Below, in pieces: positions 1 to 37,358 of a stretch of DNA of 37,358 nt. The notes below the pieces were generated by a model. It worked only from the letters and a program-made list of their open reading frames with translations. It was not told the origin of the DNA and did no database searches. Numbering within the stretch: position 1 is the stretch's first letter; every line of letters begins with the position of its first letter. The translations under genes were made by a program, and so were the position numbers. This stretch comes from an uncultured Eubacteriales bacterium (GTDB taxonomy: Bacteria; Bacillota; Clostridia; Christensenellales; Aristaeellaceae). The stretch lies in assembly GCA_902790495.1 (NCBI GenBank), contig CADASK010000013.1, positions 1 to 37,358 on the forward strand, given 5' to 3'.

Positions 1-511
1 CGCCCAGGACGCGCGCCGCCTTGATCAGCGTCTCGTCGATGTTGATGACGCCCTGGTAGATCGTGATGCACATGGTCAGGAAGGTGGCCAGGGTGATGAC
101 GATGATCTGGGGCTTGCGTCCCACGCCCGCCGCGATGACCACCAGCGGCACGTAGGCCAGCGGGGGAATGTTGCGGATAAACTCGATCCACGGCTCGATG
201 ATGTTGCGTACCGGCTTGTACCAGGCCATCAAGATGGCCACGGGCAGGGCGATCACGAAGCCGAGGCCGAAGCCGGCGAACACGGAGATCATGCTGGAGG
301 AGATGTCCTTCCACAGCACGCCGCGCTGGATCATAATGGGCAGCTGCTTCATGGTCTCCACCACGTTCGGGAAGCACCGGGCCGTGGCGGGCAGCACGGA
401 CAGCACATACCACAGCAGCATCGCCGCGAGGAAGGAGAGCAGCAGCCACATCTTGTCCGGGATCCGCGGGCGGCCCGCCTTGTCCCCCTCGCCTTTTCTG
501 CCTTGCATCAT
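1..511 (-). CDS. SsuC/TauC-type ABC transporter permease, partial (C-terminus beyond window)
   Basis: This is the first 170 codons of an inner-membrane permease of the nitrate/sulfonate/taurine ABC family; the rest lies beyond base 1. It starts at an ATG-ATG pair (511-506) about 10 nt after AGGAGG. A short charged N-terminus is followed by a membrane segment (about residues 23-40), then a binding-protein-dependent transport domain with hydrophobic segments, and near the window edge the EAA-loop signature (ETLIKAARVLGA) that docks on the ATPase. Such permeases import sulfonates, nitrate, cyanate, thiamine precursors and similar small anions, so the substrate cannot be fixed from the permease alone. 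It follows the ROK gene by about 50 nt on the same strand, so it may belong to the same unit or begin a new one. Confidence 0.85.
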   Translation of the reverse strand, partial: MMQGRKGEGDKAGRPRIPDKMWLLLSFLAAMLLWYVLSVLPATARCFPNVVETMKQLPIMIQRGVLWKDISSSMISVFAGFGLGFVIALPVAILMAWYKPVRNIIEPWIEFIRNIPPLAYVPLVVIAAGVGRKPQIIVITLATFLTMCITIYQGVINIDETLIKAARVLG

Positions 512-563
512 GGGAATCGAACCTCCTCTTCTTTGAGTCGATGTCTTGCCGTTCCTGCATCCG

Positions 564-1829
564 TCATCCGCGCAGGAAATACTTCTCGATGCAGCTGGCC
601 GCCGCGCCGATGGCCCCCGCGTACTCGCCCATGTCCACCGTCACCACGCGCAGCGCGTCGTCGTCCGGCAGGAAGGCGTAGCGCATGAGCGCCTTCTCCA
701 CCGTCTCGGCGTTGACGCGGTTGGTGAAGACGGAGCCGCTGAGCAGCACCAGGTGCGGGTTGATGATGTCCACGATGTTGGCCAGTGCCACGCCCACGTA
801 GACCATGGCCTGCTCCATGATGCCGCAGGCCATGGCGTCGCCCGCCCGCTGGGCCTCCAGCACGTCGGTGAGCTTCAGCGCCCCCGTGTCGGGACACAGA
901 TCGCGCAGGGCGGTCTCCTCGCCGGCGCGCATGCGCTTGCGGCACTGGGCCAGGATCGCGTTGACGCCCGCCAGCGCCTCCAGGCTGCCCGGCAGGGCGA
1001 AGGAAGCGGCCTCCCGGTCGCCGGTGGCGGGCTCCTCGTCCGCCGCGCTGGGGTCGAGGATCATCTTGCCGATCTCGCCGGCGGCTGCGTCCTCGCCCTT
1101 GAACACGCGGTTGCCCAGCACGAAGGGACAGGCGATGCCGAAGGAGACGTAGCACAGGGCGAAGGTGGTCTCGCCCTCCAGCAGCTCCGGCCAGAACAGG
1201 CTGATGGCCGTGCTGCGCGCCTTGACGTTGTTCTCCAGCCGCACGGGCAGGCCCGTGAAGCGGCTGATGGCTTCGGCCAGGGGCTGGCCGCGCCAGGACT
1301 GGCGCTCGAGGATGTGGTTCCGCACCTGGCCCCGATGGGAGTTGACCACGCCCGGCATGGAGATGCCGATGCCCAGCAGCTTGTCCCACAGCGCGGCGTG
1401 CTCCTGGCGGATCAGGCTCAGGATGCCCTGCAGCTGGTGCAGCATCACGCTGTAGTCGTCGTTCATCACCTCATAGGTGCCGCTGGCCAGCACCCCGCCG
1501 CGGGGGTCGCACAGGCAGAAGCGCGTGCTGTCCCGCCCCAGCGAGAGGCCCAGCACGGTGAAGCAGTCCCGCTTCAGGTCCAGCAGGATGGGCCTGCGCC
1601 CCGTGGTGCCGCGCGGCGCGGGAGCCGGGGGCTCCTCCGCCCGCACCTCCTCCACAAAGCCCTGCTCGATGAGGCTCGCTGTGATGTTGGTGATGGTCGC
1701 GGGGGTCAGGCTGAGCTGGGCCGCGATCTCCGCCCGGGAGATCGGCGCCTGGCGGTACAGCATCAGCTTCACGGCCTCCAGGTTCTCCTGCTTCACCGTG
1801 CCGTTGTTCCGTCCCGATGTCGGTGCCAT
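564..1829 (-). CDS. ROK-family transcriptional regulator (NagC/XylR type)
   Basis: 421 aa, the usual length for ROK repressors. Residues 12-65 form a MarR-like winged helix-turn-helix (SRAEIAAQLSLTPATITNI), followed by a Pro-rich linker and a ROK sugar-kinase-like domain. The kinase active-site Asp in the usual EN-D motif is Asn here (LENNV, N201). The zinc site is gone: the His after GEIG is Lys (K255) and the CxCGxxGC segment is absent. The protein is therefore probably a pure sugar-sensing repressor, not a kinase, and it does not use the structural zinc of classical members. ATG start after a GGGGGAG ribosome site. Placed at the end of the sugar cluster, it is the best candidate for the regulator of the divergent promoters near 10.9 kb, which is inference. 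Confidence 0.88.
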   Translation of the reverse strand: MAPTSGRNNGTVKQENLEAVKLMLYRQAPISRAEIAAQLSLTPATITNITASLIEQGFVEEVRAEEPPAPAPRGTTGRRPILLDLKRDCFTVLGLSLGRDSTRFCLCDPRGGVLASGTYEVMNDDYSVMLHQLQGILSLIRQEHAALWDKLLGIGISMPGVVNSHRGQVRNHILERQSWRGQPLAEAISRFTGLPVRLENNVKARSTAISLFWPELLEGETTFALCYVSFGIACPFVLGNRVFKGEDAAAGEIGKMILDPSAADEEPATGDREAASFALPGSLEALAGVNAILAQCRKRMRAGEETALRDLCPDTGALKLTDVLEAQRAGDAMACGIMEQAMVYVGVALANIVDIINPHLVLLSGSVFTNRVNAETVEKALMRYAFLPDDDALRVVTVDMGEYAGAIGAAASCIEKYFLRG

Positions 1830-1916
1830 CCGTCACTCCCCCTGTCTCCATCGTGCGTCCTGCGAGCAATCCTGTCCATGATGTCTTGGGTTTATCCGGC
1901 TCCGGCCCGGCTGCTC

Positions 1917-2135
1917 CTACAGCCTGACCGGGCTTTGGGTGCAGGCCGACAGATAGATGGCCTGCACAATCTCCAGCGTCCTCTTCGCGTCCTCCGGCGT
2001 CCACGGCAGAGGTTCTCCCGCCCGCAGCGCCCGGTAGGCCGCCGCCAGCTGCCGCTCATGGCAGACGCCCCAGTAGCTCTCGCCGCCCCCAGGGCCCGCG
2101 CCGCAGCTGATCACGGCGATTCGCAGTTTCTTCAT
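1917..2135 (-). pseudogene. Collapsed Gfo/Idh/MocA oxidoreductase remnant (N- and C-termini joined)
   Basis: 72 codons in one open frame. The first dozen residues (MKKLRIAVISCG) are the first strand and glycine turn of a Gfo/Idh/MocA Rossmann fold. From about residue 17 (GESYWGVCHERQ) the sequence reads like the last ~55 residues of the same family, ending in the typical AIYLSACTQSPVRL tail. About 270-300 central residues, including the EKP motif and the catalytic His, are missing. The simplest reading is an in-frame internal deletion of a former oxidoreductase gene. It could still be translated (start codon, GAGGGTGA upstream, 15 nt from the preceding gene) but cannot be an enzyme. Misassembly of a metagenomic contig is the alternative. 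Confidence 0.72.
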
Positions 2136-2150
2136 CGTTTGACTTCACCC

Positions 2151-3014
2151 TCACAGCATGTCCCGGACGCCCTTCAGGTAGCTGATGGCCTTCAGGTAGC
2201 TGTTCTCGTCGAAGTTGCCCAGCTCGTATTCCACGATGGCCCAGCCGTCCTCGCCCAGCTCCGTGTGCAGCTTGCGCATCAGGCGCGGGTAGTTCATCTC
2301 GCCGGTGCCCAGGTCGATGAAGCCGGCGTGCACCTCGGAGAACTTCTTCTCCAGCGGCTGGTCGCAGGCCGCGTAGTCGCGCAGGTGGACGTAGCGGAAG
2401 CGGCCGGGATAGCGGTCCATCAGCCCCACCGGGTCGAAGCCCGACACAGCCGCCCAGCCGGTGTCCAGGGCGAAGCACAGATCCGGGGCCTCCTCGGCCA
2501 GGGTCAGCCAGATCAGGCCATCGTCGGCAAACTCCCAGCTGTGGTTGTGGTAGTGCACCTGCACACCCATCTCGTCCCGGATCTCCTTCACGATGCGGTT
2601 CAGGTTCCGGGCCAGGGTGCGCACCTGCGCCGGGTCATGCAGCTCCGGCAGGCTGCTGCCCTCGCGCACTGTGCGGGAGGCCAGGGCTTCCCTCGGCTCC
2701 CCCGTGCCGCCTGTGGCGATCACGTTCTTCTCGGGCATATCCGCCATGAAGGCCGCCGTCTTCCGCAGGGCCGCCCGGGCCTTCTCCGGGTCGTGCACCA
2801 GGTCGCTCAGGGTCAGGTTGTTGCAGTGCAGGCCGGCCAGCGCCATCCCGTGGCGATCCAGCACCTGGGTGAGCTTCGCGCGCTCGTCCAGGGAGAAGAA
2901 GCGCTCGCCCAGCTCGCAGCCCTCGGCGCCGGCGAAGGCGAGCTTGCCGATGACGCCGTCGGTGTCGGAGGCGATGGCAGGGCCGAAGAGCACGCAGTGT
3001 CCGCCAAGTTTCAT
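2151..3014 (-). CDS. Sugar phosphate isomerase/epimerase family TIM-barrel enzyme (AP-endonuclease-2 fold)
   Basis: 287 aa, cytoplasmic, single xylose-isomerase-like barrel. Metal-site motifs are visible in order: HYHNHSWEF (154-162), ALDTGW (182-187), YVHLRDY (208-214) and a C-terminal VEYE (261-264), giving the His/Asp/His/Glu set that holds a divalent metal in this superfamily. Family members isomerise, epimerise or dehydrate sugars and inositols, or perform beta-elimination on 3-keto-glycosides. The neighbouring Gfo/Idh/MocA oxidoreductase and second barrel enzyme favour an oxidise-then-eliminate/isomerise role, but the substrate is not readable. ATG start with AAGAGG about 11 nt upstream. 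A dispersed repeat copy lies in the 141-nt gap upstream. Confidence 0.85.
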   Translation of the reverse strand: MKLGGHCVLFGPAIASDTDGVIGKLAFAGAEGCELGERFFSLDERAKLTQVLDRHGMALAGLHCNNLTLSDLVHDPEKARAALRKTAAFMADMPEKNVIATGGTGEPREALASRTVREGSSLPELHDPAQVRTLARNLNRIVKEIRDEMGVQVHYHNHSWEFADDGLIWLTLAEEAPDLCFALDTGWAAVSGFDPVGLMDRYPGRFRYVHLRDYAACDQPLEKKFSEVHAGFIDLGTGEMNYPRLMRKLHTELGEDGWAIVEYELGNFDENSYLKAISYLKGVRDML

Positions 3015-3051
3015 GGTGATGCAGCCTCTTTTCTCAATTGCTTCGCTTTGC

Positions 3052-3122
3052 GGCAGCAGGGGGTTCCGCGCCTGCGGGCGCGGGCAAGGGGCTTTGCGAT
3101 CGCCCCTTGCATGCCTTCGCCC
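3052..3122 (+). repeat. Dispersed two-hairpin repeat, copy A
   Basis: Begins GGCAGCAGG, then hairpin 1 (CCGCGCC-TGCG-GGCGCGG) and hairpin 2 (CAAGGGGC, loop TTTGCGATC, GCCCCTTG), and ends near CCTTCGCCC. Lies upstream of the barrel enzyme gene at 3014. The arms of hairpin 2 differ from other copies on both sides, so pairing is preserved. Confidence 0.85.
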
Positions 3123-3155
3123 GCCCGTCTTGATTTGGCAACTTGAAGAACAGAA

Positions 3156-4259
3156 TTACTCTGGGTCAGCTTCCAGGATCTCACCGAGATCGGCGCTGTC
3201 CTGCGCGGTCTGGATGAGGGACTGGATGTAGCGGCCGCGCTCCAGGGTCAGCAGGGTGTCCCTGCCGTGCTGGATGGCGTCCAGGAACTGGCGGATCTCA
3301 TAGTAGAAGTTGATGGCGAAGGGCGTGCGAGGCGCGTTCTCGTCGCCGCCGTAGCAGCTCTCCGGCACCGGCACCGCCTGGGGCTTCTCCGTGTAGGGGC
3401 CGTTCTTGTCCTTGAGCTGCAGCGTCAGCTCGAAGGGCCTGTCCCCGTGGAAGATCATCTTGCCGCCCTCGCCCACGATCTCCAGCATGAAGGTCGCGCC
3501 GATGCGGCTGGCGGTGAAGTTGTACAGCGTGCCGCCCTCCGTCCGGCAGATCCAGCAGGCCACGTCGTCGTTGGTAACCGGGCCCAGCCTGCCGGGCTTT
3601 CCGATGATCTCCCGCTCCTCCATGCAGGTGGACTGCATGCAGGTGATCTCAGCGATGGGGCCGCAGCTGTCCCGCAGCAGGTAGTCACAGATGTCCATCA
3701 TGTGGCTGCCGAAATCCGCCAGCGCGCCGGGGCCGGAGAGATCCGCCTGGGTGCGCCACTCCAGCTGCACGGCGGGGTTGGCGAAGCGGTCGCCGCCCTG
3801 TTCCTCCCGCACGAAGAAGATTTTGCCCATCTTCCCCTCGTCGATCAGCTGCTTCATGTACACGAAGCCGGGGATATCGCGGTAGCACAGGCCGATCATG
3901 GACACCTTATCGCTGAGCTTGGCGTAGCGGATGGCCTGGTCGCACTCCTCTAAGGTCGGGGCGAAGGGCTTCTCGCACAGCACATGCTTGCCGGCCTTGA
4001 GGGCGGCCACGGTCAGCTCGGTGTGGGTGCAGTTGGGCGTGCAGACGCTGACCGCGTCGCACAGGGAGAACAGCTCCTCCAGGCTGGCGCAGGCCCTGGC
4101 ATCCTTCAGGCCCAGCTTGTCGATGTAGCCCGCGGCCCGGCCTTCGATCAGGTCGTAGCAGGCGGTGATCTGCGCGTCGCTGCACCGCTGATAGGCGGCG
4201 ATGTGATTGCGGGCGATGCCGATGAGGCTGCCGCAGCCGATGATGCCGATGCGTACCAT
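3156..4259 (-). CDS. Gfo/Idh/MocA family NAD(P)-dependent oxidoreductase
   Basis: 367 aa from the ATG at 4259, which has a perfect AAGGAGG 5 nt upstream; a longer GTG reading into the repeat upstream is rejected. N-terminal Rossmann fold (RIGIIGCGSLIG, residues 3-14), CEKPF motif at 95-99, and a C-terminal catalytic segment GSHMMDICDYL with His186 and Asp189. These enzymes oxidise a sugar or cyclitol hydroxyl, often at C3 of a glycoside, using bound or free NAD(P). It is flanked on both sides by xylose-isomerase-like barrels, the arrangement used in oxidative glycoside cleavage systems and in inositol-type pathways. Which of these applies is inference. Confidence 0.9.
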   Translation of the reverse strand: MVRIGIIGCGSLIGIARNHIAAYQRCSDAQITACYDLIEGRAAGYIDKLGLKDARACASLEELFSLCDAVSVCTPNCTHTELTVAALKAGKHVLCEKPFAPTLEECDQAIRYAKLSDKVSMIGLCYRDIPGFVYMKQLIDEGKMGKIFFVREEQGGDRFANPAVQLEWRTQADLSGPGALADFGSHMMDICDYLLRDSCGPIAEITCMQSTCMEEREIIGKPGRLGPVTNDDVACWICRTEGGTLYNFTASRIGATFMLEIVGEGGKMIFHGDRPFELTLQLKDKNGPYTEKPQAVPVPESCYGGDENAPRTPFAINFYYEIRQFLDAIQHGRDTLLTLERGRYIQSLIQTAQDSADLGEILEADPE

Positions 4260-4270
4260 AAATCCTCCTT

Positions 4271-4327
4271 GTTCCGCGCCTCCGGCGCGGGCAGGGGGCT
4301 TTGCGGTCGCCCCCTGCACCCCTTCGC
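4271..4327 (+). repeat. Dispersed two-hairpin repeat, copy B
   Basis: Hairpin 1 is CCGCGCC-TCC-GGCGCGG (loop one base shorter than in other copies), hairpin 2 is CAGGGGGC, loop TTTGCGGTC, GCCCCCTG, with tail CACCCCTTCGC. It ends about 40 nt before copy C and lacks the leading GGCAGCA. Confidence 0.85.
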
Positions 4328-4368
4328 TCGTCCTCTCTTTGGGGAGCAGTTGTTTACGTCTGCACAGA

Positions 4369-4427
4369 GATTCCGCGCCTGCGGGCGCGGGCAGGGGGCT
4401 TTGCGGTCGCCCCCTGCACCCCTTCGC
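4369..4427 (+). repeat. Dispersed two-hairpin repeat, copy C
   Basis: Same hairpin 2 as copy B and canonical hairpin 1 (CCGCGCC-TGCG-GGCGCGG). Two copies in direct orientation within 160 nt, both in the leader of the oxidoreductase gene. Confidence 0.85.
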
Positions 4428-4465
4428 GCCGCATCCTTTCGTGCTGAAGGCGGTGTTGCTTTTAA

Positions 4466-4513
4466 CTTGGCTCTCCCTCTGGGAGAGCTGTCACCGCAGG
4501 TGACTGAGAGGGC
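4466..4513. repeat. Second, unrelated intergenic hairpin repeat
   Basis: Two adjacent stem-loops: GCTCTCCC-TCT-GGGAGAGC (4470-4488) and GTCACC-GCA-GGTGAC (4490-4504), then TGAGAGGGCC. I recall very similar GGGAGAGC...TCACCGCAGGTGA elements as abundant intergenic repeats in gut Clostridia; that is memory, not a search. Only one copy is in this window. Confidence 0.55.
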
Positions 4514-4535
4514 CGTGCCTGCAAAACCTAGCCTT

Positions 4536-5447
4536 TCAGATTCTGCTTTCCAGATACCGCTTGCCTTCCAGCAGGCCTTCCTGCACCTTTTCGACGCTGC
4601 CTTCGTAGAGGGCGTCCTCGTGCTCCAGGCTGATGGTGCCGGTGTAGCCGATTTGCTTCAGCGCGGCCAGCAGCCTGGCCCAGTCCAGCTCGCCGCGGCC
4701 GGGAATCGCATAGGCCCACCAGGAGAAGTCCGTCAGGATGCCCGTGCGGGCCAGGCGCTCCCGGTCGATGCGCGTGTCCTTGGCGTGGACATGGAAGATG
4801 CGCCGGGCGAAGGTCTCAATCGGCGCGTAGGGATCGATCATCTCCCACACCAGGTGGCTGGGGTCGTAGGCCAGGCCCAGGCGCTCGCTGGGCAGCCGCT
4901 CGAAGATGCGCTCCCACATCACCGGGGAGATGGCGATGTTGCCCATGAGCGGGCAGTTCTCAAAGCAGAGCTTCACGCCGTGCTTCTCCGCCAGGTCGGT
5001 CAGCGGGCCGAACAGGTCCACGACCCGGTCAAGGCTGCGCACAGGGATCCGGCGGATCATGTTGGCCCGATCTTTCACCGCGGGATCCCGGTCGTAGATA
5101 CCCTCCTCGATGCGCTTGTCGATGCCGGTGGAGGTGACCACCTTCTCGATGCCCAGCTCCCCGGCGAAGACGATGCGCTTCTTCAGCTCGGCCAGGTGGT
5201 TGGCGGCCTCCTCCTCGTCGGTGCTCAGGTAGTTGCGGCAGTAGATCAGGGCCGTGATGCCGATCTTCCTCTCGCCGAGCACCTGCTCGAAGGCCGCGCG
5301 GTCCAGCGGGAGCATCGGCCCGCACTCCAGGTCCTGGAAGCCGTGGGCGGTGGCCCAGTCCGCCACGCCGGGCAGCGTGGTGAAGCGCGCATCCCCGCAG
5401 CGGCGGGATTGTTCGACCAGGGCGTTGGTCAGGAAGCCTATGCGCAT
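4536..5447 (-). CDS. Sugar phosphate isomerase/epimerase family TIM-barrel enzyme
   Basis: 303 aa from the ATG at 5447 (AAAGGAG about 11 nt upstream). A longer frame reaching 5621 runs through a dispersed repeat and the hairpin after the preceding gene, so it is not used. Metal and substrate motifs in order: CFENCP (161-166), AYDPSHLVW (193-201), HVHAKDTRID (219-228), IPGRGELDW (248-256), SLEHED (273-278). This pattern (Glu163, Asp195, His198, His221, Glu275) is typical of the tagatose/psicose-epimerase and inosose-type group with a bound divalent metal. Only distantly similar to the barrel enzyme at 2151-3014. Probably acts on the product of the neighbouring oxidoreductase (inference). Confidence 0.87.
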   Translation of the reverse strand: MRIGFLTNALVEQSRRCGDARFTTLPGVADWATAHGFQDLECGPMLPLDRAAFEQVLGERKIGITALIYCRNYLSTDEEEAANHLAELKKRIVFAGELGIEKVVTSTGIDKRIEEGIYDRDPAVKDRANMIRRIPVRSLDRVVDLFGPLTDLAEKHGVKLCFENCPLMGNIAISPVMWERIFERLPSERLGLAYDPSHLVWEMIDPYAPIETFARRIFHVHAKDTRIDRERLARTGILTDFSWWAYAIPGRGELDWARLLAALKQIGYTGTISLEHEDALYEGSVEKVQEGLLEGKRYLESRI

Positions 5448-5480
5448 GGCGTGTTGCGCTCCTTTCGTCGGCGGGAACTG

Positions 5481-5542
5481 AGGTTTCGCCACCTGCGGGC
5501 GGCGACCCGGGGGCTTTGCGGTCGCCCCCGGGGCCCCTTCGC
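5481..5542 (+). repeat. Dispersed two-hairpin repeat, copy D (most diverged)
   Basis: Hairpin 1 has changed to CGCCACC-TGCG-GGCGGCG, so both arms differ from other copies yet still pair apart from one A-C mismatch. Hairpin 2 is CCGGGGGC, loop TTTGCGGTC, GCCCCCGG, again changed on both sides. Strong evidence that the fold is maintained. Confidence 0.8.
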
Positions 5543-5584
5543 GCGCATTTCTTTGACTGCGATGAAACTGATTTGAATGAAAGA

Positions 5585-5625
5585 CGCCGTGGAAGCACCG
5601 GATTCCCCGGCTCGCTTCCACGGCG
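5585..5625 (-). terminator. Hairpin terminator after the sugar-binding protein gene
   Basis: Perfect 12-bp inverted repeat (CGCCGTGGAAGC / GCTTCCACGGCG) about 25 nt past the solute-binding protein stop; on the minus strand it is followed by TCTTTCATTC. The U-run is weak, so partial read-through into the downstream enzymes is likely, giving more transporter than enzyme mRNA. Confidence 0.65.
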
Positions 5626-5649
5626 AATCCTATTGGTTTTGCTTATGGC

Positions 5650-7065
5650 TTATTGGAGGGCAGCGTAGTCCTCGGAGGTGTAGGGCTGACCGGCGACCCA
5701 GTTCGGGAACTCCAGGCCGGCGAAATCCACACCGATGGTCTCGCAGGCGGTCTTCCAGTTGGCGGTCTCCGCGTCGGACAGGGCCTTCAGGTAGTCCATG
5801 GGCTCGTCGATGGCCTGGCTCAGGATACCCTGGGCGATGCTGGCCAGAGACGGGGTCGCGCCGACCACGGTGGAGTAGAAGTCATAGAACTTCGCGTCGC
5901 GGCTGGTGGCAATCGGCACGTCGATGCACTTGGAGGCGGCCTCATAGTATTCCTTCATGACGGGATCCACCATGTTGGCCTCGTTGACGCCCTTGATGAC
6001 GGAGACGTAGGAGCCAGACTTCACGACGTCTGCCTGGTAGTGGTAATCGGTGGTGCTGTAGAGGGCCTCGAGGTAGCGGGCAGCGGCCTCGGGGTACTTG
6101 GTCTTGGCGTAGATGCCCATCCAGGGGCCGCCCTCGACGTTGGCCACGTAGCCGTTGTCAGCGCCCTTGGGCGGGGTCATGACGCCGTAGTTCAGCTCGG
6201 GATGATCGTTGGCCCAGGTGCCGATGCACCACAGGCCCTGGCACAGGAACGCGGCCTTGCCCTGGGCGAAGAGCTCGCGGGCTTCGGGCGCGGAGATGGA
6301 GGCGGTGTCGGGATAGAGACTGCCATCCTCCACGATGCCCTGCAGCAGCTCGACGGCCTTGGCCATCTCGGGGGTGTCATAGGGCGCGCGGCCGTCCACG
6401 GTCAGGGCGCGGCCGTTGATGGCGATCTTGCCGCCGGCGGACTGCACCAGCGCGCGGAGCAGGATCTCGCAGCGGTTGGCCTGATTACCGCCCTCGATGA
6501 GGCCCCAGTAACGGCCGGCGCCGGTCTCGGTGATGGTCTTGCAGGCGGCGCGGAACTCGTCAAAGGTGGTGGGCACTTCCAGACCGCACTCGGCCAGGAT
6601 GTCCTTGTTGTAGAAGATCATGGAGTTGCTCAGGGAGCCGGACTCCGGCAGGGTGTAGAGCACGCCGTTCTTGCGCTGCACGCCCTCGGCCAGCACGCCA
6701 TCCTGGAAGGTGTCCACGAAGCCCTCGGACAGATACTGCTCCATGGGCAGGAACCAGCCCTCGTTCACGGCGGTGGTCAGGTTCAGGGTGGTGGGAACCG
6801 GGAACAGGTCGGGGCCTTCGCCATTCTGGATGGCGCCGACCACGGTGCTGTTGAACTGGTCGATGGTCAGTTGGGTGTATTCGATTTTGATGTCGGGGTT
6901 CTTCTCCATGAATTCCTCATGGAACTTCTGGCGGTACACCAGGGTGGAGTCCGACCAGTCGTACACGCGCAGGGTGATGGGCTCGTCGGCCAGAGCGGTC
7001 AGAGCGCCTGAGACGCTCATCAGCAGCGCGCAGGCCAGCAGCAGGGAGAGAAGACGTTTTTTCAT
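5650..7065 (-). CDS. CUT1 ABC transporter extracellular sugar-binding protein
   Basis: 471 aa, family-typical length. Signal peptide MKKRLLSLLLACALLMSVSGALTALA, with likely cleavage before DEP. The LLAC near residue 12 is too close to the N-terminus for a normal lipobox, so the protein may not be a lipoprotein, unusual for a Gram-positive binding protein. The mature part shows the family-1 solute-binding architecture: EFMEKNPDIKIEYTQLT, TFDEFRAACKTI, and GKAAFLCQGLW. It delivers an oligosaccharide to the two permeases just upstream in the operon. AAGGAGG lies 8 nt before the ATG. No ATPase gene is nearby, as is common where a shared MsmK/MsmX-type ATPase serves several importers. Confidence 0.92.
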   Translation of the reverse strand: MKKRLLSLLLACALLMSVSGALTALADEPITLRVYDWSDSTLVYRQKFHEEFMEKNPDIKIEYTQLTIDQFNSTVVGAIQNGEGPDLFPVPTTLNLTTAVNEGWFLPMEQYLSEGFVDTFQDGVLAEGVQRKNGVLYTLPESGSLSNSMIFYNKDILAECGLEVPTTFDEFRAACKTITETGAGRYWGLIEGGNQANRCEILLRALVQSAGGKIAINGRALTVDGRAPYDTPEMAKAVELLQGIVEDGSLYPDTASISAPEARELFAQGKAAFLCQGLWCIGTWANDHPELNYGVMTPPKGADNGYVANVEGGPWMGIYAKTKYPEAAARYLEALYSTTDYHYQADVVKSGSYVSVIKGVNEANMVDPVMKEYYEAASKCIDVPIATSRDAKFYDFYSTVVGATPSLASIAQGILSQAIDEPMDYLKALSDAETANWKTACETIGVDFAGLEFPNWVAGQPYTSEDYAALQ

Positions 7066-7077
7066 GGGGATACCTCC

Positions 7078-7095
7078 TTAAAATGATGTAAATAA
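7078..7095. promoter_or_regulatory. AT-rich site resembling the 10.9-kb operators
   Basis: Minus-strand reading TTATTTACATCATTTTAA matches much of the 10890-10908 operator (TTATTTAACGATTTAATAA). It sits immediately before and partly over the ribosome binding site of the sugar-binding protein gene. Possible internal operator; weak evidence. Confidence 0.3.
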
Positions 7096-7126
7096 TGCAC
7101 ATCGCGTGCAGGATATACGGTGTTGA

Positions 7127-7993
7127 TCAGCCCTTCACCGCGCCGGCCATGCCGTTGATGAAGAACTTCTGGAAGGCGATGAACACCACGATGATGGGCA
7201 CCATGGCGATGGCGCCGCCGGCGCAGATGCCGGTCCAGTCCACGGTGTTCTCACCCTTGAAGGCGTACAGGCCCACGGCCAGGGTGCGGGCGGTGGGGTT
7301 GTTGAGCGTCAGGATCAGCGGGAGCTGGAAGGCATTCCAGGTCCACAGGGATTCCATGATGATGACGGTGGTGGAGATCGGCGAGGACAGGGGCACCATG
7401 ACGCTGACGAAGGTGCGCATGAAGCCGCAGCCGTCGATCTTGGCCGCCTCCTCCAGCTCGTTGGGCACGGTGGAGTAGTAGCTGGAGAACAGCAGCAGGA
7501 ACACCACGTGCGCGCCACCGGCGCCGGAGAGGATGAGGCCCAGCCTCGTGCCGAGGAGGCCCATGCCCTTGACGATCTGGTAGACCGGGATCAGGGTCGA
7601 GACCAGCGGGATGCAGATGGAGGACAGGAAGATGGCCATCAGCAGGCCGCGGCCCACGAACTTATACCGTCCCAGCACGTAGCCCGCCATGTTGGTCATG
7701 ATGAGCACCAGCAGCACCGAGAAGACGGTGACGATGACGGAATTGAGGAAGTAAACCGCGAAGTTGGCCTTGCTCCAGACGCGGGCGTAGTTCTCGAGGG
7801 TGACGCTGCCGGGCAGCAGGGTCAGCTGCTCCTTGAAGAAATCCGCCTGGGGCTTGAAGGAGGAGATGATCGTCCAGACGATGGGATAGATCCAGATCAG
7901 GGAGCAGACCAGCAGCACCGCGTTGATGACGATGCGTCCCGGACGCGGCAGCCTGGGGTTCTTCTTGATCTTGCGGGTCTGAGTGGCTTCCAT
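7127..7993 (-). CDS. CUT1 sugar ABC transporter permease (MalG-like)
   Basis: 288 aa integral membrane protein. A basic N-terminus precedes the first membrane span (about 22-44); further spans lie near 80-108, 115-140, 155-172 and 200-285. The EAA loop for ATPase contact is at 180-200 (ELEEAAKIDGCGFMRTFVSVMVP). The short cytoplasmic tail ends in FINGMAGAVKG, typical of MalG-type partners. ATG start after GGAGGAG, 18 nt after the stop of the MalF-like gene. Confidence 0.93.
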   Translation of the reverse strand: MEATQTRKIKKNPRLPRPGRIVINAVLLVCSLIWIYPIVWTIISSFKPQADFFKEQLTLLPGSVTLENYARVWSKANFAVYFLNSVIVTVFSVLLVLIMTNMAGYVLGRYKFVGRGLLMAIFLSSICIPLVSTLIPVYQIVKGMGLLGTRLGLILSGAGGAHVVFLLLFSSYYSTVPNELEEAAKIDGCGFMRTFVSVMVPLSSPISTTVIIMESLWTWNAFQLPLILTLNNPTARTLAVGLYAFKGENTVDWTGICAGGAIAMVPIIVVFIAFQKFFINGMAGAVKG

Positions 7994-8011
7994 GTTGTTG
8001 CTCCTCCCTTC

Positions 8012-8950
8012 TCACTGCAGGTCCTGCAGCTTGCCCTTCAGGGCGTTGAGCACCGCGCCGATGATGATGACCACGATGCCGAACATCGTCGCCGCCGCCG
8101 AAGCGTAGCCGAAGCGCGGCAGGCCCATGTCCGAGGTGAAGGCCGTGCGGTAGACGAAGGTCGCGATGACGTCGGTGGCGTAGAAGGGGCCGCCGCCGGT
8201 CAGCGTCTGGATCAGGTCGAAGGCCTTGAGGGAGTTGATCGTGCACAGGATCAGGATGATGCCCGCGGTGGGCGCGATGATCGGCACCACCACGCTGAAG
8301 AAGGTGCGGCTGCGCGTCGCGCCGTCCACGCTGGCGGCCTCGATCACGTCCGTCGGCACGCTCTGCAGGGCGGCCAGCCAGTAGATCATGTAGGTGCCCA
8401 TGTCCTTCCACACCGAGACGTAGACCACGGTCTGCATGGCGTACTTGGCGTTGCCCAGCCAGTTGATGTTCTTGTCGATCAGGTTCATGCTCTTCATGGC
8501 ATAGTTGATGATGCCGTTGGAGGACCAGATGAAGACCATCACGATGCCCACGATGGAGGCCGTGACCACCACCGGCACGAAGAGGGACACGCGGTAGGCC
8601 GTGCGCAGCTTCAGCTTCTCATCGTTGAGCAGGTAGGCGAAGAAGAGGGAGATGACCACCTCCAGCGGCACCACCATGATCATGTAGCGGAAGCTGTTTT
8701 TGAAGGCGCCCCAGAACACCGAGTCGTTCAGGAGGCTGCGGTAGTTCTCCAGCCCGACATAGGCCATGTTGCTGGTCATGCCCGACCAGTTGAACAGGGA
8801 GTAGTAGATCGAGCAGAGGATGGGATAGCCCTGGAACAGCAGGTAGAAGATCAGCGTCAGGGACACAAAGGCCCAGCACCAGAGGTTCAGCTTGATCCGG
8901 TTCCTGCGCTGGATGGGACTCCGCACGGCTTTGATGGCATGCTGGCTCAT
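8012..8950 (-). CDS. CUT1 sugar ABC transporter permease (MalF-like)
   Basis: 312 aa. First membrane span at about 22-50, then the periplasm-facing segment FNWSGMTSNMAYVGLENYRSL typical of MalF-type permeases, and further spans from about 85. The EAA loop is at 200-224 (DVIEAASVDGATRSRTFFSVVVP). Its ATG overlaps the stop of the upstream DUF4838 gene (ATGA), so the two are translationally coupled. Works with the MalG-like permease and the binding protein; the substrate is not specified by sequence, but the intracellular beta-glycosidases around it suggest a beta-linked plant oligosaccharide. Confidence 0.93.
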   Translation of the reverse strand: MSQHAIKAVRSPIQRRNRIKLNLWCWAFVSLTLIFYLLFQGYPILCSIYYSLFNWSGMTSNMAYVGLENYRSLLNDSVFWGAFKNSFRYMIMVVPLEVVISLFFAYLLNDEKLKLRTAYRVSLFVPVVVTASIVGIVMVFIWSSNGIINYAMKSMNLIDKNINWLGNAKYAMQTVVYVSVWKDMGTYMIYWLAALQSVPTDVIEAASVDGATRSRTFFSVVVPIIAPTAGIILILCTINSLKAFDLIQTLTGGGPFYATDVIATFVYRTAFTSDMGLPRFGYASAAATMFGIVVIIIGAVLNALKGKLQDLQ

Positions 8951-10824
8951 ACGCGTTCATCTCTTTCTGTGGTCGGCTCGTCGTTCGTCGGGGTGCGCGG
9001 TGTTTCTTTCAGCCCCGTGTACCGCTGCGTCACCTCGATCGCCCGGTACACGTCGAAATCCATCGGATAGACCGCCTCGCGCTCGCGGATGATGCGGCAG
9101 TAGCGGTCGTAGGCGGCCGTGGCGGCGGCCTCGTCGCCCGCGGTGAGGGCGGCCAGGGCGTCCGCGTAGGCGGCGTTCTGCAGGAGCGTGCTCCCATACC
9201 GCCGCAGGATCGGGTCTCCCCTGTCCTCCAGCGTTTCACTCTCCGCCCTGGAGAGCCGGGCGATCTCCCGGTAGCGCCCGGTCAGGTCGGGCCGCAGGCG
9301 CGGGCCGTTGGCGTTGGCGTAGTCCGTGTCGCACAGGGCCGACACCGCCTCGAAGTACACCCGCACGCGCGGGGCGTCCGCGCCGTACAGGCCCTCGAAG
9401 TATGCCTCCGCGACGTCCTCGGGCCGGGTGTCCGCGTCCCAGAGCAGGCGGCCCATGGCGTAGATGGGCAGGGCGTTGGGCATCATGACCCGCAGCTCCT
9501 GGCAGGCGATCAGGCCCTGAAAGCCCAGGCCCCGCACCCGCCGGATGTCCCCGCAGAGAGTGCCGGCGATCTTCAGATAGCCGGGGTCGCCGTAGTGAGC
9601 CCGGCCCAGGTGGTAGTCATAGATGAAGGCGTCCCCCGCGAACACCTGCCGCCAGGCAGCGTAATACCGCAGGTTTTCCCCGATGTCCAGCGGAAGCCGC
9701 ATCGCGTTGCGCCGGTAGGGCGGCGGCTCGCCCGCGGGTACTTCCGCCGGGTAGCCGGTCTCGAAGGTGCGGGAGATCGGGGCGAACATCAGGATGAACC
9801 GCTCCGGATGGCGGATGCGCTCGCGCTCCGGGGGATACAGCAGCTCCTGGTAGAGCAGGAACACGATCCGCGTGGCCAGCCCGGCCTCCGTCAGCGCCTC
9901 GTCGATGCGGTTGAGGATCCGCACGTATTGGTCGCTCAGGGTGGTCTGCCGGCAGGCTTCGCACTCGCAGAGGTTGTTGAAGGTGTCGGCCAGCCAGAAG
10001 TGCACCGCGTCCACCTCGGGATGGGCCTTCGCGTAGGCCACGACGTCGTCCGTCAGGGCCTGCTGCACGTCCTCGCTGGCGTAGCACAGGTTCGTGTTGG
10101 CGGGCACGCCGCCGAAGAGGCGTCTCTCCCCCTTCAGCAGGGCGATGCGGCTGCGGTATCGCGCCTCGCGGGGCTCGGCCTGCGTCTGCCAGCCGTTGCC
10201 CGGATACCCCAGGGCCCGGGAGGTCCAGCCGTGGCCCGCCCGGTGGAGCAGGAGGCCGCGCTTTTTGATCTCCGCGACGAGCGTCCGGTCGAAGGCTTCC
10301 TTTTCCTCCTCCGACAGGGTGCGCGGGGGCATCAGCGGGTTGTTCTGGTGGCTGTACCACCGCTCCCAGAATATGTCCGGCCTGAAGAACTGGGCGAAGC
10401 AGATGTTCATGCCCGCCTTGGGCAACCAGTCGACGTAGGCCAGCATCTGCTCCAGGGATTCCGCGCCCTCGATGCACATGCCCCGGAAGCTGTGGGCAGC
10501 CCGGCTCTCCCGGCGGGGGACCTTCAACTGAGCGCGGTCCGTGAGGCGCGGGATGCGCGTGTAATCCTCCCCCGGCGCCCAGAAGGCGAATCCGATTTCC
10601 TTTAAATAGGCGTAAGCGCCGATCAGCGCGCTTCGCGGGTTGCTGCCGCGGATGGCGATGCGCTCCGCGTCCCCCTCGATGGCGTAGGCGTCCTCCCCGG
10701 AGGGCTCGCCCAGCTCCACGGTGATCCCGGGCAGGCTTTCTTCCGCGAGTCCCGCGAGGCGGAGATACCGCCTCACCTCCTCCGCGGCGAAGGCGAGGGT
10801 GGGATGGCGTTCGCGTTCCGTCAT
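8947..10824 (-). CDS. DUF4838 family protein, GH-like TIM-barrel, first gene of the transport operon
   Basis: 625 aa, no signal peptide, so cytoplasmic. The N-terminal 85 residues resemble the small alpha/beta domain found before GH20/GH67 catalytic barrels (AYAYLKEIGFAFWAPGEDY). A barrel-like central part follows with HFWLADTFNNLCECEACRQT, where the Cys cluster CxCxxC at about residue 285 is a hallmark I associate with DUF4838. The C-terminal 150 residues are mainly helical. No catalytic assignment is established for the family; a glycoside-hydrolase-like role on uronic-acid- or hexosamine-like sugars has been suggested from fold. It is the promoter-proximal gene and shares ATGA with the permease, implying its product is needed as soon as the substrate is imported. 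Confidence 0.75.
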   Translation of the reverse strand: MTERERHPTLAFAAEEVRRYLRLAGLAEESLPGITVELGEPSGEDAYAIEGDAERIAIRGSNPRSALIGAYAYLKEIGFAFWAPGEDYTRIPRLTDRAQLKVPRRESRAAHSFRGMCIEGAESLEQMLAYVDWLPKAGMNICFAQFFRPDIFWERWYSHQNNPLMPPRTLSEEEKEAFDRTLVAEIKKRGLLLHRAGHGWTSRALGYPGNGWQTQAEPREARYRSRIALLKGERRLFGGVPANTNLCYASEDVQQALTDDVVAYAKAHPEVDAVHFWLADTFNNLCECEACRQTTLSDQYVRILNRIDEALTEAGLATRIVFLLYQELLYPPERERIRHPERFILMFAPISRTFETGYPAEVPAGEPPPYRRNAMRLPLDIGENLRYYAAWRQVFAGDAFIYDYHLGRAHYGDPGYLKIAGTLCGDIRRVRGLGFQGLIACQELRVMMPNALPIYAMGRLLWDADTRPEDVAEAYFEGLYGADAPRVRVYFEAVSALCDTDYANANGPRLRPDLTGRYREIARLSRAESETLEDRGDPILRRYGSTLLQNAAYADALAALTAGDEAAATAAYDRYCRIIREREAVYPMDFDVYRAIEVTQRYTGLKETPRTPTNDEPTTERDERV

Positions 10825-10889
10825 GGCGCTTTCCCTGTTCTGCCGCAGCCCGGAGGCTGCCGCGCGGTGTTTGTGGTTGGCGAGTTTGT

Positions 10890-10908
10890 TTATTTAACGA
10901 TTTAATAA
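10890..10908. promoter_or_regulatory. Operator-like palindrome over the -10 of the leftward promoter
   Basis: TTATTTAACGATTTAATAA has perfect TTATT/AATAA ends and an imperfect centre. It overlaps the -10 box at 10905-10910, a position at which a bound repressor would block transcription. Confidence 0.5.
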
Positions 10909-10933
10909 TAGCAGGTTTTGGAGAGCGTGTCAA
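10905..10933 (-). promoter_or_regulatory. Sigma-A promoter for the leftward sugar operon
   Basis: Read on the minus strand: TTGACA (10933-10928), 17-nt spacer, TGC then TATTAT (10910-10905), i.e. a consensus -35 plus an extended -10. It lies 80 nt upstream of the DUF4838 start. Confidence 0.8.
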
Positions 10934-10961
10934 TAGCTATTTATTTTTTCCGGTCTTCCTA

Positions 10962-10990
10962 TTGACAGAATGCCCATCTTCTGATATTTT
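10962..10990 (+). promoter_or_regulatory. Sigma-A promoter for the rightward GH3/EMP-like operon
   Basis: TTGACA (10962-10967), 17-nt spacer, extended -10 TGA-TATTTT (10985-10990). It lies about 37 nt upstream of the GH3 start and is back to back with the leftward promoter. Confidence 0.8.
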
Positions 10991-11006
10991 GTTAAATGAA
11001 TTAACA
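10990..11006. promoter_or_regulatory. Operator-like palindrome over the start site of the rightward promoter
   Basis: TGTTAAATGAATTAACA: perfect 6-bp arms TGTTAA/TTAACA with a 5-nt centre, touching the -10 and covering the expected transcription start. Shares a TTAAAT-n-TTAA core with the site at 10890-10908 (read on the minus strand). Confidence 0.55.
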
Positions 11007-11027
11007 TGCTTCAAGGAGGGAGTCTGC

Positions 11028-13484
11028 ATGGAGCTGTACAAAGATCCGACCCAGCCCGTAGCGGCGCGCGTCGAGGACCTGCTCTCCCGCATGACGCTGG
11101 AGGAGAAGGCGGCGCAGCTGTGCGGCGATCTCCCCGCCGGTTTCATGCGCGACGGCGAGGTGTCGCTGGAGCTGCTGCGGGAGAAGTTCCCTGACGGCCA
11201 CGGCCGCTTCACCCAGTACTCGATGGCCGGCATTGTGGATCCCGTGCAGATCGCCGAGATCAGCAACACCCTGCAGCGCTACTTTGTGGAGGAGACCCGC
11301 CTGGGCATCCCGGTGGCCCTGCAGGCGGAGAATCTCTGCGGCTACCCCGGCGCGGAGGGCACCCTCTTCCCCGCCCAGGTCAACCTGGGCTGCACCTGGG
11401 AGCCGGAGCTGGCGGAGGAGATGGCCCGCATCATCGGCCAGGAGAGCCGCGCCGTGGGCATCAACAGCGCCATGAGCCCGGTGATCGACGTCTCCCGCGA
11501 CCCGCGCTGGGGCCGCACCTACGAGACCTACGGCGAGGATCCCTACCTCATCAGCCAGATGGGCATCCACTACATCCGCGGCATGCAGGGCGACAAGCAG
11601 AACGGCCCGGCCTGCATCGCCAAGCACTTTTTGGGCTATGCCGACAGCCAGGGCGGCCTGAACTGCGCGGTCAGCCGCATCAACGACCGGGAGCTGTACG
11701 AGGTCTTCGCCACGCCCTTCGAGGCGGCGGCCAGGGAGGCGGACGTCTCCGGCATGATGGCCAACTACGGCGAGATCGACGGCCAGTGCGTCGGCGCGAA
11801 CAAGAAGATCGCCCGCACCCTGCTGCGGGACACCATGGGCTTCCGCGGCATGCTGACCAGCGACGGCGCGGGCATCATGAAGATGTACAACTATTTCCAC
11901 ATCGCCCAGAGCTACCCGGAGGCCGGTCTGCTGGCCAAGAAGGGCGGCCTGGACACCGAGATCCCCGTGGGCGGCGCGTTCCGCCACCTGCCCGAGTACG
12001 TGCGCAGCGGCCAGCTGGACGAGCAGCTGATCGACGAGTCCGTCCGCCGCATCCTGACCATCAAGTTTGAGTACGGCCTGTTCGAGCATCCCTATGTGGA
12101 CGTGGAGCAGGTGCGCGGGGCCATGACCAACGCCCGCAAGGCCGAGGTCAGCCGCCATATCGCCGAAAAGTCCATCACCCTGCTGCAGAACGACGGCGTC
12201 CTCCCGCTGAAGCCCGGCCTGAGGCTGGCCGTCATCGGCCCCCACGCCGACAACCTGCGCTACCCCATCAGCGGCTACACCTACCCGGCCTACATTGAGA
12301 TGATGAAGGCCGGCGCGGAGGACGACGGCTCCGTCACCTTCAACGGCATCGCCGACGAGGCGGCCAAGGAGAAGCAGCCCGGCAAGACCAAGGCCGGCGG
12401 CAGCAACATGTTCGCCTCCATGCTCGCCCTGTTCTCCGAGGAGGACCGGGAGCGGCTGAACGACCTGCCCTCCCTGCTGCGCGGCATGGGCTCCCGCAGC
12501 CTGCGCGAGGTGCTGGCGGATCGCTTCAGCGTCACCTACGCCCAGGGCTGCGACATCATCCGCGAGGACACCTCCGGCATCGCCGAGGCGGTTCGCGCCG
12601 CCGAGGACAGCGACGCGGTGGTTCTGGCCATGGGCGGCAACTGCGGCTGGGTGCACGTGACCGGCGGCGAGGGCAAGGACCGCAGCCACCTGGATCTGCC
12701 CGGCGTACAGCAGCAGCTGCTGGAGGCCGTGTGCGCCGTCGGCAAGCCCGTGGTGTTGGTGCTCTACGGCCCCGGCGTGTTCGCGATTCCGTGGGCGAAG
12801 GAGCATGTCTCCGCCATCGTGCAGGCCTTCATGCCCGGCGCGGAGGCGGGCCGCGTCGTCGCCGACGTGCTGGACGGCACGGTCAATCCCGGCGGCCACC
12901 TGCCCTTCACCGTGCCGCACCACATCGGCCAGCTACCCATCGTCTACAACCACCGGGTCGGCTCCGGCTTCTCCTCCGGCAGCGACGAGAGCGCCAGCCT
13001 GATCTTCTCCGGCGGCTACGTGGACGGCACGGACAAGCCCCTCTTCCCCTTCGGCCACGGCCTGAGCTACACCGCCTTCGAGGTCAGCCCCATGGCGCTC
13101 TCCTCCCGGGAGCTGCCCACGGACGGGGCCGTCGACGTCGCCTGCACAGTGAAGAACACCGGCGAGCGGGACGGCGACCAGGTGCTGCAGCTCTACTATC
13201 ACTTCTCCGGGGCCCACGTCATCCGGCCCAACATGCAGCTTGTCGCCTTCCGCCGCGTGCACCTGAAGGCCGGCGAGAGCAAGAAGATCGTCTTCCGCCT
13301 GGAGGCGGCGGAGCTGGGCTATTACAACGAGGACATGGTCTTCGGCGTGGAGCCGGGCCCGGCGGAGCTGAAGCTGGGCGTCAGCAGCGCGGACATCGTC
13401 GACGCCCAGCCCATCACCCTGACCGGCCAGCCCGTGAATCTGATGGGCCGGCGCGTATACACCTGCAAGAGCGAGGAAATCTGA
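11028..13484 (+). CDS. GH3 family beta-glycosidase (beta-glucosidase/beta-xylosidase type)
   Basis: 818 aa from the ATG at 11028 (AAGGAGG upstream); a longer frame starting in the promoter is rejected. No signal peptide, so cytoplasmic. GH3 N-terminal barrel with SPVIDVSRDPRWGRTYETYGEDP (150-172), the KHF motif at 199-201 and the nucleophile loop GMLTSDGAG, giving Asp279. The alpha/beta-sandwich domain starts near 380 (KSITLLQNDGVLPLK) and a fibronectin-III-like domain closes the protein after about 690. Removes terminal beta-linked sugars from imported oligosaccharides. As first gene of the ten-gene rightward operon it supplies the monosaccharide for the EMP-like enzymes that follow. Confidence 0.93.
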   Translation: MELYKDPTQPVAARVEDLLSRMTLEEKAAQLCGDLPAGFMRDGEVSLELLREKFPDGHGRFTQYSMAGIVDPVQIAEISNTLQRYFVEETRLGIPVALQAENLCGYPGAEGTLFPAQVNLGCTWEPELAEEMARIIGQESRAVGINSAMSPVIDVSRDPRWGRTYETYGEDPYLISQMGIHYIRGMQGDKQNGPACIAKHFLGYADSQGGLNCAVSRINDRELYEVFATPFEAAAREADVSGMMANYGEIDGQCVGANKKIARTLLRDTMGFRGMLTSDGAGIMKMYNYFHIAQSYPEAGLLAKKGGLDTEIPVGGAFRHLPEYVRSGQLDEQLIDESVRRILTIKFEYGLFEHPYVDVEQVRGAMTNARKAEVSRHIAEKSITLLQNDGVLPLKPGLRLAVIGPHADNLRYPISGYTYPAYIEMMKAGAEDDGSVTFNGIADEAAKEKQPGKTKAGGSNMFASMLALFSEEDRERLNDLPSLLRGMGSRSLREVLADRFSVTYAQGCDIIREDTSGIAEAVRAAEDSDAVVLAMGGNCGWVHVTGGEGKDRSHLDLPGVQQQLLEAVCAVGKPVVLVLYGPGVFAIPWAKEHVSAIVQAFMPGAEAGRVVADVLDGTVNPGGHLPFTVPHHIGQLPIVYNHRVGSGFSSGSDESASLIFSGGYVDGTDKPLFPFGHGLSYTAFEVSPMALSSRELPTDGAVDVACTVKNTGERDGDQVLQLYYHFSGAHVIRPNMQLVAFRRVHLKAGESKKIVFRLEAAELGYYNEDMVFGVEPGPAELKLGVSSADIVDAQPITLTGQPVNLMGRRVYTCKSEEI

Positions 13485-13521
13485 GCCTTCACGAGCGTTT
13501 GATGATAAGGGAGGAATTGCC

Positions 13522-14676
13522 ATGTTAGTTCCCATGAGAGCCATCCTGGAGGCCGCCGACACCTACCGCTACGGCCAGGCCGCCTTCAACATGAACAGCT
13601 ACGGCCAGATTGAGGCCGCCGTGCGCGTGCACGAGCTGCTCCACTCCGGCGCGATCCTGCAAGGCGCGGAGGCCTCCAACGCCTACATGGGCGGCGCGGA
13701 GGACTTCATGCACGGCGACATCGAGCAGAAGCGCCGGGGCGCGAAGGCCATCGGTGACGCCGTGAAGGCCTGCGGCGAAGGCAGCCCCGTGCCCATCGCC
13801 CTGCACCTCGACCACGGCAAGAGCCTGGAGAGCGTGAAGGCCTGCATCGACGGCGGCTACACCTCCGTGATGATCGACGGCAGCAGCCTCCCCTACGAGG
13901 ACAACGTGGCCCTGACCCGCGAGGTCGTGCGCTACGCCCACCCCTACGGCGTCACCGTGGAGGGCGAGCTGGGCGTGCTGGCCGGCGTGGAGGATCACGT
14001 CTTCTCCGCCACCAGCACCTACACCAACCCCATGCAGGCCATCGACTTCTTCAAGAAGACCGGCTGCGACGCCCTGGCCATCAGCTACGGCACCTGCCAC
14101 GGGGCCAACAAGGGCAAGGACACAAAGATCCGCCGGGAGATCGCCATCGCCACCAAGGAGTGCATGATGCACGAGGGGATCGACGGCTTCCTGGTCAGCC
14201 ACGGCTCCTCCACCGTGCCCCAGGAGTATGTGCAGCAGATCAACGAGATGGGCGGCCAGCTGGAGAACGCCTTCGGCATCGACGTGAACCAGCTGGTGGA
14301 CGTCGCCCACTGCGGCATCAACAAGATCAACGTGGACACCGACATCCGTCTGGCCTGCACCCGCAACATCCTGAAGCTCTTCCTGGATCACCCCGAGCTG
14401 CAGCAGAGCGCCGCCATCGGCGATATCTTCGCCCGCATGCGCGCCAACCCCAAGAACTTCGACCCCCGGAACTACCTGCAGAGCATCATGGACACCGTGG
14501 TCCATGGCCCCATCCCGAATGCGGACGTGGAGAAGATCGTCGCCTGCATGAAGGACGGCGTCATGGAATCCATCGCGCCGCTGCTGGTGCAGTTCGGCAG
14601 CTACCGCAAGAGCCACCTGATCCGGCCCGTGACGCTGGAGCAGATGGCGGATCGCTACAGGAAGGAGGGCATCTGA
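13522..14676 (+). CDS. fba: Class II (zinc) fructose-bisphosphate aldolase family protein, long B-type
   Basis: 384 aa. Motifs in order: HLDHG (95-99; Asp97 and zinc His98), GYTSVMIDGSSLPYEDN (112-128), VEGELG (146-151), YGTCHGANKG (189-198; zinc His193), SHGSS (226-230; zinc His227), INVDTD (269-274), FDPRNYL (313-319). It cleaves or condenses a ketose 1-phosphate or bisphosphate to DHAP plus an aldehyde. The DHAP-side and zinc residues look normal, so an aldolase releasing DHAP is well supported. Whether the other half is glyceraldehyde 3-phosphate or an analogue is open, given the altered isomerases in this operon. AAGGGAGGAATTGCC precedes the ATG. Confidence 0.88.
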   Translation: MLVPMRAILEAADTYRYGQAAFNMNSYGQIEAAVRVHELLHSGAILQGAEASNAYMGGAEDFMHGDIEQKRRGAKAIGDAVKACGEGSPVPIALHLDHGKSLESVKACIDGGYTSVMIDGSSLPYEDNVALTREVVRYAHPYGVTVEGELGVLAGVEDHVFSATSTYTNPMQAIDFFKKTGCDALAISYGTCHGANKGKDTKIRREIAIATKECMMHEGIDGFLVSHGSSTVPQEYVQQINEMGGQLENAFGIDVNQLVDVAHCGINKINVDTDIRLACTRNILKLFLDHPELQQSAAIGDIFARMRANPKNFDPRNYLQSIMDTVVHGPIPNADVEKIVACMKDGVMESIAPLLVQFGSYRKSHLIRPVTLEQMADRYRKEGI

Positions 14677-14678
14677 GC

Positions 14679-15524
14679 ATGAAGCATCTGTGCCTGAATC
14701 TCAAGCGCTTCGACGTGCCCGCGGCCGAGGGCGGCGTCAACCGCCTGGCGGAGGGCGGCGCCTGGGCCAAGACCATCGTCCGCGCCGTGAAGGATGAGCT
14801 GGAGACCTACCGCGGTGCGGCCCGCTTCCCGATGTATTTCCCGGAGGCCCACGTCATCCCCGCCGCCGGCGCAGCCGAGGGCAGCAGTGTCATCGAGGTC
14901 GGATGCCAGAGCGTCTACCGCCAGGATGTGGCCCCCGGCGTCAACTTCGGCGCCTACACCACCAACCGCCCCGCCGCGGCCATGAAGGCCCTGGGCGTCA
15001 CCAGCACCATCATCGGCCACTGCGAGGAGCGGGCCGACAAGCTGGGCGTGCTGCAGGAGGCGGGCGTGACGGACACCGCCGCCGTCTCCCGGCTGCTGAA
15101 TAAGGAGATCGCCTGCGCCGTCAGCCAGGGCATGACCGTGACCTACTGCATCGGCGAGAAGGCCGAGGAACGCGACCGCTGGCAGGAGGTGCTCACGGAG
15201 CAGCTCTCCGTGGGGCTGAAGGGCATCGACACGAAGAACGTCATCATCGCCTACGAGCCCATCTGGGCCATCGGCCCGGGCAAGACCCCGCCCGGCGCGG
15301 ACGTGATCGCACCCATCGCCCGCTTCATCAAGGAGCAGACCGGCGGCATGCCGGTGGTGTACGGCGGCGGGCTGAAGCAGGACAACGCGGAGATGCTGGC
15401 GTCGATTGAGGAGATTGACGGCGGGCTGATTGCCCTCACGAGGTTCCAGGGGGAGATTGGGTTCTACCCCGATGAGTATCTGGAGATTATTCGCATTTAT
15501 ATGCAGCATTGCAAACAGAGCTAA
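14679..15524 (+). CDS. Divergent triosephosphate isomerase homologue
   Basis: 281 aa from the ATG at 14679, 2 nt after the aldolase stop, with GGAGGG inside the aldolase end. The TIM catalytic set is kept: Lys9 (LNLKRFD in place of GNWKMN), His114 (IIGHCEER) and Glu193 (AYEPIWAIG). The phosphate-gripping parts are not: flexible loop 6 reads GPGKTPP, loop 7 is GGGL instead of GGSV, and loop 8 is DGGLIALTRF where TIM has DGALVGGASL, so the Gly-Gly pair that binds phosphate is lost and an Arg added. It is about 30 residues longer than normal TIM. Probably an aldose-ketose isomerase for a different small substrate; classical TIM activity cannot be excluded. Confidence 0.85.
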   Translation: MKHLCLNLKRFDVPAAEGGVNRLAEGGAWAKTIVRAVKDELETYRGAARFPMYFPEAHVIPAAGAAEGSSVIEVGCQSVYRQDVAPGVNFGAYTTNRPAAAMKALGVTSTIIGHCEERADKLGVLQEAGVTDTAAVSRLLNKEIACAVSQGMTVTYCIGEKAEERDRWQEVLTEQLSVGLKGIDTKNVIIAYEPIWAIGPGKTPPGADVIAPIARFIKEQTGGMPVVYGGGLKQDNAEMLASIEEIDGGLIALTRFQGEIGFYPDEYLEIIRIYMQHCKQS

Positions 15525-15583
15525 CATGGCCGATACTTTGTTTGCGCACTTGCTCAGGAAAGACCACATCAGGAGGAGATACC

Positions 15584-17080
15584 ATGCAGCTCCAGTTTGA
15601 ATATGGCAACGGCTTCATGACCGCCAACCTGCCCGACACCACCGACGTGTTCATCCCCGGCGAAACCGTGCCCGACCCGCCTTGCCTGCCCCAGGACTGG
15701 GACAGCCTCTACCAGGCCACCCTCGAATCCATCCGCCATCCCATCGGCATGGAGCCCCTGGCCGAGCACGTGCGCGGCAAGAAGACCGTGGTGTTCGTCA
15801 TCCCCGACATCGTCAAGGGCGGCTGCCAGCCCACCAGCCACCGCAAGGTCGCCATCCGCGCCTGCCTGGACGAGCTGTACGCCGCCGGTATCAAGAAGGA
15901 GAACATCCTCCTGCTCTTCTCCAACGGCCTGCACCCCCGCACGCCCATGAACGAGGCGAAGCAGATTCTCGGCGAGGAGCTGTTCAACGAGTTCTGGTAT
16001 TCCGGCCAGATCACCAGCCACGACAGCGAGGACTATGACCACCTGGTGGATCTGGGCTTCACCGCCCAGGGCGACCACGTGATCATGAACAAGTACGTCT
16101 ACGACGCGGACGTGGCCATCCTCATCGGCCACACCCAGGGCAACCCCTACGGCGGCTACTCCGGCGGCTACAAGCACTGCGCCACCGGCATCAGCCACTG
16201 GCGCAGCATCTCTGCCCACCACGTGCCCCAGGTCATGCACCGCCCGGACTTCGTGCCGGTGTCCACCTCCAGCCTCATGCGCGACAAGTTCGACCAGCAG
16301 GGCATGCACATGGAGGAGAAGATGGGCAAGAAGTTCTTCTGCTGCGACGCCGTGCTGGACACCAAGTCCCGCCAGATCGAGATCAACTCCGGCTACGCCA
16401 AGGAGATGCAGCCCGTCTCCTGGAGGACGGCCGACAAGCGCACCTACGTCCACTGGGCCGAGAAGAAGTACGACGTGGTGGTCTTCGGCATGCCCACCAA
16501 CTTCCACTACGGGGCCGGCATGGGCACCAACCCGATCCAGATGATGCAGGCCCTCTCCGCCCAGGTGATCCGCCACAAGCGCGTGCTCTCCGACCGGTGC
16601 GTGTTCATCGTGCCCTCCATCTGTGACGGCTGGTTCCACGACGAGCGCTGGCCCTACCTGCGCGAGCTCTACGAGATGTTCCAGCACGACTCCATGCAGA
16701 TCCTGCCGGACATGAACCGCTACGGCGAGTACTTCGCCACCAACGAGGAGTACATCCGCAAGTACCGCTTCGCCAACGCCTTCCACCCCTTCCACGGCTT
16801 CAGCATGATGAGCTGCGGCCACCTGGCGGAGATGCACACCAGCGCCATCTACATCGTCGGCGCGCGGGAGCCGGGCATCGCCCGCGGCATGGGCCTGAAA
16901 ACCCGCGCCACCGTGGAGGAGGCCCTGGAGGACGCCAAGCGCAAGTTTGTGGGCGAGAATCCCAACATCCTGGCCCTGCCCAAAACCTTCACCACCGCCG
17001 CGGTGCACCTGTGCATGAAGGATCCGGCGGAGAACAGCCACTTCCGGGATGACGCGCCCGCCCATCCCTGCGGCTGCTGA
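15584..17080 (+). CDS. LarA-family (nickel-pincer nucleotide) racemase/epimerase homologue
   Basis: 498 aa from the ATG at 15584 (AGGAGG 9 nt upstream). LarA landmarks: IPDIVKGGCQPT (73-84; usual DxTRPxP), SNGLHPRTP (113-121; His117 in the catalytic His108 position), SHDSED (145-150), and YSGGYKH (192-198), where Lys197 matches the Lys that binds the pincer cofactor; His213 fits the nickel ligand. The second catalytic His of lactate racemase (ten residues before the Lys) is Asn187 here. About 70 residues longer than lactate racemase. LarA homologues racemise or epimerise alpha-hydroxy acids, so a hydroxy-acid from this operon's pathway is the likely substrate. The cofactor genes larB/C/E are not in the window. 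Confidence 0.85.
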   Translation: MQLQFEYGNGFMTANLPDTTDVFIPGETVPDPPCLPQDWDSLYQATLESIRHPIGMEPLAEHVRGKKTVVFVIPDIVKGGCQPTSHRKVAIRACLDELYAAGIKKENILLLFSNGLHPRTPMNEAKQILGEELFNEFWYSGQITSHDSEDYDHLVDLGFTAQGDHVIMNKYVYDADVAILIGHTQGNPYGGYSGGYKHCATGISHWRSISAHHVPQVMHRPDFVPVSTSSLMRDKFDQQGMHMEEKMGKKFFCCDAVLDTKSRQIEINSGYAKEMQPVSWRTADKRTYVHWAEKKYDVVVFGMPTNFHYGAGMGTNPIQMMQALSAQVIRHKRVLSDRCVFIVPSICDGWFHDERWPYLRELYEMFQHDSMQILPDMNRYGEYFATNEEYIRKYRFANAFHPFHGFSMMSCGHLAEMHTSAIYIVGAREPGIARGMGLKTRATVEEALEDAKRKFVGENPNILALPKTFTTAAVHLCMKDPAENSHFRDDAPAHPCGC

Positions 17081-17100
17081 AGGACGAAAAGGAGTGTTTC

Positions 17101-17667
17101 ATGGAGCAATCCAAGGGAAAGCGGCTGCTGAAGCTGTTTCTCAGCATGCTGTACATCAGCGCCTTCACCTTTGGCGGCGGTTTCGTGATTGTCACCTTCA
17201 TGAAGCGCAAGTTTGTGGACGAGCTGCACTGGCTCGACGAGCGTGAGATGCTGGACATGACGGCCCTGGCCCAGTCCAGCCCCGGGGCCATCGCGGTCAA
17301 CGCGGCCATCCTGGTGGGCTGGAAGGTCGGGGGCTTTGCGGGCATGGTGTGCGCCGTGCTGGGCACCATCATCCCGCCCATGGTCATCCTCTCGGTCATC
17401 TCCCTCTTCTACCAGCTCTTTGCCACGAACCGCTATGTGGCCCTGGTGCTGCGCGGCATGTCCTGCGGCGTGGCCGCCGTGATCCTGGACGTGTCCGTGA
17501 GCCTGGGCAAGAACGTGCTGAAGACGAAGCAGTGGGTCCACTGGGCCGTGATGGCGGCGGCCTTCGTCGCCACCTTCTTCTTCCGGGTCAACGTGGTCTA
17601 CATCATCCTCTGCGCCGCCGCCGTGGGCGTCGTGCTGGCGCTCCAGGGCCGGAAGGGAGGCGCGTGA
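17101..17667 (+). CDS. chrA: Chromate (CHR) family transporter, half-size subunit 1
   Basis: 188 aa, one ChrA domain instead of the two fused in long ChrA. FGGGFVIVTFMKRKFVDELHWLDEREMLDMTALAQSSPGAIAVNAAILVG is the family signature, followed by about five membrane segments. Short-chain CHR proteins work as a pair of opposite topology, and the partner is the next gene, 1 nt downstream. The family moves oxyanions, chromate being only the tested substrate. Lying inside a carbohydrate operon, between LarA- and PFK-like genes, a role in export or uptake of an anionic intermediate is more likely than chromate resistance (inference). Confidence 0.9.
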   Translation: MEQSKGKRLLKLFLSMLYISAFTFGGGFVIVTFMKRKFVDELHWLDEREMLDMTALAQSSPGAIAVNAAILVGWKVGGFAGMVCAVLGTIIPPMVILSVISLFYQLFATNRYVALVLRGMSCGVAAVILDVSVSLGKNVLKTKQWVHWAVMAAAFVATFFFRVNVVYIILCAAAVGVVLALQGRKGGA

Positions 17668-17668
17668 G

Positions 17669-18232
17669 ATGCTGCTGCAGCTCTTCCTCAGCTTTCTGCA
17701 GATCGGCCTGTTCTCCATCGGCGGCGGCTACGCGGCCATCCCGCTGATCCAGAGCCAGACCGTCGACGTGCACGGATGGCTCACCGCCTCGCAGTTCATG
17801 GATCTGGCCACCATCGCTGAGATGACGCCCGGCCCCATCGCGGTCAACGGCGCCACCTTCGTGGGCCTCAAGATCGCGGGACTGCCGGGCGCGGTGACCG
17901 CCACCTTCGGGTGCATCCTGCCTTCCCTGATCATCGTGTCCCTGCTGGCCTATATCTACCGCAGGTACAGCGCCCTGCCCATGCTGCAGAGCGTGCTGGC
18001 CTCCCTGCGACCCGCCGTGGTGGCCCTCATCGCCGCCGCCGGCCTCAACATGCTGCTGCAGGTGGCCTTCGGCGAACGGCAGCTGATTGCCCTGGAGAAC
18101 GCCCAGTGGGCGGGCATCGCCCTCTTCGCCGCCGCCTTCCTGGCCCTGCGCAAGTGGAAGGCCAACCCGATCCTCACCATGGTGCTCTGCGGCGCGGGCG
18201 GGCTGGCGCTGGGTCTGCTGGGCCTTTTCTGA
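17669..18232 (+). CDS. chrA: Chromate (CHR) family transporter, half-size subunit 2
   Basis: 187 aa with the second ChrA domain: SIGGGYAAIPLIQSQTVDVHGWLTASQFMDLATIAEMTPGPIAVNGATFVG, then hydrophobic segments to the C-terminus. The ATG at 17669 follows the partner's stop by one base, with GGAAGGGAGG upstream in the partner's last codons, so equal translation of both subunits is expected. Presumed obligate partner of the preceding protein. Confidence 0.9.
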   Translation: MLLQLFLSFLQIGLFSIGGGYAAIPLIQSQTVDVHGWLTASQFMDLATIAEMTPGPIAVNGATFVGLKIAGLPGAVTATFGCILPSLIIVSLLAYIYRRYSALPMLQSVLASLRPAVVALIAAAGLNMLLQVAFGERQLIALENAQWAGIALFAAAFLALRKWKANPILTMVLCGAGGLALGLLGLF

Positions 18233-18248
18233 ACAGGAGGTTTTCCCT

Positions 18249-19427
18249 ATGGACAAGAATCTGGTTATCATCCATGGCGGCGGCCCCACCGCGGTCATCA
18301 ACGCCTCCCTGTGCGGCGCGATCCGTGAGGCCCAGGCCAGCCCGGACGTGGACAGGATCTATGTGGCCATCGGCGGCACCGGCGGCCTGCTGAAGGAGCG
18401 CCTGCGGGACGTCACCGACCTGCCGGAGGAGACGCTGCAGGCCCTGCTGCACAGCCCGGCCTCCGCCATCGGCACCTCCCGGGACGCCCTTGAGGCGCCG
18501 GAATACGAGGCCATGGTGCCCATCCTGCGCAAGCATGGCATCCGCTATGTGCTCATGAACGGCGGCAACGGCACCATGGACACCTGCGGCAAGCTGCAGC
18601 AGCGCTGCGCCGGCACGGACATCCGCGTGATCGGCATCCCGAAGACCATGGACAACGACCTGGCCATCACCGACCACGCGCCCGGCTTCGGCAGCGCGGC
18701 GCGCTTCATGGCCGGCAGCGTGGCCGAGGTCTGCTGCGATGTGGAAAGCCTGCCCATCCATGTGACGGTGATCGAGGCCCTGGGGCGCAACGCCGGCTGG
18801 GTCACCGCCGCCTCCGCCCTGGCCTGCGACAGCTACGGCGAAGGCCCCGACCTTATCTATCTGCCGGAGCGCGACTTCAGCGAGGAGGCCTTCCTGCGGG
18901 ATGTGAAGCGCCTCATCGACACGAAGGGCCACGGCGTGGTGGTGGCCTCCGAGGGCCTGCACGGCCCTGGCGGCAAGCCCATCGTGCCCCCGATCTTCAC
19001 CGTGGGCCGGGCCACCTACTTCGGCGACGTGTCCGCCCACCTGGCCGGCCTGATCATCCGGGAGCTGCACTACAAGGCCCGCTCCGAGAAGCCCGGCCTG
19101 CTGGGCCGCGCCTCCATCGCCTGGCAGAGCGCCGTGGACCGGGACGAGGCTGAGGCCTGCGGGCACGCGGCGGTGCGGGCTGCCGTCAGCGGCGAGACCG
19201 CGAAGATGGTCGCCATCCGCCGGGTCTCGGAAAGCCCCTATGCCAGCGAAACCTTCCTGACCGATATCCGCGACGTGATGATGACCGAACGCAAGCTGCC
19301 CGACGCCTTCATCAACGCCGAGGGCAACGGCGTGACCGAGGCCTTCAAGGCCTGGTGCCGCCCCCTGCTGGGCGGCCCGCTGCCGAAGCTGACCGATCTG
19401 AGAAAAGGAGAGTGGACGCAATGCTGA
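18249..19427 (+). CDS. Phosphofructokinase-family sugar kinase (PPi-PFK-like group) with altered motifs
   Basis: 392 aa from the ATG at 18249 (AGGAGG 8 nt upstream). N-terminal GGGPTAVINASL and PKTMDNDL (131-138; the Lys after Pro is characteristic of the PPi-using group), then TDHAPGFGSAARF and VIEALGRNAGW. The phosphoryl-donor loop reads GGNGT (105-109): the residue that is Asp in PPi-type enzymes is Gly, as in ATP-type, so donor choice is uncertain. The segment where related enzymes carry ...LQRCAAH..., which helps bind the sugar 6-phosphate, reads LLGRASIAWQSA (284-295). Expected to phosphorylate a ketohexose or its phosphate at C1; the substrate may not be fructose 6-phosphate. Confidence 0.85.
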   Translation: MDKNLVIIHGGGPTAVINASLCGAIREAQASPDVDRIYVAIGGTGGLLKERLRDVTDLPEETLQALLHSPASAIGTSRDALEAPEYEAMVPILRKHGIRYVLMNGGNGTMDTCGKLQQRCAGTDIRVIGIPKTMDNDLAITDHAPGFGSAARFMAGSVAEVCCDVESLPIHVTVIEALGRNAGWVTAASALACDSYGEGPDLIYLPERDFSEEAFLRDVKRLIDTKGHGVVVASEGLHGPGGKPIVPPIFTVGRATYFGDVSAHLAGLIIRELHYKARSEKPGLLGRASIAWQSAVDRDEAEACGHAAVRAAVSGETAKMVAIRRVSESPYASETFLTDIRDVMMTERKLPDAFINAEGNGVTEAFKAWCRPLLGGPLPKLTDLRKGEWTQC

Positions 19428-20677
19428 ACATGACCCTGCGCGACACCGCGAACCGCGTGGATGAAAACGCCCTCCGGCAGGCCATGCGGGAGGCGGAGCC
19501 CATCCTGGCGCGGGCCCAGGCCGGCGAGGCGAAGTACGCCGACAGCCAGGGCTGGCTGAGCCTGGAGCAGTGGGCCTCCGACGCCTGGCTGGATCAGATC
19601 GAGGCCATCGCCGACCGGGTGAAGAAGACCTGCGACGCCTTTGTGGTCATCGGCGTGGGCGGCAGCAACAACGCGGCCCGCAGCGTGATCGAGGCCCTGG
19701 CCGAGGGCGGCGTGGAGATCGTCTACGCCGGCAACACTCTCTCGCCCCACGCCCTGAATAAGATGCTGCGCTCCCTGGAGGGCAAGGACTACGCCATCGA
19801 CTGCATCGCCAAGAACTTTGAGACCCTGGAGCCCGGCTCCTCCTTCCGCATCCTGCGGGAGGCCATGGCGAAAAAGTACAGCCCGGAGGAGGCCGCCCGG
19901 CGCACCATCTGCACCGGCACCTACGGCTCCTCCCTGGAGAAGCTGTGCGAGGCCGAGGGCTACACCTTCGTCCCCTTTCCCACCGATGTGGGCGGACGCT
20001 ACAGCGCCTTCAGCTATGTGGGCCTGCTGCCCATGGCGGTGGCGGGCATCGACGTGCGCGCCCTGGTGCGCGGCGGCCGGGACATGGAGCGCCGGCTGCA
20101 CGAGGAGGGCGCGAAGACCAACCTCGCCCTGCGCTACGCCGCCCTGCGGAACCTCTACCACCGTCAGGGCTATGCCCTGGAGATGCTGGCCTCCTTCGAG
20201 CCCCAGTTCCGCTGGTTCTACAAGTGGTGGGTGCAGCTCTTCGCCGAGAGCGAGGGCAAGGACGGCAAGGGCATCTTCCCCGTGGCAGCGGAATACTCCG
20301 AGGAGCTGCACGCCGTGGGCCAGTACCTGCAGGACGGCGCGCCGCTGATGTTCGAGACCTTCCTGGACGTGAAGGAGCCGACGGATCACCTGGTTATCCG
20401 CAGCGACGGCAAGAAGGATTTCTTCGACTACCTGAACGGCAAGGATTTCTGGGACATCAACCGCGCGGCCTTCGACGCCACCGTCACCGCCCACAGCGCC
20501 AAGATGCCCTGCGTGATCTTCGAGGTCGGCGCCCTGGACGCCTACCACTTCGGTCAGCTGTTCTACTTCTTCCAGTTCGCCTGCTACCTCTCCGGGGAGA
20601 TTTTGGGGATCAATCCCTTCGATCAGCCCGGCGTGGAGGCCTACAAGGGCTGGATGTTCAAGGCCCTTGGAAAATAA
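19421..20677 (+). CDS. Phosphoglucose isomerase homologue with rewritten phosphate-binding loop
   Basis: 418 aa; its ATG overlaps the kinase stop by 7 nt, with AAAAGGAG upstream. Catalytic elements are intact: GGRYS (191-195), Glu276 in FAESEGKDGKGIFP, His297 (EELHAVGQY) and Lys409 in FDQPGVEAYK. But the loop binding the sugar phosphate, SKSGTTTEP in ordinary PGI, reads AKNFETLEP (130-138), and the GGSYLG turn is GGSNNAA (80-86). Ring-opening and isomerisation chemistry should work, but not with the usual grip on a 6-phosphate. Somewhat shorter than typical PGI (about 450). Likely an aldose-ketose isomerase for a hexose carrying something else at C6, or for a free sugar. Confidence 0.87.
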   Translation: MLNMTLRDTANRVDENALRQAMREAEPILARAQAGEAKYADSQGWLSLEQWASDAWLDQIEAIADRVKKTCDAFVVIGVGGSNNAARSVIEALAEGGVEIVYAGNTLSPHALNKMLRSLEGKDYAIDCIAKNFETLEPGSSFRILREAMAKKYSPEEAARRTICTGTYGSSLEKLCEAEGYTFVPFPTDVGGRYSAFSYVGLLPMAVAGIDVRALVRGGRDMERRLHEEGAKTNLALRYAALRNLYHRQGYALEMLASFEPQFRWFYKWWVQLFAESEGKDGKGIFPVAAEYSEELHAVGQYLQDGAPLMFETFLDVKEPTDHLVIRSDGKKDFFDYLNGKDFWDINRAAFDATVTAHSAKMPCVIFEVGALDAYHFGQLFYFFQFACYLSGEILGINPFDQPGVEAYKGWMFKALGK

Positions 20678-21002
20678 ACCGCAACGCAAAAACCGCTGGA
20701 GGATCTACCTGGGCACCAACGACAAGGATACCCACCAGCCCTACGGCACCCCCGAGGCCTGCATGGCGAAGGTCGACGAGGTGCTTACGAAGCACTTTGA
20801 GGGCTTCACCCTACAGGAGGCCGTCGGTGGCTGGACGAACGAGGACGGCACGGTGGATCACGAGTACACCATCGTGATCCAGCTGAGCGACACCAACTCC
20901 GAGAAGGTGCACACCGCGGCCAACGAGCTGATTCAGGTGTTCAACCAGAACACCGTGCTGATTCAGGAGAACGAGACCCGCACGGAGTTCCTCAGCAGGT
21001 AA
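20667..21002 (+). CDS. Small DUF3574-like protein, last gene of the operon
   Basis: 111 aa, soluble, no signal peptide. The frame opens with TTG at 20667 inside the last codons of the isomerase gene (11-nt overlap); no ATG is available, so translational coupling is assumed. The pattern RWRIYLGTND...FEGFTLQEAVGGWTNEDGTVDHEYTIVIQL...FNQNTVLIQ resembles DUF3574 (F-x-GFT-x-x-x-A-x-G-x-W...E...V), a small ferredoxin-like-fold family of unknown role. Family match is from memory of the pattern. It ends 11 nt before the operon terminator. Confidence 0.65.
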   Translation: MENKPQRKNRWRIYLGTNDKDTHQPYGTPEACMAKVDEVLTKHFEGFTLQEAVGGWTNEDGTVDHEYTIVIQLSDTNSEKVHTAANELIQVFNQNTVLIQENETRTEFLSR

Positions 21003-21013
21003 TCGGAAGAACA

Positions 21014-21055
21014 GGAAAAGAGCTTTCCGCGACATTTTGCGGAAAGCTCTTTTCC
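21014..21055. terminator. Strong terminator of the rightward operon, probably bidirectional
   Basis: Perfect 17-bp stem (21014-21030 with 21039-21055), loop GACATTTT, A-rich left and T-rich right flanks. Also suited to stop transcription coming from the GH120 gene on the other strand. Confidence 0.9.
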
Positions 21056-21089
21056 TATTGCATGATACATATGCCTAAAGCTTTTTAAT

Positions 21090-21220
21090 GGCAGCAAGGG
21101 TTCCGCGCCTGCGGGCGCGGGCAAAGGGCTTTGCGGTCCTGTCGCTGCCGCTTTCGCCTCACTGAAAACTCCACACTGTGGAGTTTTCCGGGCGTTCGGC
21201 GCCCATTTGCAAACCTTCGC
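21090..21220 (+). repeat. Dispersed two-hairpin repeat, copy E, with 62-nt insert in hairpin 2
   Basis: Starts GGCAGCAAGGG. Hairpin 1 canonical; hairpin 2 arms GCAAAGGGC and GCCCATTTGC (one bulged A). The loop TTTGCGGTC is followed by an insert at 21139-21200 that itself folds on AAAACTCCACA/TGTGGAGTTTT. Lies between convergent genes. Confidence 0.8.
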
Positions 21221-21260
21221 CCCGCACTGTTATTGTATGATATTCATCATAGAATGACCC

Positions 21261-23249
21261 TTACCAGAGCGCCTTCATCGCCGCGTCGCCGTCCACGAAG
21301 GGGCCGGGCAGGGCGCTGAGGCCGCGGTGGTTGCCGAAGTAGTCGCGGTCGAGGGTGATGTCCGAGCCGTCCGGATTCTCGAAGCGCTCCTCCGGCTCGA
21401 AGGCGCAGCCCAGGATGTCGCTGGTGATGATCCCGTCGCGGAAATCGCCCAGCAGGTCATAGACATTCGTCTGGAGGCGGCACGCGCCGTTCTCCTCCAC
21501 CAGGGCCACCTCGGGCTTGGCGTCGCTGATCAGGTGCCGCTTCTCGTGCTTGCACACGTCCGCGCCGCCGAAGTAGGCGTTGCCCTCCACCCACACCGGC
21601 AGGTGGCCGAAGTGGTAGGTGCCCAGCTCGTGCATGTTCGGCTCCTCGCCCAGCTTGAAGTTGGCGATCCACTCCTCGTAGGTCGGGAAGATGTCGAAGC
21701 AGGCCGTGCCCACCACCTCGTAGTCCGCGTTCTGGGGCGTGCGGGCCGGGTCGGTGATGGGATAGTGCTGCACGAAGATGTTGTTGTAGATCCGGTCGTC
21801 GCCGTGCAGGATGGTCATGAAGCCCGCCACCTCGGTGCGGTGCCGGATGTGGTAGGGCGTGTAGCGCGGCTCGCGCTGGCCGTTGACGATGCTGTCCACG
21901 CCGCTGTTGATCAGGCCGAAGTTGCCCAGCATCAGGTTGTGCACCACAGCGATGCCCTCGCTGGGGATCACCACGCCGGTCTTGGAGAGCATCACGTTGT
22001 TGTCGATCAGGGTCGGGCCGTGGCCCACCTCGATGAACACGTCGTTGGAGAACATCGCGCCCTGCGCCTTCTCCACGCCGTCCGGCCGGTGGTTGTCGTG
22101 CAGCAGGTTCTGGGTGATGCGCGCGCCCTGGGCCTCCCAGTCCAGCCACACGCCCATGATGCAGTTGTGGATGTGGTTGCGGCGGATGGTCACGTCGATG
22201 GCGGCGTGCAGCTTGATGCCGGCCGTCTCCGCGCCGCCCAGCTGCTGGGTGTTGCAGATGTGGTGGATGTGGCAGTCCTCGATCGTGGAAAACACCGCGC
22301 CCATGCGGCCCACGATGCCGGTCTGCTCGCAGTGGTGCACGTTGCAGCGGCGGATGATGTGGCCGCCCACCTTCTCCTTGAGCCAGCCGTGATACTGGCC
22401 GCGGCACACCGCGTCGCGCTCCATCTGGGTCGGGCTCTTGACATGCTTGGTGTAGAAATACATGTCGTTTTCGGGGTCGCGGTACTTGCCCAGGGAGATG
22501 CCGCAGCAGCGGCTGTTGCTGATCTCGCAGTCCTCGATGATCCAGCCGCGGGACCAGTGCGGGCCGATCATGCCGTCCTGGTAGGCGGCGGGCGGCGCCC
22601 AGGTGGTGGCGGCCTTCTGGATGTCGAAGCCGCTGACCGTGATGTAGCCCACGCCCGTCTTGTCCGGCATGAAGCAGTTGCGCCGCACGTTGATCTCAAC
22701 CTTCTCCTGGTTGGGATCGTTGCCCTGGAAGTTCGCGTAGAGCACGGTGGTGTTGCCGTCCTGCTCGGTGTACCACTGGTAGCGGGATTCCTCCGGCTGC
22801 CAGGAGGTGGGGCTCACCTCGCCCTTCAGGCACTCCTCCAGGGTCACGGTCTCGTACATCATCCGGTCGTTGAGGTAGACCATGCCGGTGTGGCGCAGGG
22901 TGGGCGCAAAGTACCAGTCGCCGCAGACCATGGTGGTGTAGGGGTTGTAGCTGCCGAACACGCCGTTGTCCACGCGGTTCGTCCACACATTGCCCTCGTA
23001 GTGCGTCCAGCCCGTCAGCTCCTCCGCACCGGTGATCACCGCGCCCAGGGGCTTCTCACTGCGGTAGACGATGCGCTTGTCCTCGGTGCCCGCGTGGATC
23101 GGGTTGACGTACTCCCGGTACACGCCCGGGGCCACGACGATCTCATCCCCCGCGACAGCAATCTTCGCCGCGTCGTTGATATAGCGGAAGGGCGTCTCCT
23201 TGCTGCCGTTGCCGTCCCGCGCGGCAGCTGCGTCGACATAATAGATCAT
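21261..23249 (-). CDS. GH120 family beta-xylosidase (right-handed beta-helix)
   Basis: 662 aa from the ATG at 23249 (CAGGAGG upstream). No signal peptide, so acts on imported xylo-oligosaccharides. The start YYVDAAAARDGNGSKETPF, the parallel beta-helix repeats, and segments such as NVWTNRVDNGVFG, TWAPPAAYQDGMIGP and GIKLHAAIDV match the GH120 enzyme of Thermoanaerobacterium as I remember it. Catalytic residues fit: Asp370 (WLDWEAQG) and Glu407 (FIEVGHG). Between them is an extra stretch (RPDGVEKAQGAMFSN) that makes the spacing 37 instead of the 23 I recall, so the active-site loop is longer. Single-gene unit with its own extended -10 promoter. Confidence 0.9.
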   Translation of the reverse strand: MIYYVDAAAARDGNGSKETPFRYINDAAKIAVAGDEIVVAPGVYREYVNPIHAGTEDKRIVYRSEKPLGAVITGAEELTGWTHYEGNVWTNRVDNGVFGSYNPYTTMVCGDWYFAPTLRHTGMVYLNDRMMYETVTLEECLKGEVSPTSWQPEESRYQWYTEQDGNTTVLYANFQGNDPNQEKVEINVRRNCFMPDKTGVGYITVSGFDIQKAATTWAPPAAYQDGMIGPHWSRGWIIEDCEISNSRCCGISLGKYRDPENDMYFYTKHVKSPTQMERDAVCRGQYHGWLKEKVGGHIIRRCNVHHCEQTGIVGRMGAVFSTIEDCHIHHICNTQQLGGAETAGIKLHAAIDVTIRRNHIHNCIMGVWLDWEAQGARITQNLLHDNHRPDGVEKAQGAMFSNDVFIEVGHGPTLIDNNVMLSKTGVVIPSEGIAVVHNLMLGNFGLINSGVDSIVNGQREPRYTPYHIRHRTEVAGFMTILHGDDRIYNNIFVQHYPITDPARTPQNADYEVVGTACFDIFPTYEEWIANFKLGEEPNMHELGTYHFGHLPVWVEGNAYFGGADVCKHEKRHLISDAKPEVALVEENGACRLQTNVYDLLGDFRDGIITSDILGCAFEPEERFENPDGSDITLDRDYFGNHRGLSALPGPFVDGDAAMKALW

Positions 23250-23303
23250 GGGAAAAACCTCCTGTTCTGCGTCCATGCCGAGGGCATGACAGTTCCTGCC
23301 TGC

Positions 23304-23309
23304 AGTATA
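23304..23309 (-). promoter_or_regulatory. Extended -10 of the GH120 promoter
   Basis: Minus strand reads TGC-TATACT about 55 nt upstream of the start codon; no good -35 at 17 nt. A small CATGCC-GAG-GGCATG hairpin (23274-23288) lies in the leader. Confidence 0.6.
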
Positions 23310-23380
23310 GCACACCGCGACCGGAAAGAAAAGGCGCGCCGCCAATTCGCCGCGGCAAAACGCCGTTTTTGATCGGCGCC

Positions 23381-23409
23381 TTGACGAAATCCGCAAACCC
23401 CGGTAAGAT
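23381..23409 (+). promoter_or_regulatory. Sigma-A promoter of the broken DUF3990 gene
   Basis: TTGACG (23381-23386), 17-nt spacer, TAAGAT (23404-23409). The -35 TTGACGAAA matches that at 28591. Confidence 0.65.
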
Positions 23410-23463
23410 GGAAAAAGCTGGCGCAGGTTTTTCCCCGAGCGCTGAAGATGGAGGCGAGCAGGC

Positions 23464-23654
23464 ATGATGAGGCTGTACCACACGAGCACTGTGGAGATCC
23501 GCCAGCCGGACATCCGGCGCGGACGGAAGAACGCGGACTTCGGCCAGGGCTTTTATCTCACGCCGGATCGCGCCTTCGCCGTGCGGAGCTGGAGGCCTAT
23601 CAGGCGGCCTTGGCAGCTCGGATGCAGGAGCTTTGGGCAGACGATGCGAGATAG
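23464..23654 (+). pseudogene. DUF3990-family gene with internal deletion/frameshift
   Basis: Starts at ATG-ATG after GGAGG. The first ~43 residues, RLYHTSTVEIRQPDIRRGRKNADFGQGFYLTPDRAFA, are the unmistakable N-terminus of DUF3990, a family placed in the ADP-ribosyltransferase-like superfamily. After about 23592 this frame becomes Arg/Trp-rich nonsense, while another frame gives AELEAYQAALAARMQELWADDAR and a stop at 23654, a plausible helical C-terminus. Full-length members are about 150-170 aa, so some 80-100 codons have been lost with a frame change. Promoter, ribosome site and terminator are all still present, suggesting a recent loss. Confidence 0.7.
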
Positions 23655-23656
23655 GA

Positions 23657-23695
23657 AAAAGGCAGGCACCGGACGAGCGTCCATGCCTGCCTTTT
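23657..23695. terminator. Bidirectional terminator between the DUF3990 remnant and the GH1 gene
   Basis: AAAAGGCAGGCA (23657-23668) pairs with TGCCTGCCTTTT (23684-23695); A-rich on one side and T-rich on the other, serving both convergent units. Confidence 0.85.
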
Positions 23696-23702
23696 GTTGT
23701 GT

Positions 23703-25061
23703 TTACAGATTCTCCCCGTTGCTCTCCATCACGGTCTTGTACCAGTAAGCGGAGTCCTTCGGGGTGCGCTTCTGGGTTGCATAGTCCACATAGACGATGC
23801 CGAAGCGCTCGCCGTAGCCGTTGCCCCACTCAAAGTTGTCCATGAACGACCACTGGAAGTAGCCGCGCACGTCCACGCCGTCCTCCGCCGCGCGGCGGTA
23901 GGCCAGCAGGTACCGGTGCAGGAAGTCCTCGCGGTTCGGGTCATGTACAGCACCGTCCAGGCTCACCGCGTCATGGCAGCTCAGGCCGTTCTCGGTGATG
24001 ATGATGGGCGTCTTATAGCGCTCATAGAGGAAGCGCGGGCCCCAGTAGAGGGCTTCCGGGGTGACCGGCCAGTTGTAGGCGGTCTTCGGATGGCCGGCGG
24101 GGTACTCCACCTTCTCCCAGCCCTGGGGATTCTCCGCCGCGCGGTACACGTCGCCGTTGTAGATGTTCTGGCCGTAGAAGTCCAGCTTCTGGTGGATGAT
24201 ATGCTCGAGATCGTCCTCCCAGCCCCGGGGCAGGTACTTGCCCAGGCGGTCGAGGAGCTCCTGCGGATAGGTGCCCAGCAGCACGGGATCGCTCCACACG
24301 GGCACCGAGAAGACCCAGGCCTGCTCGGGCACGTTGAAGTAGGCCTTGCGGGCCGCCTCGATGTCCTCAAGGCTGTCCGTGGCGGGGATGCCGGGGCCGC
24401 CGCAGGGCGCGTAGCCGACGCGGCAGTCGGGCACGAGACGCCGGAGCGCCTGCACCGCCAGGCCGTGGGCCTTCAGCGCGTTGTGCACCATCGGCACGAC
24501 CTCCGCGTCCACGCGCTGCACACCGGGGGCCATGCGGCCGATCTGATAGCCCAGGCCCAGGAAGCACTGGGGCTCGTTGAAGGGGATGAAATCCTTCACC
24601 CGGTCGCCGAAGGCCTTCGCCACCACCTCGGCATAGGCCTCGAACCACTTCGGGCTCTCGGGATTCAGCCACGCGCCGCGGTTCTCCAGTGCCTGGGGGT
24701 AGTCCCAGTGGAACAGCGTGACGAAGGGCCGGATGCCGTGGGCCACCAGCTCGTCGATCAGGGCGTTGTAGAAGGCGATGCCCTTGGGGTTGACCTCGCC
24801 CGTGCCCTCGGGCAGGATGCGCGGCCAACTCAGCGAGAAGCGGTAGTTGCGGATACCCAGCTTCGCCATGAGGGCCACGTCCTCGCGGAAGCGGTGGTAG
24901 TGGTCGTCCGCCACGTTGCCCGTGTGGTTGCCGAACACCTTGCCGGGGGTGTTGGAATAGGTGTCCCAGACGGACAGCCCCTTCCCGTCCTCGAAGGCAG
25001 CGCCCTCGATCTGGTAGGCCGCCGTCGCGGCGCCCCAGATGAAATCCTTGCGAAAGCCCAT
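23703..25061 (-). CDS. GH1 family beta-glucosidase / 6-phospho-beta-glucosidase type
   Basis: 452 aa, full GH1 length, no signal peptide. The N-terminal GH1 signature FIWGAATAAYQIEGA leads to the acid/base Glu163 in FNEPQ and the nucleophile Glu357 in IIITENG. The C-terminal EWGNGYGERFGIVYVDY segment has Glu/Trp before the Gly, as in beta-glucosidases; 6-phospho-enzymes usually carry a Ser-x-x-x-Lys phosphate site here that I do not see. So a plain beta-glucosidase is preferred. ATG start with AAAGGA upstream. Together with the GH3 and GH120 enzymes it gives the cell three intracellular beta-glycosidases within 14 kb. Confidence 0.93.
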   Translation of the reverse strand: MGFRKDFIWGAATAAYQIEGAAFEDGKGLSVWDTYSNTPGKVFGNHTGNVADDHYHRFREDVALMAKLGIRNYRFSLSWPRILPEGTGEVNPKGIAFYNALIDELVAHGIRPFVTLFHWDYPQALENRGAWLNPESPKWFEAYAEVVAKAFGDRVKDFIPFNEPQCFLGLGYQIGRMAPGVQRVDAEVVPMVHNALKAHGLAVQALRRLVPDCRVGYAPCGGPGIPATDSLEDIEAARKAYFNVPEQAWVFSVPVWSDPVLLGTYPQELLDRLGKYLPRGWEDDLEHIIHQKLDFYGQNIYNGDVYRAAENPQGWEKVEYPAGHPKTAYNWPVTPEALYWGPRFLYERYKTPIIITENGLSCHDAVSLDGAVHDPNREDFLHRYLLAYRRAAEDGVDVRGYFQWSFMDNFEWGNGYGERFGIVYVDYATQKRTPKDSAYWYKTVMESNGENL

Positions 25062-25239
25062 GGTTGCTCATCCTTTCGTTGCGTACATGCCTGCGGCTTC
25101 CTCCGTCCAGCCAGGCCGAGGCGGCGGAGGCATGGAAGGATATTCGACCTGCCGGGCGCTTTCCCTGCCGCGGCGGCGGGAAAAGTTGCCCATCCGGCGG
25201 TCAGGAGCCTCTGTCCATCCGCCTCTTTTTCCCGCCGTC

Positions 25240-25268
25240 TTGCTTTTTTCCCCGCGCTCCTGTATAAT
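25240..25268 (+). promoter_or_regulatory. Sigma-A promoter of the DUF218 gene
   Basis: TTGCTT (25240-25245), 17-nt spacer, perfect TATAAT (25263-25268), 30 nt upstream of the start codon. Confidence 0.8.
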
Positions 25269-25297
25269 GGCCGAAATCAGACAGGAGGTCAAGATCA

Positions 25298-26110
25298 ATG
25301 ACAAGGAAACATCGCGCGTCGCCTGCGAGGAGAATCCTCGGCGACGTGCTGATCCTCCTGGCGGTTGCGCTTGCCGCCTCAGTGCTCTTCGTGATGCCCG
25401 CGAGAATCAACGCCATCGTCCAGAAGCGGGATGTCCGGGATGTTTTCAACTATCAGCTCATCCTCTGCGCCATTCTGCTGCTGTTCGCGCTGGATGTCCG
25501 CTTCAGCCTGTTCACCCGGTGGAAGAACGTTCTCCTGAAGGGCATTGGCTGGCTGCTGCGCGCCGGCGTCGTGCTGCTGACCGCCGCGATCCTGTTCTTC
25601 TGCGGAAAGGTGATCGTCGGCGGCCTGATCAACACCGCGGGCCCGGCGGACTACGCCATCGTGCTGGGCTTGGCGCTGGAAAACGGCGAACCCGCGCCCG
25701 ACCTATTGGCCCGGCTGAACACCAGCAAGGGCTATCTGGAGAAGCAGCCGGAGGCCACGCTCATCCTGACCGGCGGCAACCCGGATGCCTCCGGCCGCAC
25801 GGAGGCCGCTGTGATGCGCGATGTGCTGACGGCGCAGGGCGTCCCGGAGAGCCGCCTGCTGCTGGAGGACCAGGCCCGGAGTACCAGGGAAAACTTCCAG
25901 AACATCGCCGCCATCGAGGGCTTCTCCAAGGATGACCCCGTGGTGATGATCAGCAGCAATTACCACATGGACCGCGCGGTGCGCAACGCCGCGGACGCGG
26001 GCTTCTCCAATGTGATGCGGCTCCCGGCGCCCTCCGGCATCCTCGCCTATGGCGCCAACATGCTGTCCGAGGTCGTGCTGGACATCAACGCCATCGTCAA
26101 GGCAAGGTGA
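25298..26110 (+). CDS. DUF218 / YdcF-like membrane protein (SanA/ElyC-type)
   Basis: 270 aa. Three membrane segments in the first 105 residues (about 14-33, 50-66 and 82-103) are followed by an extracytoplasmic DUF218 domain: DYAIVLGLALENGEPAPDLLARL, ATLILTGGNPDASGRTEAAVM, LLLEDQARSTRENFQNI, and VVMISSNYHMDRAVRNA. These are the conserved TGG, STREN and S-x-YH motifs of the family. Relatives influence vancomycin sensitivity, envelope integrity and polysaccharide balance in other bacteria, but the chemistry is not established. Single-gene unit with its own promoter; AGGAGG precedes the ATG. No clear terminator follows. Confidence 0.9.
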   Translation: MTRKHRASPARRILGDVLILLAVALAASVLFVMPARINAIVQKRDVRDVFNYQLILCAILLLFALDVRFSLFTRWKNVLLKGIGWLLRAGVVLLTAAILFFCGKVIVGGLINTAGPADYAIVLGLALENGEPAPDLLARLNTSKGYLEKQPEATLILTGGNPDASGRTEAAVMRDVLTAQGVPESRLLLEDQARSTRENFQNIAAIEGFSKDDPVVMISSNYHMDRAVRNAADAGFSNVMRLPAPSGILAYGANMLSEVVLDINAIVKAR

Positions 26111-26165
26111 CGGGCGACGGCACAGGCTGCTATGCTCTGCCATTTGCTCCAGTATCTGTCAGGTC

Positions 26166-26194
26166 TTGTCATTTTCGCGGATTGGTTCTATAAT
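26166..26194 (+). promoter_or_regulatory. Sigma-A promoter of the small secreted protein gene
   Basis: TTGTCA (26166-26171), 17-nt spacer, perfect TATAAT (26189-26194). Confidence 0.8.
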
Positions 26195-26240
26195 AGCGAT
26201 ATCCACATCAGGTGATGCACACAGCAAAGGAGGCTTTTCG

Positions 26241-26972
26241 ATGAAGAAACTGTTTGCCCTGCTTCTGGCCCTGTGCCTGCTGGCCGCCACCGCGGCCCTG
26301 GCGGAGGAGGATGATTTCGGCTACTACCCCGACGATCACCCAGAGTGCAAGCCCTACGTCAACAACTGGGCGGCGGAAAAGGGTGACTGGCGGATCGAGA
26401 TGTACGGCGAGGACGGCAGCGTCAAGTCCTATATCGTCCACCAGCTGGGGGACGACAAGGAGGATATCTGGGAGTACGCCCTGGCCATGAACGCCGACAA
26501 CACCGCCATGACGTCCACGCCCTTCGGCCTGCACTACAAGCAGGACACCGAGACCGGCGACTGGGACGTGACCTATTATGAGGACGGCGAGGCGAGCTTC
26601 ACCCTCGACGAGAACGGCCACCTGCTCTGGGCCGATCTGAAGGAGGACGCCGGCAAAGGCCTGGTCTTTGAGAAGATCGGCAACTTCTTCGGCGGCCGCT
26701 GGATGAAGGGCAACACCGAGGTGGTCTTCTCCGGCTGGCGCGACGGCGTCTACGAGATCCGCTGCCTCACCTACGGCGCGGACGACCAGGTGCTGAGCGA
26801 GGCCGCCATGAAGGGCGTCTACGATCCGGAGACGGACACCCTGACCGCCGAGGGCGCGCTGGAAGCTGACAAGCCCATCACCGTTGTGTTCTCCTACGAT
26901 GAGATGAACAACGTCGTCTGGACTGAGAATGGCGAAAGCTTCACCATGGAATACAGCTATCATGTAGAGTGA
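26241..26972 (+). CDS. Secreted protein of unknown function
   Basis: 243 aa from the ATG at 26241 (AAAGGAGG 7 nt upstream). Signal peptide MKKLFALLLALCLLAATAALA, cleavage before EEDD, no lipobox. The mature protein is acidic, rich in Tyr, Trp and Asp, and built of short beta-hairpin-like units (WRIEMYGEDGSVKSYIVHQL, WDVTYYEDGEASFTLDENGH, MKGNTEVVFSGWRDGVYEI), suggesting a beta-sheet or lipocalin-like fold. I do not recognise a family and assign no function. It is alone in its transcription unit, between its own promoter and the convergent rarA end. Confidence 0.85.
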   Translation: MKKLFALLLALCLLAATAALAEEDDFGYYPDDHPECKPYVNNWAAEKGDWRIEMYGEDGSVKSYIVHQLGDDKEDIWEYALAMNADNTAMTSTPFGLHYKQDTETGDWDVTYYEDGEASFTLDENGHLLWADLKEDAGKGLVFEKIGNFFGGRWMKGNTEVVFSGWRDGVYEIRCLTYGADDQVLSEAAMKGVYDPETDTLTAEGALEADKPITVVFSYDEMNNVVWTENGESFTMEYSYHVE

Positions 26973-26974
26973 AC

Positions 26975-27037
26975 GCAGGGTTCCGCGCCTGCGGGCGCGG
27001 GCAAAGGGCTTTGCGATCGCCCTTTGCAAACCTTCGC
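26975..27037 (+). repeat. Dispersed two-hairpin repeat, copy F
   Basis: Starts 2 nt after the stop codon of the secreted protein gene. Hairpin 1 canonical; hairpin 2 GCAAAGGGC, loop TTTGCGATC, GCCCTTTGC, changed on both arms relative to copies A-D. The flanks AGGGTT and AAACCTT could add a closing stem. Confidence 0.85.
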
Positions 27038-27083
27038 CCATCTACTTTTGAGAGTAGCTTAACCCACATCATTCACCACAAAG

Positions 27084-27124
27084 ACGGCCATGCGAGAGCA
27101 GCGCGCTCTTGCATGGCCGTTTTT
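27084..27124. terminator. Terminator between the secreted protein gene and rarA
   Basis: ACGGCCATGC (27084-27093) pairs with GCATGGCCGT (27111-27120), extended inward by an AGAGC/GCTCT stem; T5 follows on the plus strand. On the minus strand the stem is followed by CTTTGTGG, so it may also end rarA. Confidence 0.85.
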
Positions 27125-27137
27125 CTATTCTCTGATC

Positions 27138-28493
27138 TTACTCTTCCCTGTCGTGGAGCTCCAGCTCGTCGGTCTCGCCGCTCTTCCAGCGCAGGATGGC
27201 CTCCAGGCGCTTTTTGAGGCGAATTTCCTCCCCCAGGCCGTCCGGCGTGTAGTAGCGCCGGCCCTGCAGGCTGTCCGGCAGGCAGGTCATGCGGGTCATC
27301 TTCTCCTCGTAGTCGTGGGCGTACTGGTAGCCCGCGCCGTAGCCCGCTTCCTTCATCAGCCCGGTGGGCGCGTTGCGGATGTGCAGCGGCACCGGCTCGG
27401 CGGGCATCTCCTTCACGTCCTTCGCGGCGGCGAGGGTTGCCACCTCCAGCGCGTTGGACTTGGGGGCCAGCGACATGTACACCACGGCGTGGGCCAGGTG
27501 CACGTTGCACTCCGGCACGCCCAGGTACATGCAGGCCTGGTAGGCCGCCACCGCCACGCTCAGCGCCCTGGAATCCGCCAGGCCCACGTCCTCGCTGGCG
27601 AAGCGCACGACCCGCCGCGCGATGTAGAGCGGATCCTCCCCGCCGTCCAGCATGCGCGTCATGTAGTACACCGCCGCGTCGGGGTCGGAGTTTCGCATGG
27701 ACTTGTGCAGGGCCGAGATCAGGTTGTAGTGCTCCTCGCCCTGCCGGTCGTAGAGCAGGGAGCGCCGGTTCGTGCAGTCCGCCAGCACGGCGTCGTCCAC
27801 CGTCACCGTGCCCCCCGCGTCCACGGGCGCGTTGAGCACCGCCATCTCCAGGGTGCTCAGCGCCGTCCGCGCGTCCCCGGCGGCGAAGCGCGCGATGGCC
27901 GCAATCTGCCTGTCGTCGATCTTCACCCGGGTGTCGCCCAGGCCCTTGGGGCTGGCGAGGGCGCGGTGCAGCAGCTCGGTCAGGTCGCTCTCCTCCAGCG
28001 GCTTGAGGATGAACACCTTGCACCGGGACAGCAGAGCGGAGTTGATCTCAAAGGAGGGATTCTCCGTGGTCGCGCCGATCAGCACGATGCTGCCCTTCTC
28101 CACAAAGGGCAGGAAGGCGTCCTGCTGGGCCTTGTTGAAGCGGTGAATCTCGTCCAAAAACAGCAGCGTCCGGGTGCCCATGCGGCGGTTGTCCTCCGCC
28201 CGGGCCATCACCTCGCGCACCTCCTTGATGCCGCTGGTGACCGCGCTGAACTCCACGAATTCCGCCCGCGTCGTGTGGGCGATGATCCGGGCCAGCGTCG
28301 TTTTGCCCACCCCCGGCGGCCCCCAGAAGATCATGGAGGACACGTGATCCCGCTCGATCAGCGTCCGCAGCGCCTTGCCCGGGCCCACCAGGTGCTGCTG
28401 GCCCACATACTCGTCCAGCGTCTCCGGCCGCAGCCGGCTCGCCAGCGGCGCGGATTCCTCGCGCTGCTCATCAAAGAAAGACATCTGTTCCAC
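27138..28493 (-). CDS. rarA: Replication-associated recombination protein A (RarA/MgsA AAA+ ATPase)
   Basis: 451 aa starting at GTG 28493, chosen because AGGAGG lies 8 nt upstream; the ATG three codons later (28484) has no site of its own. Starts MSFFDEQ...PLASRLRPETLDEYVGQQHLVG, the RarA signature. Walker A GPPGVGKT (58-65), Walker B LLFLDEIH (110-117), sensor 1 IGATTENPSFEIN, sensor 2 AGDART, and the C-terminal tetramerisation part with KSMRNSDPDAAVYYMTRM and APTGLMK. Acts at stalled replication forks and in recombination control together with SSB and RecA. Sits alone and convergent with the secreted protein gene. Confidence 0.95.
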   Translation of the reverse strand: MEQMSFFDEQREESAPLASRLRPETLDEYVGQQHLVGPGKALRTLIERDHVSSMIFWGPPGVGKTTLARIIAHTTRAEFVEFSAVTSGIKEVREVMARAEDNRRMGTRTLLFLDEIHRFNKAQQDAFLPFVEKGSIVLIGATTENPSFEINSALLSRCKVFILKPLEESDLTELLHRALASPKGLGDTRVKIDDRQIAAIARFAAGDARTALSTLEMAVLNAPVDAGGTVTVDDAVLADCTNRRSLLYDRQGEEHYNLISALHKSMRNSDPDAAVYYMTRMLDGGEDPLYIARRVVRFASEDVGLADSRALSVAVAAYQACMYLGVPECNVHLAHAVVYMSLAPKSNALEVATLAAAKDVKEMPAEPVPLHIRNAPTGLMKEAGYGAGYQYAHDYEEKMTRMTCLPDSLQGRRYYTPDGLGEEIRLKKRLEAILRWKSGETDELELHDREE

Positions 28494-28520
28494 GTTGCCT
28501 GCCTCCTGTTTTCCATACCT

Positions 28521-28549
28521 TTTATAGCACAAAGCGCTGGGATTGGCAA
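28521..28549 (-). promoter_or_regulatory. Sigma-A promoter of rarA
   Basis: Minus strand TTGCCA (28549-28544), 17-nt spacer, TGC-TATAAA (28526-28521), i.e. an extended -10. About 27 nt upstream of the GTG start. Confidence 0.75.
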
Positions 28550-28590
28550 TGGGTTCGCGCCGCGGCGGCAGGCTTTGGGCCCGCGGCGTC

Positions 28591-28618
28591 TTGACGAAAG
28601 GCCAAAAGCGTGTAAAAT
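28591..28618 (+). promoter_or_regulatory. Sigma-A promoter of the peptidoglycan-binding protein gene
   Basis: TTGACG (28591-28596), 16-nt spacer, TAAAAT (28613-28618), about 90 nt upstream of the start codon, divergent to rarA. Confidence 0.65.
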
Positions 28619-28709
28619 TTCATTGCGCGGGAAAGAAACCGACCGGCCCGTTCGTCTGTATAGACAGCGCGGGCCCGGAAGTCCGCGCGTCAAGGGAGGA
28701 TGACTCAAG

Positions 28710-30587
28710 ATGAAAAAACGTATCGCAGCGCTCGCCGCCTGCGCGGTTCTCAGCCTGACGGCCGCCACCGCGGAGCCTGCGCTTGTGACCGACCGGCACC
28801 TGGCCTGGATCGGCGAGATGAACTACCTGTACATCGAGGACGCCACCGGGGCCATCAAGCGCCTGCCCGCCTCCATCGCAGATCTGCTGGCCATCCGGGA
28901 CAACAGCATCTACTGCCTCGCCTCGGACGGCAGCCTCTACGATATCCACCTGGACGGCACCCCCGGCTCGATTCTCTCCAGCGCACCCTCCGCGGCCCAG
29001 CTGGACGAGGCCCGCGCCCACGACCGCTGGTCCCTGGAGAACGGCGTGCTGACCATCCATGACGCCTCCGCCGCCGCGGGCCGCCGCGACCGTGAGCTGA
29101 CTCGCACCTGCGTGATCGCCGGCGAGGGCGCGGACGTGCTGTTCTACGTGGAGCGCACCTACACCGGCAAGTACCTCCTGCAGACGGAGGCCCTGCCCGT
29201 GACCCTCTCCCCGCTGGAGCTGGGGCCCGTGGCCGTGCTGCACGACATCGAGGTCAGCCTGCCCATCTCCATGACCGTGGCCAACGCGGCGGTGAGCCTG
29301 GTGGGCGCGGACCGCTCCGTGGAGCTGGTCAGCCTCGTCGACCACAGCGTGACCCGCCTGCCCGCCATCAGCACGAAGACGGCGGCGGCCGCCTACTGCA
29401 ACGCCCAGGTCATCCGCTATGTCCTGGCCGAGGACGGCAGCTACCAGGTGGAGGAGATCACCGACCACCTGCTGAACGCCAACGGCGGCTTCACCGCGGC
29501 CACCGCGACCCCGGCGCCCACCGTCGCGCCGACGGCCGTGCCCACCGCGGCCCCCACCGCGACGGCGAAGACCGTCACCTACTATGACCCCTACAAGAAC
29601 AGCGGCAAGTCTTCCAGCTCCTCCGGCTCCTCCTCGGGCTCCTCGTCCTCCAGCACCTACACGGACAACGGCGTCTACAAGGGCATGCGGGGCACCGCCG
29701 TGCGCCGGATGCAACAGCGCCTGCAGCAGCTCGGCTACCCTGTGGGCAGCGTGGACGGTGCCTTCGGCGAGCAGACCCTGCTGGCGGTGCACCTGTTCCA
29801 GAACGCCCTGCACGTGAAGGAGCGCGATGGCCTGACCGAGAAGCAGCTCAGCAAGCTCTACGCCGCCACCGCCCCCATCTACGACGTGTTCCTGCCCCTG
29901 CGCAAGGGTGACAGCGGCACCTCCGTGCTGCTGATGCAGCGCGCCCTGGCCCAGCTGGGCTTCAACCCCGGCAAGCTGGATGGCATCTATGGCAAGAACA
30001 CCGTGACCGCCGTGGCCGCCTTCCAGCAGGCCATCGGTCTGCCCCTGCAGTACGGCGAGGTGCTGGGCGAGCAGGCCTCCCACCAGCTGCTGGAGCTGCT
30101 CTACGCCCAGGTGCCCGGCACCTTCTACCCGACGGTGCCCGCCGTGACCGCCGCGCCGGTCAATCCCTACCTGCCGGTAACACCCGGCCGCAATGTCTAT
30201 CCCATCGCCACGGCCACCGACCTGGCTACCGCCACCAACCTGACGCCCGTCGTCCCGGCTGTGACCGCCGTGCCCTATGTGCCCGTGGCGCCCGTTGTGC
30301 CCTCTGTGCCTTCCGTGCCCTCGGTGCCTGTGGCGGTGCCGGATCTGCCGGACACCATCGGCAGCGCTGTCGAGAGCGCCGCAGCCCAGGTCACCGTGCC
30401 GCCGGTCAGTGTCACGATGACACCTCCGCCGGCGGAGGATGCGGCGGTCGAGGCCCCGGCCCTGCCCAAGCTGCCGGCATCCGGGGAGGATGATGCTTCC
30501 AGCGTGGAGAGCATGCTGAATGATCTGAGCGTCACGGTGCCGCCGCTGTCCAGTTTGCCGACTTTGCCCCCGCGGGGAACCAATTGA
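28710..30587 (+). CDS. Secreted protein with two peptidoglycan-binding domains and Pro/Val/Thr-rich tail
   Basis: 625 aa. Signal peptide MKKRIAALAACAVLSLTAATA. Residues 22-265 form an unrecognised domain that reads like repeated beta units (WIGEMNYLYIEDATGAIKRL, DNSIYCLASDGSLYDI), similar in style to DUF5050/beta-propeller surface proteins. Then come a low-complexity T/A/P linker and a Ser/Gly-rich run (about 268-318) and two PG_binding_1 domains (about 320-388, GMRGTAVRRMQQRLQQLGY; about 393-465, RKGDSGTSVLLMQRALAQLGF). The last 150 residues are Pro/Val/Thr-rich and probably extended through the wall. No catalytic domain, so a wall-anchored binding or scaffolding protein is most likely. GGGAGG lies 12 nt before the ATG. 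Confidence 0.88.
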   Translation: MKKRIAALAACAVLSLTAATAEPALVTDRHLAWIGEMNYLYIEDATGAIKRLPASIADLLAIRDNSIYCLASDGSLYDIHLDGTPGSILSSAPSAAQLDEARAHDRWSLENGVLTIHDASAAAGRRDRELTRTCVIAGEGADVLFYVERTYTGKYLLQTEALPVTLSPLELGPVAVLHDIEVSLPISMTVANAAVSLVGADRSVELVSLVDHSVTRLPAISTKTAAAAYCNAQVIRYVLAEDGSYQVEEITDHLLNANGGFTAATATPAPTVAPTAVPTAAPTATAKTVTYYDPYKNSGKSSSSSGSSSGSSSSSTYTDNGVYKGMRGTAVRRMQQRLQQLGYPVGSVDGAFGEQTLLAVHLFQNALHVKERDGLTEKQLSKLYAATAPIYDVFLPLRKGDSGTSVLLMQRALAQLGFNPGKLDGIYGKNTVTAVAAFQQAIGLPLQYGEVLGEQASHQLLELLYAQVPGTFYPTVPAVTAAPVNPYLPVTPGRNVYPIATATDLATATNLTPVVPAVTAVPYVPVAPVVPSVPSVPSVPVAVPDLPDTIGSAVESAAAQVTVPPVSVTMTPPPAEDAAVEAPALPKLPASGEDDASSVESMLNDLSVTVPPLSSLPTLPPRGTN

Positions 30588-30609
30588 TGCATTTCTTGCA
30601 GAAAGCTTA

Positions 30610-30742
30610 GGCAGCAGGGGTTCCGCGCCTGCGGGCGCGGGCAGGGGGCTTTGCGATCGGTCCGGGGCTGCCGCCCGCTCTCCGCTGAAAACGCCATAAC
30701 ATGGCGTTTTCCTGGCGCTCCGAGCCCCCTGCACCCCTTCGC
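30610..30742 (+). repeat. Dispersed two-hairpin repeat, copy G, with 65-nt insert in hairpin 2
   Basis: Starts GGCAGCAGGGG. Hairpin 2 arms GCAGGGGGC and GCCCCCTGC are separated by TTTGCGATC plus an insert (30659-30723) that contains AAAACGCCAT/ATGGCGTTTT. The insert is related to that in copy E, with a paired T-to-G and A-to-C change in the stem. Confidence 0.8.
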
Positions 30743-30765
30743 TTTGAGTCCTCTAACATCATGCT

Positions 30766-30817
30766 AAAAAGATGGCCGGCTCACCTGATAGGCTTCAGAT
30801 GAACCGGCCATCTCTAT
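30766..30817. terminator. Terminator between convergent genes
   Basis: AGATGGCCGG (30770-30779) pairs with CCGGCCATCT (30804-30813), with AAAAA on the left and CTATTTT on the right, so usable from both strands. Confidence 0.8.
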
Positions 30818-30828
30818 TTTCTACTCGC

Positions 30829-31932
30829 TTATTCGCCCAGCTTCGTTTTCAGTGCGGCCAGATCCTCGGCGGACACGCCGGCCTTGAGGAGGTAGCTCTC
30901 CGCGGCGGCGGCCAGATCGACGCCCGCCAGGGACGCGCCCTTCTCCAGCCCGGCGACGGCGCGCAGCATCTCGCGGATGTTCTTCTCGGCGATCAGCTCA
31001 TACTGCTCGCTGCCCGGCTCGCTGCCGTAGTAGTTGGTGTAGCTGCGCATGTAGTCGGCCACGATCTCCTCCTCGGTGGCGCCCATCAGCGCCTCGAGAA
31101 TCATCGACGCGAAGCCGGCGCGGTCCTTGCCCTCTGTGCAGTGCACCAGGAAGGGCGGCTCCTCCTTCGCCAGGAAGGTGATGCCGGAGGCGAGGGTCTG
31201 GGCGTAGGTCTCGGTGGTGAAGTCGATGCCCATGCCCAGCGGAATCACATGGCCCGCCTCGTACAGCCCCTTGTAGAAGTCCGAGGTGAAGCCCTCCTCG
31301 GCGAAGTAGCCCGTCAGCTCCTCCACCGTGTTGGCGAGGTTCATCACCGACCGGATGCCCGCAGCCTCCGCCAGGGCGTTGGCATAGGGCGCGCGCCCGC
31401 GGGAATTGTTGACCGGCGTGGCGGAGCGGTACAGCCTGCCCGCGGCGATGTTCCCCACAGTGACCTCGCGGAAGTTGGCGAAGACCTCGTCGCTGGCATA
31501 GTCCGCGCGGTCGTCGCCGTAGACCAGGTTGTTGATCTGCTGCAGGGTCAGCGCGCCGCCCTTCTCCTTCAGCGTCAGGGTGACCTGGTCGCCCACGCCG
31601 ATGCCCGCGGTCTCGGCGAACCTGCCGTAGTTGATGCACACCGCGATGCAGGTGTGGCCCGGGTAGGCCCGCACCATGTACTCCCCGCGGTCGACATAGT
31701 AGCCGTTGAGGTAGGGGATGTCTCCGGTGTAGGTGCCCGCCTGCACGGTGACGATATCGCCCAGGGTGAAGCCGGCCTTCTCAAAGTCCTCGATGGTGAT
31801 GTCCAGCAGGGCGTGGCCGTACTTTTCGACCTCCGTGACCGTGCCGGTGACGGTCGGCCCTTCCGCGGAGGCGGTCAGCACCAGCGCGAGGGCCATCAGC
31901 AGGCAGAGCAGCAGAGCAGTCCATCTCTTCAT
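30829..31932 (-). CDS. Secreted tyrosine-protein-phosphatase-like protein with N-terminal SAM-hydroxide-transferase-like domain
   Basis: 367 aa from the ATG at 31932 (CAGGAGG 9 nt upstream). Signal peptide MKRWTALLLCLLMALALVLTASA. Residues 25-150 (TVTEVEKYGHALLDITIEDFEKAGFTLGDIVTV...GYYVDRGEYMVRAYPG) resemble the C-terminal barrel of SAM hydroxide adenosyltransferases; this part is tentative. Residues 160-340 are a Y_phosphatase3-type domain: LYRSATP, VMNLANTVEEL and the P-loop HCTEGKDR with Cys265 and Arg271. The HC-x5-R active site is intact, so phosphatase activity on phosphotyrosine or phosphoinositide-like substrates outside the cell is plausible. The last 40 residues are helical. Confidence 0.87.
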   Translation of the reverse strand: MKRWTALLLCLLMALALVLTASAEGPTVTGTVTEVEKYGHALLDITIEDFEKAGFTLGDIVTVQAGTYTGDIPYLNGYYVDRGEYMVRAYPGHTCIAVCINYGRFAETAGIGVGDQVTLTLKEKGGALTLQQINNLVYGDDRADYASDEVFANFREVTVGNIAAGRLYRSATPVNNSRGRAPYANALAEAAGIRSVMNLANTVEELTGYFAEEGFTSDFYKGLYEAGHVIPLGMGIDFTTETYAQTLASGITFLAKEEPPFLVHCTEGKDRAGFASMILEALMGATEEEIVADYMRSYTNYYGSEPGSEQYELIAEKNIREMLRAVAGLEKGASLAGVDLAAAAESYLLKAGVSAEDLAALKTKLGE

Positions 31933-32021
31933 CGTTCGATTCCTCCTGTCGTTCATCGGTGCGCGCGCCGGCCCTGAGCGCCGGCAGGCTGTCCGGATAC
32001 CGGGTTGAAGCTTCCATCCAC

Positions 32022-32027
32022 AGCATA
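32022..32027 (-). promoter_or_regulatory. Possible extended -10 of the phosphatase gene
   Basis: Minus strand TGG-TATGCT about 90 nt upstream of the start codon; no convincing -35. Tentative. Confidence 0.35.
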
Positions 32028-32138
32028 CCATAAAGCCCGGAAAATGGCTACCGGCTTCCCCGCGGATTCCGCAAAATGCCGCAGTTTTTTTTTCGACCCT
32101 TTTTCCGCAAAAAGCGGGCCTTTCTCCGCGCCACCCCC

Positions 32139-32157
32139 TTGACAGACTTGCTATAAT
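32139..32157 (+). promoter_or_regulatory. Extended -10 promoter of the zinc-GTPase operon
   Basis: TGC-TATAAT (TATAAT at 32152-32157) is an ideal extended -10. A perfect TTGACA at 32139-32144 lies only 7 nt upstream and cannot act as its -35. The leader of about 55 nt holds a small GGAGC/GCTCC stem. Confidence 0.6.
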
Positions 32158-32219
32158 GTAGAAGGAGCTAACCCGAGCAAAGGTCAGGCTCCGCAACGTA
32201 CAAAAGGAGCGATATTCCC

Positions 32220-33401
32220 ATGGTCAAGATCAATGTCATTTCTGGCTTCCTCGGCGCGGGCAAGACCACGCTGATCAAAAAGCTGCTGACCGGCAGCCTG
32301 AAGAATGAAAAGGTCGTTCTGCTGGAGAACGAATACGGCGAGATCGGCGTCGACGGCGCCTTCCTCAAGGACGCGGGCATCACCGTGACCGAGCTGAACG
32401 CCGGCTGCATCTGCTGCACCCTGGCGGGCGACTTCCAGGACGCCATCGACCAGCTGATCGACACCTATCACCCCGACCGCATCCTGGTGGAGCCCACGGG
32501 CGTGGGCAAGCTGAGCGAGATCCTCTCCGCCGTGGAGAAGGCCAAGGAGCGCCACGAGATCTCCGTGGGCGGCAGCGCCACCGTGGTGGACGCCAGCAAG
32601 GCCCGCATGTACATGAAGAACTTCGGCGAGTTCTTCGAGGATCAGGTGAAGAGCGCCTCCACCATCATCTTCAGCCGCACCCAGCTGCTGGACGCTGCCC
32701 GCGTGGAGAAGAGCCGCGCCCTGATCGCCGAGCTGCATCCCGACGCCCGCATCATCACCACCCCCTGGGACGACATGACCCCGGACTTTATGCTGGAGGT
32801 CATCGAGAACGGCAAGCCCATCTTCTTCACGCCCCTGGAGGATGAGGACGAGGATGAGGATGAGGATGAGCACGAGCATCACCATCATCACGACCACGAT
32901 GATGACGATGACGACGAGCATGAGCATCATCATCACGATCACGACGACGATGATGATGACGACGAGCACGAGCATCATCACCATGATCACGACGACGATG
33001 ACGACCACGACGAGCACGAGCATCATCACCATGATCATGATGACGACCATGACGAGCATGAGCATCACGGCCACGACCATCACCATCATCACCACCACCA
33101 TCACGGCGAGAGCGAGCACGACGCGGACGAGGTGTTCGACAACATCGGCGTGGAGACGGCCAGCCGCTACAGCCGCGAGGAGATCAGCGCCATGCTGGAG
33201 CAGCTGGGCGACGAGGAGGAGTATGGCCGCGTGCTGCGCGCCAAGGGCATCCTCCAGGACAAGGACGGCCAGTGGTTCCAGTTCGACTATGTGCCCGGTG
33301 AGACCGAGATGCGCGACAGCGGCGCGGACTACACGGGCCGCCTGTGCGTGATCGGCGCGCACCTGGACGAGAAAGCGCTGCGGGAGCTGTTCAAACTATG
33401 A
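32220..33401 (+). CDS. COG0523 (CobW/ZNG1-type) GTPase with long His/Asp metal-binding tract
   Basis: 393 aa, ATG after AAAAGGAG. P-loop GFLGAGKTT (9-17), switch motif ENEYGEIGVD (36-45), the metal-relay CICC motif (63-66), EPTGVGK (91-97), and a CobW C-terminal domain after about 310. The usual guanine-recognition NKxD is SRTQ (152-155). Residues 207-303 are almost only His, Asp and Glu in about five copies of a DEHEHHHHDHDDDD unit, an obvious reservoir or docking site for zinc (or nickel/cobalt). Family members use GTP hydrolysis to hand zinc to client enzymes under limitation. Overlaps the next GTPase gene by ATGA. No Zur box recognised. Confidence 0.92.
   Translation: MVKINVISGFLGAGKTTLIKKLLTGSLKNEKVVLLENEYGEIGVDGAFLKDAGITVTELNAGCICCTLAGDFQDAIDQLIDTYHPDRILVEPTGVGKLSEILSAVEKAKERHEISVGGSATVVDASKARMYMKNFGEFFEDQVKSASTIIFSRTQLLDAARVEKSRALIAELHPDARIITTPWDDMTPDFMLEVIENGKPIFFTPLEDEDEDEDEDEHEHHHHHDHDDDDDDEHEHHHHDHDDDDDDDEHEHHHHDHDDDDDHDEHEHHHHDHDDDHDEHEHHGHDHHHHHHHHHGESEHDADEVFDNIGVETASRYSREEISAMLEQLGDEEEYGRVLRAKGILQDKDGQWFQFDYVPGETEMRDSGADYTGRLCVIGAHLDEKALRELFKL
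32838..33111 (+). repeat. In-frame tandem repeat encoding the His/Asp tract
   Basis: About five units of roughly 42-48 nt built on GAGCACGAGCATCATCAC-like and GATGACGACGA-like runs, encoding DEHEHHHHDHDDDD(D/H). Length probably varies between strains by slippage or recombination. Confidence 0.85.
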
Positions 33402-34351
33402 GAGAGCCAACCATCATCCCGGTCTACATGCTGACCGGTTTCCTGGAGAGCGGCAAGACCACCATGATCCGCTCCATGCTGAGCGACGAGGGCTTCTCGG
33501 ACGGCCAGAAGACCCTCATCCTCTCCTGCGAGGACGGCATGGAGGAGCTGGAGGAGGACGAGCTGCGCAAGTACAACGCGGTGCTGGAGAGCTTTGACGC
33601 GGCGGAGGAGATGACGAGCCTGCGCCTGAAGGAGCTGAACACCAAGCATAAGCCGGAGCGCGTCTTCATCGAGTACAACAACATCTGGGGTCTGGAGAAG
33701 ATCGCGGGCGTGAAGATGCCGCCCCGCTGGGAGCTGGTGCAGATCATCACCCTGGCCGACGGCACCACCTTCGACAACTACATGACCAACCTGCGCAAGG
33801 TGATCACCGATCCGATGAAGGCGGCGGATCTGATCCTGATCAACCGCTGCGGCCCGGACTTCAACAAGAGCGGCTGGCGCAAGCAGCTACGCGCCTTGAA
33901 CCCGGCGGCCAACATCCTCTTCGAGAACCTCGACGGCACCACCGAGGACGGCGTGGCCGACGAGGATCTGCCCTACGACATGAAGGCGGACATCATCGAC
34001 GTGACCGAGGATCAGTTCGGCACCCTCTATCTGGACGCGATGGATCACCCCGAGCGCTACGACGGGAAGACCCTGCGCGTGGTGGGCCAGCCCTTCCCCG
34101 ACAGCTCCTTCCCCCAGGGCTTCTACTATTTCGGCCGCTACGCCATGACCTGCTGCGCCAACGACATCGCGCGCTGCGGCTGGGTCTGCCAGGGCACCGA
34201 GAAGCCCGACCCCAAGGCCTTCATCCGCCTGACCGCCAAGTGCGAGCGGGTGGAAAGCCCCGATGGCCAGGCCGCCGTGCTCCTGCACGAGATCAAGACC
34301 GAGCGGACGAACCCGCCCAAGGAGAAGGTCGTCACCTTCTCCAATCCGTAA
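33398..34351 (+). CDS. CobW-type GTPase fused to a DUF1980 (TIGR03943-like) domain
   Basis: 317 aa; its ATG overlaps the preceding stop (ATGA). P-loop GFLESGKTT (14-22) and a CobW-like NTPase core, but the CxCC metal-relay motif is missing (LSCEDGMEEL instead). Residues 203-285 (FGTLYLDAMDHPERYDGKTLRVVGQ...GFYYFGRYAMTCCANDIARCGWVC) look like the DUF1980 domain of TIGR03943 (YcgQ) proteins, with the Cys-Cys and further cysteines at 252-264 able to bind metal. YcgQ-type proteins elsewhere are membrane partners encoded beside COG0523 GTPases, so this appears to be a fusion of the pair. Likely works with the His-rich GTPase in zinc delivery. Confidence 0.85.
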   Translation: MREPTIIPVYMLTGFLESGKTTMIRSMLSDEGFSDGQKTLILSCEDGMEELEEDELRKYNAVLESFDAAEEMTSLRLKELNTKHKPERVFIEYNNIWGLEKIAGVKMPPRWELVQIITLADGTTFDNYMTNLRKVITDPMKAADLILINRCGPDFNKSGWRKQLRALNPAANILFENLDGTTEDGVADEDLPYDMKADIIDVTEDQFGTLYLDAMDHPERYDGKTLRVVGQPFPDSSFPQGFYYFGRYAMTCCANDIARCGWVCQGTEKPDPKAFIRLTAKCERVESPDGQAAVLLHEIKTERTNPPKEKVVTFSNP

Positions 34352-34357
34352 GCCACG

Positions 34358-34400
34358 GAGAATCGACCGGCGCTGCCCTTCTGCAACGCCGGTCGTTCTC
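34358..34400. other. Intergenic hairpin without U-tract
   Basis: GAGAA-T-CGACCGGCG pairs with CGCCGGTCGTTCTC (one bulged T), directly upstream of the ribosome binding site at 34405. No T-run follows on either strand, so it is more likely an mRNA-stability or processing element than a terminator. Confidence 0.5.
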
Positions 34401-34418
34401 GCATAAGGAGGTGCTTCC

Positions 34419-35585
34419 ATGCGGCGCAAGTTATCCCTGCTGTTCGCCATGTCCTGTCTCTTCCTCACCGGCGTCCCCGCGGGGATGGCCCACGCTGAGG
34501 CTGTCCCCCACCTGACCCTGACCGCCATCAACGTCAGCAAGGCGGACTGCCTGCTGCTGCGCAGTGGCTCCTCCTGCTACATGATCGACACCGGCACCGC
34601 CGAGAGCTGGGGCCATGTGTCCGCCGCCCTCAGGCAGTACGGCATCACCCGGCTGGACGGCGTCATCATCACCCACACCCACAAGGATCACGCCGGCGGC
34701 GCCATGGCCCTGGCCCAGAGCGGCCTGGAGATCGGCGGCTGGTATACCTCGGCCTATTTCGCCGATGTGAAGCTCAAGAAGCATCCGGCCGTGCTGGCCG
34801 CCGCCGTGCGCGACGCGGACATCACCTGGCTCAAGGGCGGCGACACCCTGCCCCTGGACGGCGGCACCCTGCGCGTGCTCGGCCCTGTGAGCGAGAGCGA
34901 CACGGAGAACTGCAATTCCCTGGTGCTGCTGGCGGAAACCGCCGACGGCTCCATCCTGCTGGCCGGCGACATGGAGTTCCCCGAGGAGCAGGAGCTGATG
35001 GCCGCCGGGCTCATCAGCCACGCGGATGTGCTGAAGGTCGGCAATCACGCGGAGGACGACGCGACCTCCGATGCCTTCGCCAAGGCTGTCAGCCCGAAGC
35101 TGGCGGTGATCTCCACCGACTCCGTGGCCGAGCCCGACACCCCCGCCCAGCGCGTGCTCCGGGCCCTCAAGGCCGCCGGCGCGCAGCTGGCCCAGACCCA
35201 GACCGCCGAGGTTGCCGTGGAGGTCACCCTGGTCTCCGGCGAGCCGCAGGTGGCCCTGGTGAAGCGCGAGGGCTGGCCCGCCATGGCCGAGGGCGTAAAG
35301 CTGACCGCCCGGGACAGCAAGGCCGATTGCGTGCGCCTGGCCAACACGGGCAGCGCCGCCGTGGATCTCTCCGGCTGGTTCATCTACTCCGATCGCGGCA
35401 AGGAGACCTTCGTCTTCCCGGAGGGCTCGTCCATCGCCCCCGGCGCGGAGCTGACCGTGGCCGCCCAGGACAGCTCCGTGGTCGGCGACTACCTCTGGCC
35501 CGAGAAGAAGGTGTGGCACAAGTCCAAGGACGACAAGGCGATCCTCTGCGACGCCTGTGGCCGCATCGTGGACGAGCTGGACTGA
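34419..35585 (+). CDS. Secreted metallo-beta-lactamase-fold hydrolase with lamin-tail domain
   Basis: 388 aa, ATG after AAGGAGG. Signal peptide of about 27 residues (MRRKLSLLFAMSCLFLTGVPAGMAHA). Residues 30-270 form a ComEC/Rec2-like metallo-beta-lactamase domain: NVSKADCLLLRSGSSCYMIDTGT, the metal motif HTHKDH (86-91), LLAGDMEF and KVGNHAEDD. Residues about 288-388 resemble a lamin-tail domain (VRLANTGSAAVDLSGWFIYSDRGKETFVFPEGSSIAPGAELTV). In stand-alone form this architecture suggests an extracellular nuclease or phosphodiesterase acting on DNA or nucleotides, with the lamin-tail part for binding. Its exact substrate is unknown. Follows the zinc-GTPase operon by 67 nt. Confidence 0.87.
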   Translation: MRRKLSLLFAMSCLFLTGVPAGMAHAEAVPHLTLTAINVSKADCLLLRSGSSCYMIDTGTAESWGHVSAALRQYGITRLDGVIITHTHKDHAGGAMALAQSGLEIGGWYTSAYFADVKLKKHPAVLAAAVRDADITWLKGGDTLPLDGGTLRVLGPVSESDTENCNSLVLLAETADGSILLAGDMEFPEEQELMAAGLISHADVLKVGNHAEDDATSDAFAKAVSPKLAVISTDSVAEPDTPAQRVLRALKAAGAQLAQTQTAEVAVEVTLVSGEPQVALVKREGWPAMAEGVKLTARDSKADCVRLANTGSAAVDLSGWFIYSDRGKETFVFPEGSSIAPGAELTVAAQDSSVVGDYLWPEKKVWHKSKDDKAILCDACGRIVDELD

Positions 35586-35607
35586 GCTCCGCAAAAATCC
35601 GCACGAC

Positions 35608-35656
35608 AAAAGCCTGCATCCGCGTGTCGATGCCCTCGCACGCCGGCAGGCTTTTT
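35608..35656. terminator. Terminator between convergent genes
   Basis: AAAAGCCTGC (35608-35617) pairs with GCAGGCTTTT (35646-35655); the stem is A-rich on the left and T-rich on the right, serving both the hydrolase and the helicase genes. Confidence 0.85.
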
Positions 35657-35681
35657 CTGTACGTATTTGTTTCCGCTTCGA

Positions 35682-36866
35682 TCAGATATGCTCGAAGAAC
35701 GGTTCGCCCTCGGCGTTGCGCAGCACGCCGTCCTCAAAGTGCAGCGGCACAGGCTTGGCGATCATGTACTTCAGAATCTCGTCCATGCGCACGCTCTCCT
35801 GGAAGGTGACCAGGGAGAAGCTCACGCCGTGCTTGTGGGCGCGGCCCGTGCGGCCGATGCGGTGCAGATAATACTCGTTCTCGTTGGGCAGGTCAAAGTT
35901 GATGACCGCCTCCACGTCGTCCACGTCGATGCCGCGGGCGGCCACGTCCGTGGAGACCAGCACCGGGAAGCGTCCCTTCTTGAAGTCGCTCATCACCACG
36001 TTCCGCTTGCTCTGGGGGATGTCCCCGTGCAGGGCCTGGGCGTCATAGCCCTCCTTCTGCAGGCGGCTGGTGAGGCGGTCGGTCATGAACTTGGTGTTGC
36101 AGAACACCATCACCCGGCCGTACACGTCCGAATCCAGCAGGTAGAGCAGGTCGTCGATCTTGCGGTCGTGCTCGGTGGCGATGACGTACTGGGTGATCTG
36201 CGGCCGGTCCTCCTTGGTCGCCTCCACGGTGATCTCCACCGGGTCGTGCTGGTACTTCCAGGCGATGGTCAACACATCCTGGTTGGTGGTGGCGGAGAAG
36301 AGCACCAGCTGGCGCTCGGTGGGCGTGGCCTCGATGATCTTCGTGACGTCCTTCACGAAGCCCATGTTGAGCATCTCGTCCGCCTCGTCCAGCACCATGG
36401 TGTGCACGGCGTCCAGGCGGATGTTGCCCCGGTTCATGTGGTCCAGCAGGCGGCCCGGCGTGGCGATGATGATCTGGGGCTTGCGCTTGAGCGCGTTGAT
36501 CTGCTTGGAGAAGGGCTGGCCGCCGTAGATCACGGCGATGCGGCAGCCCGGGATGTGCTTGGCCAGCTTGGTCAGCTCCTCGCCGATCTGCACGGCCAGC
36601 TCGCGGGTCGGCGACAGCACGACCTCCTGGATCCGGCTGTCCTTGAGCTGGACGTATTCCAGCATCGGGATGCCGAAGGCGCAGGTCTTGCCGGTGCCTG
36701 TGGGCGCGATGGCGTTGATGTCCACACCGCGCATCATCAATGGGATGGTCTTTTTCTGAACCGTGCTGGGCTCGGTGAAGCCCATGTCCGCCACAGCGAG
36801 CATGATCTCCTTGGAGAGATCCATTTCCTCAAAGCTCTGTGGCAGGTTTTCCTGGGTATCCGACAA
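35682..36866 (-). CDS. DEAD-box RNA helicase, minimal core type
   Basis: 394 aa. Starts at a TTG (36866) with GAAAGGGG about 10 nt upstream. Q-motif region SFEEMDLS...TEPSTVQKKTIP, motif I APTGTGKT (54-61), PTREL (86-90), TPGRLLDH, DEAD (160-163), SATT, VFCNT, STDVAARGID and HRIGRTGR are all present. There is no RNA-binding C-terminal extension, so it is the bare two-domain helicase, smaller than CshA/DeaD/DbpA. Expected in RNA unwinding during ribosome assembly, mRNA decay or cold adaptation. Encoded 16 nt after the TSCPD gene on the same strand. Confidence 0.95.
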   Translation of the reverse strand: MSDTQENLPQSFEEMDLSKEIMLAVADMGFTEPSTVQKKTIPLMMRGVDINAIAPTGTGKTCAFGIPMLEYVQLKDSRIQEVVLSPTRELAVQIGEELTKLAKHIPGCRIAVIYGGQPFSKQINALKRKPQIIIATPGRLLDHMNRGNIRLDAVHTMVLDEADEMLNMGFVKDVTKIIEATPTERQLVLFSATTNQDVLTIAWKYQHDPVEITVEATKEDRPQITQYVIATEHDRKIDDLLYLLDSDVYGRVMVFCNTKFMTDRLTSRLQKEGYDAQALHGDIPQSKRNVVMSDFKKGRFPVLVSTDVAARGIDVDDVEAVINFDLPNENEYYLHRIGRTGRAHKHGVSFSLVTFQESVRMDEILKYMIAKPVPLHFEDGVLRNAEGEPFFEHI

Positions 36867-36882
36867 AATGATGCCCCTTTCG

Positions 36883-37131
36883 TTACGCTTGCTGCTGGTA
36901 GGCGCGGATGGCTCGGGAGAGCTGATCCGGACAGGAGGTGTCGCCGCGGCAGGGAATGCCCGCCAGCATATCCGCCACCTCGCTCGCCTTGCGGCCGATC
37001 ACCATGCGGTTCAGGCCCTCGGTGTTGCCCCTGCAGCCCTTGATGATCTTGCAGTAGGTGATGATGCCCTGCTCGTCGATCTCCAGGTCGATGCCGGTGG
37101 AGCAGGTGCCTTTGGTTGTGTAATGGTACAT
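36883..37131 (-). CDS. TSCPD-domain protein (TIGR03905-like)
   Basis: 82 aa from the ATG at 37131 (TGAGGAG about 10 nt upstream); a longer frame into the truncated repeat is rejected. Contains CRGDTSCPDQLSRAI (61-75), the motif that names the family, plus conserved Cys10, Cys27 and Cys33, likely a metal site. The same domain ends some vitamin-B12-dependent ribonucleotide reductases, but the stand-alone form has no established function. It lies upstream of the DEAD-box gene and is probably co-transcribed with it. Confidence 0.9.
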   Translation of the reverse strand: MYHYTTKGTCSTGIDLEIDEQGIITYCKIIKGCRGNTEGLNRMVIGRKASEVADMLAGIPCRGDTSCPDQLSRAIRAYQQQA

Positions 37132-37166
37132 CGGAATGGTCTCCTCATACGATCCATGGACAAAAC

Positions 37167-37189
37167 GGCAGCAGGGATTCCGCGCCTGT
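37167..37189 (+). repeat. Truncated copy H of the dispersed repeat
   Basis: GGCAGCAGGGATTCCGCGCC matches the left 20 bases of the full copies, then breaks off at TGTAACC, so hairpin 1 has lost its right arm and hairpin 2 is absent. The break point abuts the tuf terminator. Confidence 0.7.
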
Positions 37190-37199
37190 AACCTGACAA

Positions 37200-37231
37200 A
37201 AGGCACTCTCCCCGCATAGGGAGAGTGCCTT
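37200..37231 (-). terminator. Terminator of tuf
   Basis: 13-bp stem AAGGCACTCTCCC / GGGAGAGTGCCTT, loop CGCATA; on the minus strand followed by TTGTC, giving a short T-run (TTTTG). Lies 36 nt past the tuf stop codon. Confidence 0.85.
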
Positions 37232-37266
37232 CCGCGTGGTTACACGTTTTTGTCTTTCTCTCGAAA

Positions 37267-37358
37267 TTACTCGATGACCTTCGCGACGACGCCGGAACCG
37301 ACCGTGCGGCCACCCTCGCGGATAGCGAAGCGCAGGCCCTGCTCCATGGCGATGGGCG
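37267..37358 (-). CDS. tuf: Translation elongation factor Tu, C-terminal end (partial)
   Basis: The last 30 codons of a gene entering from the right. The minus strand reads [29 protein letters not shown] and a TAA stop, the almost invariant C-terminus of EF-Tu domain III. The first residue is split by the window edge. The 36-nt gap and hairpin downstream mark the end of what is normally the str operon or a stand-alone tuf unit. Confidence 0.95.

What the first reader, a model, noticed from the sequence alone, without database searches (positions are those of the whole stretch)
11028..21002. A ten-gene EMP-like operon whose isomerases have lost the normal phosphate grip: candidate pathway for a non-standard hexose
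Aldolase, TIM-, PFK- and PGI-like genes sit with a GH3 glycosidase, a LarA homologue and a ChrA pair in one tightly packed operon (overlaps of 7 and 11 nt, gaps of 1-59 nt). In both isomerases the catalytic residues are kept, yet the phosphate-binding loops are changed (PGI: SKSGTTTEP to AKNFETLEP; TIM: GGSV to GGGL and VGGASL to IALTRF). The PFK-like protein also differs at donor and sugar-phosphate positions, while the aldolase looks normal on the DHAP side. A coherent model: an aldohexose with a different C6 group (for example sulfonate, carboxylate or none) is isomerised, phosphorylated at C1, cleaved to DHAP plus a modified C3 unit, which is oxidised or racemised (LarA-like) and exported by ChrA. 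The model is inference; the loop changes are visible.
Basis: partly seen in the sequence, partly recalled or inferred. Interest (0 to 1): 0.8.

Follow-up and report, generated by a model that had tools for sequence, protein, structure and literature searches.

The report
Candidate sulfo-sugar operon with LarA-like enzyme
A bacterium with gut-dwelling relatives carries a second, altered copy of the upper half of sugar breakdown whose enzymes have lost their usual phosphate grip; related gene clusters suggest that it digests sugars bearing a sulfur group and ends in a nickel-cofactor-type enzyme of unknown function.

Summary
Nine (not ten) co-directional genes at 11028-21002 encode GH3, class II aldolase, TIM-like, LarA-like, two ChrA, PFK-like, PGI-like and DUF3574 proteins. 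The genome has separate canonical pgi, tpi, pfk and fba, so this is not its ordinary glycolysis. The altered loops are family signatures: PGI AKNFxTLEP in 25 of 25, TIM YGGGL plus GLIALT[RQ]F in 68 of 68 members scored. LarA belongs to the function-unknown single-histidine subfamily of PDB 9q3j/9q2u. In 82 LarA loci (window, L043, 80) TIM is present in 73; other modules vary. PFK plus aldolase is replaced in 10 loci by a transaldolase; the one aligned is 63% identical to sulfofructose transaldolase, and all 10 keep its W/A/R residues. Sulfonate-type binding proteins and TauE exporters recur (31 and 32 of 82; 0 of 39 control stretches each). In three loci with the window's layout, TauE fills the ChrA slot. 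Best reading: an Embden-Meyerhof-type route for sugars with a sulfo group at C6 (GlcNAc-6-sulfate, sulfoquinovose or similar), whose C3-sulfo fragment is handled by the TIM-like and LarA-like proteins. Substrate and last step are inferred, not shown.

The parts
11028..13484 (+). GH3 beta-glycosidase with Fn3-like domain
   Evidence: Pfam PF00933/PF01915/PF14310; GH3 cluster in 8 of 82 LarA loci, 9 of 82 by HMM
13534..14676 (+). class II ketose-bisphosphate aldolase-like (ATG also at 13522)
   Evidence: Pfam PF01116; 45 of 82 loci, 1 of 39 control stretches
14679..15524 (+). TIM-like isomerase without the canonical phosphate loops 7 and 8
   Evidence: Pfam PF00121; A4; loop counts; AlphaFold pLDDT 91.6, best Foldseek hits triosephosphate isomerases
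15584..17080 (+). LarA-like protein, single-His (Asn187) subfamily, NPN lysine K197
   Evidence: PDB 9q3j E 2.5e-248 and 9q2u E 2e-236; A2
17101..17667 (+). ChrA-type half transporter 1
   Evidence: Pfam PF02417; slot taken by TauE in L062, L064, L065
17669..18232 (+). ChrA-type half transporter 2
   Evidence: Pfam PF02417
18249..19427 (+). PFK-like kinase, closest to PPi-dependent PFKs (PRK14072 group), NGGNGTM/PKTMDND
   Evidence: NCBIfam NF010675 400.7 bits, cut-off 273; 3k2q; 38 of 82 loci
19421..20677 (+). PGI-like isomerase with AKNFETLEP in place of the phosphate loop
   Evidence: NF010697 397.9 bits, below cut-off 443; 1b0z; A5; 25 of 25
20667..21002 (+). small DUF3574-like protein; not a recurrent neighbour in the relatives' maps; role unknown
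   Evidence: PF12098 32.1 bits; maps
8947..10824 (-). DUF4838/NAGLU_N glycosidase-like protein (cluster c11), divergent neighbour; likely accessory hexosaminidase-type hydrolase
5650..8950 (-). sugar ABC importer (SBP 5650-7065, permeases 7127-7993 and 8012-8950) downstream of c11
   Evidence: Pfam PF01547, PF00528

Best explanation
A dedicated Embden-Meyerhof-type pathway for hexoses that carry a sulfo group at C6 (X = O-SO3-, e.g. GlcNAc-6-sulfate from mucin or glycosaminoglycans, or C-SO3-, e.g. sulfoquinovose). INFERRED STEPS: glycosidases (GH3; c11) release the sulfo-sugar and a sulfonate-type ABC importer takes it up. Hexose-6-X is isomerised by the PGI-like enzyme; GlcNAc-6-X is deacetylated and deaminated by NagA/NagB-like enzymes (in this genome on contig C14). 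Ketose-6-X is phosphorylated at C1 by the PFK-like enzyme and cleaved by the aldolase to DHAP, which enters normal glycolysis, plus a C3-X aldehyde (glyceraldehyde-3-sulfate or sulfolactaldehyde). In other bacteria a sulfofructose-type transaldolase does this cleavage. The TIM-like enzyme, which keeps the proton-transfer residues but not the phosphate grip, and the LarA-like enzyme then dispose of C3-X. MOST LIKELY CHEMISTRY (speculative): enediol formation and beta-elimination of sulfate or sulfite to methylglyoxal, then a hydride shuttle on the nickel-pincer cofactor giving lactate; the sulfur anion leaves by ChrA or TauE. SHOWN: gene content and order, the loop losses, the paralogy to canonical enzymes, the replacements between loci and the enrichment of importer and exporter. 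Confidence below is for the 'C6-sulfo sugar EMP-type pathway' claim; about 0.2 for the lactate ending.
For: (1) Paralogous set: other pgi, tpi, pfk, fba elsewhere in the genome. (2) Phosphate loops lost as fixed signatures in three enzyme families: TIM 68/68, PGI 25/25, NagB-like 34/34 (NagB alignment; NagB-like is not in the window). (3) TIM-like in 73 of 82 LarA loci, 1 of 39 control stretches; in two searches of 391 class genomes each (apparently the same draw), 12 genomes have this LarA (E <= 1e-60), 12 this TIM (E <= 1e-35), 11 both, compared from the listed handles. (4) Replacement: 10 loci have a transaldolase next to TIM-LarA (just upstream in 9, just downstream in L089) and in none of the 10 stretches held is there PFK or FBA (48 of 82 loci have one or both; hypergeometric P of zero overlap 6e-5; several of the 10 are on short contigs). 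For the L087 protein the top PDB hit is BmSF-TAL (8bc3, 5.3e-89), then 8bc4 and 8bc2; the next, 1vpx, has 1.5e-41; 140 of 221 residues are identical, with W138, A170 and R172 kept, and 10 of 10 loci carry the W and A/R motifs. PMC11659671 (passages) names a postulated sulfonate-orienting WAR motif in BmSF-TAL; that A and R of it are A170 and R172 is my mapping. (5) SsuA-type binding protein in 31 of 82 loci and TauE in 32 of 82, 0 of 39 control stretches each. (6) TauE stands exactly in the ChrA slot in L062, L064, L065, whose other operon proteins are 80-93% identical to the window's. (7) The window genome has SsuA-like, NagB-like, NagA-like and ABC genes on C14, LarC on C55 and no PF00884 sulfatase match (genome about 94.5% complete). 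(8) A FucI-like entry gene recurs in 5 loci; the one member scanned (L059) matches NCBIfam sulfoquinovose isomerase SftI (228.7 bits).
Against: No enzyme was assayed. SsuA_fam (129.5 in L043, 92.1 in L129, cut-off 163.5) and SftI (228.7, cut-off 700) matches are below the curated cut-offs. ChrA is not enriched overall: 4 of 82 loci against 2 of 39 controls. LarC, needed for the nickel cofactor, was found in only 6 of 10 LarA-bearing genomes searched (1 of the other 10); one genome without it, G563, is listed as 100% complete. The NagB-like family with the changed loop is wider: 23 of 391 class genomes, only 4 of them with this LarA; in 12 such loci opened from other genomes, NagA-like lies near it in 9, no SsuA or TauE hit in any, and one (L204) also has GH3, FucI-like and ordinary-type transaldolase genes. 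So loss of the loop alone does not mean sulfur. LarA lacks TIM in 9 of 82 loci. GH3 acts on beta-linkages, whereas sulfoquinovose is alpha-linked in plant sulfolipid (recalled).
Confidence: 0.6

Rival explanations
1. A sulfo-sugar pathway, but the C3-sulfo unit is not desulfurised: TIM and LarA isomerise or epimerise it and TauE/ChrA export an organic C3 sulfonate or sulfate, as classical sulfoglycolysis exports DHPS or sulfolactate.
For: TauE-type proteins can export organosulfonates in known pathways (recalled); LarA relatives are hydroxyacid racemases/epimerases (NCBIfam; PMC12611868); one kind of LarA-only locus pairs LarA with an SsuA-type binding protein, TauE and a beta-hydroxyacid-dehydrogenase-family reductase (L123).
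Against: No reductase or dehydrogenase for the C3 aldehyde among the nine operon genes (a Gfo/Idh/MocA oxidoreductase lies further off at 3156-4319), so no obvious hydroxyacid for a racemase; the subfamily lacks the second catalytic histidine of racemases (PMC12611868, parts 1-3 of 5 read).
Confidence: 0.2
2. The pathway handles unphosphorylated ordinary sugars (free glucose/GlcNAc): isomerise or deaminate, phosphorylate at C1, split fructose-1-phosphate into DHAP and glyceraldehyde, isomerise glyceraldehyde.
For: Phosphate loops are lost in PGI-, TIM- and NagB-like enzymes, PGI has Glu in the changed loop in 16 of 18 aligned members, and the NagA/NagB-like module is wider than the sulfur-linked system.
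Against: Does not explain the SF-type transaldolase, SsuA-type importers or TauE, nor the Arg in TIM loop 8 (38 of 39 aligned).
Confidence: 0.12
3. C6 group is something else: 6-deoxy, carboxylate or another substituent; the sulfur transporters are coincidental.
For: The loop changes only say 'not phosphate'.
Against: Importer and exporter enrichment 31 and 32 of 82 against 0 of 39, and SF-TAL substitution with W/A/R kept.
Confidence: 0.08
4. Ordinary or regulated duplicate glycolysis.
For: Fold families are glycolytic.
Against: Another set of pgi, tpi, pfk and fba exists; loop signatures are fixed; PGI-like is 30% identical to the genome's other PGI.
Confidence: 0.03

Closest known systems
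Single-histidine LarA subfamily (LarA_Bw of Blautia wexlerae, PDB 9q3j; LarA_Sp of Streptococcus plurextorum, 9q2u/9q3k; PMC12611868)
   Same: Same subfamily by sequence; same His-to-Asn change; the authors list PGI, PFK and TIM neighbours in S. plurextorum and FBPase, TIM, aldolase and glucosamine-6-phosphate isomerase neighbours in B. wexlerae.
   Different: Authors propose only carbohydrate processing; here the link to sulfo-sugars, the exchangeable entry and cleavage modules and the TIM-LarA core are added. Function still unproven.
Sulfoglycolysis, sulfo-TAL and sulfo-EMP (e.g. Priestia megaterium, Faecalicatena; PMC11659671, PMC12890257, passages read)
   Same: Ketose-6-sulfo split to a C3-sulfo aldehyde; SF-transaldolase homologues in 10 relatives.
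   Different: PGI/PFK/class II aldolase route; amino-sugar entry; no SLA reductase or dehydrogenase in the operon; the word nickel does not occur in the main text of the 2026 review PMC12890257.
Mucin GlcNAc-6-sulfate release (6-sulfo-beta-GlcNAcases, PMC11659886; BbhII, PMC10245121; passages read)
   Same: Provides free GlcNAc-6-sulfate, which would feed the NagA/NagB-like entry.
   Different: Those papers describe the glycosidases; in the passages read no intracellular route for GlcNAc-6-sulfate is given.
Triosephosphate isomerase / L-erythrulose-1-phosphate isomerase (LerI) type TIM paralogues
   Same: Fold and catalytic residues (11ef_A is Foldseek rank 43).
   Different: Phosphate loops 7 and 8 replaced relative to canonical TIM (68 of 68); LerI loops were not compared.

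Membership tests
Single-His LarA subfamily (9q3j/9q2u) | High whole-length similarity | tested here: met
   E 2.5e-248 over residues 3-498 and 2e-236 over 1-481
Single-His LarA subfamily (9q3j/9q2u) | Asn ten residues before the NPN lysine; first His kept | tested here: met
   N187, K197 and H117 invariant in the 7 sequences of A2; GNPYGGYSGGYK in 78 of 82 loci, GLH in 82 of 82
Single-His LarA subfamily (9q3j/9q2u) | NPN cofactor biosynthesis in the genome | tested here: inconclusive
   LarC on G000:C55, but found in only 6 of 10 LarA-bearing genomes; LarB and LarE not searched
Canonical triosephosphate isomerase | Catalytic Lys, His, Glu | tested here: met
   K9, H114, E193 invariant in 39 aligned sequences
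Canonical triosephosphate isomerase | Phosphate loops 7 and 8 (GGS, GGAS) | tested here: not met
   0 of 68
Canonical phosphoglucose isomerase | Phosphate loop SK[ST]xxT | tested here: not met
   0 of 25; AKNFxTLEP 25 of 25
Canonical phosphoglucose isomerase | Catalytic motifs GGR, ESEGK, LHxxGQ, VExYK | tested here: met
   25 of 25 each
Sulfo-TAL sulfoglycolysis | Sulfofructose transaldolase | tested here: not met
   Absent from the window operon, which has PFK and aldolase; present in 10 of 82 LarA loci, none of these with PFK/FBA; the rest of the genome was not searched for it
Sulfoglycolysis in general | Sulfoquinovose isomerase | tested here: inconclusive
   Own genome: only hits far below the SftI cut-off (50.7 and 33.9 bits against 700); PGI-like may replace it; other isomerase families (YihS) not searched
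Sulfoglycolysis in general | C3-sulfo aldehyde reductase or dehydrogenase in the operon | tested here: not met
   None among the nine genes
Sulfoglycolysis in general | Turnover of a 6-sulfo sugar | not testable with these tools
   needs assay

The most novel reading that the evidence does not exclude
A new kind of sulfo-sugar glycolysis, present in many gut Clostridia, that keeps the C6 sulfate or sulfonate through an Embden-Meyerhof-type sequence and ends in a nickel-pincer-nucleotide reaction: TIM-like enediol chemistry expels sulfate or sulfite and the LarA-like enzyme dismutates the C3 product to lactate. It would allow sulfatase-free use of mucin GlcNAc-6-sulfate, and be the first function for the single-histidine LarA subfamily and the first non-racemase/epimerase role of the nickel cofactor (novelty as far as I know; not exhaustively searched).
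Probability: 0.22. Interest if true: 0.93.

Novelty: new variant of a known kind. Interest (0 to 1): 0.74.

Why it matters
Sulfated mucin sugars and plant sulfoquinovose are important sulfur-bearing carbon sources in the gut, and the sulfur released can feed hydrogen sulfide formation (general knowledge; PMC12890257 passages for sulfoquinovose). A route that takes such sugars in with the sulfur still attached would change how gut genomes are read, because by sequence family these genes pass as ordinary glycolysis. It also gives the published but function-less single-histidine LarA structures a concrete substrate class to test, with partner enzymes that can be assayed in one pot.

Tried and rejected
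Rejected: ordinary glycolysis (another set present). Rejected for this LarA: plain lactate racemase, because it falls in the subfamily lacking the second histidine; PMC12611868 reports (data not shown there) no lactate racemisation for LarA_Sp. Weakened: 'ChrA means sulfur-anion export' as a general link (4 of 82 against 2 of 39); only the shared slot with TauE remains. Weakened: 'altered NagB loop means sulfur' (23 of 391 genomes, 4 of them with this LarA: no SsuA- or TauE-type hit in the 12 loci opened; the transaldolase of one, L204, has the motif LAASFK and not the SF-TAL motifs). Led nowhere: PDB sequence search with the DUF4838 protein (0 hits). Literature, all in the held PMC library: sugar-sulfate intermediates (0 papers); nickel-pincer with sulfoquinovose (0 papers); sulfoquinovose with TIM, sulfite or lactate racemase (5 papers by three of four terms, none with lactate racemase); DUF2088/lactate racemase/sulfonate/sulfoglycolysis (29 papers by two of four terms, 12 seen in the listing, none of these with both subjects); GlcNAc-6-sulfate catabolism (12 of 9,898 listed, none on such a pathway by title). 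LarA superfamily papers PMC7583248 and PMC11770544: term search gave nothing on this group. Structure models give no coordinates here, so no docking or pocket analysis was possible. The first gene caller missed TIM and ChrA2 and was replaced. The first multiple alignment misplaced the TIM N-terminus against the canonical protein; K12 was read from A4.
Full report
WHAT IS THERE. The stretch 11028-21002 holds nine tightly spaced + strand genes: GH3, class II aldolase, TIM-like, LarA-like, two ChrA half-transporters, PFK-like, PGI-like and a DUF3574-like protein. Spacing and overlaps are as stated. On the other strand and divergent from GH3 lies a DUF4838/NAGLU_N protein with a sugar ABC importer behind it.

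NOT THE CELL'S GLYCOLYSIS. The genome (2.47 Mb, 78 contigs, about 94.5% complete) has another pgi and tpi (C18), two other pfk (C31, C54) and two other class II fba (C33, C23). The PGI-like protein is 30% identical to the genome's other PGI.

THE LOOP CHANGES ARE FAMILY SIGNATURES. Counts include the window's own proteins. The PGI-like proteins keep GGR, ESEGK, LHxxGQ and VExYK (25 of 25 each) and all have AKNFxTLEP; none has the canonical loop. The TIM-like proteins keep the His95 (68 of 68) and Glu165 (67 of 68) motifs and mostly the Lys12 motif (62 of 68); all have YGGGL and GLIALT[RQ]F, none YGGS/GGAS (alignments). The AlphaFold model of the TIM-like protein (pLDDT 91.6) matches triosephosphate isomerases best. 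The FBA-like proteins keep HxDHG (37 of 37 of at least 350 aa). PFK-like proteins have PKTxDND (37 of 37); 31 of them have an NGG motif, 30 as NGGNDSM or NGGNG[ST]M. No donor can be named from this.

THE LarA-LIKE PROTEIN. Its closest solved relatives are 9q3j and 9q2u, the two single-histidine LarA proteins of PMC12611868 (I read parts 1-3 of 5). That paper reports the His-to-Asn change, no detectable lactate racemisation for LarA_Sp, and glycolysis-like gene neighbours, and leaves the function open. The window protein has the same Asn (N187), the NPN lysine (K197) and the first histidine (H117). LarC is in the genome (C55), but was found in only 6 of 10 LarA-bearing genomes searched and in 1 of 10 others not known to carry this LarA; the four gaps are an open problem.

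NEIGHBOURHOODS. With the window and L043 this makes 82 loci. Record titles mostly name Clostridia, Oscillospiraceae or Lachnospiraceae, with some labelled Chloroflexi, Spirochaetales, Atopobiaceae or Thermophilibacter; many name gut, faecal or rumen-type samples. Genes were called and clustered. HMM counts against 39 control stretches of 20 kb, 19 from genomes of the window's order and 20 from the window's own and other LarA-bearing genomes: TIM 73 vs 1, FBA 45 vs 1, PFK 38 vs 0, NagB-like 34 vs 0, TauE 32 vs 0, NagA-like 31 vs 2, SsuA-type 31 vs 0, PGI-like 27 vs 1, c11 16 vs 0, ROK 16 vs 0, SF-TAL-like 10 vs 0, GH3 9 vs 0, SftI-like 5 vs 0, ChrA 4 vs 2. The HMMs come from the test loci and the loci are related, so the figures are descriptive. 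In two searches of 391 class genomes each, 12 carry this LarA and 12 this TIM; 11 carry both (read from the listed handles; G594 has LarA only, G620 TIM only).

EXCHANGEABLE MODULES AROUND A TIM-LarA CORE. (a) Cleavage: PFK and/or FBA in 48 of 82 loci, or in 10 loci a 228-aa-type transaldolase next to TIM-LarA (upstream in 9, downstream in L089); none of the 10 stretches held has PFK or FBA. For the L087 protein the top PDB match is the sulfofructose transaldolase BmSF-TAL, 140 of 221 residues identical, with W138 and the A170/R172 pair in place; the motifs are kept in 10 of 10 loci. PMC11659671 (passages) calls WAR the postulated sulfonate-orienting motif; equating A and R with A170 and R172 is mine. 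(b) Entry: PGI-like without NagB-like in 14 loci, NagB-like without PGI-like in 21, both in 13; in 5 loci a FucI-like protein, of which the one scanned (L059) is weakly similar to SftI. In the SF-TAL loci the only entry enzymes seen are NagA/NagB-like (NagB in 8 of 10, NagA in 7 of 10; no PGI or SftI-like), which points to GlcNAc-6-X there. (c) Export: TauE stands in the ChrA slot between LarA and PFK in L062, L064 and L065, whose other operon proteins are 80-93% identical to the window's. (d) Import: SsuA-family binding proteins; the two scanned (L043, L129) score below the curated cut-off. The window genome has ABC, SsuA-like, NagB-like and NagA-like genes at the start of contig C14 and no PF00884 sulfatase match. 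(e) Glycosidase c11: its model (pLDDT 86.5) is closest to GH84, GH89 and GH20 hexosaminidases and to GH67/GH115 glucuronidases; the fold does not fix the substrate.

HOW IT MOST LIKELY WORKS. Sulfo-sugar released and imported; hexose-6-X to ketose-6-X (PGI-like), or GlcNAc-6-X via NagA/NagB-like enzymes; C1 phosphorylation; aldol cleavage to DHAP and C3-X; TIM-like and LarA-like enzymes dispose of C3-X; the sulfur anion or product leaves by ChrA or TauE. The chemistry of the last two enzymes is inference. My preferred version is beta-elimination of sulfate or sulfite from the enediol, giving methylglyoxal, then NPN hydride shuttling to lactate, because the operon has no dehydrogenase and such a route would be redox-neutral. 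Whether X is an ester or a sulfonate is not settled: GlcNAc-6-sulfate is abundant and amino-sugar sulfonates are not known to me from the gut, which favours the ester in NagA/NagB loci; SF-TAL kinship and TauE favour a sulfonate, with sulfoquinovose possible in PGI loci. The GH3 argues for a beta-linked substrate.

AGAINST. Family scores below cut-offs; ChrA not enriched; LarC gaps; the NagA/NagB-like module is wider than this system: 23 of 391 class genomes, 4 of them with this LarA. In 12 such loci opened from genomes without a LarA match (one, G620, has the TIM), NagA-like was found near it in 9, no SsuA or TauE hit in any, and L204 also holds GH3, two FucI-like and an ordinary-type transaldolase gene, so a similar-looking set can exist without the sulfur transporters. 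Nine of 82 loci lack TIM; five of these (L071, L123, L129, L131, L136) carry LarA with an SsuA-type binding protein, so LarA may also act on an imported compound directly.

NOVELTY. Pieces are known families; the LarA subfamily and its neighbours are published as unknown; I found no paper in the held library joining nickel-pincer enzymes to sulfoquinovose or naming the sugar-sulfate intermediates searched for. I file it as a new variant of sulfoglycolysis-like metabolism, unproven.

Noticed in passing
L123 7063-16855, L121 7060-11900: LarA without TIM, behind a type I phosphodiesterase-family protein and a beta-hydroxyacid-dehydrogenase-family reductase (families scanned in L123); in L123 followed by an SsuA-type binding protein, ABC genes and TauE: possibly direct use of an imported C3 compound.
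   Followed up: partly
L129 889-9541, L131 901-9364, L098 9006-14218: LarA (L098 also TIM) near split transketolase genes; L098 also has a nucleoside hydrolase just upstream. Suggests a further route to the same C3 unit, from a ketopentose or by sulfo-TK-like chemistry.
   Followed up: partly
L201-L212: NagB-like genes with a changed phosphate loop, NagA-like nearby in 9 of 12, in genomes without a match to this LarA; substrate unknown, wider than the present system.
   Followed up: partly
window 21261-23513 and 23703-25061: A protein with the GH120 insertion domain and beta-helix (xylosidase-like) and a GH1 glycosidase, both on the - strand, right of the operon.
   Followed up: no
window 564-4319: ROK regulator, xylose-isomerase-like TIM barrel and Gfo/Idh/MocA oxidoreductase genes; genes of such clusters (c23, c24) also lie by LarA in L097, L109, L110, L120.
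   Followed up: no
window 20667-21002: DUF3574-like protein overlapping the PGI-like gene by 11 nt, with a weak (25.1 bits, below cut-off 28) match to the S-adenosylmethionine lyase family.
   Followed up: no
L109 15354-16319: A glyoxalase-superfamily protein, the fifth gene after LarA in PGI-FBA-PFK-TIM-LarA; noticed in this one locus; would suit a methylglyoxal intermediate.
   Followed up: no
L083 8771-11497: FBA-PFK-LarA without TIM between them; the only one of 38 PFK loci lacking TIM.
   Followed up: no
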